Shown here in pieces: positions 1 to 64,000 of a stretch of 64,000 bases of DNA. A program made the position numbers and the translations under genes. Position 1 is the first letter of the stretch. Every line of letters starts with the position of its first letter. The notes beneath the pieces were generated by a model. The model was not told the DNA's origin and did not search any database. It saw only the letters and a program-made list of their open reading frames with translations. Source of the stretch: Physcomitrium patens (lineage: Eukaryota > Streptophyta > Bryopsida > Funariales > Funariaceae); contig NC_037262.1 in the NCBI RefSeq assembly GCF_000002425.4, positions 7,220,123 through 7,284,122 on the forward strand, written 5' to 3'.

Positions 1-1470
1 ACTTTTTGGAGAATTTCGTAAGTTTGGCAGTAGATCTATAGATGAAAATTTTTGGAATTGTGGATGTAGTTGTGTTTGATTGAATAGCTAAATAAAAAAG
101 CATGAAGGTTTTTGTGCATTATAGTCTTGGAATTTAGGATTTTAAAGACTAGTGAGGTTTTTTTAGATATCTATCAATTTGCCAATTAGATTGAGAAAAA
201 TATTTTTTATAAAAATAGTCAGCTTAATTTCTAACAAGTGTATAAAGTTTGAAAGCAAAGAAATGGTTCAATCAGAATTAATTGGCTCTAAGAGGTTGGC
301 ATCAAGGTTAGAGAAGGAGGCCGTCCAACACCCAAACACATTTTTGATGTTATCATCTATTTGGTAATTTTGATCATTTTTATTTTTTTCATACTTGTTT
401 TCAACTTAATTGTTAAGAGGTGTACAAATTTTGAGTTAAAATCAATAGTTCATTCATTAGTTATTAAGGTCTAAATGTACTATAAGATTTACTTGGAATT
501 AATTAGGATTCAATTAGAGATTGGTTAGGATTTGATTTAGGTTAGGATTTTTCTAGAATTTGATTAGGATTTTTTTAATGTTTGGTTAGGATTTGTTTAG
601 GGTTTGATTTGGATTCATCTAGGATTTAACTAGGATTTGTCTAAAATTTATTTAGATTTTGGTTAAAGTTTGTTTAGGATTTGATTAGGATTTGATAAGG
701 ATTTATTTAGGATTTCATTAGATTTTAACTAAATTTAGGATTTGTCTCAGATTTGTCTAGGATTTGGTTAGGGCTTATTTAGAATTTGTTTAGGATTTGA
801 CTAAGATTTGTTTAGAATTTGTTTAGAATTTGGTTAGGATTTGTTTAAATTTTGATTAGAATTTGATTAAGATTTGACTAAGATTTGTTTAGAATTTGGT
901 TAGGATTTGTTTAAATTTTGATTAGAATTTGATTAAGATTTGACTAAGATTTGTTTAGAATTTAGTTAAGGCTTATTTAGGATTTTTCTAGGATTTGATT
1001 AAGATTTGTCAAAGATTTAGTTAAGATTATTTAGGATTTGACTAAGGTTTATTTAGAATTTGTTTGGAATTTGATTAAGATTTGTCTAGGATTTGATTAG
1101 GGCCATTTAAGATTTGATCAAGGTCTAACTAGGATTTGACCAAGGTTTTATTAGGTTTTGACTAAGATTTAATTAAGTTTTTTATTTTAGTATTTTATTA
1201 AGATTTCTATTTTTTTCTTTTTTTTTGAATTTCTATGTTATTTTGTTATGATTTTTTTAAAGGAATTCTAATAATTCTTTATATTTCTTATATAATTCCA
1301 TTGAAATTTTTATTAAATTTGATTGATGTTTAATTGTATTTGTTCATATTTAATTATAATTTAATTAAGAATCTATTAGAGTTGTTGGGACTTGTTATTG
1401 CAATTTTCCTTTTATCTTCCACAGCCAGCTGTCTGATGTATTCTCAAGCCAAATGCCACATAATATGACA
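1..1470 (+). repeat. Decayed LTR of the 'T' family with minisatellite core, cut by the window edge
   Basis: Its reverse complement aligns with the LTR-like block at 47700-49532 and with 17599 onward. They share the terminus (TGTCATATTA..., ending here at 1470), a segment like CTTGAGAATnC...CTGGCTGTGGAAG just inside it, the minisatellite, and a conserved stretch around AATAACTAnT(G/A)AA...CTATTGAT next to the minisatellite. The outer end lies beyond base 1. No coding sequence is visible. Confidence 0.6.
500..1180. repeat. Degenerate telomere-like minisatellite
   Basis: Loose tandem repetition of roughly 10-14 nt units such as TTAGGATTTG, TTTAGGATTTG and TTAGAATTTG over nearly 700 bases. The unit resembles the plant telomere repeat TTTAGGG but is AT-richer and irregular. 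The same kind of block, on the other strand, recurs near 17940-18100 and 47930-48530 inside related LTR-like sequence. Confidence 0.75.
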
Positions 1471-3254
1471 ATGTAATGATCCATTTTTCTTAGGCACCAT
1501 AAATCAATAACTAGAATATGGAGTAAAAAAATGTTTCAATATCTTCATTTGTATCTTTTTTTTTTAATAACTTCACCAATTTAGGTAAGTGTACCTTTGG
1601 CACAAGAATTGGCCTCAAATTCCAAAGTACATGTAATATTGTGAAGATAATCATAAGAGCTAAAATATTAGAATCTACACATCATACTTCATAAGTTTCA
1701 AAGGCTAATACTTTATTTCATTTTGAAAGTATTTTTTAAAATATTCAATTTCTTTTGGTAATAAAAATACATTAAATCCAATCTTCAATTTTTTAAAATT
1801 TTCTTTGATAAATTGATAAAAAATATTCTTTAAATCTCTTAAATTCTCTTTTCTTGATTCTTCTTCTATTTATTCTGTAGAATCCTCTAAAAAAGATTTA
1901 ATAACAAATTTTTATCTTATCTATTATTTTATATTTTATTTCTATAATAATCTCTAGTGCTTTAAAAGATTTAAGCATAGAATAAACCTTCTTTAAATGA
2001 TTTTGAACAACTTTATTATCATCTTTCAATTCAATGAATGCAATTACTTCCAAAAAAATCTTCCAATCCACTTTTTTTATGAATATCAAAAATCTTTTCA
2101 TCATCTTTTAATATTTCTAATTTATATATATATATATATATATATATTAATATTACATAGTTTTTTTTAAAAAAAAATCTAATTTTATTTTTATAGATAT
2201 GTTTTAAAAAATTCTAATAAAATAGGTATTAAATATACTTATATATCTTATAATAGTATTTTTTTAGTTCTCTATAATCTTGCTTTATAGTGATATTTTT
2301 CTAAAATCCTTAAATTCTTCAATAATTTTTGGCAATAGATTCTTTAATAATTCTTGGCAATTAGATCATATTATAATTTAATTAGATTTTTTTTAGGATT
2401 TTATTAGAATTATTAAGATCATTTTGTTGCAAGTTCTTTCTTCTTTGTATAGATAGGTGTCTAGTACATTCTTAAATAAACTTTATGTAATATGACATTA
2501 TCTTGTGTATTATTAGATGTTTAAATTGTCCATCTATGCTCAATATTAATTGGCCACCTTTTGTTCTTGTAAAGATCTTTGGACGTAAGATTTTTTTCAA
2601 AACCATTCTCAACTAAAGCAACAATTAGTTCTTCTATATCTTCAACTTTCATCAATACTTTAAGAATTATCTAAGTCTAATATTTCTAAATATAATGACT
2701 TAAAGCTTTTATTTCCTTATATCAATAGCATGACTCAATTCCACTTCGTCCATTAATTGCTTCTTTTGTTTAATGATGTCAATAATAATATAATAAAATT
2801 TCTTCTTTGTAATTTCTAAAATCTTTTTTAATGTGAACTCTATCTTAATATTTAATATACAATATTTAAGCATCTCTTTCAAATTTATTGTTGCTTTAAT
2901 ATTAAAAATAGTTTATACGCTATTGAATTACATTTATCTTTTGTTTCTTTACTTTTTATCTTCTTACATTGCTAAAGTAACTTTTGTAGATAATTCTTAG
3001 GAAGCCATATCACAAGTCTTGTCTCCTTTAAATTGCTTCTTAAAAAAAACTTCCATCAAGACTGAATATTAGCTCTCAACAATATATGCATGGATTAAAA
3101 AGTCTCTACATAATCTTCTCAATATGTTGTATTATAAATTATAGAAAAATTCTTCAACAATGCTTTCTATGTCGTCTTATTTTTTTACATTGCAGAAATG
3201 GCAAAAGACCAAAATTTACTTGTTTTTATATTTTTGTTCAAGTCATCATCCATT
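1471..3254. other. AT-rich decayed transposon sequence, no intact gene
   Basis: Very AT-rich with no credible reading frame. Around 2430-2503 a second, more diverged copy of the T-family terminus is visible, ending TAATATGACA. About 2820-3000 loosely resembles 17260-17360 in the same orientation, which suggests duplicated internal sequence of an old element. A (TA)n tract lies near 2125-2148. Confidence 0.45.
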
Positions 3255-3447
3255 TTTCACAAATATACATAGGTACTCTAGTAAATACCTATATAATTAG
3301 GTAGAAGTAGATAAAAGTAGGTTAATTTCATAATACCTTTTAGAGATATTTTTTAGAAGCTTCATAGTTGTTGTTTTGACTTTACTTTTATTTGTAATTG
3401 ATTGATAGGTTAGAAACTTGGTCAATAAGTTAACCACGTATTAGTAG
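3255..3447 (+). repeat. Left part of an old B-family solo LTR, split by element A
   Basis: Matches the first part of the B LTR (AGATAAAAGTAGGTTAATT, then GCTTCATAG, then TTAGAAACTTGGTCAA) with many substitutions. It stops at the 5' LTR of element A and resumes at 15963. The two parts together are about 480 bp, close to the 530-540 bp of intact B-family LTRs. No internal retrotransposon sequence adjoins it, so it is read as a solo LTR. No clean target duplication was found. Confidence 0.7.
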
Positions 3448-3484
3448 TGTCATGGACATACATTGGAAGATTCTTCGAATATTC

Positions 3485-3608
3485 TTCTAGAATATTCTCT
3501 AAAGATTCTCTAAAGATTCTTTTAGAAGGTTCTAGAAGATTCTTAGAATATTCCCTAAAGATTCTCTTAGAAGGTTCTAGAATATTCTTAGAAGGTTCTA
3601 GAATATTC
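3485..3608 (+). promoter_or_regulatory. Array of perfect heat-shock elements in the A LTR
   Basis: Alternating GAA and TTC triplets at exact 2-nt spacing, the consensus for heat-shock factor trimers: a trimer at 3485-3497 (TTCTAGAATATTC), a tetramer at 3525-3542 followed by a dimer at 3546-3553, and tetramers at 3570-3587 and 3591-3608. The array lies about 100-230 bp upstream of the TATA box and is repeated in the 3' LTR near 15567-15690. Heat-driven transcription is inferred from the motif, by analogy with the heat-activated Arabidopsis element ONSEN. Confidence 0.75.
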
Positions 3609-3712
3609 TGATAGGTTCTAGGAAGTTGCTCGAGAAGTTTCCTAATTAGTAGAAGTTGTTAGAGAAGCGTCCTAGTTAGCGGAAGTAGCTCGAGAAGCTT
3701 CCTATTCAGTAG

Positions 3713-3753
3713 TATATATAGGAGTCGAGGCTGAAGGGTTCTTCAGTCTCGAC
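3713..3753 (+). promoter_or_regulatory. A LTR TATA box and adjoining 13-bp hairpin
   Basis: TATATATA at 3713-3720, then 3 nt, then an inverted repeat at 3724-3753. The two 13-nt arms pair fully with a single G-U, around the loop GGTT. The B family has an equivalent hairpin at the same place with a different stem sequence. Confidence 0.75.
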
Positions 3754-3903
3754 AACACATCTCTTGGAGTTCTAGCTCACCTTTCTGGTGTTGTTCTTGT
3801 ACTCATCTGTTTAATCTAGTTCTGCCACTTCTTCTTGAACTTCTTGTTAGATTTCAAGTCTGTATTTTGTGTCCGTGACAGTTTGTCGAGACTACATTTT
3901 CAC

Positions 3904-3915
3904 TGGTATCAGAGC
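3904..3915 (+). other. Primer binding site of element A (initiator tRNA-Met type)
   Basis: TGGTATCAGAGC lies 23 nt after the 5' LTR and is complementary to the 3' end of plant initiator methionine tRNA, the usual primer for plant Gypsy and Copia elements. Confidence 0.85.
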
Positions 3916-4183
3916 TAGTTCCTTCTTGTTAGAGAGTGGATTACCCCTCTTCTTGAAGGTGTGCTAGTGTTTTAGAGGTTGCGGATTACCCTCCTCTAAA
4001 CAGATATCTCTTCTTTCTCAATATTGGAGCCTTATTCTTCTTGGAGAGAGTGGATTACCCCTCATCTTGGAGTCTTAAGGCGTTTTAGAGGTTGCGGAGT
4101 ACTCTCCTCTGAACCAATATTGTCCTCTTGTCAAAACTCTTTTTTCTTCTTTTTGAAGGTTAGCCGAAGGTTAAGACGTTAAA

Positions 4184-5209
4184 ATGGCTGAAAGTTTGGA
4201 ATCCAAACTAGACGCCATCATAAATGCTCTTGCCTCGTTGTCACATAGGACAACAGAGATCGAAGGAGTCATGGTAGGACTCCATAACAATGGAGCATCT
4301 GGGATAGCGCCATCTAAAGCATATCAGCCTCAAACTTCTGCGCCAGAAGAAGCAGTTCTACCTCCATTTCAACAAGATCGAGTAGTCCTACATCGAAAGG
4401 AGCCTCGAGTTAGTCTTCCGGATAAGTTTGATGGAACTCGTTCCAAGTTTCGAGGTTTTGTCAACCAAATCACGTTGATAACAATTTTACAGCCCGAACG
4501 TTATCCGACGGAGGAAGCGCGTGTTGGGCTTGTTGGAACCTTGCTTACAGCACAAGCTCTGTCTTGGTTTACTCCCTTGTTCGAGAAGCGATCGCCAATC
4601 CTGAGCAACTTTGAAACGTTCTTGGAGGCGTTTGCAGAAGCATTTGGCGAACATGATAAAATTCGATGGGCTACAACAAAGATCCGATCGCTACGACAAG
4701 GAACACGCTCTGCATCAGTCTATGCCTCGGATTTCAGACAATTGGCAAGTGACATTAATTGGGGTGAAGAGGCGTTGGTGAGTCAGTTTTATTGGGGCTT
4801 GAAGGATGATGTGAAGGACTTGCTGTTATCTCTTCCTGATCCTCAAACGCTCAACGAAGCTATTAGCCAAGCTGTAAAGTGTGACAACCGCCTATTCCAG
4901 CGTCGCCAAGACCAACGTCCAAGACACCAAATGACTCGTTACGACGTGACTATGTCTGCAAATAGCTTAAACTCACATTCGGAGGCAACAGACATGCAAA
5001 TCGACACGACGCGTGTCCGATCTCTTACTCCAACAGAGAAGAAACGGCGTATGGAGGAAGGGTTATGTTTGTACTGTGGAGAAAAAGGTCACAAGGTTGG
5101 AAATTGCCCTAAGAAGCAAAATTGGCACCCTGTCAAGACTAGAAGTGCGATGATTCCAGAAAACGACGACGCCCAGCCACAGTGGGAACCGTGCGGCTGG
5201 ACAATCTAA
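4184..5209 (+). CDS. gag: Element A Gag polyprotein
   Basis: 341-residue Gag starting at the first ATG after the leader. Residues about 75-245 form the retrotransposon capsid region (LPDKFDGTRSKFRGF, then ALSWF, then KIRSLRQG...YASDFRQL). A CCHC zinc knuckle CX2CX4HX4C lies at residues 295-308 and should bind the genomic RNA during particle assembly. The frame is open from start to stop. Its 3' end overlaps pol, which lies in the -1 frame. It is clearly related to the Gag proteins of B (8109) and D (60713), but much diverged in sequence. Confidence 0.92.
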   Translation: MAESLESKLDAIINALASLSHRTTEIEGVMVGLHNNGASGIAPSKAYQPQTSAPEEAVLPPFQQDRVVLHRKEPRVSLPDKFDGTRSKFRGFVNQITLITILQPERYPTEEARVGLVGTLLTAQALSWFTPLFEKRSPILSNFETFLEAFAEAFGEHDKIRWATTKIRSLRQGTRSASVYASDFRQLASDINWGEEALVSQFYWGLKDDVKDLLLSLPDPQTLNEAISQAVKCDNRLFQRRQDQRPRHQMTRYDVTMSANSLNSHSEATDMQIDTTRVRSLTPTEKKRRMEEGLCLYCGEKGHKVGNCPKKQNWHPVKTRSAMIPENDDAQPQWEPCGWTI

Positions 5210-7356
5210 TATCACGACAACAATCAGGTTCCTCCTTCTCTGTCCAACCTGCCCGTTGTTTTACAATTCTTTTGTTTTTAGGCCCTCAAAAACAAAAAAC
5301 TTTAGCTTTATTGGATTCGGGGGCATCTACTTGTTTTTTAGATGAAGAGTTTGCTAAATGCCAAAAGATCCGTTTAGTACAGAAGTCCAAACCTGTTCAC
5401 GTAGAGGTGATAGATGGACGACCCTTATTGTCAGGCAACGTTACCCACGAATCAGAACCTATAGAAGTGGTGTTTAAGGACCATAGTAGTCACGTTATTT
5501 TTAATATTATTAGAACCCCATCAAGCCCTGTTATCCTTGGTCTTTCTTGGTTAGAAGATCATAATCCGTCCATTGATTGGAGGCTACGAAGGATATCATT
5601 TCCTGAAAAAAATAATAATAAACCTGTTGGTAGAACCTACATGAAGAAATCCATGTTTATTGGAGTGAGAGCGTTCCTAAGATCGTCCAAGGAAGGCGCA
5701 CCATTTGTCATTTATGCAGCTCCAACTAGCGGCGAGAATATCTCAACATCGAATATACCAGAGCAATATAGGGATTTTGAAGACGTGTTTCAAAAGAAGA
5801 ACGCCGATATACTGCCGGAACATCGACCATATGATTGCGCCATAGACTTAGAGGAAAGAGCGCAACCACCTTTTGGTCCAATATACAACCTATCGCAGAC
5901 GGAGTTGGCAGAATTGCGGAAGTACATCGATGAGAATCTAGCCAAGAATTTTATTCGACATTCAAAGTCGCCAGCTGGAGCACCAATCCTATTCGTGAAG
6001 AAAAAGGATGGCTCACTGCGGATGTGCGTGGACTACCGAGGACTCAACAAGGTGACCAAGAAAAATCGCTATCCCTTACCTTTGATCTCCGGCCTCTTAG
6101 ATCAACTTGGACGTGCAAGGATTTTTACAAAGATTGATTTAAGAGGAGCTTACAACCTTGTGCGAATCAAAGAAGGAGATGAATGGAAGACAGCCTTTCG
6201 TACAAGGTATGGCCATTTTGAGTACAATGTCATGCCTTTTGGTCTTACCAATGCTCCAGCGGTCTTTCAGCATATGATGAACGATATCTTTCGGGAGTAC
6301 CTCGATGACTTTGTTGTCATCTATCTGGATGATATTTTGATATTTTCCAAGAATGAAGAAGAACATGAGAAGCACGTTTGTTTGGTTCTTGAAAAACTAC
6401 GTGAACGAGGACTCTACGCCAAGTTGGAGAAGTGTCAATTTCACCAGAATGAGATGGAATTTTTGGGCTTCATTGCGACTACAGAGGGCTTGAAGATGGA
6501 TCCAAAAAAGGTAGAAGCAATTATATCTTGGGAAGTTCCGAAGATGGTTAGAGATGTTCAGTGTTATCTTGGATTTGCTAACTTCTATCGGATCTTCATC
6601 AAGAATTATTCTCAAGTTGCTGCACCACTCACGCCTCTAACAAGCAAAGACAAGCTCGAATGGGGATCACAAGCAGCAAAAGCATTTCAAGATCTCAAGA
6701 CGGCATTCACTACGGCTCCAATCTTGGTACACCCTGACTTTGTAAAGGCTTTCTATTTAGAGACCGATGCTTCAGATTTTGCTTTGGGAGCTGTGCTTTC
6801 ACAGATGGGCATAGACAAGAAGCTTCACCCAGTTGCGTTCTATTCACGGAAGTTCTCTGTTGCTGAGATCACCTACGAGATCCACGACAAAGAGTTGCTT
6901 GCTATAGTGGATGCCTTCCAAGAGTGGCGTCACTTCCTCGAAGGAGCTGCACATCCAGTGACTGTTTATACGGACCACAAGAATTTGGAGTACTTCATGA
7001 CAGCTCGAATTTTGAATCGTCGTCAAGCTCGATGGAATATGTCTCTATCACGATTTGACTTTATTATCACCTACCGCCCTAGAAAACAGCAAGGATTATC
7101 TGACGCATTATCGAGGAGATCGTATCTTGCGCCAAAGGCTAGAGAAGCAGCGTTTGATCAACAATGTACAACATTGTTGAAACCAGAAAAATTTAGGATT
7201 TTTGCTACTGTTACAACTATCGATGACGGCTTCCTCAGCGAGGTACGTACTGCGACCATTGAGGATTCTATAGCTCTTGACATCAAACAACGTGTCGATA
7301 ATGACAAGTTTAAGGTGGAGGGAGATCTTCTGTATTTTGAGGAGCGGTTGTATATC
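5182..7356 (+). pseudogene. pol: Element A Pol, N-terminal part (protease, RT, RNase H), split by element B
   Basis: The frame is -1 relative to gag and is open before the nominal GTG at 5182, so expression probably needs a frameshift in the overlap rather than a new start. Order of domains: aspartic protease with LLDSGAS near residue 43; reverse transcriptase with the YLDD catalytic box (near nt 6323-6334) and the FGLTNAP motif; RNase H with the ETDASDFALGAVL start and the YTDHKNL motif. The reading continues undamaged until element B enters at 7357; the remainder resumes at 13701. The nested insertion, not point decay, inactivates this part. Confidence 0.9.
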
Positions 7357-7896
7357 TGTCACGGACATACATATAATTACCTATATGAATAGATAAAAGT
7401 ATGTAAAAGTAGATAAAAGTAGGTTAATTGTGTAATATCTTCTAGAGAAGCTTCTTAGAAGCTTCATAGACGCTGCTTTGACTTTATAGGAGTCTATAGT
7501 TGACTTTTAGGCTAGAAACTTGGTCAACAAGTTAGCCATGTGCCACACATGTTGGAAGCTTAAAGAATAAGCTAACTACGTGGTCCATCCATAGAAAACT
7601 TGCCTTATAAGCAAAGGCATGTGGCCTAGAAAGTCAACATATATTGGAGGTCTTATAGAACATCGCCATGTGGCTTCTAGTTAGATAGTATATATAGAGG
7701 CAAGAGTGAAGCCCTCTTCACTCTTGTCAACTCCTTTCTTGCTTCTAGTCCAGGTTCAAGAGTCTTTAGTTTCTTGTCTTGTGGCAATAGCCATTCCAGT
7801 TTCCTTTTAATATACCTACTTGTTTATATTTTGACTTATTATATCGAGATAGCCTTTTGGTGTATATTTTTCCTCATCGAGTCTTTGTCCTTGACA
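7357..7896 (+). repeat. Element B 5' LTR
   Basis: 540 bp from TGTCACGGACAT to GTCCTTGACA. Two heat-shock-type dimers GAAGCTTC (7448-7455 and 7459-7466, 3 nt apart) lie in its first fifth. A TATATATA box is at 7689-7696, followed by a hairpin at 7699-7728. The 10 bp missing from the 3' copy lie around 7829. Confidence 0.95.
7689..7728 (+). promoter_or_regulatory. B LTR TATA box and 13-bp hairpin
   Basis: TATATATA at 7689-7696; the inverted repeat 7699-7728 has arms CAAGAGTGAAG and CTTCACTCTTG extended by a G-U and a G-C pair, with loop CCCT. Equivalent hairpins occur in H (50864-50893), E (46226-46251) and both D LTRs. Confidence 0.75.
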
Positions 7897-7918
7897 GATT
7901 GACAAGAGTACACTTACA

Positions 7919-7928
7919 ATATCAGAGC
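7919..7928 (+). other. Primer binding site of element B (degenerate initiator tRNA-Met type)
   Basis: ATATCAGAGC lies 22 nt after the LTR. It matches the initiator tRNA-Met complement TATCAGAGC but lacks the leading TGG seen in element A. Confidence 0.6.
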
Positions 7929-8108
7929 TTTGTTTTTTCTTGAGTAAGAGTCGATTACCCCTTTCTCTTGACAAGACATAAGCGTATTAGAAGTTTGCGG
8001 ATTATCCACTTCTAAACTGATATTGTTCTTAGTATCTTCTTTGTTATCAAGTCTTTCTTTTCTTTTGTCTTGAGCAATATCAAACAAATTTTTCTTCTTA
8101 GTGTCATT

Positions 8109-9113
8109 ATGGCAGAGCTTGTTGAAATGAAGAGCGCAATGGCACAAATGCAAGAGCAAATGAGGGAGTTAATGCTTGCGATGCATCAACTCAATTCACC
8201 AACACAGGAAAGAACAAGAATAGCAAAAAGTGGAGATATAGAGATGATCGGAGCTGCTTCAACATCTACAACAAATCACGTTCCTTCTCCAATTGTACAA
8301 CACCCTATAAACACTAGAGAACCAAGAATTGCCTTACCTGAGAAATTTGATGGTACGAGATCAAAGTTTCGAGGGTTCATCAATCAAGTACAATTGGCAA
8401 TAGAACTTCAACCGCAAAGCTATCCAATTCCAGGATCACAAGTCAGGTTTATTGACACTCTACTTTCTGGTTCTGCATTATCGTGGTTTTCGTCTTTTCT
8501 TGAACAACGAAATCCAATATTGGACAATTTGGAAGCTTTTTTGGCGGAGTTTCGATCTATGTATGGTGAACACGATGCAACTCGTGTTGCAACAAATAAG
8601 ATCCGAATTCTGCGACAAGGAAATCGCTCAGTAACAGTATATGCTTCACAATTTCGACAACTTGCAATTGACATCAAGTGGGATGATGCTGCACTCATCA
8701 GTCAATTTCTTTATGGATTGCAATACGAAGTAAAGAAATTGATGCTCAACTTACCTGATCCTCAAACTTTGAGTCAAGCAATCGATTTTGCGATAAAATG
8801 TGATAATCGACTTTTCGAATTTCGATCCGAGAATCATTCACGGAAACCTCAACGTTATTACTCAATGGCAACATCAACATCTTTGCCAAACGTACATTCG
8901 GAAGTAGAAGACATGCAAATTGACGCGGTACGTTTTAAACCTCTAACTGAGCAAGAAAAGATTCGTCGTCGTCAAGAAGGATTATGTTTATATTGTGGAG
9001 AACCTAAGCACACTGCTCAACATTGTCCAAAGAAACGACGCAACTATAAAATGAGGGGTACGACAGTCAAAGAAGACAACATGTCGGAAAACGGATTCTT
9101 CCAGCTACAATAG
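8109..9113 (+). CDS. gag: Element B Gag polyprotein
   Basis: 334 residues from the ATG at 8109; the D copy starts at the equivalent ATG. The N-terminus has a helical, Met/Gln-rich stretch (AELVEMKSAMAQMQEQM), followed by the capsid region with LPEKFDGTRSKFRGF and ALSWF. A CCHC knuckle CX2CX4HX4C ([14 protein letters not shown]) sits near the C-terminus. The frame is intact although pol is broken, so this copy could supply only Gag. It ends in TAG, six bases before the nominal pol start; the pol frame (-1) is open through the last part of gag. Confidence 0.92.
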   Translation: MAELVEMKSAMAQMQEQMRELMLAMHQLNSPTQERTRIAKSGDIEMIGAASTSTTNHVPSPIVQHPINTREPRIALPEKFDGTRSKFRGFINQVQLAIELQPQSYPIPGSQVRFIDTLLSGSALSWFSSFLEQRNPILDNLEAFLAEFRSMYGEHDATRVATNKIRILRQGNRSVTVYASQFRQLAIDIKWDDAALISQFLYGLQYEVKKLMLNLPDPQTLSQAIDFAIKCDNRLFEFRSENHSRKPQRYYSMATSTSLPNVHSEVEDMQIDAVRFKPLTEQEKIRRRQEGLCLYCGEPKHTAQHCPKKRRNYKMRGTTVKEDNMSENGFFQLQ

Positions 9114-9118
9114 GGACC

Positions 9119-12100
9119 GTGCAGCTGGAACCTTGTACAATTCCTAATGAAGGTCCTATCCTCTCCTCAGAACCCTCTCCTTGTTTTATAATAGACTTAT
9201 ATTTAGGACCTAAGAATTACAAAGCCTCTGCTTTATTAGATTCGGGAGCCTCAGCATGTTTTTTAGATGAACAATTTGTTAAAAGTCGTAAAATACCCTA
9301 TGTACAGAAACCTAAACCAGTACATGTAGAAGTCATAGATGGTCGTCCCTTGTCTTCTGGAGATGTCACTCATGAAACTCATCCTATAAAAGTAACAATA
9401 GACGGTCATGATAGCTACATAGCTTTTAACATAATTAAATCCCCGTCCAATCCAGTTATTTTAGGTTTATCCTGGCTAGAAAAATATAACCCTCGAATAG
9501 ATTGGAATTCGCGTAAACTTGACTTTTCCAAAAGCGTTATTAATAGTTCTACGAACCAAGTAAAAAAATTATAAGTCTAGTACAGTAAAACCCGTACTGA
9601 TAGGTGCAAAAGCATTTATACACGCAGCAAAAGAAGGATCAACTTTTGCTATTTATGCTGCACCTATTTCTGAAAATGTAAAGACTTCAAGTGGCATTCC
9701 AAGTCAATATCAGGAGTATCAAGACGTTTTTGAGAAAAAGAATGCAGATATTCTTCCTGAGCATCGTCCATATGATTGTTCAATCGACCTCAAGGAAGGA
9801 ACTCAGCCACCATTTGGACCAATTTACAGTTTATCGCAAGATGAGATGGCTGAACTCAAGACATATATTGACGAGAATTTAGCGAAGAATTTCATACGCC
9901 ATTCAAAATCTCCAGCAGGAGCTCCAATTCTATTCGTAAAGAAAAAAGATGGATCTTTACGAATGTGTGTTGATTATCGAGGACTCAACAAGATCACAAT
10001 CAAGAACAGGTATCCATTACCTTTGATATCAGGACTCCTTGACCAGTTGAATCAAGCTAAGATCTATACAAAAATAGATCTAAGAGGAGCATATAATCTA
10101 GTACGGATCAAAGAAGGAGATGAATGGAAGACTGCGTTTCGAACCAGGTATGGACATTTCGAATATAATGTCATGCCCTTTGGACTCACGAATGCACCAG
10201 CTGCTTTTCAACATCTCATGAATGATGTATTTCATGAATTCTTAGACAATTTTGTCGTCTGCTATCTAGACGATATCCTGATCTATTCCAAGAACGTCGA
10301 AGAACATGAAATACATGTTCGTCAAGTATTACAAAAACTTAGAGATACAGGATTATTACCAAGATGGAAAAGTGTGTATTTCACACTACTCAAGTTGACT
10401 TTTTAGGATACATCATTTCAAATGATGGTCTCATGATGGATTCTAAGAAAGTCCAAACAATCGTGGATTGGAAGATTCCAAGGACAGTAAGAGATGTTCA
10501 ATGTTTCTTGGGATTTGCCAATTACTATCGGATCTTCATCAAAGATTTCTCACGAGTTGCAGCTCCACTTACACGCTTGACTAGTAAAGATAAATTTCAA
10601 TGGAATCAAGAAGCGGAAGCAGCATTTGAAGCCTTGAAGACATCGTTTGTCTCTGCACCAGTCTTATATCGTGTTGACTTTTCCAAGGCATTTTTTATGG
10701 AAACAGATGCATCAGATTTTGCCTTGGGTGCAGTTTTATTACAAATGGGATCAGATGACAAACTTCATCCGATAGCTTTTCATTCAAGAAAATTCTCAGC
10801 AGTCGAGATCAATTATGAGATCCACGATAAAGAACTTCTTGCGATCATGGATTCCTTTCAAGAATGGCATCATTATCTAGAAGGTGCTTCTAGTCCAGTC
10901 ACTGTGTATACAGATCACAAGAACCTCGAGTATTTCATGTCAGCAAGCGTGTTGAATCGTCGTCAAGCTCGTTGGAGTATGTCATTGTCAAGATTCGAGT
11001 TCATTATCACTTATCGGCCAGGAAAACAACAAGGTTTATCCGATGCCCTATCTAGACGTTCTTATTTTGCACCAAAAGAAGGAGATGCAGCTTTTGAGCA
11101 ACAAAGAACGGTCCTCTTGAAACCGGAGCAATTTCATCTCCGAGCAATGAAATCAACATTGACTGTTGATTCAACTTTTCTCAAGCAAATCCAGTCCAGT
11201 ATGTCCTCAGACCCTCTTGTTTATGATATCGAGAATAATTCTTCCAAGTCTCATGATCCTTCTAAGTTCAAGTTCAAGAATAATCTATTATATTTTGAAA
11301 GACGCCTATATGTTCCAGAAAGAGAAGCACGTTTACGTGTTCTTCAAGCACGTCATGACTTTCCAGCAGCAGGGCACTTTGGATATAATAAGACTTTGGA
11401 ACTCATATCAAGAGATTTTTGGTGGCCACAAATGTGGAAGTCAGTCAAAGACTTTGTACAATCATGTGATATTTGTTCAAGATCAAAAATTCCTCGTCAT
11501 CGACCTTACGGACTTCTTCAGCCATTACCTATACCAGAACAACCATGGTCTTCTGTTTCTATGGATTTCATCACAGATCTTCCAAGCTCAAGATCTTATG
11601 ATTCTATATTTGTGATAGTAGATCGTTTCACCAAGATGGCACATTTTGTGCCATGTACAAAATCTATCACAGGTGAAGAAACAGCTAAGCTTTTCATTGA
11701 TAATATCTATCGCTATCATGGATTACCTAAAGATATCATATCGGATAGGGGAACTCAATTTGTGTCAAGATTTTGGAGGACCCTTTTCAAGATTTTAAAA
11801 GTGGACATAAAGCTATCTTCGGCTTTCCATCTTCAAACTGATGGACAAACAAAGCGCGTAAACCAAGTCTTGGAGCAATATTTAAGGTGTACTATCAACT
11901 ACCAACAAGATGATTGGACAACCCTTCTGCCATTGGCAGACTTTACTTATAATAATACGGTACATTCTTCCACGCAACAAACACCTTTCTTTGCCAATTA
12001 TGGCTATCATCCACGACTTGATACTTTTGATTTTTCAAAAGTTGATAATCCTGCAGCAGAAGATATGGCAAATCGGTTGTCAGAGTTACATGCAATAATG

Positions 12101-12607
12101 AAGACGCAATTGAAGGAAGCTCAAGAACGACAAAAGATAAACGCAGATCTATATTGTAAAGAGCAACCACAACTCAACATGGGTGATAAGGTATGGCTAC
12201 TTCATCGCAATATCAAGACTACTCGACCTTGTGACAAGTTGGACTATCGTAGGCTTGGCCCCTTTTCTGTTTCTGAACAGATCAACCCAGTTGCATATTG
12301 GTTACATCTACCGGAGTCAATGAAGATCCATCCTGTATTCCACGTATCTCTTCTTGAACCATATAAGACAGTGGATATACAAGGAAGAAGACAAATGCCA
12401 CCGCCTCCTATAGAAGTAGATAATAATGAAGAATTTGAGGTGGAAGAGATATTAGACTCAAGGCGGCGCCAAAATAAGCTGGAATATCTTGTTCATTGGC
12501 GCGGATATGATATTAGTGAACGCACATGGGAGCCATCCAGGAATCTAGCAAATGCATCAACTAAAGTCAAAGTTTTTCATCAACGACATCCATCAAAACC
12601 AAGATGA
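9119..12607 (+). pseudogene. pol: Element B Pol with two frameshifts and a mutated integrase
   Basis: Protease (LLDSGAS), reverse transcriptase ([12 protein letters not shown]), RNase H (ETDASDFALGAVL), HHCC zinc region (GHFGYNKTLELISRDFWWPQ...CDICSRSK), integrase core, GPF-type module and C-terminal chromodomain (EVEEILDSR...YLVHWRGYDISERTWEP). Compared with D there is one extra base in an A run at 9562-9568, and one base is missing near 10355-10362, just after the RT core. The third acidic residue of the integrase D-D-E triad is AAG (Lys) at 11852-11854, where A and D keep Glu in the DGQTERVNQ motif. This copy cannot encode a working Pol. Confidence 0.9.
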
Positions 12608-12701
12608 AAATCTCTCTTATAAAAGAGACAAGATTGAGGCAAGATAACATTCAATTTCCTATCCTTGTTTGTAACTTCTTTGCATTTGTGACGCTAATTA
12701 G

Positions 12702-13124
12702 ATGGAGAGCCAACAACCAGCAGATTCAACTCAAGAACCTTCGTTTGCTGACCTGCCGGACGAGACATTGCGATTGTCACAACCTTCAAGACGACGCAAC
12801 CGAGATGAAGACCCTCAAGAACGACATGTTCTTCCTCGAATAGATGGTGAGATACAACGCATTTGGTATCACGACCTTGGAAGAGATTCTCGATGTTTGG
12901 TGATATTATTGGAGATAGGAACGACTCCTGATTGTGTTTCAAATGTATTATTTGAAGGAAGTTATGAAGACCTCAACAGTGATCAAATAACAGGGTGGTC
13001 TTCTCGCCCTGGAATGGGACACTATCGATGGCTAAGAGGACCCATCAACTATCTTCGAAGAGAACAAAGATTAGAATATGTAGCAAATAGAATTCATCGC
13101 ATATTAGATTTTCTCAATATATAA
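12702..13124 (+). CDS. Accessory protein of element B (aORF), unknown function
   Basis: 140-residue sense ORF starting 95 nt after the pol stop and ending about 40 nt before the 3' LTR. The N-terminal half is polar, with a basic/acidic patch SRRRNRDEDPQ near residues 30-40. The C-terminal half has the core GHYRWLRGPINYLRREQ followed by a predicted helix ending ILDFLNI. No signal peptide, transmembrane segment, zinc or catalytic motif is apparent, so it is not a typical Env. It is not recognised as a known domain. Element D (56705-57127) has a near-identical intact copy and element A (15132-15479) a distant homologue in the same position. Retention beside broken pol genes suggests a selected role, but the function is unknown. 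Confidence 0.75.
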   Translation: MESQQPADSTQEPSFADLPDETLRLSQPSRRRNRDEDPQERHVLPRIDGEIQRIWYHDLGRDSRCLVILLEIGTTPDCVSNVLFEGSYEDLNSDQITGWSSRPGMGHYRWLRGPINYLRREQRLEYVANRIHRILDFLNI

Positions 13125-13165
13125 TCACCGCTCCTCGTGGAACTCGTCCCTAGAAGGTGAGGTAA

Positions 13166-13695
13166 TGTCACGGACATACATATAATTACCTATATGAATA
13201 GATAAAAGTATGTAAAAGTAGATAAAAGTAGGTTAATTGTGTAATATCTTCTAGAGAAGCTTCTTAGAAGCTTCATAGACGCTGCTTTGACTTTATAGGA
13301 GTCTATAGTTGACTTTTAGGCTAGAAACTTGGTCAACAAGTTAGCCATGTGCCACACATGTTGGAAGCTTAAAGAACAAGCTAACTACGTGGTCCATCCA
13401 TAGAAAACTTGCCTTGCAAGCAAAGGCATGTGGCCTAGAAAGTCAACATATATTAGAGGTCTTATAGAACATCGTCATGTGGCTTCTAGTTAGATAGTAT
13501 ATATAGAGGCAAGAGTGAAGCCCTCTTCACTCTTGTCAACTCCTTTCTTGCTTCTAGTCCAGGTTCAAGAGTCTTTAGTTTCTTGTCTTGTGGCAATAGC
13601 CATTCCAGTTTCCTTTTAATATACCTACTTGTTTATATTATATCGAGATAGCCTTTTGGTGTATATTTTTCCTCATCGAGTCTTTGTCCTTGACA
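13166..13695 (+). repeat. Element B 3' LTR
   Basis: 530 bp, begins TGTCACGGACAT and ends CCTTGACA. By eye it differs from the 5' copy at about five positions and a 10-bp deletion. Confidence 0.95.
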
Positions 13696-13700
13696 ATATC

Positions 13701-15005
13701 CCAAAAGGACCAACTCGACTTCGAGTACTTCAATCTCGCCACGATTTTACAGCTGCGGGACATTTTGGATTCAACAAGACTTTGGAGCTCATTTCACGAG
13801 ATTTTTGGTGGCCCCAAATGTGGAAGGATATGAAGGAATTTGTCCTTTCTTGTGATGTTTGTTCAAGATCCAAGATCCCTCGACATCGTCCGTATAGACT
13901 TCTCCAGCCATTGCCTATTCCGCACCGACCATGGTCTTCAGTTTCTATGGACTTCATTACGGACCTACCGCCATCGAATTCATTTGACAGTATCTTTTTT
14001 GATGTGGATCGATTTACAAAGATGGCGCATTTTGTGCCTTGCAAGAAAACATCGTCAAGTGAAGACACCGCAAGACTCTTTCTTGATAACATATATCGTT
14101 ATCATGGCCTACCAGATGATATCGTGTCGGATCGAGGTACTCAGTTTGTATCCAAGTTTTGGAGGTCCCTCTTTGAGATATTGAAGGTGGATATTAAGCT
14201 CTCTTCGGCTTTTCATCCTCAAACTGACGGTCAAACGGAGCGGGTGAATCAAGTTTTGGAGCAATATTTACGATGCAGCATCAACTATCAACAAGATGAT
14301 TGGACTGCATATCTACCGCTTGCTGAGTTCGCATACAACAACACTCTTCATGCGTCAACTCAACAAACACCATTCTTCTCCAACTACGGATACCACGCCA
14401 AGCTCGATTTATTGAGTTCTTCAGCAAATAACAATCCAGCAGCTGAATGATTTGTGAAGCAACTATCGGAGCTTCAAGCGACGTTGAAGCTTCAATTGCA
14501 ATCTGCCCAAGAGAGTTACAAGGCATTTGCAGATAAATATCGAAATGAGGCGCCTACTTTTAAAGTTGGAAGTAAAGTATGGCTTCTTCGACGGAATATC
14601 AAGACCAAGCGACCATGTGACAAATTGGACTATCGAAGATTAGGGCCATTTGTTATCGAGAAGCAGATCAATCTGGTGGCATATCGTCTGGAGTTACCAG
14701 CTACTATGAAGGTACATCCACTCTTTCACGTGTCTTTGCTGGAACCTTATCGAGAGTCAGCTTTTCCCCAAAGAGTACAAAGTCCGCCACCAAGTATCGA
14801 AATTGAAAACCATGAGGAATACGAGGTGGAAAAGGTACTAGATTCACAGCGTAATAGGAGAAAATTGGAGTATTTAGTGCATTGGAGTAGATACGACATC
14901 AATGAACGAACGTGGGAGCGTGCCGAAAATCTTGCCAATGTACCAAAAAAGGTACAAGAATTTCATCAACGATATCCTCATAAACCTAAGCCGATTCAAC
15001 GATAG
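13701..15005 (+). pseudogene. pol: Element A Pol, C-terminal part (integrase and chromodomain), with a stop codon
   Basis: Continuation of A pol after nested element B. HHCC zinc region (GHFGFNKTLELISRDFWWPQ...CDVCSRSK), integrase core with SMDFITDLP, VSDRGTQF and DGQTERVNQ (D-D-E triad present), a GPF module (DYRRLGPFVIEKQIN) and a chromodomain (EVEKVLDSQ...EYLVHWSRYDINERTWE). A TGA at 14448-14450, where B and D read a sense codon, interrupts it shortly before the GPF module. Chromodomains of this type steer integration to particular histone marks. Confidence 0.9.
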
Positions 15006-15131
15006 CTTCTTGCTGAAGCTTGCTCATCAAGTAGCATAAAAAGGGGGGAGGGCACCTCCAAAACCCATAGTTCGATAGTGTAGAACTTTGTTAGCAACTA
15101 TAGTTTGCTCTTATCATTTTAGCCTTTGGAC

Positions 15132-15479
15132 ATGGATAGTCAAGATACTACACTTGTTATGTCATCTCAAGCGACTAGCTCACGAAGACGACTGCGAGAT
15201 GAAGAACCGCCTGCACCACGACGACGTCGGAGGATACCGAGCAACAGATCGCTAGTAATTGTATTTGAGGTCGAGCCTGCCTACGACGGTCAGCCAGAAG
15301 GTGTGTTTGGAGGACAGTTTCACAATGAAGACACAGAAGTCCACGCTTGGTCAGAGGTTGAAAGTGTTGGTCACTACCGTTGGCTCCAAGGGCCGATGAA
15401 TCATTTGCCTCGCGAACAACAATTGGAATTCATAGCGGATGTGATGCGACAGATTTTTATTTTCTTGCATTGGTATTGA
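15132..15479 (+). CDS. Accessory protein of element A (aORF), unknown function
   Basis: 115-residue sense ORF from the ATG at 15132, in the same place as the B and D aORFs: after the pol stop and 50 nt before the 3' LTR. It aligns with B over the N-terminal SRRRLRDEEPP patch, followed here by a run of five arginines, and over the C-terminal core GHYRWLQGPMNHLPREQQLEF; the middle is shorter and diverged. The basic patch could be a nuclear-localisation or nucleic-acid-binding element, which is inference. No membrane segment. The shared core in otherwise diverged families argues that it encodes a real protein. Confidence 0.7.
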   Translation: MDSQDTTLVMSSQATSSRRRLRDEEPPAPRRRRRIPSNRSLVIVFEVEPAYDGQPEGVFGGQFHNEDTEVHAWSEVESVGHYRWLQGPMNHLPREQQLEFIADVMRQIFIFLHWY

Positions 15480-15515
15480 CTGATAACAACATTGCTTCTC
15501 GGAGACCTCGAAGTT

Positions 15516-15529
15516 AGAAGAGGAGGTGA
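15516..15529 (+). other. Polypurine tract of element A
   Basis: AGAAGAGGAGGTGA directly precedes the 3' LTR, the position from which plus-strand DNA synthesis is primed. Confidence 0.75.
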
Positions 15530-15962
15530 TGTCATGGACATACATTGGAAGATTCTTCGAATATTCTTCTAGAATATTCTTTAAAGATTCTCTAAAGATT
15601 CCTTTAGAAGGTTCTAGAAGATTCTTAGAATATTCCCTAAAGATTCTCTTAGAAGGTTCTAGAATATTCTTAGAAGGTTCTAGAATATTCTGATAGATTC
15701 TAGGAAGTTGCTCGAGAAGTTTCCTAATTAGTAGAAGTTGTTGGAGAAGCGTCCTAGTTAGCGGAAGTAGCTCGAGAAGCTTCCTATTCAGTAGTATATA
15801 TAGGAGTCGAGGCTGAAGGGTTCTTCAGTCTCGACAACACATCTCTTGGAGTTCTAGCTCACCTTTCTGGTGTTGTTCTTGTACTCATCTGTTTAATCTA
15901 GTTCTGCCACTTCTTCTTGAACTTCTTGTTAGATTTCAAGTCTGTATTTTGTGTCCGTGACA
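15530..15962 (+). repeat. Element A 3' LTR
   Basis: 433 bp, the same length as the 5' LTR, with about four differences seen by eye. The heat-shock array and hairpin are retained. Confidence 0.95.
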
Positions 15963-16256
15963 GGTAGTTTGAAAAACAAGCTAACTATGTAGCATACAGA
16001 TAGAAAACTTACCTTGTAAGTTAAGATTTGTGTCTTGCAAAGTCAATATGTTTTGGAGATCCTATAGAATATTGCCATATAATTCCTAATTAAGACAATA
16101 TATGGAGGCAAGAGTGAAGCCTTCTTCACTCTAATGAATGTCTTTCTAGTCCTTGTTCTTATTTCAAGACTTTCTAATCTTCTTGTTTTTAGCAATAGCC
16201 ATTCTAATTCAATAATATATCATCTTCAAATAAATTTTGAATTCCTTTCAGTGACA
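15963..16256 (+). repeat. Right part of the old B-family solo LTR
   Basis: Continues the LTR cut at 3447: GCTAACTATGTAG, AAAACTTACCTTGTAAG, then GGCAAGAGTGAAGCC with a decayed hairpin and an end CAGTGACA at 16256. It is markedly more diverged than the LTRs of B and D. Confidence 0.7.
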
Positions 16257-17598
16257 TAAGAATGTATTGAGGATTTTATTTTTTCAAGATTCATATCTTT
16301 AATACCACCCTAGCACCATAACTTACACTTTCTTGTGTTGTAATTTCATGTGCTACTAAATTATTTTGAACTAATGATTTTATATTTTTATTGCTAATAT
16401 TGGTTTGAAGAAGGTCCTATATATTCTTCAATATCACTTTCTTGTCTTTCTAAAAAATAATTCTTTATTATACCATATCATTGAATTCATTGCAATAATT
16501 TTTAGGATAAAAAAAAATATCATCATATCAAATATATCTTTGCATATATCTTTATTTAGAAATAGCCTTTAAATTATTTATAGAAGTCTTTTCTTCAAGC
16601 TTTACAAGTTTTATTTGAAGATCTTCTATCTTATATATAATCTTTTCAACTTTCATATCTTCTTTCTTTGATGTAGATGTTGGAAGTTGGATAATAAGCA
16701 TTGTTGGTTATATAGTATATACTTGAATTTTAGATATTTGTACTATTTTTTGAATACTAACTCTATCCTTTTATTTTTATTTTTTTTGTAAGTAAACCTA
16801 TATTATCTTAAATATTTCGCTACTTTATTGTTAATCCTTCATTTTCTTCTTTGCCTTGAAGAAGCAATTCCAATTTTCTTTGTAATTCTCTATTAGCAAC
16901 TCAAAGAAATAATTCAATATTATTTGGCTCTAATGTTAACTTTTTCACCTTCAACAACCAAGAATATTATCTTTAAAACTATCTTAATAACTTTATTGCT
17001 TATAAATTCTTATTAGAGAACTCGATCTTTTTTTTAAATAATTTTTAATAACACAATCAATGTCTTTTATGAAATATATGTCTTTTAATACATGTGAAAA
17101 TATCTCCTATAAAATCTCATAATATTCTATAATTAATCTAACATATTTTCTTATCTTTGGTATTGTACCAAGTTCAAATAACTCAATCATCTTATTTTAA
17201 AAAACTTGACTCGATTCTATTTTCATCTTATTTTTACAAACTTGACTTGATTCTATTTTCCACATATAACATCTTAAATATTTTGAAATGTCTCTCCCAT
17301 TTAATTCGTTAATTTTATTAGTCACTACTTACAATGCTTTCATTGCCAAAGTTTCTTTTTAATTATTTTTTTGTTGTTGCTATATAAATATTGTGAAAGC
17401 TTGAAACATACTTGCAATGATTGGATCTATATACATATCTTGTTCATCAGCTAAAATTTCACTAGAAGTTCCATTTGATGCTTCTCTTGAAGCTCCAACT
17501 TCAACTATCTTATTTTCATGTTCTATTAAATCAAAATAAATATAAACAAATTTCAAGATCTCCAACCTCAAGATTTTACGTTGAATCAGCTACCTATG
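16257..17598 (-). other. AT-rich decayed internal sequence of an old retroelement
   Basis: No intact gene. Its composition suggests an eroded minus-strand coding region. The short minus-strand frame at 17380-17571 reads like a polar Gag-type N-terminus adjoining the LTR-like block at 17599. The assignment is tentative. Confidence 0.35.
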
Positions 17599-18700
17599 TT
17601 GTATTCCATAAAGTCTTACTTAAAAATACACCAAGCACTTAATTATAGAAGATAAATTGGAAAATACAACAACAAAGTCCTAACAAGTCTTATTGAATCT
17701 AAATAAACTCCAATATAATCTTAACAATCCTAATTATATTTAAATCAAATTCAAAAGAAGATTTGAATAAATTACAAATGAAAAATAAAAAATCATTATT
17801 TAATCTTTAAAAATCCTTAAAATACTAAAAAATAATAAAAAAATCTTTTTAAAATATTAAAAATAAAAATACTAATTAAATCTAAAGTAATCATAATTAA
17901 ATATTAATATAGCACTCAAAAAATACTAAAAAAATATTAACAAGTCATAAATAAATCTTTACAAATTCTAAATAAATCTTAATAAATTTTAAGTAAATTC
18001 TAAGAAAAATCCTAAAAAAATCCTAAAAAAAACCTAAACAAATCCTAAATAAATTCTAACTAAATTCAAGTAAATTCTAAATAAAATTCTAAATAATTCC
18101 TATAGTTATTTTAAAATCTTAATAACTATTAATCAAACTATTGATTGCAACCAAAATTTCACTTGTATTTTAATCTTTAAGAAATTAAAAAGACTAAAAA
18201 TTTTGAAGAAAATTTAACTCACCAATTGAGAGAAAAAGTTCCTAAAACTCTTGGATGTCAACTGCCTTCCTTCTCTAACATGAATGTTGATCTTTCAGCA
18301 CCAATCATTCCTTGTTGAACCTTTCAATTCCTCTCCAATTCTGCAAATGTGCAGATACTAAAGCTAAATATGCTCTCACAATTTTTTTTGTTTAATCAAA
18401 TTGGCAAAAAAATTAGGATTACAAAAACCCTCACTAATCCTAAAATTTAAATATTTGAGACCCTAATCCAATAAAACTTCCACATCTTGGAATCTAATGA
18501 TTTGATTGACTTCAAAATTGCACAATACAATTAAGACAAACACAACAAGAACTTCACAAAATTTCACTTGCAAGTTTGGTACAATATCCACGAATTCCTC
18601 AAATATGTATGCCTTGCTATATTCCTCAAAATTCGAACCTCTGAGCTCAATGAATACCCTGGATGAATGAACCTACAAAGAAATCATGCGATAAGGTCCG
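17599..18700 (-). repeat. Second decayed T-family LTR, inverted relative to 1-1470
   Basis: Starts with TGTATTCC...CTTACTTAAAAATAC, aligning with 47700 onward. It contains a block of AAATCCTAAA-like repeats (about 17940-18100), then TTAATAACTATTAATCAAACTATTGATTG, and the ACCCTCACTAATCCTAAAATT stretch that is the reverse complement of part of 1-150. The right end is not sharply definable; local GC content rises from about 18700. Confidence 0.55.
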
Positions 18701-19900
18701 CGTCCGTACTTGATGAAGATAAGGGCAACCAAATATAAACGAGCCTGATCGGATCCTTGATAAGCACATTTAACTCAGATACTCATTGGCTGAAAGTGGC
18801 GCTACACCCAAATCAGATTGATGCACCATGGAGCAATCACAACACGACACGTTTCACACGACGGGAGAAAGGAAGCGCCAATCTAAATTCGGTGCGCTGG
18901 ACCGACGTGGCGTCTACAACGTCGTGGCGATTCTGCATGGTCAACGCTTCACACAGACAGTGGCGTGACCGGGGGGCCGGGGAGGGGGCCGGGCCGGGTT
19001 TGACCCGGCTGTCCGTCTGTTTTACCAACGCGCGTGCTGGGCTCTTCTCCCTGACTTCGTCGACTTTTCATCTATCATTCCCCGGCTGAATGCTCCCCCT
19101 TTCAATTGCGTTGACTTTTTGTGCCTTTTTGACATGCCTTTTTTTTGAATATCAACCCGTTTAACTTTTCCACTTCGTAGAATTTCATATCGGGACGACG
19201 CTTGTCAGACCAACAGGATTACAATGTGAATCTTTCTGTTTTCCGATCCTCGTTTTCTTTATCGTTTTAAATGTTCGGACAAGGTTACAAGGGGAGAGGA
19301 CACATTTCTGGTATTGTTTGCACTCTGCTCCCGCACACAATCTATTCTATTGAGGTCGCGGTGACTGCTTCACAAACCATTGGAAGCTATTATCAATAGA
19401 AATTGAATCGCCTCACTACTTCGGCTTGGTCATGTACAACATGAAGGTTACGCGGGGTGTTAATTCGGCGAGAATTGTAACTATGGCCACGAGTCGGGCA
19501 GGCATGGTTTGGTTGGCAATGGTGGGCATGCCAGGCTGCTCGTGCCCGTCGAGGAATTAATCCCTTGTTCTGCCCGCTCCAACGCAAAAAAAGCCTGCCG
19601 GCTCTTCAAAGTGGTGGTGGAGGTGGTGGTTTGGCATCTCCCATTGCCTTGCTGTCAGTGTGCTCTTTTGCTTATCCTGAGAGGTATAATTACCAAGAAT
19701 TGAACAAATTTGGAAACAAAAGAATATGAAACTCTTTCCACTATTCACAGGCAATTTATATCTGAATATTCTGCACGTAACCCACACTGTGTGGAGTTTA
19801 CACGTTCCAAACAGCTAACGAAATAAATAAATAAAACAAGTCATTGAGTTGGCAAGTGGTTCGTCCACACAAGTCCCGTCCAACGAAATATCAATCGATC
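18701..19900. other. GC-richer non-coding stretch, possible relict promoter
   Basis: Base composition jumps from AT-rich repeat to mixed sequence with GC-rich patches, including a G/C-rich run near 18970-19010. Only short frames occur and none resembles a known protein. An imperfect hairpin (arms CACGAG...GGCATG and CATGCC...CTCGTG) spans about 19489-19545. No gene is called. Confidence 0.3.
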
Positions 19901-21343
19901 CATCCATCCATCAAACCAGGGTGGTGCCTTGCTTTTTTGTCCTAGGCTCCACGTCATCATTTGATATACATATATATATATATATACACCTCCCTGTTTT
20001 GGGTTTTACAGTTACAGCTGGCAGATGGTGCTGAGTTGTCCAGGAAAGGGAAGAGTCGTGGAGCAACTGCACATGGGCATGGTTCTGTCAGTCCGGGAAT
20101 ATCTCCTTCCAGGCGATGGATGAAGGTATTATTCATTCGTCATTTAGTTCATCCATTCATTCGCTCATGTCGAGTCATGTTGAGCAATTATGTGTGCTTT
20201 AAAGTGAAAGGTAATTGGAAGATTATTTGGTTTACTTTTGCTAGACAATTGTTGTGAAAGAGGATCTTTACAACAAGAGGGAGCAAAGCATGAACAAGAA
20301 GGTTGTCTTTCCAACCAATACATTCCATTGGGTAGAGTGTCTTTTGGACTCTTTCTCTTTCTCCCCATGTTCTTGCTTTCTCTTTCTTTCTTTTTTCTTT
20401 TTCCTTCACATTTTGATCAGTATTGAAACAAACAATTAGAAATGGTCATGAATCATAGAGGCATGGACTATTTATTAAAATGTGCTTAGAGTCATGGACA
20501 ACAAGCACACATAGAATTTATTATTTGCTTTCTATGCACATTCAATCTAAGGTAATCTAAGATGATATTTAAGATAATGTTTTTATATGGATATCTAGTC
20601 ACTAAATGTACATCACCTTAAAGTTAATGATATATTTTAAAAATAAGATAAAGGGACAAAATCTACAGAATATATATATATATATATAGGGAATAAGCAA
20701 ACTCCAAACATGATTAAGGTTACTCAGTCCGAAAGTATTATATTTATCAGTCAAAATAGAATAAATTTAAATACTTAACACTATAAAAAACTTCTTCAAA
20801 ATGGCAATTTTCCTGATTTGCCAAAGACATTTTAAATAATTCTGTGATAGTTGATCATTGCAGAATTATATTGTATCAACATTAAATCACACACCAAGTA
20901 ATTAAGTTGATAATTTATATTATACTCATGTAAAAGGTATTACACATTGACTTGTAATTGATAATTTGATATATAGAAACTTTAACAGTTGAATACAAAT
21001 TTGTACTTAATATGTGTCAACATATTCTTTCTATAGTATTGGTTTACATTGAATATTATTAATATATGAATCTGGAGTTTGGGCATTATTCAAGATAAGT
21101 TTCATAAGCTTGAGATCAAACCTCAAGAAAACAATAATTTATTTGTATTTCATTATTTTATTACATACCAAATAACTTTGTATTTCTTTCAAAAATAGTT
21201 AAAATATATTTAAGTACATCTCTTTTACTACAATACATTGTACAAATAGATAAATTTTGTATCTTTTGAAAAAGCCTTTATCTCAACTAGATTTAGTAAA
21301 TGTAGGAATTGGGGTGAATTTGTTTATTAATTATCTTTTCTTT

Positions 21344-21370
<27 letters not shown>

Positions 21371-21385
<15 letters not shown>

Positions 21386-21583
21386 AAAGGAATTTTTAAA
21401 TTGATCCAAGCATTTACTAAATTGACCCATCTATCATTATTGTTTGAGGATCCAACTAATTTTTTATTGATTTTTTTACCAATTTAGATCTGACAATGAA
21501 ATATTTTTGATGATGGTTAGGATGGATGAGTCAATTTAGTAAATGCTTGGGTCAATTTAACAATTCTTTTATATGTATATATA
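21371..21583. mobile_element. MITE-like inverted repeat in a TA tract
   Basis: Terminal inverted repeats of about 45-60 bp (left near 21384-21431, containing AAGCATTTACTAAATTGAC; right near 21521-21571, containing GTCAATTTAGTAAATGCTT) enclose about 90 bp of non-coding DNA. Both ends abut (TA)n. The structure fits a Stowaway/mariner-type MITE, which targets TA, but the boundary inside the microsatellite cannot be fixed. Confidence 0.6.
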
Positions 21584-21949
21584 TATATATATATATATTT
21601 ATATAAAAGAATTGATTAAATAAAACTATATTTGAATCTACTTTATGAAAACTAAAAATTTAAAATAGAATTAAAATAAATACAAAATCATTTCATTAGT
21701 TGTCTTCATATTATATATCAAACTTCACTATAAAGAATAATTTGAAATATGAGGTTTATTTCAAACTTCACTCTAGGGTTTATTTTTCTTTATAGAAACA
21801 TCATTCAAAGAAATGTAAAAATTAAAATTTCCATCCAAATTGTGAATATTACTTTTAATTTTTTTTAAATATTTATATCCAAATAATATTAAGTTTTTTA
21901 AAAAATAAATTGTATTAAATAAAAAATTTAACAGTATCAAAATAAGATG

Positions 21950-22300
21950 TATATATAACACCACATTTTTTTCAATTTCTACCACAATTTGCCATGTGCC
22001 ACCTTCCACTATAATTTTTCTATTGCCACCACAATATTTTCTATTGCCATTTTCCACATGCCATTGCTATTTTTACTATTGCACCACAACTTGCCACCCA
22101 CTCAATATAATTTTTTAATTTTCTTTCTTCCAATTATTTTTTATTATTTTTTAAATATTTAACTATTGTTTAAAAAATAGTATATAAAGTAAATTTAATT
22201 TTAATATAAGATAGATAATTTTTTAATAAAAATGAGTTTTGGTGGCAATAGCAAAAACTATGGTAGAATATGATGGATGGCAAATTGTGATGGTGATAGA
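21950..22300. repeat. Second MITE-like inverted repeat
   Basis: ACCACAATTTGCCATG near 21981 is mirrored by ATGGCAAATTGTGATGG near 22271. Between them are repeated ATTGCCACCACAA-like motifs and their complement (GGTGGCAATAGCAAAA). A (TA)n tract follows. Non-coding. Confidence 0.4.
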
Positions 22301-22302
22301 AG

Positions 22303-22335
<33 letters not shown>

Positions 22336-25300
22336 TAAATAAATCTATATATTTTAAAAAAATCTTCAATCTACGTATCAAAATTAAATCATAAACATTA
22401 TAAAATAAAAATAAATTATATTTTTAGAAACATTTTAGATAGTAAACTATATATATATAAATATATATCATAATAATAAATTATTAAACAAAACTATTGT
22501 ATTGTACAAATTGAAGTGCTTATCTTTCTATAAAGAAAAATAAACCTCTATCTATCTATCTAACTATTTATCTTTTCCAACCAAATTAATGTAGATTTTT
22601 AAGAGAATAAAAAATAAAAAATATTACATTGATTTATTTAATATATTTGTAATAATTATTATGGAAAAAATTATAATTAATTTAAATATATTAAATATAT
22701 TTACACACGTCAGTATGAAAAAGATTAAATCTCAAATAATCTTCATTTAAATATTAAAATTTAATGTATAAATTGTAATAAATTAAAATTAATAATTAAA
22801 GAAGCAAAAAATATGTATTAAATTGCATATTAATATCTGAAAATTCCTATAAAAGACAGGGACGAACCTTCACCATAACACTTTATTTTATCAACTTCAA
22901 ATACATCATCATTAGTTTTCACATTCTTAGCAACTATTAACTTTTAGAGCCCACCTATATTTTTTGAGATTTTTTATTATCTTCAAGTGCACATCACATT
23001 CTCATAAATGGGAATCTAAAATTTGATAGATTTAAACAATAAGATCCATGCTGATGATTTAGAAAGAAAATGATGTAAAAAGAAAAAGAAATAGAAAAAA
23101 CTGTCTCAAAAACCATAATCTTTATTTTTTACATCATTTTAGGTTGTAAAAAATATTTAAAAATAAAAATTGACCTTCAATTTTACATATGAATGTACAA
23201 TGAATTAAGAAGTTAGTTAAAATCCTATGTTTAAATATCAAATTGCAAGGTTTGCAATAATTATTACATAAATACAATTTAATTATATCTTATTTGAAAA
23301 AATATATATGTTTTAACAAGTATATGTAATCTTAAAAAATCAAAAAATCGAATAAGAGAAAGAGAAACGGAATAATTTCCAAGCATAAATGAATAAAAAC
23401 TACTTTAAGTTGTTAAATCATTGAAGTCATTGAAATACAAATTTAAATCTAGAAAGTCATATTTCAAAGTAATGACACTTACAAAATTTTAGATTATGTA
23501 TATTTATTATAGTTTATTTATTTTTATTTATTTATTAAAATAACATTACTTGCAATAAAACTTTAACTGGGGATAAAGTTTTTGTTTTATTCTAGAATAA
23601 CAATAAGGGTGGTGGAAAGTGAGTGATTTTATGGCACCATTGCAGAATTGCATGATTCTTTTCTTGAATTAGACTAGTTTTTTGAAACTGCCATAACCTC
23701 CAAGAATTTAAGATATGCTCTTATATATGTTCAATAACTTAGTCCTACAATTATTTTTCTTATCTTTCAAAAATACAATCAAAACACTTGAAGCCCATTC
23801 CGGTTGAAAATAATAATAATACTATATATATTGTCAAGCATCATGATGAAGATGTTAAGTAAAAAATTCAAACTAAACATAAGAAATCATAAGCATTGTG
23901 CTTTGATTTGTATGTAAGGAAAATAAAATGTTGTTATTGGTATCATTATACACATGTATGGGCATGTGTCTATGCATGTAGATAAGAGTGTTTTTTTTTT
24001 TTTTTTTAAATTTCTTTAATTTTTTTAATTTACTCTATGTGGAATTGAAAATAAACTCCATAATGTGTAAGCAGAAACATATTTACATGAGTTCTAATGC
24101 ATTCAATAATCATAAAAGTACAACTTATTATCTCCTCTTGATGAAGCATCTCAAATTGCAATAAAAACAAAACCCAAATACTATTTATGTTGAATAATCA
24201 ATCATATCTAAGATGTTCTCATAAATGAATTTGATTTTAGCTTCCCAATGTGTCTGTACATGAATAAATAAATAAATAATGTTTATATATATATATATAT
24301 ATATTGAATAGGCATGGTAGGCACAAAAAACTTCAACAAGAAAAGGGGACTGATTGAAAACCTTGTGAATCTTTTTAGTATGACCAAAGTCAAGTAAAGG
24401 GTTCAGAGTCAAGACTTCATTCTTTCTATGTATTGATTGCCTTTAATGGTTGTATATTCGTCCATTGAAGTCAAGCAAGTCCCTTCAAAATCTAAACTGA
24501 TGTTGAAGTGAGTCAATCTCTAGCCCTAAATTTCACCCAAAAAGCAAATAATCAAATAGAGGGATCGAGAATGTGAAAGAAAGTAAAGACAAACAACTGA
24601 TTTCCTTATTCAAAGCCCAATTCCATTTTCAGTCATTCATTTAGGAATGGGTCATTCACAGATATTATTCTTTTCTAATCTTTTTGCATACTTTAAATGT
24701 AGAAATTCATTTTCCTCTCCAAAAGAAAGAGTTGGTAGTTGACACTAGCAAAACAATTGCAGATTTAGTTGATTGGTTGATTCCCTCCATATCACAACAT
24801 GGAAATTTGTTATTTACTAATCTGGTTTTAAATAACAAGGGATTCTCATCTTTGGCAGACTTTGTTGGGTAGGATTAGGGTTTCATGACCACCAACCTGT
24901 TTTACTGTGTAACAGATACCTTCATCTAATAGTTTTAGGGTTATCTAAGGTCAACATCAAAGAAATTCCATCCATAATTTTTCTTTGAAATTTTGTTGTG
25001 TTGGTGCACCCCATGTACATGGAGGGGGACGTGTAGGGAATCCCCTCCTTGCTTTCCAAATTAGTTACTAAAAGTGGAGCTGAGAATTGTATTCCCTTTA
25101 AACCTTGAATAAAGGAACCCATCTTCATGAATCATGAATTGTTTCAATACTCTTCTGTAGGCAATTCCTAAATAATTGATAAATGACAACCCATTGGTAA
25201 ATGATTAGATTTTTTTTCTTCTAATTCCAAATCTTAACAGAAGTTTTATAGTCCTGTTTCAAATATTCTTCATCAAAATGTAACTACTTTTTGTGCATCA

Positions 25301-25739
25301 AAGCAATGTTTTGATGTGAGAGGATGGATCAATAAAGATCCAATGGTAGCAAAAAGTGGCAAAAGAGACTCACAGTTTCAAATGCAGCCATGGCTATTGC
25401 TGTCACAGGTCACATTTGGGCACCAGTGGCTCAGAAAGCCATACTCCCCACAAGATTTCACCAGCTGCCACATTTTCACATTTTTCTTATATATATATAT
25501 ATATATATATGTAATTTTTTTCAAATATTTTTATGTATTTTTTAAATTTATCAGCATCTTTTGGTGAAAAACACAACCTAATATAGAAAGAAATCGCTAG
25601 GGATGTGTCATGGAAGGAACAACAAACAAGAGTGGTCATAACAAGCACAAAATACTTTTGGTCCCAACTTGCCCCTCCCAGCCTCACCATCTTTGGGCTG
25701 CTCTGTTGGTGAGCCATGGCCATGGGGTGAAATGTGAAG

Positions 25740-27448
25740 CTCACAGGGTTTGGTGATAACCCCCCCCCCCCCCCAACCCCCAACCTCCCACCCCACCACT
25801 AGGGTTTGGTAGTAGCAGGACAGAAATAGAGGGAGACCGAGAGACACAGAGAGAGAGAGAGAGAGAGAGAGGATACGTGCTGCTGAGAAGATACGGCCTG
25901 GAGGGAGGGGGAGGGGGGAGAGTAATTCCTTGGCAGAACCGTCCTACAGGTAGAGAGGGGGGATGGCTACAGGCCACCACGCGGTGGCAGAAGGTAGGCA
26001 GAAGAAGAACTGGGTTGTTCCAGCGTTGTTGCCCCCTGTGCTGGTTGTTGTAGTACCACGTACCTTCTGCCTCCCTTCCCTTCTTCTTCTTCCTCTTCTT
26101 CTTGCTCGGGGCAGGTGCACCAACGCCAGGCTCACACAACAGCAGGCTGCCTGGCTTAACTCAACACCCCCCCCCCCCCATTGCCCTTGCCCTTCCTCTT
26201 TGCCGCACTACTGCTCTCCTGGTTTTAATTCGTCGTCTCGCGTCTTTGCATCCCTCTTTCTCGTCTTCCCTTCCCTTCCTTTAGTGTGCGCCTCAGCTCT
26301 AACTTGGCGCCGTAGCTTCCTACTGGCTTGAGGGCGGATTAGTAGAGTGGTCAATGCTGTGGGATGAAGGGAGCCGTGCGTGGCTGTGCAAGACGGTTTG
26401 GTACGGGGGATTGGAGGAGGAGGAAGGGTGTGCGTTGTGGTGTGTAGGGGGGGGGGGGAGAAAGAGCGTGTGCTTATGAGGTGGCGAGTTTCGTTCACAG
26501 CGGGTTTTGGTTGGATGGTCTAGGGTTGTGTTGATGCGTATTGTTTGCGAGTAGGGGGGAGCGGTAGTGGCGGAGGGGGAATTCGGTTGCTGATTATTCA
26601 AACTTGTCTTGAGTGAGCGGGCAGGGGTGGAGTCGAATAGGGCATGGGAGGGTGGTTGGTTCGGCGTGGATGCTCTGATGTGGAGGAGTTCGAGAAGGAG
26701 TGGCAAGTAGTGGTTGGCGATTGTGGAGAGGAGTAGCTGCTGGGAATGGCCTTGTGAGGAGTGATATCGCGGTTGTTGAGGTGTTCAGTTGCAATGAATA
26801 GGAGTTCGAATAGGGTATTTGTCGTTGGGAGGTGACTTGTTTTTAACGGTGCAGACTGGTATTGGTTGTTGTCATGCTTAGATCTCGGAGGTAAGTATGA
26901 CCAAAGTTCCCCATTGAAGGAAGCAGTATTTTGTATAACTAAGTTCATCAGAAGGGGTTGAAGCTGCGTCAACCGTGTTGAAGAATATATTTTCTTTTGA
27001 CCAAACTCAGCACCGGCGAGTGGAGTGCCATTGGTAACTTTCCAAGCGGGAGAGGTCGAGTTACATGTGACACACAATCTGTTTGAGGACTGCATCAATG
27101 TGCGGGAGCGATGGGTGACGATTTTTGAAGTAATCCGAACAAAGACCTCGTAACCTAAAGGATCTAGATTTGAAGGAGAGAAAAAAAGCGCTCAGGAAGT
27201 TGGAGGGTCTGTTATGCTCGACACAATAGAAGGCGTTTTTTTTCATTTGATGATTATCTGTACCAAGGATTCCTTCATTCTCCGGTGCTCCTGTTGTGAA
27301 GAGGAGGCGTAAGTGCTTATTTGCTTCGGCCTCTAGCGTTGGATGATTGTTTAGTTTTGAGACAATAAGGGACGTTGAGAATTGGTCATCGTAGAGCGAA
27401 TCTGAGGGCGTTTCATTGTTGGGAAGTGACTTGAGGCGGGGGGTCCTC
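25740..27448 (+). promoter_or_regulatory. Promoter and leader region of the F-box gene with C/G homopolymers
   Basis: GC-rich stretch upstream of the F-box start: C15 at 25760-25774, a (GA)n tract near 25848-25870, C13 at 26167-26179 and G12 at 26447-26458. A strong splice-donor sequence GAG|GTAAGT is at 26888-26896 and could open a leader intron, although no acceptor could be chosen with confidence. No ORF here resembles a known protein. Confidence 0.45.
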
Positions 27449-28597
27449 ATGCATATAGAGCATTTCCTAGCGAAGGAGCACGGCAGGAACTGTCGTAGGA
27501 TCTCAATGCCGATGCTCGCGACTGATCACTTTGACAGGCTGCCTGACTCGCTGCTACTTGTGATCTTCAACAAGGTAGCAGACATTAAGGTTCTAGGGAG
27601 GTGCTGTGCTGTTTCGAAGAGGTTTCACTCTTTGGCACCATTGGTGGACAACGTTGTGGTGAAGGTTGACTGTGTGATTTCCGGAGAAGAGAATGGTTTA
27701 AACGCTAGAGGCAGAGGAATTATCAGTCATTTTGTACGGTTTGTTGTGGGAACTTTAGTAAAACCTCTTCAGGCCTTAACACATCTTTTGGGACCAAAGA
27801 AGACTATTCTTGCCGAAGTGTCTCATCATTCTCCGAGTGAGGTTTTGAAAAACTTCAAGGAGATTCAGAACTTGAGAATCGAATTACCTGGTGGAGAACT
27901 TGGGATCGAGGATGGTGTGCTATTGAAGTGGAGAGCTGAGTTTGGAAGTACTTTGGAGAGCTGTGTGATACTTGGGGCTGCATCGCTTGTGAAGGTGGAA
28001 AAAGAAAAAAAAACAGTTAAACTAGAGGGAGTTCGTCCTTGGTTTCTGAATGGCAGAGACGATGGAGCATCTCAAGTAGCGGCCGAAGATAATAGCGAAA
28101 CCCCAAGTAATCTCGTGGATGAAAGTGGTACGATTCCTGAGTCTTTCTACACTGATGGTGGACTGAAGGTAAGGGTCGTGTGGACCATTAGCTCTCTTAT
28201 TGCTGCGTCTGCAAGACACTACCTTCTTCAGCAGATTATATCTGACCATCCGACACTTGAAAGCCTGGTTCTTACGGATGCGGATGGACAAGGTATGCTG
28301 TGTATGAACAAAGAGCAATTGAGGGAATTCCGAGACAAGCCTTTGGCAGCCTCTGCGTCATCAAACAGGACTCAAGTGCCTGCTTTGAACATGAAGCTAT
28401 GGTATGCACCTTACTTGGAGCTTCCGGAAGGAACTGGTTTGAAAGGAGCAACACTGGTGGCTATCAGACCTAGCGAGCAATCTGCTCGCAAGGAAGCAGA
28501 GAATTTTGTATCGGGAGCTTTCGAAGAGCCTTTTAAGACTGCAACAAATTTGCTGGTGAAGCGACGAACTTACCTTCTCGAGATGAATTCATTCTGA
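27449..28597 (+). CDS. F-box protein, AUF1/AUF2-like
   Basis: 382 residues from the ATG at 27449; alternative in-frame ATGs at 27506 and 27512 lie just before the F-box and would fit Arabidopsis homologues better. The F-box is at about residues 28-70 (HFDRLPDSLLLVIFNKVADIKVLGRCCAVSKRFHSL). The rest matches the layout of the auxin-up-regulated F-box family (AUF1/AUF2): a VDCVI segment after the F-box, an LRIELPGGELG motif and a C-terminal half with LWYAP-LELP. As an SCF ubiquitin-ligase subunit it would bind SKP1 through the F-box and recruit unknown targets through the C-terminal part. Single-exon coding region. Confidence 0.85.
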   Translation: MHIEHFLAKEHGRNCRRISMPMLATDHFDRLPDSLLLVIFNKVADIKVLGRCCAVSKRFHSLAPLVDNVVVKVDCVISGEENGLNARGRGIISHFVRFVVGTLVKPLQALTHLLGPKKTILAEVSHHSPSEVLKNFKEIQNLRIELPGGELGIEDGVLLKWRAEFGSTLESCVILGAASLVKVEKEKKTVKLEGVRPWFLNGRDDGASQVAAEDNSETPSNLVDESGTIPESFYTDGGLKVRVVWTISSLIAASARHYLLQQIISDHPTLESLVLTDADGQGMLCMNKEQLREFRDKPLAASASSNRTQVPALNMKLWYAPYLELPEGTGLKGATLVAIRPSEQSARKEAENFVSGAFEEPFKTATNLLVKRRTYLLEMNSF

Positions 28598-31500
28598 AAC
28601 TCATATCGTTGTAACATAGTATATATTGCATGTTCACTTCGGAGCCGCCTCTCATGTATGCCAACCGTACCGACGGAGGATGTGAACTTATCCTCGCTTG
28701 TGGCAAAATCTCTATGCTTGTGAAATCATTGCGAGTATGAACGGAAGTAGGAGCTCTCTGTCCCGCATTTGAAGCAGCTGTGGAGTGGAAGGTCTATGAT
28801 GGGCGAACTGGTGTTTATTTCTCCTGTACAAATTTCAGCAATGCACTTGTCTACAGAGCTTTGCTTACCTGCTGTACAAATTGCAGTGTTCGTGTCCCTA
28901 CTTAAGCTGTGCCTCATTCGACACATATGTAATGTCGGGAGCAGAAACCTGAGAACAGATTTGACCCACTTGCTTGAAATTTTTCGTCCACCAATGGCGC
29001 TATCGAATGGTGAGAACTATTGCTGATTTACAAGTAGAGAGATATTGATGCTCTGAAGTGGCTAGGAAAAAGGAGACGAAGAAGCATTGCATTCGATTAG
29101 TCGGAAGAAAATGTGCACATATTATCGGGCTTGCAAAGATATCGACTGATGCAGATCTCCATCAGTGTTTTAGACGGTATGGATTATTCAAAGGCTGATT
29201 TGTCTCATACACTCTCTGCCCGGACAGTCATGGCGGAAGCATGCTATTAGGTGCCTTAATAGTCTGCAGTTAGGTCGAAAATCTTCTAGTAATGGGTTTT
29301 TGCACATTTTCACTTCTAATTTTACCTGGAAATTTTAGTTCAAGTATGAATATTGAGCTTGGTCCATGTGCAGAAACCCTCCCACCTATCGGTTGATCAT
29401 GTTCCCTGCCGTAGTTTCCTGTATCCTTCACTACATTGTAGCGTTTATTTCAACTTGGGATCTCAAGTGTGGTATCTAATGTGCAGGATATTCTTCTACG
29501 CATCAGGCTTTTAAGCTCCGAGGTCTACTGTAACATATTTTTTGGTCATAAGTTTTTGGCTGACCATGCTCAAGCTGTGTACAGAATTTCCTTTGTCGTG
29601 TGCTTCACTTTTTGGATCAACTTAAGTACACTGGTCTGTGGTACCCAGTTTGTTTGTAGGTCCTGTCCATACACTGGGATTGTGTTGCATACGATGATAA
29701 AAAACGAGATCGGAATTCTAGTCGGCGTCAAACGTGGGTTTGTTAAGGCGAATCAATCTGCTCCTGGTACTCTCGATCAGTATTACTCTCATTTGAGGAA
29801 TACAAGAACTTGTATCTGTCATCTGCGACGGTTTCGGTTCCTGCACGATCAAAAATTGATGTCCTCAATCGGAAGGATTGTTCCTGACCTTTCCTTCATG
29901 CACTGATCGGTGGAGCTACGTTTCGAGATAGATGATGCCTTTTCGTACGCTCAACTGGTGGTGCTCAGCGTAGGCTTCGGAAGCGGTGCAGCCGCATCCA
30001 CCCGTAAACATTCATATTATCTTCAACCGCAATGAACTCCTGAGGATATTTTAAAATAAATGTTCTATATGAGAGATCTGACGTCTGAGGTTTCCGTGCA
30101 CTCCTAATCGCGTAAGAGCATTTTTATTGGATTACGAGAAATCGTGACGATGATAGCTGTAGGTTCTGTGATTCATGTTCCACTATTTGCGCCCTGACAT
30201 CACATTCCATTCTGGAAACATTCGGGGACGCTAAATGAGTTGAGTGTGGCGGGGGAAATCTTGAGATATTAATAAAAACAAGGAGAGCGAGCGACCGTTC
30301 TGGTCTCCGGAAGATGCAAATTCTGTACTGCACAGGTCAGAATTAATTTTCTATTTACGTCTATGCTTAAGGAGTCTGCTGTGGGGCAAACGCGCTGCAG
30401 CTCGTAGGTGGGAGTTGATCTTCTATCATCTGCAAAGGTGCATCTTTCTACTCAACTCCCGATCATGCGACTTGTGCAATGGGGAGTGAAGGACGCCAAT
30501 TTTGTGTATGATGCCACTTGTTTCTTCCAAAACGTTTCCTCCTGCCTTTTCGTACGCTTCCTCCTGTTCAAGTTGCTGGAAGCTAATCCTGGGTAGTGTG
30601 GACGAATCTAGTAGTTACCAGTTTCCAGTTTGTGCGAGGTGAAGAGAGGATACCAAGTTGTCTTCCCGGCTATTACTCAGGTTTGTCACCGCGCTTTATT
30701 TCCGGAAGAGACTTACGAGAATAGGATGATCATCAAACTGTCGTTTAGACTTTGCATGAAGTGTTCCGATAATTCTCCCAGAGGCTAAAGTTAGCAGTGG
30801 CCGACTGAGTCTCTGCATTGCTGGGCTCGAATTAATGCATTCTTAGATTGTGAAATATGCATGTCACTTTTGATAAATCAGAAGAATCTGTGAATCAAAG
30901 AAAATTTGAAGCGGATTAAAATAGAGTTTCTTCCCTCTGCTGGCACTCATATGACTGGAATTTTTGGGGGTTCTCGATGTGGATAAGTGAAGTAGAATTT
31001 GATTTCCTGGAGCTAAGCTCAGTCTTCCGGCCACAGCGGAGGCATCGTATCCCTGCGAAGCTTGTTCAGCTTTCAGATTGACAGCACCAGAGTCACAGGC
31101 GAGGCTCAATTTGTTTCTGAACGCATGTCTTGAAGCTTGTCTCATGCTCGCATCCATAGGATGACCCCGAATCTCTTTACAAAAATCACACTCTTCTTCA
31201 CCAAGCATTACGGTTGTTCAAAAGCTTGGCTGTAGGTTCCGTTTCTTGAGGTGCTGGATTCGCTTTACTCAAAAATACCCAACAAAGCAATGCTACAGTC
31301 TCTGTTGTTGATTGCAAAATTTCAAGGAAAAGATTAGAAGAAAAATCCTCTGCTCTAAGAACGTAAGGCTACGAGTGAAGGATTTGACGGCAATCTGAGC
31401 TGGTAAACACTTGAGGAAAGGAATGAGTATCTAATCTCAAATAAAATACTGTCCACACAACCATGCCTTAGATGATATTATGCATGATTTAGAAATAGAA

Positions 31501-31850
31501 GCTGCGAATGCTTGGATCCTTGAGGCTCCCTCCATTATCCTAGTTTGGCAATAAACTCCACTTGACCAGTTTCCATTGGGTGGCTTGCCCCAACAAGTCC
31601 ATTAGCAAGCGTTTAGTAGCCGACCGTGTGAAGAAACGACAAAGGACTATCTGGATGAAGAAGGAAGCGGAATTTTATCGTGGATCCGCTTTGGATTCGG
31701 AAAACCAACAGCCAACGGTGAGTGATCTTCCAATTAAACACCTGCACAGTTCACATTCTGTGGCCAACATGGGGACTGGGTCCACCCTTCAGGCCACAAC
31801 GTCGCAACGCGCTTTCCGACGCCGAGCGCGGTGGAGATGAAGCCACTGTT
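28598..31850. other. 3' flank of the F-box gene and intergenic DNA, no further gene seen
   Basis: Sequence of balanced composition, probably containing the F-box 3' UTR at its start. Frames are short and unlike known proteins, and no splice pattern builds a longer one. Confidence 0.4.
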
Positions 31851-33610
31851 GACAAGACGGACGGAAGCGCGACGTAGACTATAATTAGTGAACGTGTTCC
31901 TGTTTTCCGGTAACGGACGGAAAAAGCGGATGGGACTCGACGACGACCTAGTTCCAGGGCATTGACGACACAAGACGAACAGAGCGCTAGCGAGACCTGG
32001 CCCGAGACGCTCTTTCATTGCCAAGACAAGCGCGTCGCTTCCTGACACTCCGCTATTGGTCCATCGTTGTTGGTTCTCCAGGGAGTGGAGAGAAAGCCGC
32101 GACGCGCCTTTCCCTGGCGGTGAGAGCTTCTCCAGGGCCTTGTTCCTGCCCTCAGGTGCTTTATTCCGACATTGATGGAGTTGATGTTGAAGTGGTGCAA
32201 CAGTTTGGGCGGGATATCGTCGTGCGCTGTTTGGAGTGCCCGCTTGCTTGCACGCTACTCTGTGATGCTTTGAGAACAAAATTAGATTCGTGGAGGGACA
32301 CTGCAGGAGTGATTCAGGTCTCTACTTACATATGTGTTTTGAAAAATACTATTCGATTTCGTCTTTGGTGCATTTCTCGTCCAGTCTGAGGCAATCGGTG
32401 ATCACATTTCGTTGCTTGCGGGGAGCAGGGAGTAGTGAGTGTTAGACTTGCGAGTGCTGATGTGTGGAAATCAACTAGATGTATGGATATCGTTTTATGT
32501 GGCCTTGAGATTTTTGGCGGTGAAAATATGTCGACGTTTCTGTGTTTGGTCTTTTTCCGTTGCTTGTAGAGATGACTGTCGCCACTCAGATCCGGACGTT
32601 TTCTGTGCTTGCGAGGTGGATGTTCGGTTAGCACACGCAGTGAGATGCATTTTTAAGTGTTCGAGCGTTGACGTGTTTTCCAAGCAATCGTCGTCACAAG
32701 CTGGTCCAGCGTTTTTGAATTTCGTGGTAGCATTTGGTGAGGTCTTATAGCGTAGTTAAACTAAGGATCAGCTGAAAATGCATTCTTCCATTACAGGCAG
32801 TGAGAAGAAGCTTAGATGTAACCCCAAAATCACGTAATATCCTTCAACAACTGCCAGCTTGCTGCGTAATCTTGATGAAACCCTCGAACTTTATTTTTTA
32901 ATTTTTTTAAAATAATTAAATTCACTTAAAATTTATCCGAAATGTTAGACCTAGAATTTCCATTTAAGCAAGTGTCTTGGCTGGTTTTGCACTAACTGTC
33001 GGTTTTCCACGTTCTTTACTGTAACTGAAATGTGTATGGGGTTTATTATCGTTTGAACAGCGGTTTCGCCGAATGAGCATCTGCATCACATAGTGTTGCA
33101 TCCAGCAGAGCAGTTCTCTCATATGTTTTTTGAAATTCCTAGTACATTCCTTTCCTCACATACTTTATGTTACTTGACATCTGGTTTTCAAATGGAAACT
33201 AATCATGGTTCGAGAGAGGACTTGGGTCATGAGCTATGGATGATTTCATATTCTGTCATCAAGTGCCGTGGAAAGCCTAAAATTCCATTATCATCATGTT
33301 GCCCGTTAGGGATTATATCTTTACTTGGTGGGGTTTTGGAAAGCTGGTGCTGGCCTAAGTTTGTTGTATTGTACTCCTAGAACGGCACACGGTCTCATTT
33401 GAAGTACTCTTAGAGCAGATAAATTTATTTCTCTTACGCTTTTTTTCATGGAAGATATTCGGTGCTTATTTCATTCTTGAATATAATCAGGATCTGATTC
33501 TCGTTTTTATTCTCATTGTCAGGAAGTCAACCTGTCTTTTGTGAACGACCTCGTTTCTCTTCATTTACTTCTTCCCTCCTCGCTGTTCTTTTTAGGTTTT
33601 CAAATTTCAA

Positions 33611-33652
<42 letters not shown>

Positions 33653-34226
33653 CCAGTGGCGTGTCATAGCTTATGAATTTCAAGAAGTTTGTATTATTTA
33701 AAACCGCTTTTTTCTTTCCAAGCATGTTCAGTTTCAATTCTAATTCATATCACCTTCGGCATATTTTTGCGTATGTTCTGCCAGAGTGATGCTTTTGGTG
33801 GTGTGTGTAATAACCGTTGAATTTGATTTCTGAATTAATTGCAAGTCAGTACTAGTCCATTTACTCTTAGTTTTGGAAGTAATCTTTTAATATAAAGCAT
33901 TACCCATGGATTACAACGTCTTATGTTTTGAAGATGCCAGACTGCGTATCTATGCCTATTTCTAGAAATTCCTATTTCAGAATCAGAACAGTTCCCATGT
34001 TGACATTACGATATATTTTGTCGTGCAGGTCCCGAACGGAATAGTTCATTGAAGACAATAACCTGATGAGTTTTAAAAGAGGTTGGAGATCAACAAAATC
34101 TGCAGTGGCGAGTTTGAAATTCAGTGATCATTTGGAGTCTTGAGACGCGCTTGTTGGAGACACTGATAGTTCTTCGTTTCAATTTTAATACCAGATTCTA
34201 TTCGGGCGGTGAATACAAGTTCTAAG
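31851..34226 (+). other. Probable promoter and leader of the membrane-protein gene at 34227
   Basis: GC-rich around 31860-32300, then AT-richer with a (TA)n tract near 33616-33646. A splice acceptor TCGTGCAG|GTCCC at 34022-34029 precedes the coding exon by about 200 nt, so the leader is probably spliced. The first leader exon is not resolved. Confidence 0.4.
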
Positions 34227-35048
34227 ATGGGGAACGATAATCTTTCATCCCCAGGGTACCGAAGAGGCTCTTCATCCCCCTTTAAAAGAAGCTTATCATC
34301 TCCTGACAGTTCATGGCGTTCTCTTGCGAACCGTCACAAGTTCTTACTTTACATGCTCGGGCTTTTGGTAGTGCTTTGTACCATTTACCTCTACTTCGCA
34401 ATTACTTTGGGGTCAAGTGACTCATGCTCTGGTCTGGGAGGAGCTCAACGTGTGAGTTGTCAAATGCGAGTTGATGCCATGAAAACCGATTCGTTGAAAG
34501 CACATCACCGTCGGCTTCTAAGTGTGGAGGACTCTGGTATGTCAATCATTAATTGTCACTTTTTAAAAACCGAAGCGTATATTTTGAATGCGTGCCTTTC
34601 ACTTAATTGTTATCTCCAAAATTTGTATTAGCATGTAGTGGACAGTTTTAACTAGTATAGTTTCCAATGACAGGTAATAATTAGAACCTACCTTCTCTTG
34701 CCCTCAGTATGTTCTGAGTTGAGCTTGAGGCTTATGGTTGCAGGCATCTGAGTCAATTGCTACCATGTGAACTTATGGATGTTAATATTTTGTACAGATT
34801 CAATCGAGATCACTGTTGCGAAAGGAAGTGGTAAAGGAAAAATGAAGGAGTTTATGAGCTTTGTGTCTTCTGTTGCGGGCCGGAAGGATTTGAAAGAAAA
34901 GTCAGATCAAATGGCGGAGAATGTCGTGACTCTGAATGGGCAGGAGTGGAAAGGTGATATTGCATCATTTAAAACCATGGTGGATTCTGAACTGAAGAGA
35001 AAGAAGCCAAGGCGTCCGAAAGCCTCCCATTTGAGAGGTAACTTTTAA
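34227..35048 (+). CDS. Small single-pass membrane protein of unknown function (two exons)
   Basis: Exons 34227-34536 and 34798-35048 join in frame (donor G|GTATGT, acceptor TGTACAG|AT) to give 186 residues. The N-terminus (about 36 residues) is rich in Ser, Pro and Arg with SPFKRSLSSPDSSWRS, a likely phosphorylated cytosolic tail. One hydrophobic segment, FLLYMLGLLVVLCTIYLYFAITLG, follows, then a mostly hydrophilic C-terminal part ending in a basic stretch (KRKKPRRPK). This predicts a signal-anchor protein. The intron phase and coding quality on both sides support the model. The family is not recognised; plants have many uncharacterised proteins of this design. Confidence 0.75.
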
Positions 35049-36469
35049 CGGCGAAGATGTCGGATCACTTGAGACCAGCTGCTTTAGTTGTGTTCGGCTC
35101 CGACTTTATGGGATTGTCTCAATGACAAGGGATGTATGAATTTTTTGCACCAACTTCGGATAGATAGGTTACTGCTCTTGAGCAGTACATGGGGGATGAT
35201 GATCGTGCACAAACTGTACCATCTGTATCTGCAGATGTACTGTTGAGGGTCACTTCGAGGGACTGAGTGATTGCTACCATTGACAATAGTTTAGATCACT
35301 TCATGTGGTTTGCTTTCGAAAGAGTGGTCTGTCGACGCTCAGTCTCTCATGCTCAGTCTCTCAGTATGAGCTCGTTATTTGAACGTTAGCCTTGACTGCT
35401 GATATATATGCACTTGACCTGTGTAATTACCGAAATGTACACTGGAGAGGTTTTTGAAAACTTTCGAAGTTCAAGCTTAAAGTGGAGGGCATCTTGTGAA
35501 AATAGATGCCTCTTGTATTGAACCTTTTTTTCACTATATCATTCTTTTAAATTTTTATAAAGAATTGGATTTCACACAATATCAAAATATATATTATTTA
35601 ATAGAGAGCATTTTTGACATTGTGAAGAAAAAACATCTTTTCCCGCAATATACGTTACAACACATTGATGCCTAGAGGCACCTTTTTGTCATTAATGTTT
35701 ATGAATTAATAAACAATATACGCAACTGTATTTTTGGAGAGAAAAAGTAAAATTAAAATATGTTGCTGTAATAGTCAGTAATGTAATTGTTCGTTAATAC
35801 GCAGACACTTGCAAATAAAAAAGAAAAATGCATAAAAATTTAGATTTTAAATTATTTAGGACCGAACTTGTGGTATTAAGAAGCAATTCTATAACTTGAT
35901 TTTCACATAACTTTCGGTTCCAACACACTTTTCAGAAATCAACTAACCAAGTTCATTCTCACAAACAAGATTCTATGATGAATATTTTATTATCAAAAAT
36001 TCTTAAACTTTCAGTTTTGTGAGACTAAGACATTCTAAAATGCATTTTTTTGAAACATTCTCCAATTTAATGCATGGACGAGATGAAAACATTAAATGAC
36101 TCTTTAATCAATTAATTATTGTTTTTAGAAAATTCATTAATATCACTATATATTTTTTAATGTAATAAAAAAGTTTTATTTTCAATTCATTTTACACATT
36201 GATAAATTTAGTATTTTTGTTTTACCACATTGGTATTTTATTATATACGATATCTCAGAGCGATATGGCTGACGCCATGGTCCCCCAAGGACGACGTCAT
36301 GGTCCCATCCCCAAGTCCACGTGGACTGCATCCATCTAAAACATTCATCCAATATATCAATCGTTACATATCATCCACTCATCCATCCATCCCACATCTA
36401 TCCATCCGTCCATCCATTCAGGTTTCGGGAGGGGACGCCACACGAGCATGTCGACCTCGGAGGGGGGCG
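35049..36469. other. Intergenic, AT-rich, with the presumed promoter of the DUF1295 gene at its end
   Basis: 35049-35550 is probably the 3' UTR and flank of the preceding gene. The remainder is AT-rich with no reading frame of note, and GC content rises from about 36270 towards the next start. Confidence 0.4.
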
Positions 36470-36571
36470 ATGGAAGAGAGCCCTTGGATTTGGATTGTAT
36501 TTGTATTGTGGCCACTGTTCGGAGTCGGTGCCCTTGTGCTGCCGCGGAGTAGAGAGCCTTGGCCCTGCACC

Positions 36572-39500
36572 ATGGCTGCGGAAATCGATACCAGTTACCT
36601 CAGCCTCACTGCTCTCATCACGGTGTCTTTTCCAGCTCCACACCTTGTTTGTTTCTTCTTCGTCGCCGGGATGAGCTTTGAAGTGCTGTTTTGCATTGCT
36701 CTGCGTTGGGGTTTTACTGTTACTTAGACAAGCATTTGGACTTGGATCAAACGATTGTTTCATATCACGGGAGCTGAAGGTCGTTCGAGGATGACGATAG
36801 GGTCGTTTTTGCATTCTTGCCGCTGCCGTGTGTGTCTAGTAAATGTCGTTGGTAGTAGCGTAATGACGAGCTCTGAGACTACTGAGATTGGTTTGAATGA
36901 CAGGTTTTAATTTCGCTTCTATTATAGGGTCTAGGGTAGCTACCGAGTAGAATCTATTGGTCAGAGTGATGAAGCGTATTCGTATGCGGGGTCGAGTTTC
37001 ATCGTGATGAATTCTCGTTGAGGTGTTTATGCTACGTTGGATAGGCCCTCTCTCATGCCTTTTTTGTAGCCTTGAGTCGTATCTCGCCATTCGCAACTCT
37101 AGACTTCGAGGTGTTCTATGTGCATGCTGCGCTCCATGCTATGACGTGATTATTGCAGCATTTGCAATCCCTGGCCCTGCTGCAATGAGACGTGCTTATT
37201 TGTCTGAACAGATACACTAGCGTTCGTCTGAACCTTGAGCAGGATGCCAGCCTTATTTGGCAGTTTGTGTTTCGTTATGTTCACGGTTCGTGCGGTTGCC
37301 AATAAAGGTCACGTGGTCATACTTGATCAACTTGGCAACCACATTTACATACGCATGAGAAAATCACTCTGGTAAATTAGTTTGGATTTCATTGTTGATT
37401 ACAGGAGCGTTCGGTTGACTGATGGTTACCTTCATCGAATCGTTTCTAGAAAGGGGAAAAGAAAGAAGAGACTGAGTTGTGTACTTCCGTTTGCCCTAGT
37501 TCGAATGTTTGCGCATAAAACTTGACGCAACCACATGCTTCTGCTACGCTTAGAAGTGGAATATTTGAAAAGCTATACTGCTCCTTTCACACGAATCACT
37601 TTTTCTTGTGGACAAGATGTCCTCGTAAACTAATTCCTCACTGAATTGATGCAAGTCGAAGGTCCTCACTTTCTTTCAGCCAATTGTTTTTGCAGGCTGT
37701 GTTCCAATTTACATTTTTTGTTCTTGCAGCAACATTGAAGATTGACAAAGTTACAGATTTTGCAGGTAATGCTATCCATAATTCTCTGAACTGAAGTTTC
37801 TTCTGCCTCTTGAAATAAATGAATGCAGTCTTCGAACTTCCTTGGAGTCGATCGAATTCATCCTAAATTTTAGTAATGTCGTTTGTTTCTTGGCATAAAC
37901 ATTGAGAGAGTAGAAATCCATAAATGGTGCTTGCAATGTTAATTATTGCACACAGCATTCTGTTCTGACTCGGACGTACTTTAGTGCATAAAAGATGCTC
38001 GATATTCTAACTTTCGAATTTCTCTTTACGGACCAGGTGTGTTCAATTTCGTCGTACTTGCTGTTACGACCTTCTATCTTAATGGCACACTATACCTCCG
38101 CCAGGTCAGTCAGGGCGAATTCCGCAGTAATCCATTCTCTTTTAATTGTGTCGAAATGCCACCCTGAGTTTCTTCTATTCAGAAATCATGCTATATATGA
38201 ACTCTGCAAAGAGAATAGAGCTCGAGTGAAGGTGCTTGACATGTTACGGGTATCTCGGATGCGGGGTTACAGATAGTGTTGACATGCTTAGTTGTGACGT
38301 GGGGCCTCCGGTTGTCAATCTTTCTTCTCTTGAGGTACGAAATCCCACTCGCTCCAAAGTGAATTGGGCTTCAACTACACACGATTGCGTTTTATTTGTT
38401 TATATATTTTTCTTCGTTATTTTATATGTCGTATAGACTGATGCCCGCTAACAATGAGTTCGGATCGAGGACTATACAGAGTGCAATGTCAGTTCTTCCA
38501 GTTACAGGTCGTTCAAGTTTTAAGGTGCCTTTCCGTCGAGGGTTGTACGTCATTGTACTAATGCAAGTGCATGTGCTCCATTTTTGGGACATTTTCAGTT
38601 TCATAATTGTGTGATTGCGAATCTTCATAAATATTGATTTAAATAGTTGTATGCTTTATTGATCAATGACGGCTCATGTTGGTGTATGGAAATCGTTTAA
38701 AGCTTAAGCGTTTTTATCACTCGTTGTGGATTTGGAGGCAGGATTCTAGAATGGGGTGAAGACAAGCGCATGGATGACAGGCGAGGCCATGTTGCTAGAT
38801 TTGCTGTATTTTGGACTGTACAGGTATGAATCCTCAATTGAGCCATTTTTATCTGATAACTACGATGCTTCTCATAAGAGCTTTCTGTATTTGATTATCT
38901 TGTAGAGAGGTTCAGCAATATTTAATCATATCAACTCGGATACCTTCATCCTGTGACATGCATATGTCCTGGCTAATACTTCTGAGGTGTCTGATGACAG
39001 GGCATATGGGTGTGGACTGTATCCCTCCCAGTTACCGTTGTGAACGGAATCGTAACCCGAAATCCAGAAATTCAAATGACCGATATGTTGGGCTGGACTA
39101 TGTGGGGCATTGGCTTTATCATTGAAGCAATCGGCGACCAGCAGAAGCTTCGTTTCAAAAGAAATCCAGCGTCTGCGCATAGGTGGTGTGACGTTGGTGT
39201 GTGGAAGTGGACTCGGCACCCGAACTACTTCGGAGAGGTATTTAGATGCCTTACTGGTTGAGTGTGCAGGTATTGTGGTATGGATCGAGGCTCCATTTGC
39301 ATAGGATGTAGACGATAAGACGTTTTGTAGTCGAGTCTCAACATTAAAAGTAATCAACTCGGTTCATTTGCCTTAGATTGGAGCATCGTTTTCCCTCTCA
39401 CTCAAGTTTTTGAGATTAACACTTTCCTATCGCGGGACAGATTCTTTTATGGAATGGAATCTTCGTGTCTACTACGTCAGTGCTGGAAGGTGGTCAATGG

Positions 39501-40233
39501 GGGGCTATAGCCAGTCCAATCTTCATCACCCTCCTTCTCCTCTTTGTCAGCGGCATTCCACTTCTCGAGGTTGTCACTTTTTCACTTATTTCTCTGATTT
39601 TCATTTCTTTGTTGCAATATCATTTCCCTTTCTACTTCAAGTCGCACCTACAATATGGTTTTTCTGCCGTTAAAGACAATCCTAATCTACTTACAAGCGC
39701 AGAAGTCAAAACTCCCACCATTTCCTTCTGATGTCTATATCTTGGTATTTGCAAGAAGCTAGTCAGCTAACTTTCTATTGTGGATTGGAGCAGGTATCAG
39801 CCGATGAGAAGCATGGAGGAAATCCTGAGTACCGTGCGTATAAAAATAGAACGAGGTACTGTTTATGGGGTTCTTTGTATTGGTTATTTAGAATTTGTAT
39901 CAGGATGTCACTAAAATCAGAACAGGTATCTTGATTATAAGCTGTAAATCGAAGGGAAATTGTGGAGAAGTTTTGGGTTACGGATTGGAATTATCTGTCA
40001 TTTTACAGTATCAACCTATCTACATTTTATTATTATTAGTCTGAAGTATTCTGTAACTTCTTTACACACCAACCCCGTCGCGCATGCATTTATAATGAAC
40101 TGTATGGTGTGACAGCCCTCTCATTCCACTTCCACCTGCTCTCTACGGGAGTCTTCCGAAGTTCTTGAAGGCTATGTTTCTCTTTGAGTTCCCGCTGTAC
40201 AATAATATCAAGCTGGCTGCAGGTAATGAGTGA
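36572..40233 (+). CDS. DUF1295 / steroid 5-alpha-reductase-like membrane protein (nine exons)
   Basis: Exons 36572-36622, 37696-37765, 38037-38104, 38273-38334, 38742-38823, 39001-39237, 39441-39569, 39794-39855 and 40116-40233 use GT-AG introns and join in frame to 292 residues. The product matches plant DUF1295 proteins along its length: SLTALIT, KVTDFAG, VVTWGLRLSIFLL, WGEDKRMDDRRG, FWTVQGIWVWTVSLPV, and the family hallmark DVGVWKWTRHPNYFGE in the C-terminal half, the likely NAD(P)H-binding region shared with steroid reductases and isoprenylcysteine methyltransferases. Several membrane spans; probably ER or plastid membrane; substrate unknown. An in-frame upstream ATG at 36470 would add 34 mostly hydrophobic residues, so the true start is open. 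Confidence 0.88.
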
Positions 40234-41397
40234 CTACCACCCGAGAACTAATTTTTAGATTAATTTTCTCACTTTTGTGTCCAGTGATTTGTTAAAGATT
40301 ACCGATACTTTCTTTCAAGAGGTCAGCTGGGTTTTGTGGCATGTGGTGACATATTGCTATGCGCTACTCTCTTGACTGCCATAAGTGCTCTGCTAGCTTC
40401 ATTTTCTGTAGAGGCCATTGGAGGATATCATTACATGGCTGGAAATTACCTTTGGTGTGATTACATGTTTCATGTATTCGTTGCCGTCATCTAAACTAAG
40501 ATGTGAATTTTGACAGATTAGGAGATCAGCTCACACATGGGCATCGCCTGGGGAGCTCTACATTATGGACATGGGTTTCGTGAACTCGCTGAACACAGTG
40601 TACATCTCAAGACAAGAGTAGTTAACGATAGCAGGTATGGTTGTATTAGTCTTGATATCAGAGAAGCAAAGAAATCACCTCTACTTGGAGTATCATTGTT
40701 TATCTGGTTTACCATGACTTTTGCACTGGTTGGTATTCAGCTCAATGTTTCGCCTATGGAGTATTTAGATACTCGTGTTTCACTTTCCTCATTTGCTCTG
40801 AATGTTGCCAGCTAACAGAAGGTTCTTCTTTTTCTTATGCCTTTTTAAAGTTTTCTTTACTGCCAAGTGTGTTCAACCTTCGTCTATATTCTCCTACTTT
40901 CTTTGATGATTATAATGTTGGCGAATCTCCATATGCACCAAGGATCATATCCTGTCAGACACCTGTCAAGTCTGCAGCATGTTCAGGCTTTGCAAATGCA
41001 TAAATTTCTAATTTTAAGAAAATCCAATTCAACTCCTGGTTTTTATGCGCTTTTGGAGTTTGGCTATCCCTTCGCAGACGTGTATTTATTTACTTAGATG
41101 TTCTCAAATCGCACCTGATAAGTTGGATTACGTTGGATCCTTCAAAGTCGCATCCTTGACTGTCAAACTAAGTTGTTATCAAATGTCAATGAATTCAACT
41201 TAGTTTCCATTTTTTATAGCTCAAAAGAAGAATTTCTCCTTTTTCTGTTAGGATTTTTTAATAAAGAAATAATTTCCATCCATTCCACAAATACATATCG
41301 CCTAACAAATCTTTGAATTTTATTTGAATTGAGTAATACTATTGCGGCATTTTATTTCCATTTTTATCAAACTTTGTTCCACTACTTCACTAGCACG

Positions 41398-41436
<39 letters not shown>

Positions 41437-42764
41437 TTTATATTCAAATGCTGACAGTTTCATCCTGGCAATTGAGAGTCTTAAACACTCTCAGCTTACT
41501 CCGTTCATGGCTAATTTGAAGTCCATGTTGGACAGCTTTGTAGTGCCCAGTAAAAGAAGGCTAGTACAAGAGTGGAGAAACGGAGCTGCCAAATTTGAAT
41601 GAAAAATAGCCCAAAAGACTTGAAAACGTGCCTCGACCTTCGGCAACTTTCCATGGTTTGCTCGTTCACCGCATTGACTTGGTGTTCATTTTAGCAGAAG
41701 CTGGAAAACCTTCGCTTCTGCTTCCAGAAGAAATAGAGGCGGTCAGATATGTTTGTAAGAGACACGTATTTACACTGGGTCACCAATTCCCACCCGGCTG
41801 ATTTTATGTTGGAGCGTCGAAGTCCAGTGAAGACAAATGCAGAAGTCCTGTTTTGACCATACAAAACAAATTTAGCCTGCTTTCGTTGTTATTTGAGGAA
41901 TACCTGGCCTTCTAACTAGCTTCTCATGTATGGATCAAGCGCTGACGAGGCATTGGAAAACAGGTGAAGTAGGGAGTGGACCGGTTGACTAATCATTGAC
42001 GACTTTTCTGTACAATTATTCAAGCATAATAGAAGTTCATCAATCAGCCGATTCTAACATCCTTACCGCCGTTCTAGGTTTTGCAACTGTAACCATTCTG
42101 TGTTCTTAATTTTGTGGGTCTCTTTTGACCAGGAGACGCGACGAAATCCCAACGAGGGTTTGGTCAATTCCTGCAAGAATGCGAAGAAGGTTGAAGTTGA
42201 TGAAGTCAAAGTAGGATCTCTACTTTATGGAATATGAGGACTAGTGGTTTGATTGTTGACTTGACCTGAGACTAAAGGGCAGAACACCGGATGATCGTTG
42301 GGTTGTTGCCTAATTTCAAATGAAGGGGACCATTGAACAAAATCGCTTCCCCTGTAACGAAACAGGCGCTGCTAACTGAGTCTGATTCTGTATACCGCTT
42401 TGCTCGCTTTTTATAATGCTGAGTCAATAGAAGGCATCGATACCCAACTTGAGAAGTTCATCCATCGAGCCTTGTCCCCAAAACCAAGCCCACATCTAGC
42501 AAAAGTCTGCACAAAGTTCTGGGATGTCTTCGGAATAGGACCAGAGATCTAGGTTCTGGGTCGACACTCTCAAGGACGACTCTGTTCGTAGCAGAAATGC
42601 CTCAGAGCACACGCCTGTTCTGTCGCATTTGACGCACTGCACGAGCTGTTGCATCGTTTAAGCGCTTTTAGTGCGGCTATCTGCGGAGGTTTGTCCTGCA
42701 GGCGATTACCCAGGTTACCCAGCACCGAGAACCAGAGTTTGAGTTGACGAAAGAGGTGGTAGCT
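40234..42764. other. Between the DUF1295 and cytochrome b5 genes, no further gene seen
   Basis: Probably contains the DUF1295 3' UTR and the cytochrome b5 promoter. A (TA)n tract is at about 41400-41430. Short frames such as 41342-41602 have no recognisable relatives; extra terminal exons of the DUF1295 gene cannot be excluded. Confidence 0.35.
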
Positions 42765-44733
42765 ATGGCGGAGAAAAAGGTTTTCACTTTGGAGGAGGTG
42801 TCGGGGCACAACCACGCCAGAGATTGCTGGCTCGTCATCGGCGGGAAGGTGAGCTGTGGGTCTTGTGCTGGAGCTTTGTATCTGGGCTCGGTTTGTGGCG
42901 TTCTGAAGAATGGCTTTGTGTAGATCCGGGTAGGGAGATGTTGTGGTGTTCCTGGGGATTGCTTAATGGTTTGCGATTCGTTGTATCACTGTGAAACTGT
43001 GGTGGAGCAATGTGAAACTTATGATTGTGCTGTTCGATGGAATGAGCGTTGCGGGTCATGGGATATTATCTCGTGTACTTAGGGCTTGATTGTACATTTG
43101 GTATATGTCGATTGTATTTTTTGGCTTTTATGTTGTGGATTTACCAGCTGCTGCGCCGGAAGGTGTTACGAGTTTTGTGTGAGAACTAGTCATTGATGCC
43201 TGTGTTTTTTTTAGTATTTTGATTAGGTGTGATCCCTGCCTCTGTGTTTCTTGTCATGCTTTTTTCTTCCATGGGAAAATCCGATTTGGACGCTGCTGTT
43301 CCGAGGTTGCGCTGTATGCGGCTTAGTTACTCAACAGTACCAGAAGTAATGTATGAGCGGATTTATTTATTTATTTATTTTCTTCTTCTTTCTTTTCTTT
43401 TCTTTTCAACTTTTTATTTTATAGGTGAAGTTAATTCACTGAATAGAGTCAGCATAGATTGATCGTAAGCGGCAGTTTCGTTAAACGTTCTGGCCTGTCC
43501 AGCGAGTTTAGGTCTTTCTTGAAATGTTCGAATATAAAGCATTAACTAGCTTCCTTCTAAATTCACTGTCTTGCAATCCGGACAGCCGAAGATGACATCC
43601 AGAACCTGCTGTGATGGTTCTATTGTCGTTTTTGTCGACGTATATGGCTCGAGAGTACAGTTTCTTGACAGGGAAAAAGGATTGTCGCCGTGTTTGATTG
43701 AACCTCCCCTTTATGGGGATATTCTATTGCTTCATAATGAGTGCGATTAGTTTATTGGGCATATTTTTTTGGGTGAGCATTGCTCTTTATTGCTGGATTT
43801 CAGTGTTGTTTCTCCTAGTGATGCATTAGATGGTTCAATCCATCGAACTTGTTTTTCACCTGTTCCCTGATCGTGAGTGCATGGTGCAATGTTGAACCTC
43901 TATGAAAGAGTCAAGTTCTAATTGCCATTCATCTTTGTCTTACAGTCTCTGTCTGATGCATGAAGAATAGCAGCTAGTTTTACTACTATGTTCTCGATTG
44001 TATATAGAGGTCAATTATTGGCATGTTGTGACTGTAGTAATAGCCAGAGCGTATTTTTTTCAAAGATATTGCGTTGCTCCATGGTCCTAGGTTTATGATG
44101 TTACCAAGTTCCTTGAAGACCACCCAGGAGGTGACGAAGTTCTCCTCTCAGCTACTGGTATGTGCTCATAATCTTTAATACCATCTTTGTTGTTTTTGGC
44201 TTTCAGTGCTTAAAATGAATGCACTCTTCTGTTGAATATTTTGTATGGGATTTATATGAAATTCATGAAATGTATTTGTTTTACGTTCAATGTATTTTTT
44301 TTTTGTCTTTTTTTAAAAAACTAGGTGGGCGGGGAAAGGTAAGGTAGGTGCAGGTTGTATGGGAAGGGTATACTGCACGATGGTACTGAATTATGGTAGG
44401 AAACAAGGATGCATGCAATTACAGCAGTGAGACAGTTGTTCTAATGCTCTTACTTTATGGATTTCAGGGAAGGATGCCACCGACGACTTTGAGGATGTTG
44501 GTCACAGCACCAGTGCAAGAGTACTGATGGATGAATACTACGTTGGGGAAATCGACCCTTCCTCCTTTCCTGACAAGCCTACATTCACGCCTGCCAAGCA
44601 AGCTACGTATAACCACGACAAGAGCTTCGAATTTCTTATCAAGATATTGCAGTTCGTTGTACCTCTTGCCATTTTTGCGCTGGCAATTGCTGTGCGGTTT
44701 CTCACAAAGAACGAAGACGTCAAGAGCATGTAA
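42765..44733 (+). CDS. CB5: Cytochrome b5, tail-anchored (three exons)
   Basis: Exons 42765-42848, 44091-44157 and 44468-44733 join in frame to 138 residues. Residues about 6-78 form the heme-binding domain: [10 protein letters not shown], then [24 protein letters not shown] with the first heme-ligand His in HPGG, and DVGHS with the second. Near the C-terminus is a hydrophobic span ([20 protein letters not shown]) followed by a short polar tail, the classic tail anchor for the ER or outer mitochondrial membrane. It carries electrons from NADH-cytochrome b5 reductase or P450 reductase to fatty-acid desaturases, hydroxylases and P450s. The size is typical of plant CB5. The first intron, 1.2 kb, is long. 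Confidence 0.95.
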
Positions 44734-46049
44734 AAGGTATTTGTCCCCATTCTTAGTTTGTCATCATAGTATTGCTTGCTGTGGAGATATCTAGTATTAT
44801 GTGCGTTGGAGATTTAACAATACCAGAAGTCTCTTTGTATAACAGCAGGGTGGATAGATATATACTGGATAGAGATAGAGTGCTTTACCACTAATCATGT
44901 AGGGTTGTAGCAATCAAAACTTGCATGGAGGGGCATCGATTTGACTCGCAAATGAAGGACATGTCTCTTCATCTGCATCACAATAATGTTTTTTCAAGGT
45001 TTTTGGTTGACTTGCTCTAGTACATTCACGAACACTATTTTCCAGATAGATGTGCCGAAGCATGTGCTTTTCACTATACTTATTCTTTGCACTTTAACTT
45101 TCAATTTATTGATTTATTTCCTTTTTTTTGACATGCATGGATCTGTTGGAACATCGAAAAAACAATTAGTAACAAACCATCTTCTCTTAGGATATACTTG
45201 TTTTAAATCACATTTGAATATGTCTTTTCTTTTAATATTTGTTCCTATTAATGAAATAATATAATAAAAATTTAATTGATGTAGTAATTATTTATTGCAA
45301 TAAATTGAAATAAGTCTCATTTAGAAAAAAATTTGAGATGTTTTTTTTAAGGATTATGTAGATGAGATATAATTTGTAAATATTTAATATTAGTAATGAC
45401 AAGTAGGTATTCTATCTTATTACAATATATAAGAGTTATTGATAATTAATAAAAATTACTAATAAAGTACATATTTGATTAACTTCATTTGACTTACATT
45501 TCTTGTCATCCAAATATTGTTTTGAAGTAGATTTTGTAATTAAGTTCTCTCATGTGGTTTAAAATAAATGTGTTCTATGCTTTAGTAATTGTGTCTTGTG
45601 GTCCTATCTTTATTAAGGACATATAAAAAATCAAATAAAGAATCAACATAAGAGTATAAAAAAAAACATAACAAAATTAGCAAATTTGTTATGTTTTTAA
45701 TTAAATTCAGTGAAACCTTATCTAACATAAATCCTTATACATGAAGAGCATCTTTATGGTTGTTGAAGAAGCTTTATTGACTTATTGAATGAAAGAAAAT
45801 CATAGAAAATTTGTGATGGAATTGCAAAGGTTAGAATGGCTTATCTTGTCATGTACAAACTATTAGTTTGTTTTGTAGATAGAAGATTCTTTAAAAAAAA
45901 AGAAAATTTAGATAACTGGTCCTTTTGACAATATACAAGGCAACATTGTAAGGAAAAAAGTATTTTTGGCTCAAATAGTGGTTAAAAGAATATGTTGGTG
46001 CCATTAAGTTAGTTGCCAAGTATTTGTTAGTAGAAGATTAGGCACCTTT
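44734..46049. other. AT-rich 3' flank of the cytochrome b5 gene up to element E, no gene seen
   Basis: The 3' UTR probably ends before about 45100. The remainder is AT-rich with only compositional frames and ends at the LTR of element E. Confidence 0.4.
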
Positions 46050-46640
46050 TGTCAAGGACAAGAACTTGATAAAAACAAATAAACAAGTGAGACTTTTCTC
46101 AAAGAAAGATGAAAAAATAGAAATAACTAAATATGTACATTAAGAAAGAAATTGGAATGGCTATTGCCAAAAGATAAGAAAACTAAAGATCCTTGAAACT
46201 AGACTAGAAGCAAGAAAGGAATTGACAAGAGTGAAGAAGGCTTCACTCTTGCCTCTATATATACTATCTACATAGGAACTATGTGGCGACATTCTATAGG
46301 ACCTCCAAAAACGTATTGATTTTGTACAACACGTATCTTAACTTGCAAGGCAAGTTTTTTTTATGGGCGCGACATAGTTAGCTTGTTCCACAAGCTACCA
46401 ACATGTGTGGCACATGGTTAACTTGTTGACCAAGTTTCTAACCTACCAATCAAATATAAACACATGTAAAGTCAAAGCAGCGTCTATAAAGCTTTTAGGA
46501 AGCTTCTCTAGACGATATTATGAAATTAATCAAGGTTTACATACTTCTACCTATTCATATCACCTAAATAACAATTACAGTAAATATATGTCCGTGATAT
46601 TATCTCCCTTTCTACGGACAAGTTCCACAAGGAGTGATGA

Positions 46641-47065
46641 TTACATGTCGAGGAAGTCTAAGATGTAGCGAATTATATTTGTCACATATTCTGATCTTTT
46701 TTCTCTTCAAAGATGATTGATAGGGCCTCTCAAACATCGATAGTATCCCATACCAGGGCGGAAAGACCACCCAATTATTTAATCATTGTTGAGGCCTTCA
46801 TAACTTCCTTCAAATAAAACATTTGGAACACTATCACGAGTTGTTCTTTCTTCTAATAAAATCTCCAAATATCGGGAGTCCCTTCCAAGGTCGTGATACC
46901 AAACGTGTTGTATCTTGCCATCTATTTGAGGAATAACATGTCATTCTTGAGGATCTTCATTTCGATTGCATCTTCATGAAGGTTGTGACAATCATAATGT
47001 CTTATTCGGCACGTCAGCAAACCAAAGCTCTTGAGTCAAATCCGCTAATTGTTGGATCTCCATCT
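46641..47065 (-). pseudogene. aORF remnant of element E
   Basis: Aligns at DNA level along the whole D accessory ORF (56705-57127), including the segments for the GHYRWL...GP core and the start region, but with stop codons and small changes. It shows that the ORF was already part of the family when this old copy inserted. Confidence 0.7.
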
Positions 47066-47699
47066 CCTCAGCATTACAACTACAAAGAAGCTACAAATAA
47101 GGATTGAAAGTAGAATGTTATCTTGCTTAGAACTTATTTTTTTTATAAGGAAGGTTTTCATCTTGATTTTGATGGATGTTGTTGATAAAAAGCCTCCATT
47201 GCATTTGCTCTATTTGTAAGATTGGACATATCAAGAAGAAGATAAATAAAAAAATGCAACTAGATTGATTCGTACAGAAATAGAAAATGATCCAAGCTTT
47301 TGATAGTCCAACTTGTTACAAGGACGAGTAGTCTTTGTATTATGATGAAATAACCATACCTTGTCACCTATATAGAATGGTGATTGTTCCTTTCGATATA
47401 CATCCACATTGATCTTTTATTTTTTTTGAGCTTCTTTTAACTGCGCCTTCATTGTTGCATGTAGCTTTGTCAAATGATTTGCCAAATCTTTTGCCACAAG
47501 ATTATTTGCTTTTGAAAAGTCAAAAGTATCAAGTCATGGATGAAAATCATAATTGACAAAGAAAGGTGTTTGTTTTGTAGAAGAATATATCGTGTTATTA
47601 TAAGCAAACTCTACCAATGGTAAAAGAATTGTCCAATCAACTTATTGGTAGTTGATGGTACATCTTAAATACTACTCCAAAACTTGATTAATATACTAT
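47066..47699 (-). pseudogene. pol: Element E pol remnant, C-terminal side
   Basis: Homologous to the pol 3' end and GPF-module region of D on the minus strand. The chromodomain segment is deleted and stops are frequent. Confidence 0.7.
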
Positions 47700-49532
47700 T
47701 GTAATACGTGAAGTCTTGCTTGAGAATGCTCCGGGCACTTGGCTGTGGAAGGAAGAATAGAAATTGCAATAACAAAGTCGTAATTCTAATAGAATACTAA
47801 CAATGCTCTAATTAGACCATAATAATGCTAAGCAAGCTTAATCAAATTCAAAAAAACCTCAAAGAAACTTCAAAAAAATAATAAGAATTCTTAAAGAAAT
47901 ATTAGAAGGATCACAAATATCACTCAAATACATCTCAATTAAATCTTAATTTAATTCTAGTTAAAATCCTATTGAACTTCATTCAAATTTTAGGCCAAAA
48001 TTAATTAAATCTTAAATCCTAATAAAATCTTAAATCCTAAATCAAACCCTAAATAAACCTTAAACCCTAAATAAAATCCTAACCAAATCCTAAACCAAAT
48101 CGTAAATCCTAAATCAAATCCTAAACCCTAAACCAAACTTTAATCCAAACTCTAAATTCTAAACCAAATTCTAATCCAAATCCTAAATCCTAAACCAAAT
48201 CCTAACCAAATCTTAAATCCTAAATAAATCCTAATCAAATCCTAAACCAAATCCTAAATCCTAAATCAAACCCTAATCAAAATCCTAAATCCTAAACCAA
48301 ACCCTAAATCAAATCCTAAACCAAATCCTAAATCAAATCCTAAATCAAATCCTAAACCATAAACCAAATCCTAATCAAACCCTAAACCAAAACCTAATCC
48401 TAAATTAAATCCTAACCCTAAATCCTAACCAAATCCTAAACAAATACTAAATCCTAAACCAAACCCTAAACCAAACCCTAACCCTAAACTAATTCCTAAC
48501 CAAACCATAGTAATTCCTACAACAGATTTAAACCTCAATAACTAATAAATAAACCATTGATCTTAATTCAAATTTTACTCACTTCTTAAAAACTAAGTTG
48601 AAAATAATTACAAATTTTTTGTAAAGGATCGGAATTACCAAATAGACGATAAACTCAAAAACGTGCTCAGGTATTGGTTGGCCTCCTTTTCCAACCTTGA
48701 TGTCAATCTTTCAGAGCCAATATCTCTCCTTTGCATTATTTGATTGATCTCAAAATTATCATACACATAGAAAAATAAGTCTAATATCCTCTCACATAAG
48801 TTTCACTCTAATCCAACTAGTAGATTGCAATAAATCTTAAAAACTCTCACTAGATCTAAAATTCTACTTTCTAAGACCTTGACCCTCTTAAACCTCAATA
48901 TCTCTCAAATCAACCGTTAGATCTAACTCAAATTCACAATACATATTAAACACATTTATGACCATAAATTTAAAATTTTTTACCTATAGATCTATTACAA
49001 AACTCTTGAAATCATCCAAAATATAAACCCTATTTTATTTCATAAAATTCAAGTCATCCAAAACAAACCTTGACTTTGTAAAGCTTTTACAAAGTCATAA
49101 CAACTCCAAATCATCCAAAATCAATGCATATAGAAATCCTATCCAACTCCACTCTCTGATCTGCCAAAGAGTCTTGGAATCGTCATCGAGACTCGGTTTT
49201 GTGCCTCAGGGTCGGATTTCGACCCTGGATCATAACCGATCCTCTCCGAGTAACAACATCTAGTTTTTTTAAGTAATTTTTACTAGAATTTACTCTTAAC
49301 TTCGTCCTAAAGATGTCTATATCATTTATTTTTCCAATCTACCTTATTTTGCCTTATTTTTGGCCCTACAAAGTAAGTAGAAGCTATTTTTTCTAAAAGG
49401 GCAGCATTACTATCAAAAGTTTTACTACCTTCTTATCTTTTATCTATATTTTTCTATTTTTTCTTTTAACTTGGCTCTTCTATAATAAGATCCATATTAT
49501 CATCTTACACCATATAGTCATGTTACAATACA
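47700..49532 (-). repeat. Solo LTR F of the T family inside element E
   Basis: About 1.83 kb with TGTAATACGTGAAGTC at the left end and CATGTTACAATACA at the right. ACTAT before it and ACAAT after it are a 4/5 match to a target duplication. The left 60 bp resemble the left end of the G LTR (GCTTGAGAATGCTCCGGGC...TTGGCTGTGGAAGG), and the right end resembles the G LTR end. It interrupts E's integrase sequence, which resumes at 49533. No coding capacity. Confidence 0.65.
47930..48535. repeat. Telomere-like minisatellite inside LTR F
   Basis: About 600 bases of irregular tandem units such as AAATCCTAAACC and AAACCCTAAATC. Individual CCCTAAA heptamers equal the plant telomere repeat, but the array is degenerate with a 10-14 nt periodicity. 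Confidence 0.8.
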
Positions 49533-50509
49533 ACAATGCTCCATTTGTCTATCAGTTTGAAGATGGAATGTTGAAGAAAGTTTTATATCCACTTTTAGAA
49601 TCTTGAAAAGAATTTGCCAAATCTTGATACAAATTGAGTTCCTTTATCTGATATAATATCCTTGGATAATCCATAATAGTGATAGATATTGTTAAAAAAG
49701 AGCTTAGCTAATTCTTCATGTATGATAGATTTTACACATGGTACAAAATGTGCCATCTTCGTAAAATAATCTAATATCATGAATACAGAGTCATAAGAAC
49801 CTGAGATTGGAAGATCCATGATGGAATCCATAAAAACAAAAGATCATAGTTATTCTGGAATGGATAATGGCTGAAGAAGCTTGTAAGGTCGATGATGAGG
49901 AGTTTTTGATCTTGAGCAAACATCACAAGTTTGTACAAAATCTTTGACTACCTTCCACATTTGGAGCCACCAAAAATCCCCGGATATTAGTTCCAAAGTT
50001 TTATTATACCTAAAATGTCATGCTGTTGGAAAGTCATGACGAGCTTGAAGAACATGTAATCAAGTTTCACCTTCTAGAACATATAGGCATCTCTCAAAAT
50101 ATAGTAGATTGTTCTTGAATTCAAACTTGAAAGTATCATGAAACTTTGAAAGATTTTTCTTAATATTATGAATAAGAGTATCAGAAGACATACTTGACTA
50201 AACTTGCTTAATGAAAGTTGAATAAAAAATAAGTGTTGATTTCATTACTCAAAGATGAAGATGCTTTAGCTTCAAGAGAATTATCCATTGCTGATCATTA
50301 GTAGCATCTCGTTCCTTTGGTACAAGGTAAGATTATCTAGAGAGTGCATCTGACAAACTTTGTTATTTTTTCAATCAATAAGTGATCTTGAATTTGAATC
50401 TTGACAAAGACATACTCCAATGAGCTTGGTGACAATTCAAAATACATGCTCACATAGAATATTTAAAGTTCTTGTGATCCATATACACCGTGAGTGGACT
50501 ACAAGCACC
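49533..50509 (-). pseudogene. pol: Element E integrase and RNase H remnant
   Basis: The minus-strand frame 49595-49831 still reads as integrase core (DLPISGSYDSVF, FTKMAHFVPC, IISDKGTQFVSRF). Further right, the zinc region and RNase H are recognisable only as DNA similarity to D, up to the insertion of H at 50510. Confidence 0.75.
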
Positions 50510-51069
50510 TGTCATAAACATACTCATGTAAGTCAGTAATTACATATATAAATAGGCAAAAATAAGTAAAAATAGGTAAAAGTAAGTTAATTCTATAGTA
50601 TTTGATATGGAAGCTTTTTAGAAGCTTTATAGAAGCTTCTTTGACTTCATAGGTGGCTTTAATTGACTTTTTGGATTAGAAACGTGGTCAACAAGTTGGC
50701 CATGTACCACACATGTTGTTAGCTTGAAGACCAAGCTAACTATGTAGCCTACATGTAGAAAAACTTGCCTTATAAGTCAAAGTATGTATCCTACAAAGTC
50801 AACACATGTTGGAGGTCCTATAGAACGTCGCCACGTAGCTCCTAGTTAGATAGTATATATAGAGACAAGAGTGAAGCCTTCTTTGCTCTTGTCAACTTCC
50901 TTCTTACTTTTAGTCTAGTTTCAAGAGTCTTCATATTTTCTAGTCTTTGGCAATAGCCATTTCAGTTTCTCTTTGAATATACATATTTCTTTATTTATAT
51001 TTTGTTATATTTTTTTGAGTGAAGGCTCACTTGTCTGAATTGCTTTTCATCAAATTCTTGTCCTTGACA
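50510..51069 (+). repeat. Element H 5' LTR
   Basis: 560 bp from TGTCATAAACAT to GTCCTTGACA. It keeps the TATA box and the hairpin (50864-50893), which here contains G-U pairs where B has Watson-Crick pairs. The degenerate primer site ATATCAGAGC follows. Confidence 0.85.
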
Positions 51070-51281
51070 GATTGACAAGAGTACACTTATAATATCAGAG
51101 CTTTGTTTAATCTTGATTAAGAGTAGATTACCCCTTTTTCTTGATAAGACACAAGCATATTAGAAGTTGTAGATTACTCTCTTGTAAACTGATATTGTCC
51201 TTAGTATTTTCTTTGTTCTGAAGCCCTTTCTTCTATTTGTCTTGAGTGATATTAGACATCTTCTCTTTTCTAAGTGTTATC

Positions 51282-52290
51282 ATGACAGAACTTATTGAAA
51301 TGAAGAGTGCAATGGCACAAATGCAAGATAAATTTAGGGAGTTAATGCTTGCAATGCATCAATTCAATTTACCACCACAAGGAGCAACAAGATTGGCAAG
51401 AAGTGAAGATATAGAAATGATTGGAGCTGCTTCAACATCTGTACCAAATCATGTCTTTTTTCCTATGGTGGAATGCCTTTCTAGTATTAAAGAACCAAGA
51501 ATTGCCCTATCCAAGAAGTTTGATGGCACCAAATCCAAGTTTTGAGGATTTACCAATCAAGTGCAACTTGTGATTGAACTTCAACCCCTAAGCTATCCAA
51601 CTCTAGGATCGTAAGTTAGATTCATTGGTACGCTTCTTTCAGGTTCAGCACTATCGTAGTTTTTATCTTTTCTTGAATGATAAGATCTAATATTGGATAA
51701 TCTAGAGATTTTTCTAGCAGAGTTTCGATCCATGTATGGAGAACATGATGCAATTTATGTTACAACCAATAAGATCTGTATTTTACGACAAAGCAATCGA
51801 CCAGTAAGGTTCTATGCTTCACATTTTTGACAACTTATAACTGATATCAAGTAGGATGATGCTGCACTTATTAGCCAATTTCTCTATGGATTATAATATG
51901 AGGTAAAAAAAATTAATGCTCAACTTACCCGATCCTCAAACATTGAGTTAAGCAATTGACTTTATTGTGAAGTGCGACAATTGCCTTTTTGAATTCCGAT
52001 CTGAGAATCATACAAGTAGACCTCAACATAAATATAATTCAATAGCAATACCAACATCTCTTCAACACATATATTCGGAAGTAGAGGATATGTAAATTAA
52101 TGTAGTACGTTTCAAACCTCTTACTGAACAAGAAAAGGCTTATCGTCGTCAAGAAGGATTATGTTTATATTGTAGAGAACCAAAACACACTGCTCAACAT
52201 TGTCCAAAGAAATAACGCAACCACAAAATGAGGAGTATGGCTATCAAAGAAGACAATATGTCAAAAAACGAGTTTATCCAGCTACAATAG
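51282..52290 (+). pseudogene. gag: Element H gag remnant
   Basis: Starts at the same ATG as B and D gag and ends at the same TAG, but has several stops (the first after KFDGTKSKF) and indels. The CCHC knuckle region is still recognisable with one cysteine codon altered. Confidence 0.8.
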
Positions 52291-54111
52291 GGACCGTGCA
52301 ATTGGAACCTTGCACAACATCTAATAAACGTCTTATTCTCTCCTCAGAACCCTTTTCTTGTTTTACATTAAATGTTATTTTAGGACCTAAACATTACAAA
52401 GCTTGTGCCTTGTTAGATTCAGGAGCCTCAACGTGTTTCTTAGATGAAGAATTTACTAAAAGATATAGCATATCTTTAGTAAAGAAAACTAAATCTATTC
52501 ATGTAGAAGTCATAGATGGTCGTCCATGGTCTTTTGGAGATATTACTCACGAAATCCTTCCTATAGAAGTAATAATCAATGGTCATAATAGCTTTTTAGT
52601 ATTTAATATCATTAGATCTCCCTCTAAATCAGTTATTTTAGATTTATCATGGTTAGAAAAATACAACTCTCAAATAGATTGGATTTCTCAAACTCTTACT
52701 TTCTCTAAAAGTATAACTAATAGTGTAGTTAATCAAGTAAAGAGTCATAAGTCCAATTCAATTAAATCCATGTTTATAGGTGCAAAAGCTTTCTTACATG
52801 TTGCTATGAAAGAATCACCATATATTATTTATGCCACACGTGTTTCTAACTGTATAAATACTTCACGTGGCATTCCAAATCAATATCAAGAATTTCAAGA
52901 TGTATTTGAGAAAAAGAATACGGATACACTCCTGGAATATCATCCCTATGATTGCTCAATTGACCTTCAAGAAGGAGCACAACCACCATTTGGACCAATC
53001 TATAGTTTATCACAAAATGAGTTGACTGAACTCAATGAGTATATTGAAGAAAATCTAGCCAAGAATTTCATACGCCATTCTAAATCTTTGGCAGGAGCTC
53101 CAATTCTATTTGTGAAGAAAAAAGATGGATCATTATGGATGTGTGTTGATTATCGAGGACTCAACAAGATTACCATCAATAATAGGTATCCACTACCTTT
53201 AATATCTGGACTTCTTGATCAGTTGAATCAAGCTAAGATCTATACAAAAATAGATCTCTGAAGAGCATATAATCTAGTATGCATCAAAGAAGGAGATGAA
53301 TGGAAGACTACGTTTCAAACTAGGTATGGATATTTTGAATACAACGTCATGCCTTTTGGACTTACAAATGCACCAGTAGCTTTTCAACATCTAATGAATG
53401 ATGTTTTTCGAGAGTTTTTGGATGATTTTGTAGTCTGTTATCTAGACGACATCTTGATCTATTCTAAGAATCCAGAAGAACATGAACTTCATGTTTGTCA
53501 TGTGTTACAAAAATTAAGAGATGCGAGACTCTATGCCAAGATAAAAAAGTGTGTATTTTATACTATTCAAGTTAATTTCTTAGGTTACATCATTTCAAAT
53601 GATGGACTTATGATGGATCCTAAGAAAGTTCAAACTATTATAGATTGGAGGATCCCAAAAATGGTAAGAGATGTCTAATGCTTTTTGGGATTTGCCAACT
53701 ATTAGCAAATCTTCATCAAAGACTTCTCTCAAGTTGCAATTCTACTTATACGTTTGACTTGTAAAGACAAACTCCAATGGAAGCAAGAAGCGGAAGTTAC
53801 TTTTGAATCTTTGAAGACATCGTTTATTTCTGTACCAATCTTGTATCGTGTTGATTTTTTCAAAGCATTCTTTATGGAAATAGATGCATTAGACTTTGCT
53901 ATGAGTGTGATTTTGTCACAAATAGGAACAGATGACAAACTTCATCAAGAAAATTTTCAGAAGTAGAAATCAATTATAAGATCCATAACAAAGAACTTCT
54001 TGCAATTGTGGATTCTTTTCAAGAATGGCATCATTATCTAGAAGGCACTTCCAGTCCAATCACCGTGTATATGGATCACAAGAACCTTGAGTATTTCATG
54101 TTAGCACACGT
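52291..54111 (+). pseudogene. pol: Element H pol remnant
   Basis: The pol frame is open from about 52200, overlapping the gag end in the -1 frame, to 53261, with protease (LLDSGAST) and the front of RT. Stops after KIYTKIDL and after MVRDV break it. RT YLDD (53349-53678 frame) and RNase H are recognisable up to the insertion of G. Confidence 0.8.
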
Positions 54112-54281
54112 TGTCGTATTACGTGCTTTCCTGCTCGAGAACGCACCGGGTGTCTGGCTGTAGAAGGTAGTATGGAGATTCACCGATAGTCAAGTAGTCT
54201 ATCAGTTTTTGACTGCTGGAATATAAACGACTGCAATAATGTACCGTAAATCTATACGGATGCTCTTCGACTGCTTGTCGA

Positions 54282-54334
<53 letters not shown>

Positions 54335-55487
54335 CCCAGCCGATAGGTCTCTAGACGTTACAGAGAACCCCGAACAACCCAAACTGTTAATCTTCAATAC
54401 CCCTTTGTACTTACGATCTTGTATCCACTGACTGTCCTGTTAGATTAACCCAATAAATTTCATTCACTCCGCATACTCAATCCTATAGACACCCCTTTAA
54501 TCCTTCAATCACAGACGTAACTCGATTTTACAAAACAGTCAAGAGTATTCAAATCCACTTCATTTAAAAATCCCAATTCACCATTACAACACTGACTTCA
54601 GCAGTGATTGCCTCAGTCTTCCCAAAACTCTACGAAGAAGAAAAATCCAAATTCTATGTCTTTCCTTCCCCGACCCGAAGCATGAAGCTCCTCTCTCTAA
54701 TTCCCTTGATCTTCAAAAAAAAAAAAACTCTAATGAAATCCGAACTGGTAACCTTCCAAAAGCTTGAAAACTAGCTCCCCCTCGATTCCTCCGAAAGAAA
54801 AAAACCTCCCTCCTCAAAACTATATCCCCCCTAACCTTATCCTCTGAATTTCTTCAATCTTCCGTCTTAGATCCGGAATTGGCTCCCACCTCAAGCTTGG
54901 ATCCGAAATTGGCTCTCGCCATCAAGCTTTCTCCTCCATTTTTACCTTTAAGAAATCCATTTACCAAAAACAACGTTCCTTGAAACGGCACAGAGAACAG
55001 GACAGCCTGAAACAGAATCGAAACCCGTAATCGGGACCACATTGAGTTGCCCGACCAATTCAGGTCCTATATTGGGAAAGATGCCCGTAATAACCTGGAT
55101 GTTCCCGTAATTGGGTCAAATTGGTCCTCGCGTCAGATTGGCTAAGACCCGTAGTAAGACCTGGATTCCCCGTAATTAGACTGTATTGGGTTGATCGGCC
55201 AATTCAGGTCTCATATTGGATAAGAGGACCCGGATTGGATTATCGAAATTGGATCCAATTGGCTCTTCGAACCCGTTGTGTGAATTGGTCCTCTTCTTCC
55301 TGCTGACTCCCGTTATTGGAATCGAATGGAGCATTTCAGTATGCCCCGGCTGACTGTAACGGAGTGACTGAACCTGACCACTTAGTATTTGTACTGGAGT
55401 TGGTCGATGCTCCCAATATTCGAGGTAACTGAATATTAATAAAATTCCCCTTTCTTTTTATTTTCACTGTATACTCGTGTTACAACA
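54112..55487 (-). repeat. Element G 3' LTR
   Basis: About 1.38 kb with ends TGTCGTATTACG and CGTGTTACAACA. Both ends resemble solo LTR F, but the interior has a homopolymer instead of the telomere-like array. CACGT precedes it as candidate target duplication; the other copy would lie beyond the window. Confidence 0.75.
54284..54334. repeat. 51-base T homopolymer within the G LTR
   Basis: Uninterrupted T51 (A51 on the element's own strand). Its exact length is likely to be unreliable in any assembly. Confidence 0.9.
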
Positions 55488-55506
55488 TGACATCCACCCC
55501 CTCTAA
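55488..55506 (-). other. Polypurine tract of element G
   Basis: On the minus strand AGAGGGGGTGGATGTCA immediately precedes the LTR. This fixes G's orientation and identifies 54112-55487 as its 3' LTR. Confidence 0.7.
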
Positions 55507-55554
55507 ACCTGTGCATCCTCCGGTATGCACCAATTTATCCAATTGCTGTTTGAT

Positions 55555-56123
55555 TCAAAATATATCCCCTATGTCTTTGTCCAGTTCGTCTTCGTCACCT
55601 TCATTATCCATATCACTTTCATCTTCTTGCTGCGGAATCTCTGTACCTTCATTAAGGTCTTCCATATTCATCTCTGCGTGTCTTCGTTTAAATATTTTTA
55701 CTCGCTTCCCTGCAATTGGTATTTTCAATTTTGTACCATCTAACTCTCGTAATGAGTAAGTCGCATTATCATGAATAGTTGTTACAACATATGGTCCAAA
55801 CCAACGTTTTGAAAATTTCCGCAAAGTACTATGTTGATTATCTAGACTATTGTCATAAATAAGTACCCAGTCACCTTCCTCGATTGCTTTTGGTCTCAAT
55901 CGATGTTGCTTATCGAATCGCGCCTTGTTTTGTAACCTTGCTCTTTTTAACCTTTCCAATGCTATCTGGACATCTTCCGTTCTTTGCTCCAATTGTCGAA
56001 TCCTAATAGCCAGAAGTTCTTCTCTTGTCAATCCATCTTCCCATGGTAGCATACTCCAAGTAAGTACCTTTTCTTCAATCGGCAGAATTGGTTTTTGACC
56101 TGTCATAAGTTCTACTGGCATAT
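55555..56123 (-). pseudogene. pol: Element G integrase C-terminal region with acidic tail, severed from pol
   Basis: Continues the integrase after nested element D. The start (PVELMTGQKPI) is the usual sequence after the catalytic core. A helical charged stretch (LEQRTEDVQIALERLKRARLQNKARFDKQ) follows, then a GPF/Y-type module (FSKRWFGPYVVTTIHDNATYSLREL) and a highly acidic tail (EDESDMDNEGDEDELDKDIGD). The frame is open to its stop. The acidic tail replaces the chromodomain of the other elements and may serve targeting; that is inference. Confidence 0.85.
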
Positions 56124-56663
56124 TGTCAAGGACAAGAACTCGATGAAAGCTAAAGAGTAAGTGAGACTTTTCTCAAAAAGAAATAGGACAAAATAGAAAT
56201 ATGTATATTAAGAAAGAAACTGGAATGGCTATTGCCAAAATACAAGAAAACTAGAGACCCTTGAAACTAGACTAGAAGCAAGAAAGGAGTTGACAAGAGT
56301 GAAGAGGGCTTCACTCTTGCCTCTATATATACTATCTAACTAGAAGCCACGTGGCGATGTTCTATAAGACCTCCAATATATGTTGACTTTCTAGGCCACA
56401 TGCCTTTGCTTGCAAGGCAAGTTTTCTATGGATGGACCACGTAGTTAGCTTGTTCTTTAAGCTTCCAACATGTGTGGCACATGGCTAACTTGTTGACCAA
56501 GTTTCTAACCTAAAAGTCAACTATAGACTCCTATAAAGTCAAAGCAGCGTCTATGAAGCTTCTGAGAAGCTTCTCTAGAAGATATTACACAATTAACCTA
56601 CTTTTATCTACTTTTACATACTTTTATCTATTCATATAGGTAATTATATGTATGTCCGTGACA
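56124..56663 (-). repeat. Element D 3' LTR
   Basis: 540 bp. Contains the G-box palindrome GCCACGTGGC (56346-56355), the TATA-proximal hairpin and GAAGCTTC heat-shock-type half sites. Confidence 0.95.
56346..56355. promoter_or_regulatory. Palindromic G-box in the D LTR
   Basis: GCCACGTGGC is a perfect 10-bp palindrome holding the CACGTG core bound by plant bZIP and bHLH factors, repeated at 62155-62164. In B and H the core is altered (CATGTG and CACGTA). Confidence 0.6.
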
Positions 56664-56704
56664 TTACCCCCCCTTCTAGGGACGAGTTCCACAAGGAGCG
56701 GTGA

Positions 56705-57127
56705 TTATATATTGAGAAAATCTAATATGCGGCGAATTATATTTGCTACATACTCTGATCTTTGTTCTCTTCGAAGATAGTTGATGGGTCCTCTTAGCCA
56801 TCGATAGTGTCCCATTCCAGGGCGAGAAGACCACCCTGTTATTTGATCACTGTTGAGGCCTTCATAACTTCCTTCAAATAATACATTTGAAATACCATTA
56901 GGAGTCGTTCCTATCTCCAATAATATCACCAAACATCGAGAATCTCTTCCAAGGTCGTGATACCAAACGCGTTGTATCTCACCATCTATTCGAGGAAGAA
57001 CATGTCGTTCTTGAGGGTCTTCATCTCGGTTGCGTCGTCTTGAAGGTTGTGACAATCGCAATGTCTCATCCGGTAAGTCAGCAAACGAAGGTTCTTGAGT
57101 TGAATCCGCTGGTTGTTGGCTCTCCAT
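56705..57127 (-). CDS. Accessory protein of element D (aORF), unknown function
   Basis: Intact 140-residue ORF between pol and the 3' LTR, differing from the B copy at only a handful of residues. It shares the SRRRNRDEDPQ patch and the GHYRWLRGPINYLRREQ core. It ends 41 nt from the LTR. No membrane segment and no recognised domain. Its intactness contrasts with the three stops in the same element's pol. Confidence 0.75.
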   Translation of the reverse strand: MESQQPADSTQEPSFADLPDETLRLSQPSRRRNRDEDPQERHVLPRIDGEIQRVWYHDLGRDSRCLVILLEIGTTPNGISNVLFEGSYEGLNSDQITGWSSRPGMGHYRWLRGPINYLRREQRSEYVANIIRRILDFLNI

Positions 57128-57218
57128 CTAATTAGCGTCACAAAATGCAAAGAAGTTACAAACAAGGATAGGAAATTGTTATCTTGCCTCAATCTTGTCT
57201 CTTTTATAAGAGAGGTTT

Positions 57219-60200
57219 TCATCTTGGTTTTGATGGATGTCGTTGATGAAAAACTTTGACTTTAGCTGATGCATTTGCTAGATTCCTGGATGGCTCCTAT
57301 GTGCGCTCACTAATATCATATCCGCACCAATGAACAAGATATTCCAGCTTATTTCGGCGCCGCCTTGAGTCTAATATCTCTTCCACCTCAAATTCTTCAT
57401 TACTATCTACTTCTATAGGAGGCGGTGGCATTTGTCTTCTTCCTTGTATATCCACTGTCTTATATGGTTCAAGAAGAGACACGTGGAATACAGGATGGAT
57501 CTTCATTGACTCCGGTAGATGTAACCGATATGCAACTGGGTTGATCTGTTCAGAAACAGAAAAGGGGCCAAGCCTACGATAGTCCAACTTGTCACAAGGT
57601 CGAGTGGTCTTGATATTGCGACAAAGTAGCCATACCTTATCACCCACGTTGATCTGTGGTTGCTCCTTACGATATACATCTGCATTTATCTTTTGTCGTT
57701 CTTGAGCTTTCTTCAATTGCATCTTCATTATTGCATGTAACTCTGACAACCGATTTGCCATATCTTCTGCTGCAGGATTATCAACTTTTGAAAAATCAAA
57801 AGTATCAAGTCGTGGATGATAGCCATAATTGGCAAAGAAAGGTGTTTGTTGCGTGGAGGAATGTACCGTATTATTATAAGCAAACTCTGCCAATGGCAGA
57901 AGGTTTGTCCAATCATCTTGTTGGTAGTTGATGGTACACCTTAAATACTATTCCAAGACTTGGTTTACGCGCTCTGTTTGTCCATCAGTTTGAGGATGGA
58001 AAGCTGAAGATAGCTTTATGTCCACTTTTAAAATCTTGAAAAGAGTCCTCCAAAATCTCGACACAAATTGAGTTCCCCTATCCGATATGATATCTTTAGG
58101 TAATCCATGATAGCGATAGATATTATCAATGAAAAGCTTAGCTGTTTCTTCACCTGTGATAGATTTTGTACATGGCATAAAATGTGCCATCTTGGTGAAA
58201 CGATCTACTATCACAAATATAGAATCATAAGAACTTGAGTTTGGAAGATCTGTGATGAAATCCATAGAAACAGAAGACCATGGTTGTTCTGGTATAGGTA
58301 ATGGCTGAAGAAGTCCGTAAGGTCGATGTCGAGGAATTTTTGATCTTGAACAAATATCACATGATTGTACAAAGTCTTTGACTGACTTCCACATTTGTGG
58401 CCACCAAAAATCTCTTGATATGAGTTCCAGAGTCTTATTATATCCAAAGTGCCCTGCTGCTGGAAAGTCATGACGTGCTTGAAGAACACGCAAACGTGCT
58501 TTTCCTTCTAGAACATATAGGCGTCCTTCAAAATATAATAGATTATTCTTGAACTCGAACTTAGAAGAATCATGAGACTTGGAAGAATTATTCTCGATAT
58601 CATGAACAAGAGGGTCTGAGGACATACTGGACTGGATTTGCTTGAGAAAAGTTGAATCAACAGTCAATGTTGATTTCACTGCTCGGAGATGAAATTGCTC
58701 CGGTTTCAAGAGGACCGTTCTTTGTTGCTCAAAAGCTGCATCTCCTTCTTTTGGTGCAAAATAAGAACGTCTAGACAGGGCATCGGACAAACCTTGTTGT
58801 TTTCCTGGCCGATAAGTGATAATGAAGTCGAATCTTGACAAAGACATACTCCAACGAGCTTGACGACAATTCAACACGCGTGCTGACATGAAATAATCGA
58901 GGTTCTTGTGATCTATATACACAGTGACTGGACTAGAAGCACCTTCTAGATAATGACGCCATTCTTGAAAGGAATCTACGATTGCAAGAAGTTCTTTATC
59001 GTGGATCTCATAATTGATCTCGGCTGCTGAGAATTTTCTTGAATGAAAAGCTATCAGATGAAGTTTGTCATCTGTTCCCATTTGTGATAAAACTGCACCC
59101 AAGGCAAAATCCGATGCGTCTGTTTCCATAAAAAATACCTTGGAAAAGTCAACACGATATAAGACTGGTGCAGAGACAAACGATGTCTTCAAGGCTTCAA
59201 ATGCTGCTTCCGCTTCTTGATTCCATTGGAATTTATCTTTACTAGTCAAGCGTGTAAGTGGAGCTGCAACTCGTGAGAAGTCTTTGATGAAGATCCGATA
59301 GTAATTGGTAAATCCCAAGAAACATTGGACATCTCTTACAGTCTTTGGAATCTTCCAATCCATGATTGTTTGGACTTTCTTAGAATCCATCATAAGACCA
59401 TCATTTGAAATGATGTATCCTAAAAAGTCAACTTGAGTAGTGTGAAATACACACTTTTCCATCTTGGCGTACAATCCTGCATCTCTGAGTTTTTGTAATA
59501 CTTGACGAACATGTATTTCATGTTCTTCAATATTCTTAGAATAAATCAGGATATCGTCTAGGTAGCAGACGACAAAATTGTCTAAGAATTCACGAAATAC
59601 ATCATTCATGAGATGTTGAAAAGCAGCTGGTGCATTCGTGAGTCCAAAAGGCATGACATTATATTCAAAATGCCCGTACCTGGTTCGAAACGCAGTCTTC
59701 CATTCATCTCCTTCTTTGATCCGTACTAGATTATATGCTCCTCTTAGATCTATTTTTGTATAGATCTTAACTTGATTTAACTGGTCAAGGAGTCCTGATA
59801 TCAAAGGTAATGGATACCTGTTCTTGATTGTGATCTTGTTGAGTCCTCGATAATCAACACACATTCATAAAGATCCATCTTTTTTCTTTACGAATAAAAT
59901 TGAAGCTCTTGCTGGAGATTTTGAATGGCGTATGAAATTCTTCGCTAAATTCTCATCAGTATATGTCCTGAGTTCAGCCAACTCATCTTGCGATAAACTG
60001 TAAATTGGTCCAAATGGTGGCAGAGTTCCTTCCTTGAGATCGATTGAACAATCGTATGGGCGATGCTCAGGAAGAATATCTGCATTCTTTTTCTCAAAAA
60101 CGTCTTGATAATCTTGATATTGACTTGGAATGCCACTTGAAGTCTTTACGCTTTCAGAAATAGGTGCAGCATAAATAGCAAAAGTTGATCCTTCTTTTGC

Positions 60201-60707
60201 TGCGTGTATAAATGCTTTTGCACCTATAAGTGCGAGTTTTACTATACTAGACTCATGGTTTTTTACTTGATTAATAGAACTGTTACTAATGCTGTGAGGA
60301 AAATCAAGTTTACGAGAAATCCAATCTATTCGAGGATTATACTTTTCTAACCATGATAAGCCTAAAATTACTGGATTAGAGGGAGATCTAATTATATTAA
60401 AAATTACGCAACTACTATGACCATTTATTACTACATCTACAGGAAGTGTTTCGTGAGTTACATCTCCAGAAGACAACGGACGACCATCTATGACTTCTAC
60501 GTGTACAGGTTTAGTTTTTTGTATTAATGATATTCTATGACATCTAGCAAATTCTTCATCTAAAAAACAAGATGAGGCTCCTGAATCTACCAAGGCAGTG
60601 GCTTTGTAATTATTAGGTCCTAAACGCACATCTATTATAAAACAAGGAGATGGTTCTGAGGAGAGGATAGGACCTTCATTAGAAGTTGTACAAGATTCCA
60701 GCCGCAT
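57219..60707 (-). pseudogene. pol: Element D Pol with three nonsense codons
   Basis: Protease (LVDSGASSCFLDEEF), RT ([12 protein letters not shown]), RNase H, HHCC zinc region, integrase core with the D-D-E residues (including DGQTERVNQ), GPF module and chromodomain are all recognisable, without frameshift. Stops lie at 59865-59867 (TGA before the RT MCVDYRG motif), 57948-57950 (TAG after NQVLE) and 57297-57299 (TAG for Trp in the chromodomain ERTWEP motif). The first and third are explained by single C-to-T or G-to-A transitions, the pattern expected from deamination of methylated cytosine. The element also has an ATG where B has GTG at the nominal start. Confidence 0.9.
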
Positions 60708-60712
60708 GGTCC

Positions 60713-61720
60713 CTATTGTAGCTGGACGTACTCGTTTTCTGACATACTGTCTTCTTTGACAGCCGTACTCCTCATTTTGTAGTTACGTCGCTTCTTTGGA
60801 CAATGTTGAGCAGTGTGCTTAGGTTCTCCACAATATAAGCACAATCCTTCTTGTCGACGACTAGACTTTTCTTGCTCAGTAAGAGGTTTGAAACGTACCG
60901 CATCAATTTGCATATCCTCTACTTCTGAAGGTATGTGTTGAGGAGACGTCGGTGTTGCCATTGAATTGTAGTAACGTTGAGGCCCACTTGTGCGACTCTC
61001 GGATCGAAATTCAAAAAGTCGATTGTCGCACTTCACAGCAAAGTCAATTGCTTGACTCAATGTTTGAGGATCAGGTAAATTAAGCATCAATTTCTTTACC
61101 TCATATTGTAATCCGTAGAAAAATTGACTCACAAGTGCGGCATCATCCCACTTGATATCAGTTGCAAGTTGTCGAAATTGCGAAGCATATAATGTTACTG
61201 ATCGATTGCTTTGTCGCAAAATATGGATCTTGTTGGTTGCAATACGAATTGCATCATGTTCTCCAAACATGGATCGAAACTCCGCCAAAAAAGCCTCCAG
61301 ATTATCCAATATTGGATCTCGTCGTTCAAGAAAAGATGAAAACCATGACAATGCTGAACCTGCAAGAAGTGTACCAATGAATCTAACTTGTGACCCTGGA
61401 GTTGGATAGCTCTGGGGTTGAAGTTCAATCACTAGTTGGACCTGATTGATGAATCCTCGAAACTTGGATCTGGTACCATCAAACTTCTCGGGCAAGGCAA
61501 CTCTCGGTTCTCTAACACTCGAATGGTGTTCCATTCTGGGAGAAGGGACATGGTTTGGTGCAGATGTTGAAGCAGCTCCAATCATCTCTATATCTTCACT
61601 TCCTACCATTCTTGTTGCTCCTTGTGGTGGTAAATTGAGTTGATGCATCGCAAGCATTAACTCCCTCAATTGTTCTTGCATCTGTGCCATTGCACTCTTC
61701 ATTTCAACAAGCTCTGCCAT
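60713..61720 (-). CDS. gag: Element D Gag polyprotein
   Basis: 335 residues, intact. Same layout as B Gag: Met/Gln-rich N-terminal helix, capsid region with LPEKFDGTRSKFRGF and ALSWF, and a CCHC knuckle [14 protein letters not shown] close to the C-terminus. Pol follows in the -1 frame with an overlap of the open frames. It could assemble particles if translated. Confidence 0.92.
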   Translation of the reverse strand: MAELVEMKSAMAQMQEQLRELMLAMHQLNLPPQGATRMVGSEDIEMIGAASTSAPNHVPSPRMEHHSSVREPRVALPEKFDGTRSKFRGFINQVQLVIELQPQSYPTPGSQVRFIGTLLAGSALSWFSSFLERRDPILDNLEAFLAEFRSMFGEHDAIRIATNKIHILRQSNRSVTLYASQFRQLATDIKWDDAALVSQFFYGLQYEVKKLMLNLPDPQTLSQAIDFAVKCDNRLFEFRSESRTSGPQRYYNSMATPTSPQHIPSEVEDMQIDAVRFKPLTEQEKSSRRQEGLCLYCGEPKHTAQHCPKKRRNYKMRSTAVKEDSMSENEYVQLQ

Positions 61721-61932
61721 AGTAGCACTTAGAAAAGAGAAGATGTCTAATAACGCTCAAAACAAATAGAAGAGAGGAATTGATAACAAAGAAAATACTA
61801 AGAACAATATCAGTTTAAAAGAGGGTAATCCGCAACTTCTAATGCGCTTATGTCTTATCAAGAAAAAGGGGTAATCCACTCTTAATCAAGAAAAGACAAA
61901 GCTCTGATATTGTAAGTGTACTCTTGTCAATC

Positions 61933-62472
61933 TGTCAAGGACAAGAACTCGATGAAAGCTAAAGAGTAAGTGAGACTTTTCTCAAAAAGAAATAGGACAA
62001 AATAGAAATATGTATATTAAGAAAGAAACTGGAATGGCTATTGCCAAAATACAAGAAAACTAGAGACCCTTGAAACTAGACTAGAAGCAAGAAAGGAGTT
62101 GACAAGAGTGAAGAGGGCTTCACTCTTGCCTCTATATATACTATCTAACTAGAAGCCACGTGGCGATGTTCTATAAGACCTCCAATATATGTTGACTTTC
62201 TAGGCCACATGCCTTTGCTTGCAAGGCAAGTTTTCTATGGATGGACCACGTAGTTAGCTTGTTCTTTAAGCTTCCAACATGTGTGGCACATGGCTAACTT
62301 GTTGACCAAGTTTCTAACCTAAAAGTCAACTATAGACTCCTATAAAGTCAAAGCAGCGTCTATGAAGCTTCTAAGAAGCTTCTCTAGAAGATATTACACA
62401 ATTAACCTACTTTTATCTACTTTTACATACTTTTATCTATTCATATAGGTAATTATATGTATGTCCGTGACA
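61933..62472 (-). repeat. Element D 5' LTR
   Basis: 540 bp, identical by eye to the 3' LTR except at 62373. The primer-site region (ATATCAGAGC on the minus strand, near 61901-61910) adjoins it. Confidence 0.95.
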
Positions 62473-64000
62473 CATATATCCTGTCACCGAACTATGTGTT
62501 GTTCGATCAGCCCATAATGCAAATGACAAAAGCCGTGGCCACTCTTTAACTTTCCCATTACAAGCTTTGACCAATGCTTTCACAATCGGCGGGTGACCAC
62601 GTTCGCTTTTTGCATTCCCTTCTGGATTATAAGCAGTAGTCAGTGATAGTTTAACTCCACATTTTTCAAAGAACTTACGAGCTTCTTGTGCATTTAATTC
62701 TCCACGATCTGCAGTGATTTTTCCTACACATCCGTAACGGCAAATGACATCTTCAAGCAAAAACCTACAAATCCCTTTTGTAGATTTTATCCTCAATGCT
62801 CTTCCTTCTACTTGATTTGATAAATCTTCACGAGCTAAAACCAAATATCTCATCTGCCATAACCCAACCGGCATAATAACCAAATCAACAACCCATTTAA
62901 AATGAATAGCCAGAGGATACGTAGGATGAAGACTATCTCGATGTCGGATATTAGAATACGATTGACAGATTTCACATGACTCTACAAATGAGAGCACATC
63001 TCGATACATATTTTTCCACCAATATCGTTCCTTGAGTTTAGCAAAAGTAGCCCAGATTCCTCTATGCCCTGCCCATAAACTATCATGAAACTCCTTTAAT
63101 AATTTTAGTTTTTCTTCCCTTTTGCCTATCACTCGTTGTGGCATCCCAATTCCTTTCTTCGGTCTCTTCCATAAGAATCCATCTCGAAGTAAAAATCCAT
63201 ATGCTTTTTTTCTTATTTGTTTGAATTTTTCTGTAGACCAATTCCCCTGTTTAGACAAGGTATTCAAATAATGACCAATATCCAATAATTCTCCTTCATA
63301 AGATTCTTCAAGAAATAGCTTGTCTTCTTTGTTGAGATTTGATATTGAATAGAATTTCAATCTGACATCATCAATGTCTTCAATCATTTCGTCCTCCCTC
63401 TCGTATCTTGCTCGAGATAACATGTCTGCTACTAAATTGTCCTTTCCAGTGATATGCTTAAATTCTAGATTTAGCGACTTAATATAAGCAATCCATCTCA
63501 ACATTGCAATATCTGGCGTTGAACAATTAATAATCATTCCAAGCAATGGCAAGCAATCTGTTTCAATTACTACTACTGCCCCAATCAAATAGTCCTTTTC
63601 AGCTTTCATAGTCGAAACAACTCCCCAAAGTTCTCTTTTGACTTGCGAATATGCACGCTGACGAATACTTAAAACTTTAGCCCCAAATCGAACTGCAAAT
63701 CTACTCCCATTCGAATCATGTTGATCCACCGCCCATCCAACGGCAATTGGACTAGCGTCTACAGTAAGAATCACTAGTCTATTGCACTTATAATCAACCT
63801 TCCTCAATATTGGAGGTGACATCAATAATTTCTTCAATCTTTGCATTGCCTGAATATGCCTTTCTTTCCATTCAAATCGGTAACCCTTGCGTAACAGTTC
63901 ATATAATGGATCCGCTATGTGAGCAAAATGAGGGATCCAGATTCGATAAAATATACATGCACCCAAAAACCTGCGAACCTCTGTTAAAGAACCACAATCC
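62473..64000 (-). pseudogene. pol: Element G Pol (RT thumb, RNase H, integrase), open at the window edge and split by D
   Basis: The minus-strand frame is open to base 64000. Order: end of RT (RRFLGACIFYRIWIPHFAHIADPLYELL), RNase H (LTVDASPIAVGWAVDQ, IETDCLPLLG, GKDNLVADMLSRA), HHCC zinc region (GHRGIWATFAKLKERYWW...CEICQ), integrase core (VVDLVIMP, TADRGE, NPEGNAKSERGH). The catalytic acidic residues appear present. The frame runs into D's LTR at 62472 and the natural continuation is at 56123. Apart from the insertion no damage is visible. Confidence 0.88.

Follow-up and report, generated by a model that had tools for sequence, protein, structure and literature searches.

Accessory open reading frames (aORFs) lying in sense orientation between pol and the 3' LTR, the class named aORF-3S, have been described in plant LTR retrotransposons, where, in the available part of the source, they are reported to persist across numerous copies and also across families related to one another (PMC7264820). 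The slot, the sense orientation and the upkeep across copies and families are shared by the aORF of moss chromoviruses that is the subject of this work. However, the aORF-3S treated in section 4 of that paper are env-like, some of them with transmembrane segments, whereas the moss product is small and soluble and belongs to no known family. In the same host, Physcomitrium patens, Ty3/Gypsy elements with a chromodomain have been reported as Tcn1-like chromoviruses named PpatensLTR (PMC2864245) and as RLG families, of which RLG1 and RLG2 are transcribed (PMC7466625). The available portions of these two descriptions mention no aORF in P. patens; one of the elements A and B presented below may be RLG1, and a placement of the aORF carriers in the Tcn1 clade would rest on published host distribution (PMC6317226). 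A word search of the accessible text of PMC7466625, PMC11899658 and PMC6317226 returned no mention of an accessory ORF, and our literature search found no description of the moss aORF, which the 2008 moss chromovirus and the 2018 P. patens genome papers may mention.

Other systems resemble it in part. In the chromovirus-type element SM1-Galahad of Selaginella, gag-pol is followed by two additional short ORFs, of 316 and 309 bp. The 309-bp ORF encodes the chromodomain, whereas in the moss elements the chromodomain remains part of pol and the aORF comes after it; the 316-bp ORF shares with the aORF its short length and its place behind gag-pol (PMC3350952, as far as available). An 'additional ORF' of unknown function appears in the legend of a figure on fungal elements and SM-Tcn1, and env-like ones are noted for Athila (PMC2864245). 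The ORF3 proteins of bdelloid rotifer LTR retrotransposons are likewise non-env products in the ORF3 slot and modular, but the two named non-env types are recognisable enzymes, and the moss aORF has no recognisable domain (PMC5408684, available sections). Finally, gene23 of Grande is also accessory, of unknown role and located between pol and the 3' LTR (PMC11963269, PMC7264820); it is antisense, opposite to the moss aORF, and the likeness is one of description only (PMC11963269). The Grande accessory protein is called nuclear in a cited title.

The window, that is, the whole 64-kb stretch of DNA analysed here, contains the chromoviral elements A, B and D and an old remnant, E, as judged from LTR pairs found by BLAST and from the list of ORFs. 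Element B is nested inside element A, both on the plus strand, and D is on the minus strand. Their landmarks are as follows:

3448..3881, plus strand: 5' LTR of A, 99% identical to the 3' LTR of A
15530..15963, plus strand: 3' LTR of A, 99% identical to the 5' LTR of A
7357..7896, plus strand: 5' LTR of B, 97% identical to the 3' LTR of B (ends are those of the BLAST match)
13166..13695, plus strand: 3' LTR of B, starting about 40 nt past the aORF of B
56124..56663, minus strand: 3' LTR of D, 99.8% identical to the 5' LTR of D
61933..62472, minus strand: 5' LTR of D, 99.8% identical to the 3' LTR of D
10364..12607, plus strand: 3' part of pol of B, with RNase H, integrase zinc, core and SH3-like domains and chromodomain (Pfam)
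14454..15005, plus strand: 3' end of pol of A, with integrase SH3-like domain and chromodomain (Pfam)

A Pfam search of five ORF pieces gave Retrotrans_gag in A and D, RVP_2, RVT_1, RNase H and Chromo in A, and RNase H, rve and Chromo in B. The aORF carriers are chromoviruses, i.e. chromodomain Ty3/Gypsy elements with gag, protease, RT-RNase H, integrase and a C-terminal chromodomain between LTRs. The preliminary description was right that pol is broken in A, B and D: the ORF list shows it split in all three. In A the interruptions are the insertion of B and a stop that ends at 14450; in B and D they are stops or frameshifts. The pol of D (57297-60707, minus strand) is split at at least two places in that list despite the 99.8% LTR identity, and D may have been copied in trans when already broken. 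Between B and D, gag (8094-9113 and 60713-61720, respectively) is 84% identical, as against 94% for the compared part of pol and the aORF, and the elements look mosaic in make-up. The ORFs that flank D on the minus strand (55555-56121 and 62437-63966) read as pieces of a retroelement polyprotein; D seems to have inserted into another retroelement. The stretch TGGTATCAGAGC at 3904-3915, a tRNA-iMet primer-site-like sequence, follows the 5' LTR of A after 20-odd nt, and B and D have CAATATCAGAGC. A primer site is absent from most published Tcn1 elements, according to the available text of PMC6317226.

All four elements hold a sense ORF, or its remains, in the same slot, as had been proposed:

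12702..13124, plus strand: aORF of B (B-type), 140 codons, ATG start (ORF list)
15132..15479, plus strand: aORF of A (A-type), 115 codons from the ATG (ORF list)
56705..57127, minus strand: aORF of D (B-type), 140 codons (ORF list)
about 46641..47063, minus strand: aORF remnant of E, full length, with five in-frame stops and no indels (alignment to D)
12608..12701, plus strand: non-coding spacer of B, 94 nt from the pol stop to the aORF, with a TAG in the aORF frame directly before the ATG
15006..15131, plus strand: spacer of A from the pol stop to the aORF, with an in-frame TAG that starts 12 nt before the ATG

The E remnant aligns with D across 423 nt without a single indel. At the protein level D and B are 94% identical, and A is 40-42% identical to B and D (42% over 110 aligned codons with D). 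The N-terminal motif SRRR[LN]RDE[ED]P and the C-terminal motif GHYRWL[QR]GP[MI]N[HY]L.REQ, both announced earlier as shared, are present in the window aORFs; the ..LE ending that had been attached to the second does not extend to D, which ends in REQRSE. The most constant stretch of the protein is AWS..GVGHYRWL.GP...L. The moss ORF is therefore an aORF-3S by definition, being in sense, between pol and the 3' LTR, and kept across copies.

The evidence for selection at the protein level comes from two scales of divergence. Between A and B/D the synonymous sites are saturated (pS 0.82-0.83, pN 0.41-0.42), and 29 of the 46 residues common to A and D are encoded by different codons. In a neutral simulation, in which D was left to drift to the observed or a similar third-position divergence under an assumed base composition and transition bias, protein identity dropped to about 9% and none of 2000 frames stayed open. 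The likeness between the aORFs of A and D, 42% with an open frame, is far beyond chance. At the shorter scale, copies were chosen by the non-coding spacer: out of 946 first-look candidates, 40 were scored and 30 loci, all on C1 and C2, matched the 94-nt spacer perfectly. Every one of the 30 has a 423-nt aORF homologue without indel; the frame is stop-free in 16, and 15 of these keep the ATG. When D and B were compared with these 15 open copies, which belong to a second subfamily, over codons 34-140, dN/dS was 0.08-0.13 in 30 of 30 comparisons (0.09-0.13 with B and 0.08-0.11 with D), with upper bootstrap bounds of at most 0.27 and with 29-32 synonymous and 12-20 non-synonymous changes. Since the 15 copies are mutually close and B is close to D, the 30 comparisons amount in effect to one old divergence and are not independent. 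Analysis of dN/dS over family copies had been suggested as a check of the preliminary description, and the values obtained are not near 1.

Codons 1-33 were excluded because of a recombination boundary between B and the copy L069: the two differ by 0-3% in the stretch that begins in pol and ends near nucleotide 100 of the aORF, and by 10-22% beyond it, into the LTR, with the breakpoint about 100 nt into the aORF. Over all codons, dN/dS is 0.07 (0.03-0.14) for D against L069, 0.10 for B against L069, and 0.26 (0.15-0.49) for the decayed E against D. B against D alone is uninformative, with 6 synonymous and 8 non-synonymous differences.

Polymorphism among the 30 spacer-picked copies adds a weaker signal. 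The ratio of non-synonymous to synonymous changes is 34:40 for shared and 55:13 for private changes (p=2.4e-5), a contrast that has the expected direction and stems mostly from L049 and L050, whose aORFs are of the B/D subfamily; without L049, L050, L051 and L057 (26 copies) the ratios are 0.65 and 0.49 (p=0.16; p=0.67 versus pol). The pol tail, intended as a positive control, shows no contrast either (68:27 shared versus 118:41 private in 29 copies, p=0.66). Variability within a type is lowest where the three types of the family agree in the A-type (p=0.00017) and the S-type (p=0.0067), and the trend is not significant in the B-type (p=0.11). Within this sample, L050 and L051, about 17.6 kb apart on C2, differ by 1 base in 1200 in their pol tails and by 45 of 423 in their aORFs and have one aORF stop in common, a pattern that is perhaps due to gene conversion between neighbours.

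It might be argued that the ORF is fortuitous or decaying, and that its conservation reflects recent copying or an RNA or PPT signal instead of a protein. Half of the spacer-picked sample has indeed lost the aORF (15 of 30 are open with an ATG), at a per-codon rate equal to that of pol. The low dN/dS, the synonymous saturation between A and B/D and the concentration of the B-L069 differences at third positions (31 of 50) go against this explanation, which we regard as hardly tenable. The analysis shows that the aORF codes for protein and that purifying selection on it is strong, in two families within P. patens; a second moss is known to have it through protein records only. We are nearly certain that the product is an accessory protein of moss chromoviruses, small and soluble, which purifying selection keeps in the transposing lineages.

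This selection does not translate into an unusual persistence of the frame or of the sequence. Premature stops amount to 0.43 per 100 codons in the aORF (18 in 4200, from the 30 spacer-picked copies) and the pol tail has 0.38 (51 in 13473 codons, from 27 copies, leaving out L055, L057 and L070, which are frameshifted or unrelated). Because stops per codon are equal, length accounts for finding an open aORF next to a broken pol, and this coexistence, pointed out earlier, was dropped as evidence. Among A copies picked by aORF similarity, the pol tail is stop-free in 9 of 30. Contrary to what had been supposed, the aORF is also not better conserved than other parts of the element. Identity between A and B/D is 70% in RT-RH, 80% and 62% in two integrase pieces, 62% in the protease part and 47% in gag, and only 35% (by BLAST) to 42% in the aORF, which is among the fastest-evolving parts of the element, changing more quickly than pol and also, to some extent, than gag.

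Relatives of the protein are numerous. A UniRef search gave 247 proteins among 262 candidates with the B query, with P. patens matches of up to 93% identity among the 120 listed, and 98 among 122 candidates with the A query, with P. patens matches of up to 97%. On the strength of these protein matches we take P. patens to be the host. A 34-row profile retrieved 2754 of 7768 proteins, of which 120 were listed. A-type relatives occur in protein records of Ceratodon purpureus. In a tree of 40 chosen rows (25 A-type, three of them from C. purpureus, 7 B-type and 8 S-type), the sequences fall into three deep clades, A-type, B-type and S-type, a division with strong support; the tree program warned that the B-S grouping could result from a long-branch effect. 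The Ceratodon rows fall among the P. patens A-type rows, with placing forks that are not all well supported, and possibly reflect old sublineages or transfer between mosses. The S-type proteins come from contig records, the organism being perhaps Sphagnum. Among the best 150 candidates scored, the closest P. patens match to an S query is 47% identical, and many of the loci found in this way are the coordinates of B-type copies. The exact 20-base stop-start junction of the B-type occurs at 1646 genomic places. No aORF relative was confirmed in viral contigs, and a single 12-residue match in prokaryote genomes was taken as chance. A B-type aORF (P0016) sits on a 549-bp contig labelled Kitasatospora herbaricolor, a label that is probably contamination.

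At the level of the protein, the three window products are acidic (pI 5.4-5.7) and of 13.6-16.5 kDa. The slot and sense orientation are those of env-like aORFs (PMC7264820, available part), which would suit a protein of env-like or movement type among the sense aORFs; with such small sizes and no transmembrane segment by hydropathy (maximal 19-residue values of 0.71 in A and 1.44 in B), this identity is very improbable, in keeping with the earlier view that the aORF is not a simple env-like gene. That no domain can be recognised was also confirmed, as matches in Pfam, PDB sequences and PDB folds did not rise above chance, the fold search having been run on a poor model. The best Pfam match among 34 family members, E=0.065 in one member, is at chance level, and the best Foldseek match (E=0.38) was treated likewise. 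A captured fragment of a host gene, or a host-derived domain now serving the element, such as a sensor-type fold, could be read into a weak profile match to a bacteriophytochrome stretch, but its E of 0.9 is chance level like the others, the match was discarded, and we consider such an origin improbable. Confidence in the structure models is low: pLDDT is 55 for B (44 sequences) and 52 for A (110 sequences), and all that the two models have in common is a set of short strands with a single C-terminal helix after them. Taken together, moss chromoviruses carry a conserved, protein-coding, non-env aORF with no recognisable domain.

The way in which the aORF is expressed can be partly read from its upstream context. 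The TAG in its frame at -3 in B and at -12 in A means that it is not an extension of pol, and its translation is presumably separate from that of pol. Just before the aORFs of A and B there is a U-rich stretch that ends in TAG and at first hinted at a splice acceptor. When scored with a splice-site matrix, the upstream acceptors do not stand out, ranking 22nd of 476 in A, 94th of 453 in B and 62nd of 469 in D, and a processed-junction pattern, expected in B copies devoid of gag-pol, was found in 0 copies against the 1646 ordinary junctions. This pattern covered B only, with three changed bases before one assumed acceptor, and would miss many true junctions. Splicing was not counted as demonstrated, and it may nonetheless take place.

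Regarding function, the protein probably has a real job in the life cycle of the element. The roles named in the preliminary description, RNA or DNA binding, nuclear import, silencing suppression and targeting, are candidates. We propose tentatively, judging it a little short of an even chance, that it is a host-directed adaptor. Its conserved module would hold on to a protein of the host, either in the nucleus or within the replication complex, and would thereby help expression or mobilisation of an element that the host confines to silenced heterochromatin. The N-terminal region is variable and charged, with an arginine patch and the RDE[ED]P-type motif, and the conserved C-terminal module runs from LVI..E through AWS..GVGHYRWL.GP...L to a terminal helix, the last as suggested by the low-confidence models. 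A different possibility, somewhat doubtful in our view, is that of a particle or replication factor, i.e. a nucleocapsid-like chaperone, a minor capsid protein or an integrase/cDNA cofactor that works with gag-pol and not with the host. The carriers are gag-pol-chromodomain elements, with two families in the window, the aORF evolves at a rate not far from that of gag, and A-type proteins have basic patches, all of which suits such a factor. However, the window proteins are acidic, that of A has no cysteine and therefore no zinc knuckle, neither the gag of D nor the chromodomain of B shows profile similarity to the family (hhalign probabilities of 0.1% and 1.2%, profile versus single sequence), and Selaginella SM-Tcn1 is reported, in the accessible part of PMC2864245, with gag and pol only.

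The adaptor was preferred over the particle factor because the protein is soluble and acidic and evolves fast outside a core that stays fixed, and because RLG1, a family to which A or B may belong, is reported, in the available text of PMC7466625, to form heterochromatic islands. This basis is not decisive; fast evolution may fit a host-facing protein, and suits a structural one too. Against the adaptor, the bipartite-NLS-like patch RRR.R[DE]EEP..PRRR, present in all six A-type proteins checked (window A, P0121, P0125, P0153, P0164 and P0172), is missing from the B-type proteins (window B and P0002) and the S-type protein (P0026) checked. A broader proposal, that these proteins form a moss family of retrotransposon-encoded anti-silencing or host-chromatin adaptors that helps to explain the heterochromatic islands filled with chromoviruses, seems unlikely at present.

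A selected, uncharacterised protein has thus been added to high-copy elements of a model moss. P. patens is amenable to gene targeting and knock-down, and its genetics makes the benefit of a non-env accessory protein to an LTR retrotransposon directly testable. We also argue that the family proteins recorded in UniRef as 'predicted' in P. patens and as 'hypothetical' in Ceratodon (KC19_, M758_) should be annotated on the transposon side. Elsewhere in the window, a 393-codon ORF at 27416-28597 has the appearance of an F-box protein, and an 11-12-nt unit is repeated in arrays at 509-1111 and 47932-48721, which resemble each other in opposite orientation.
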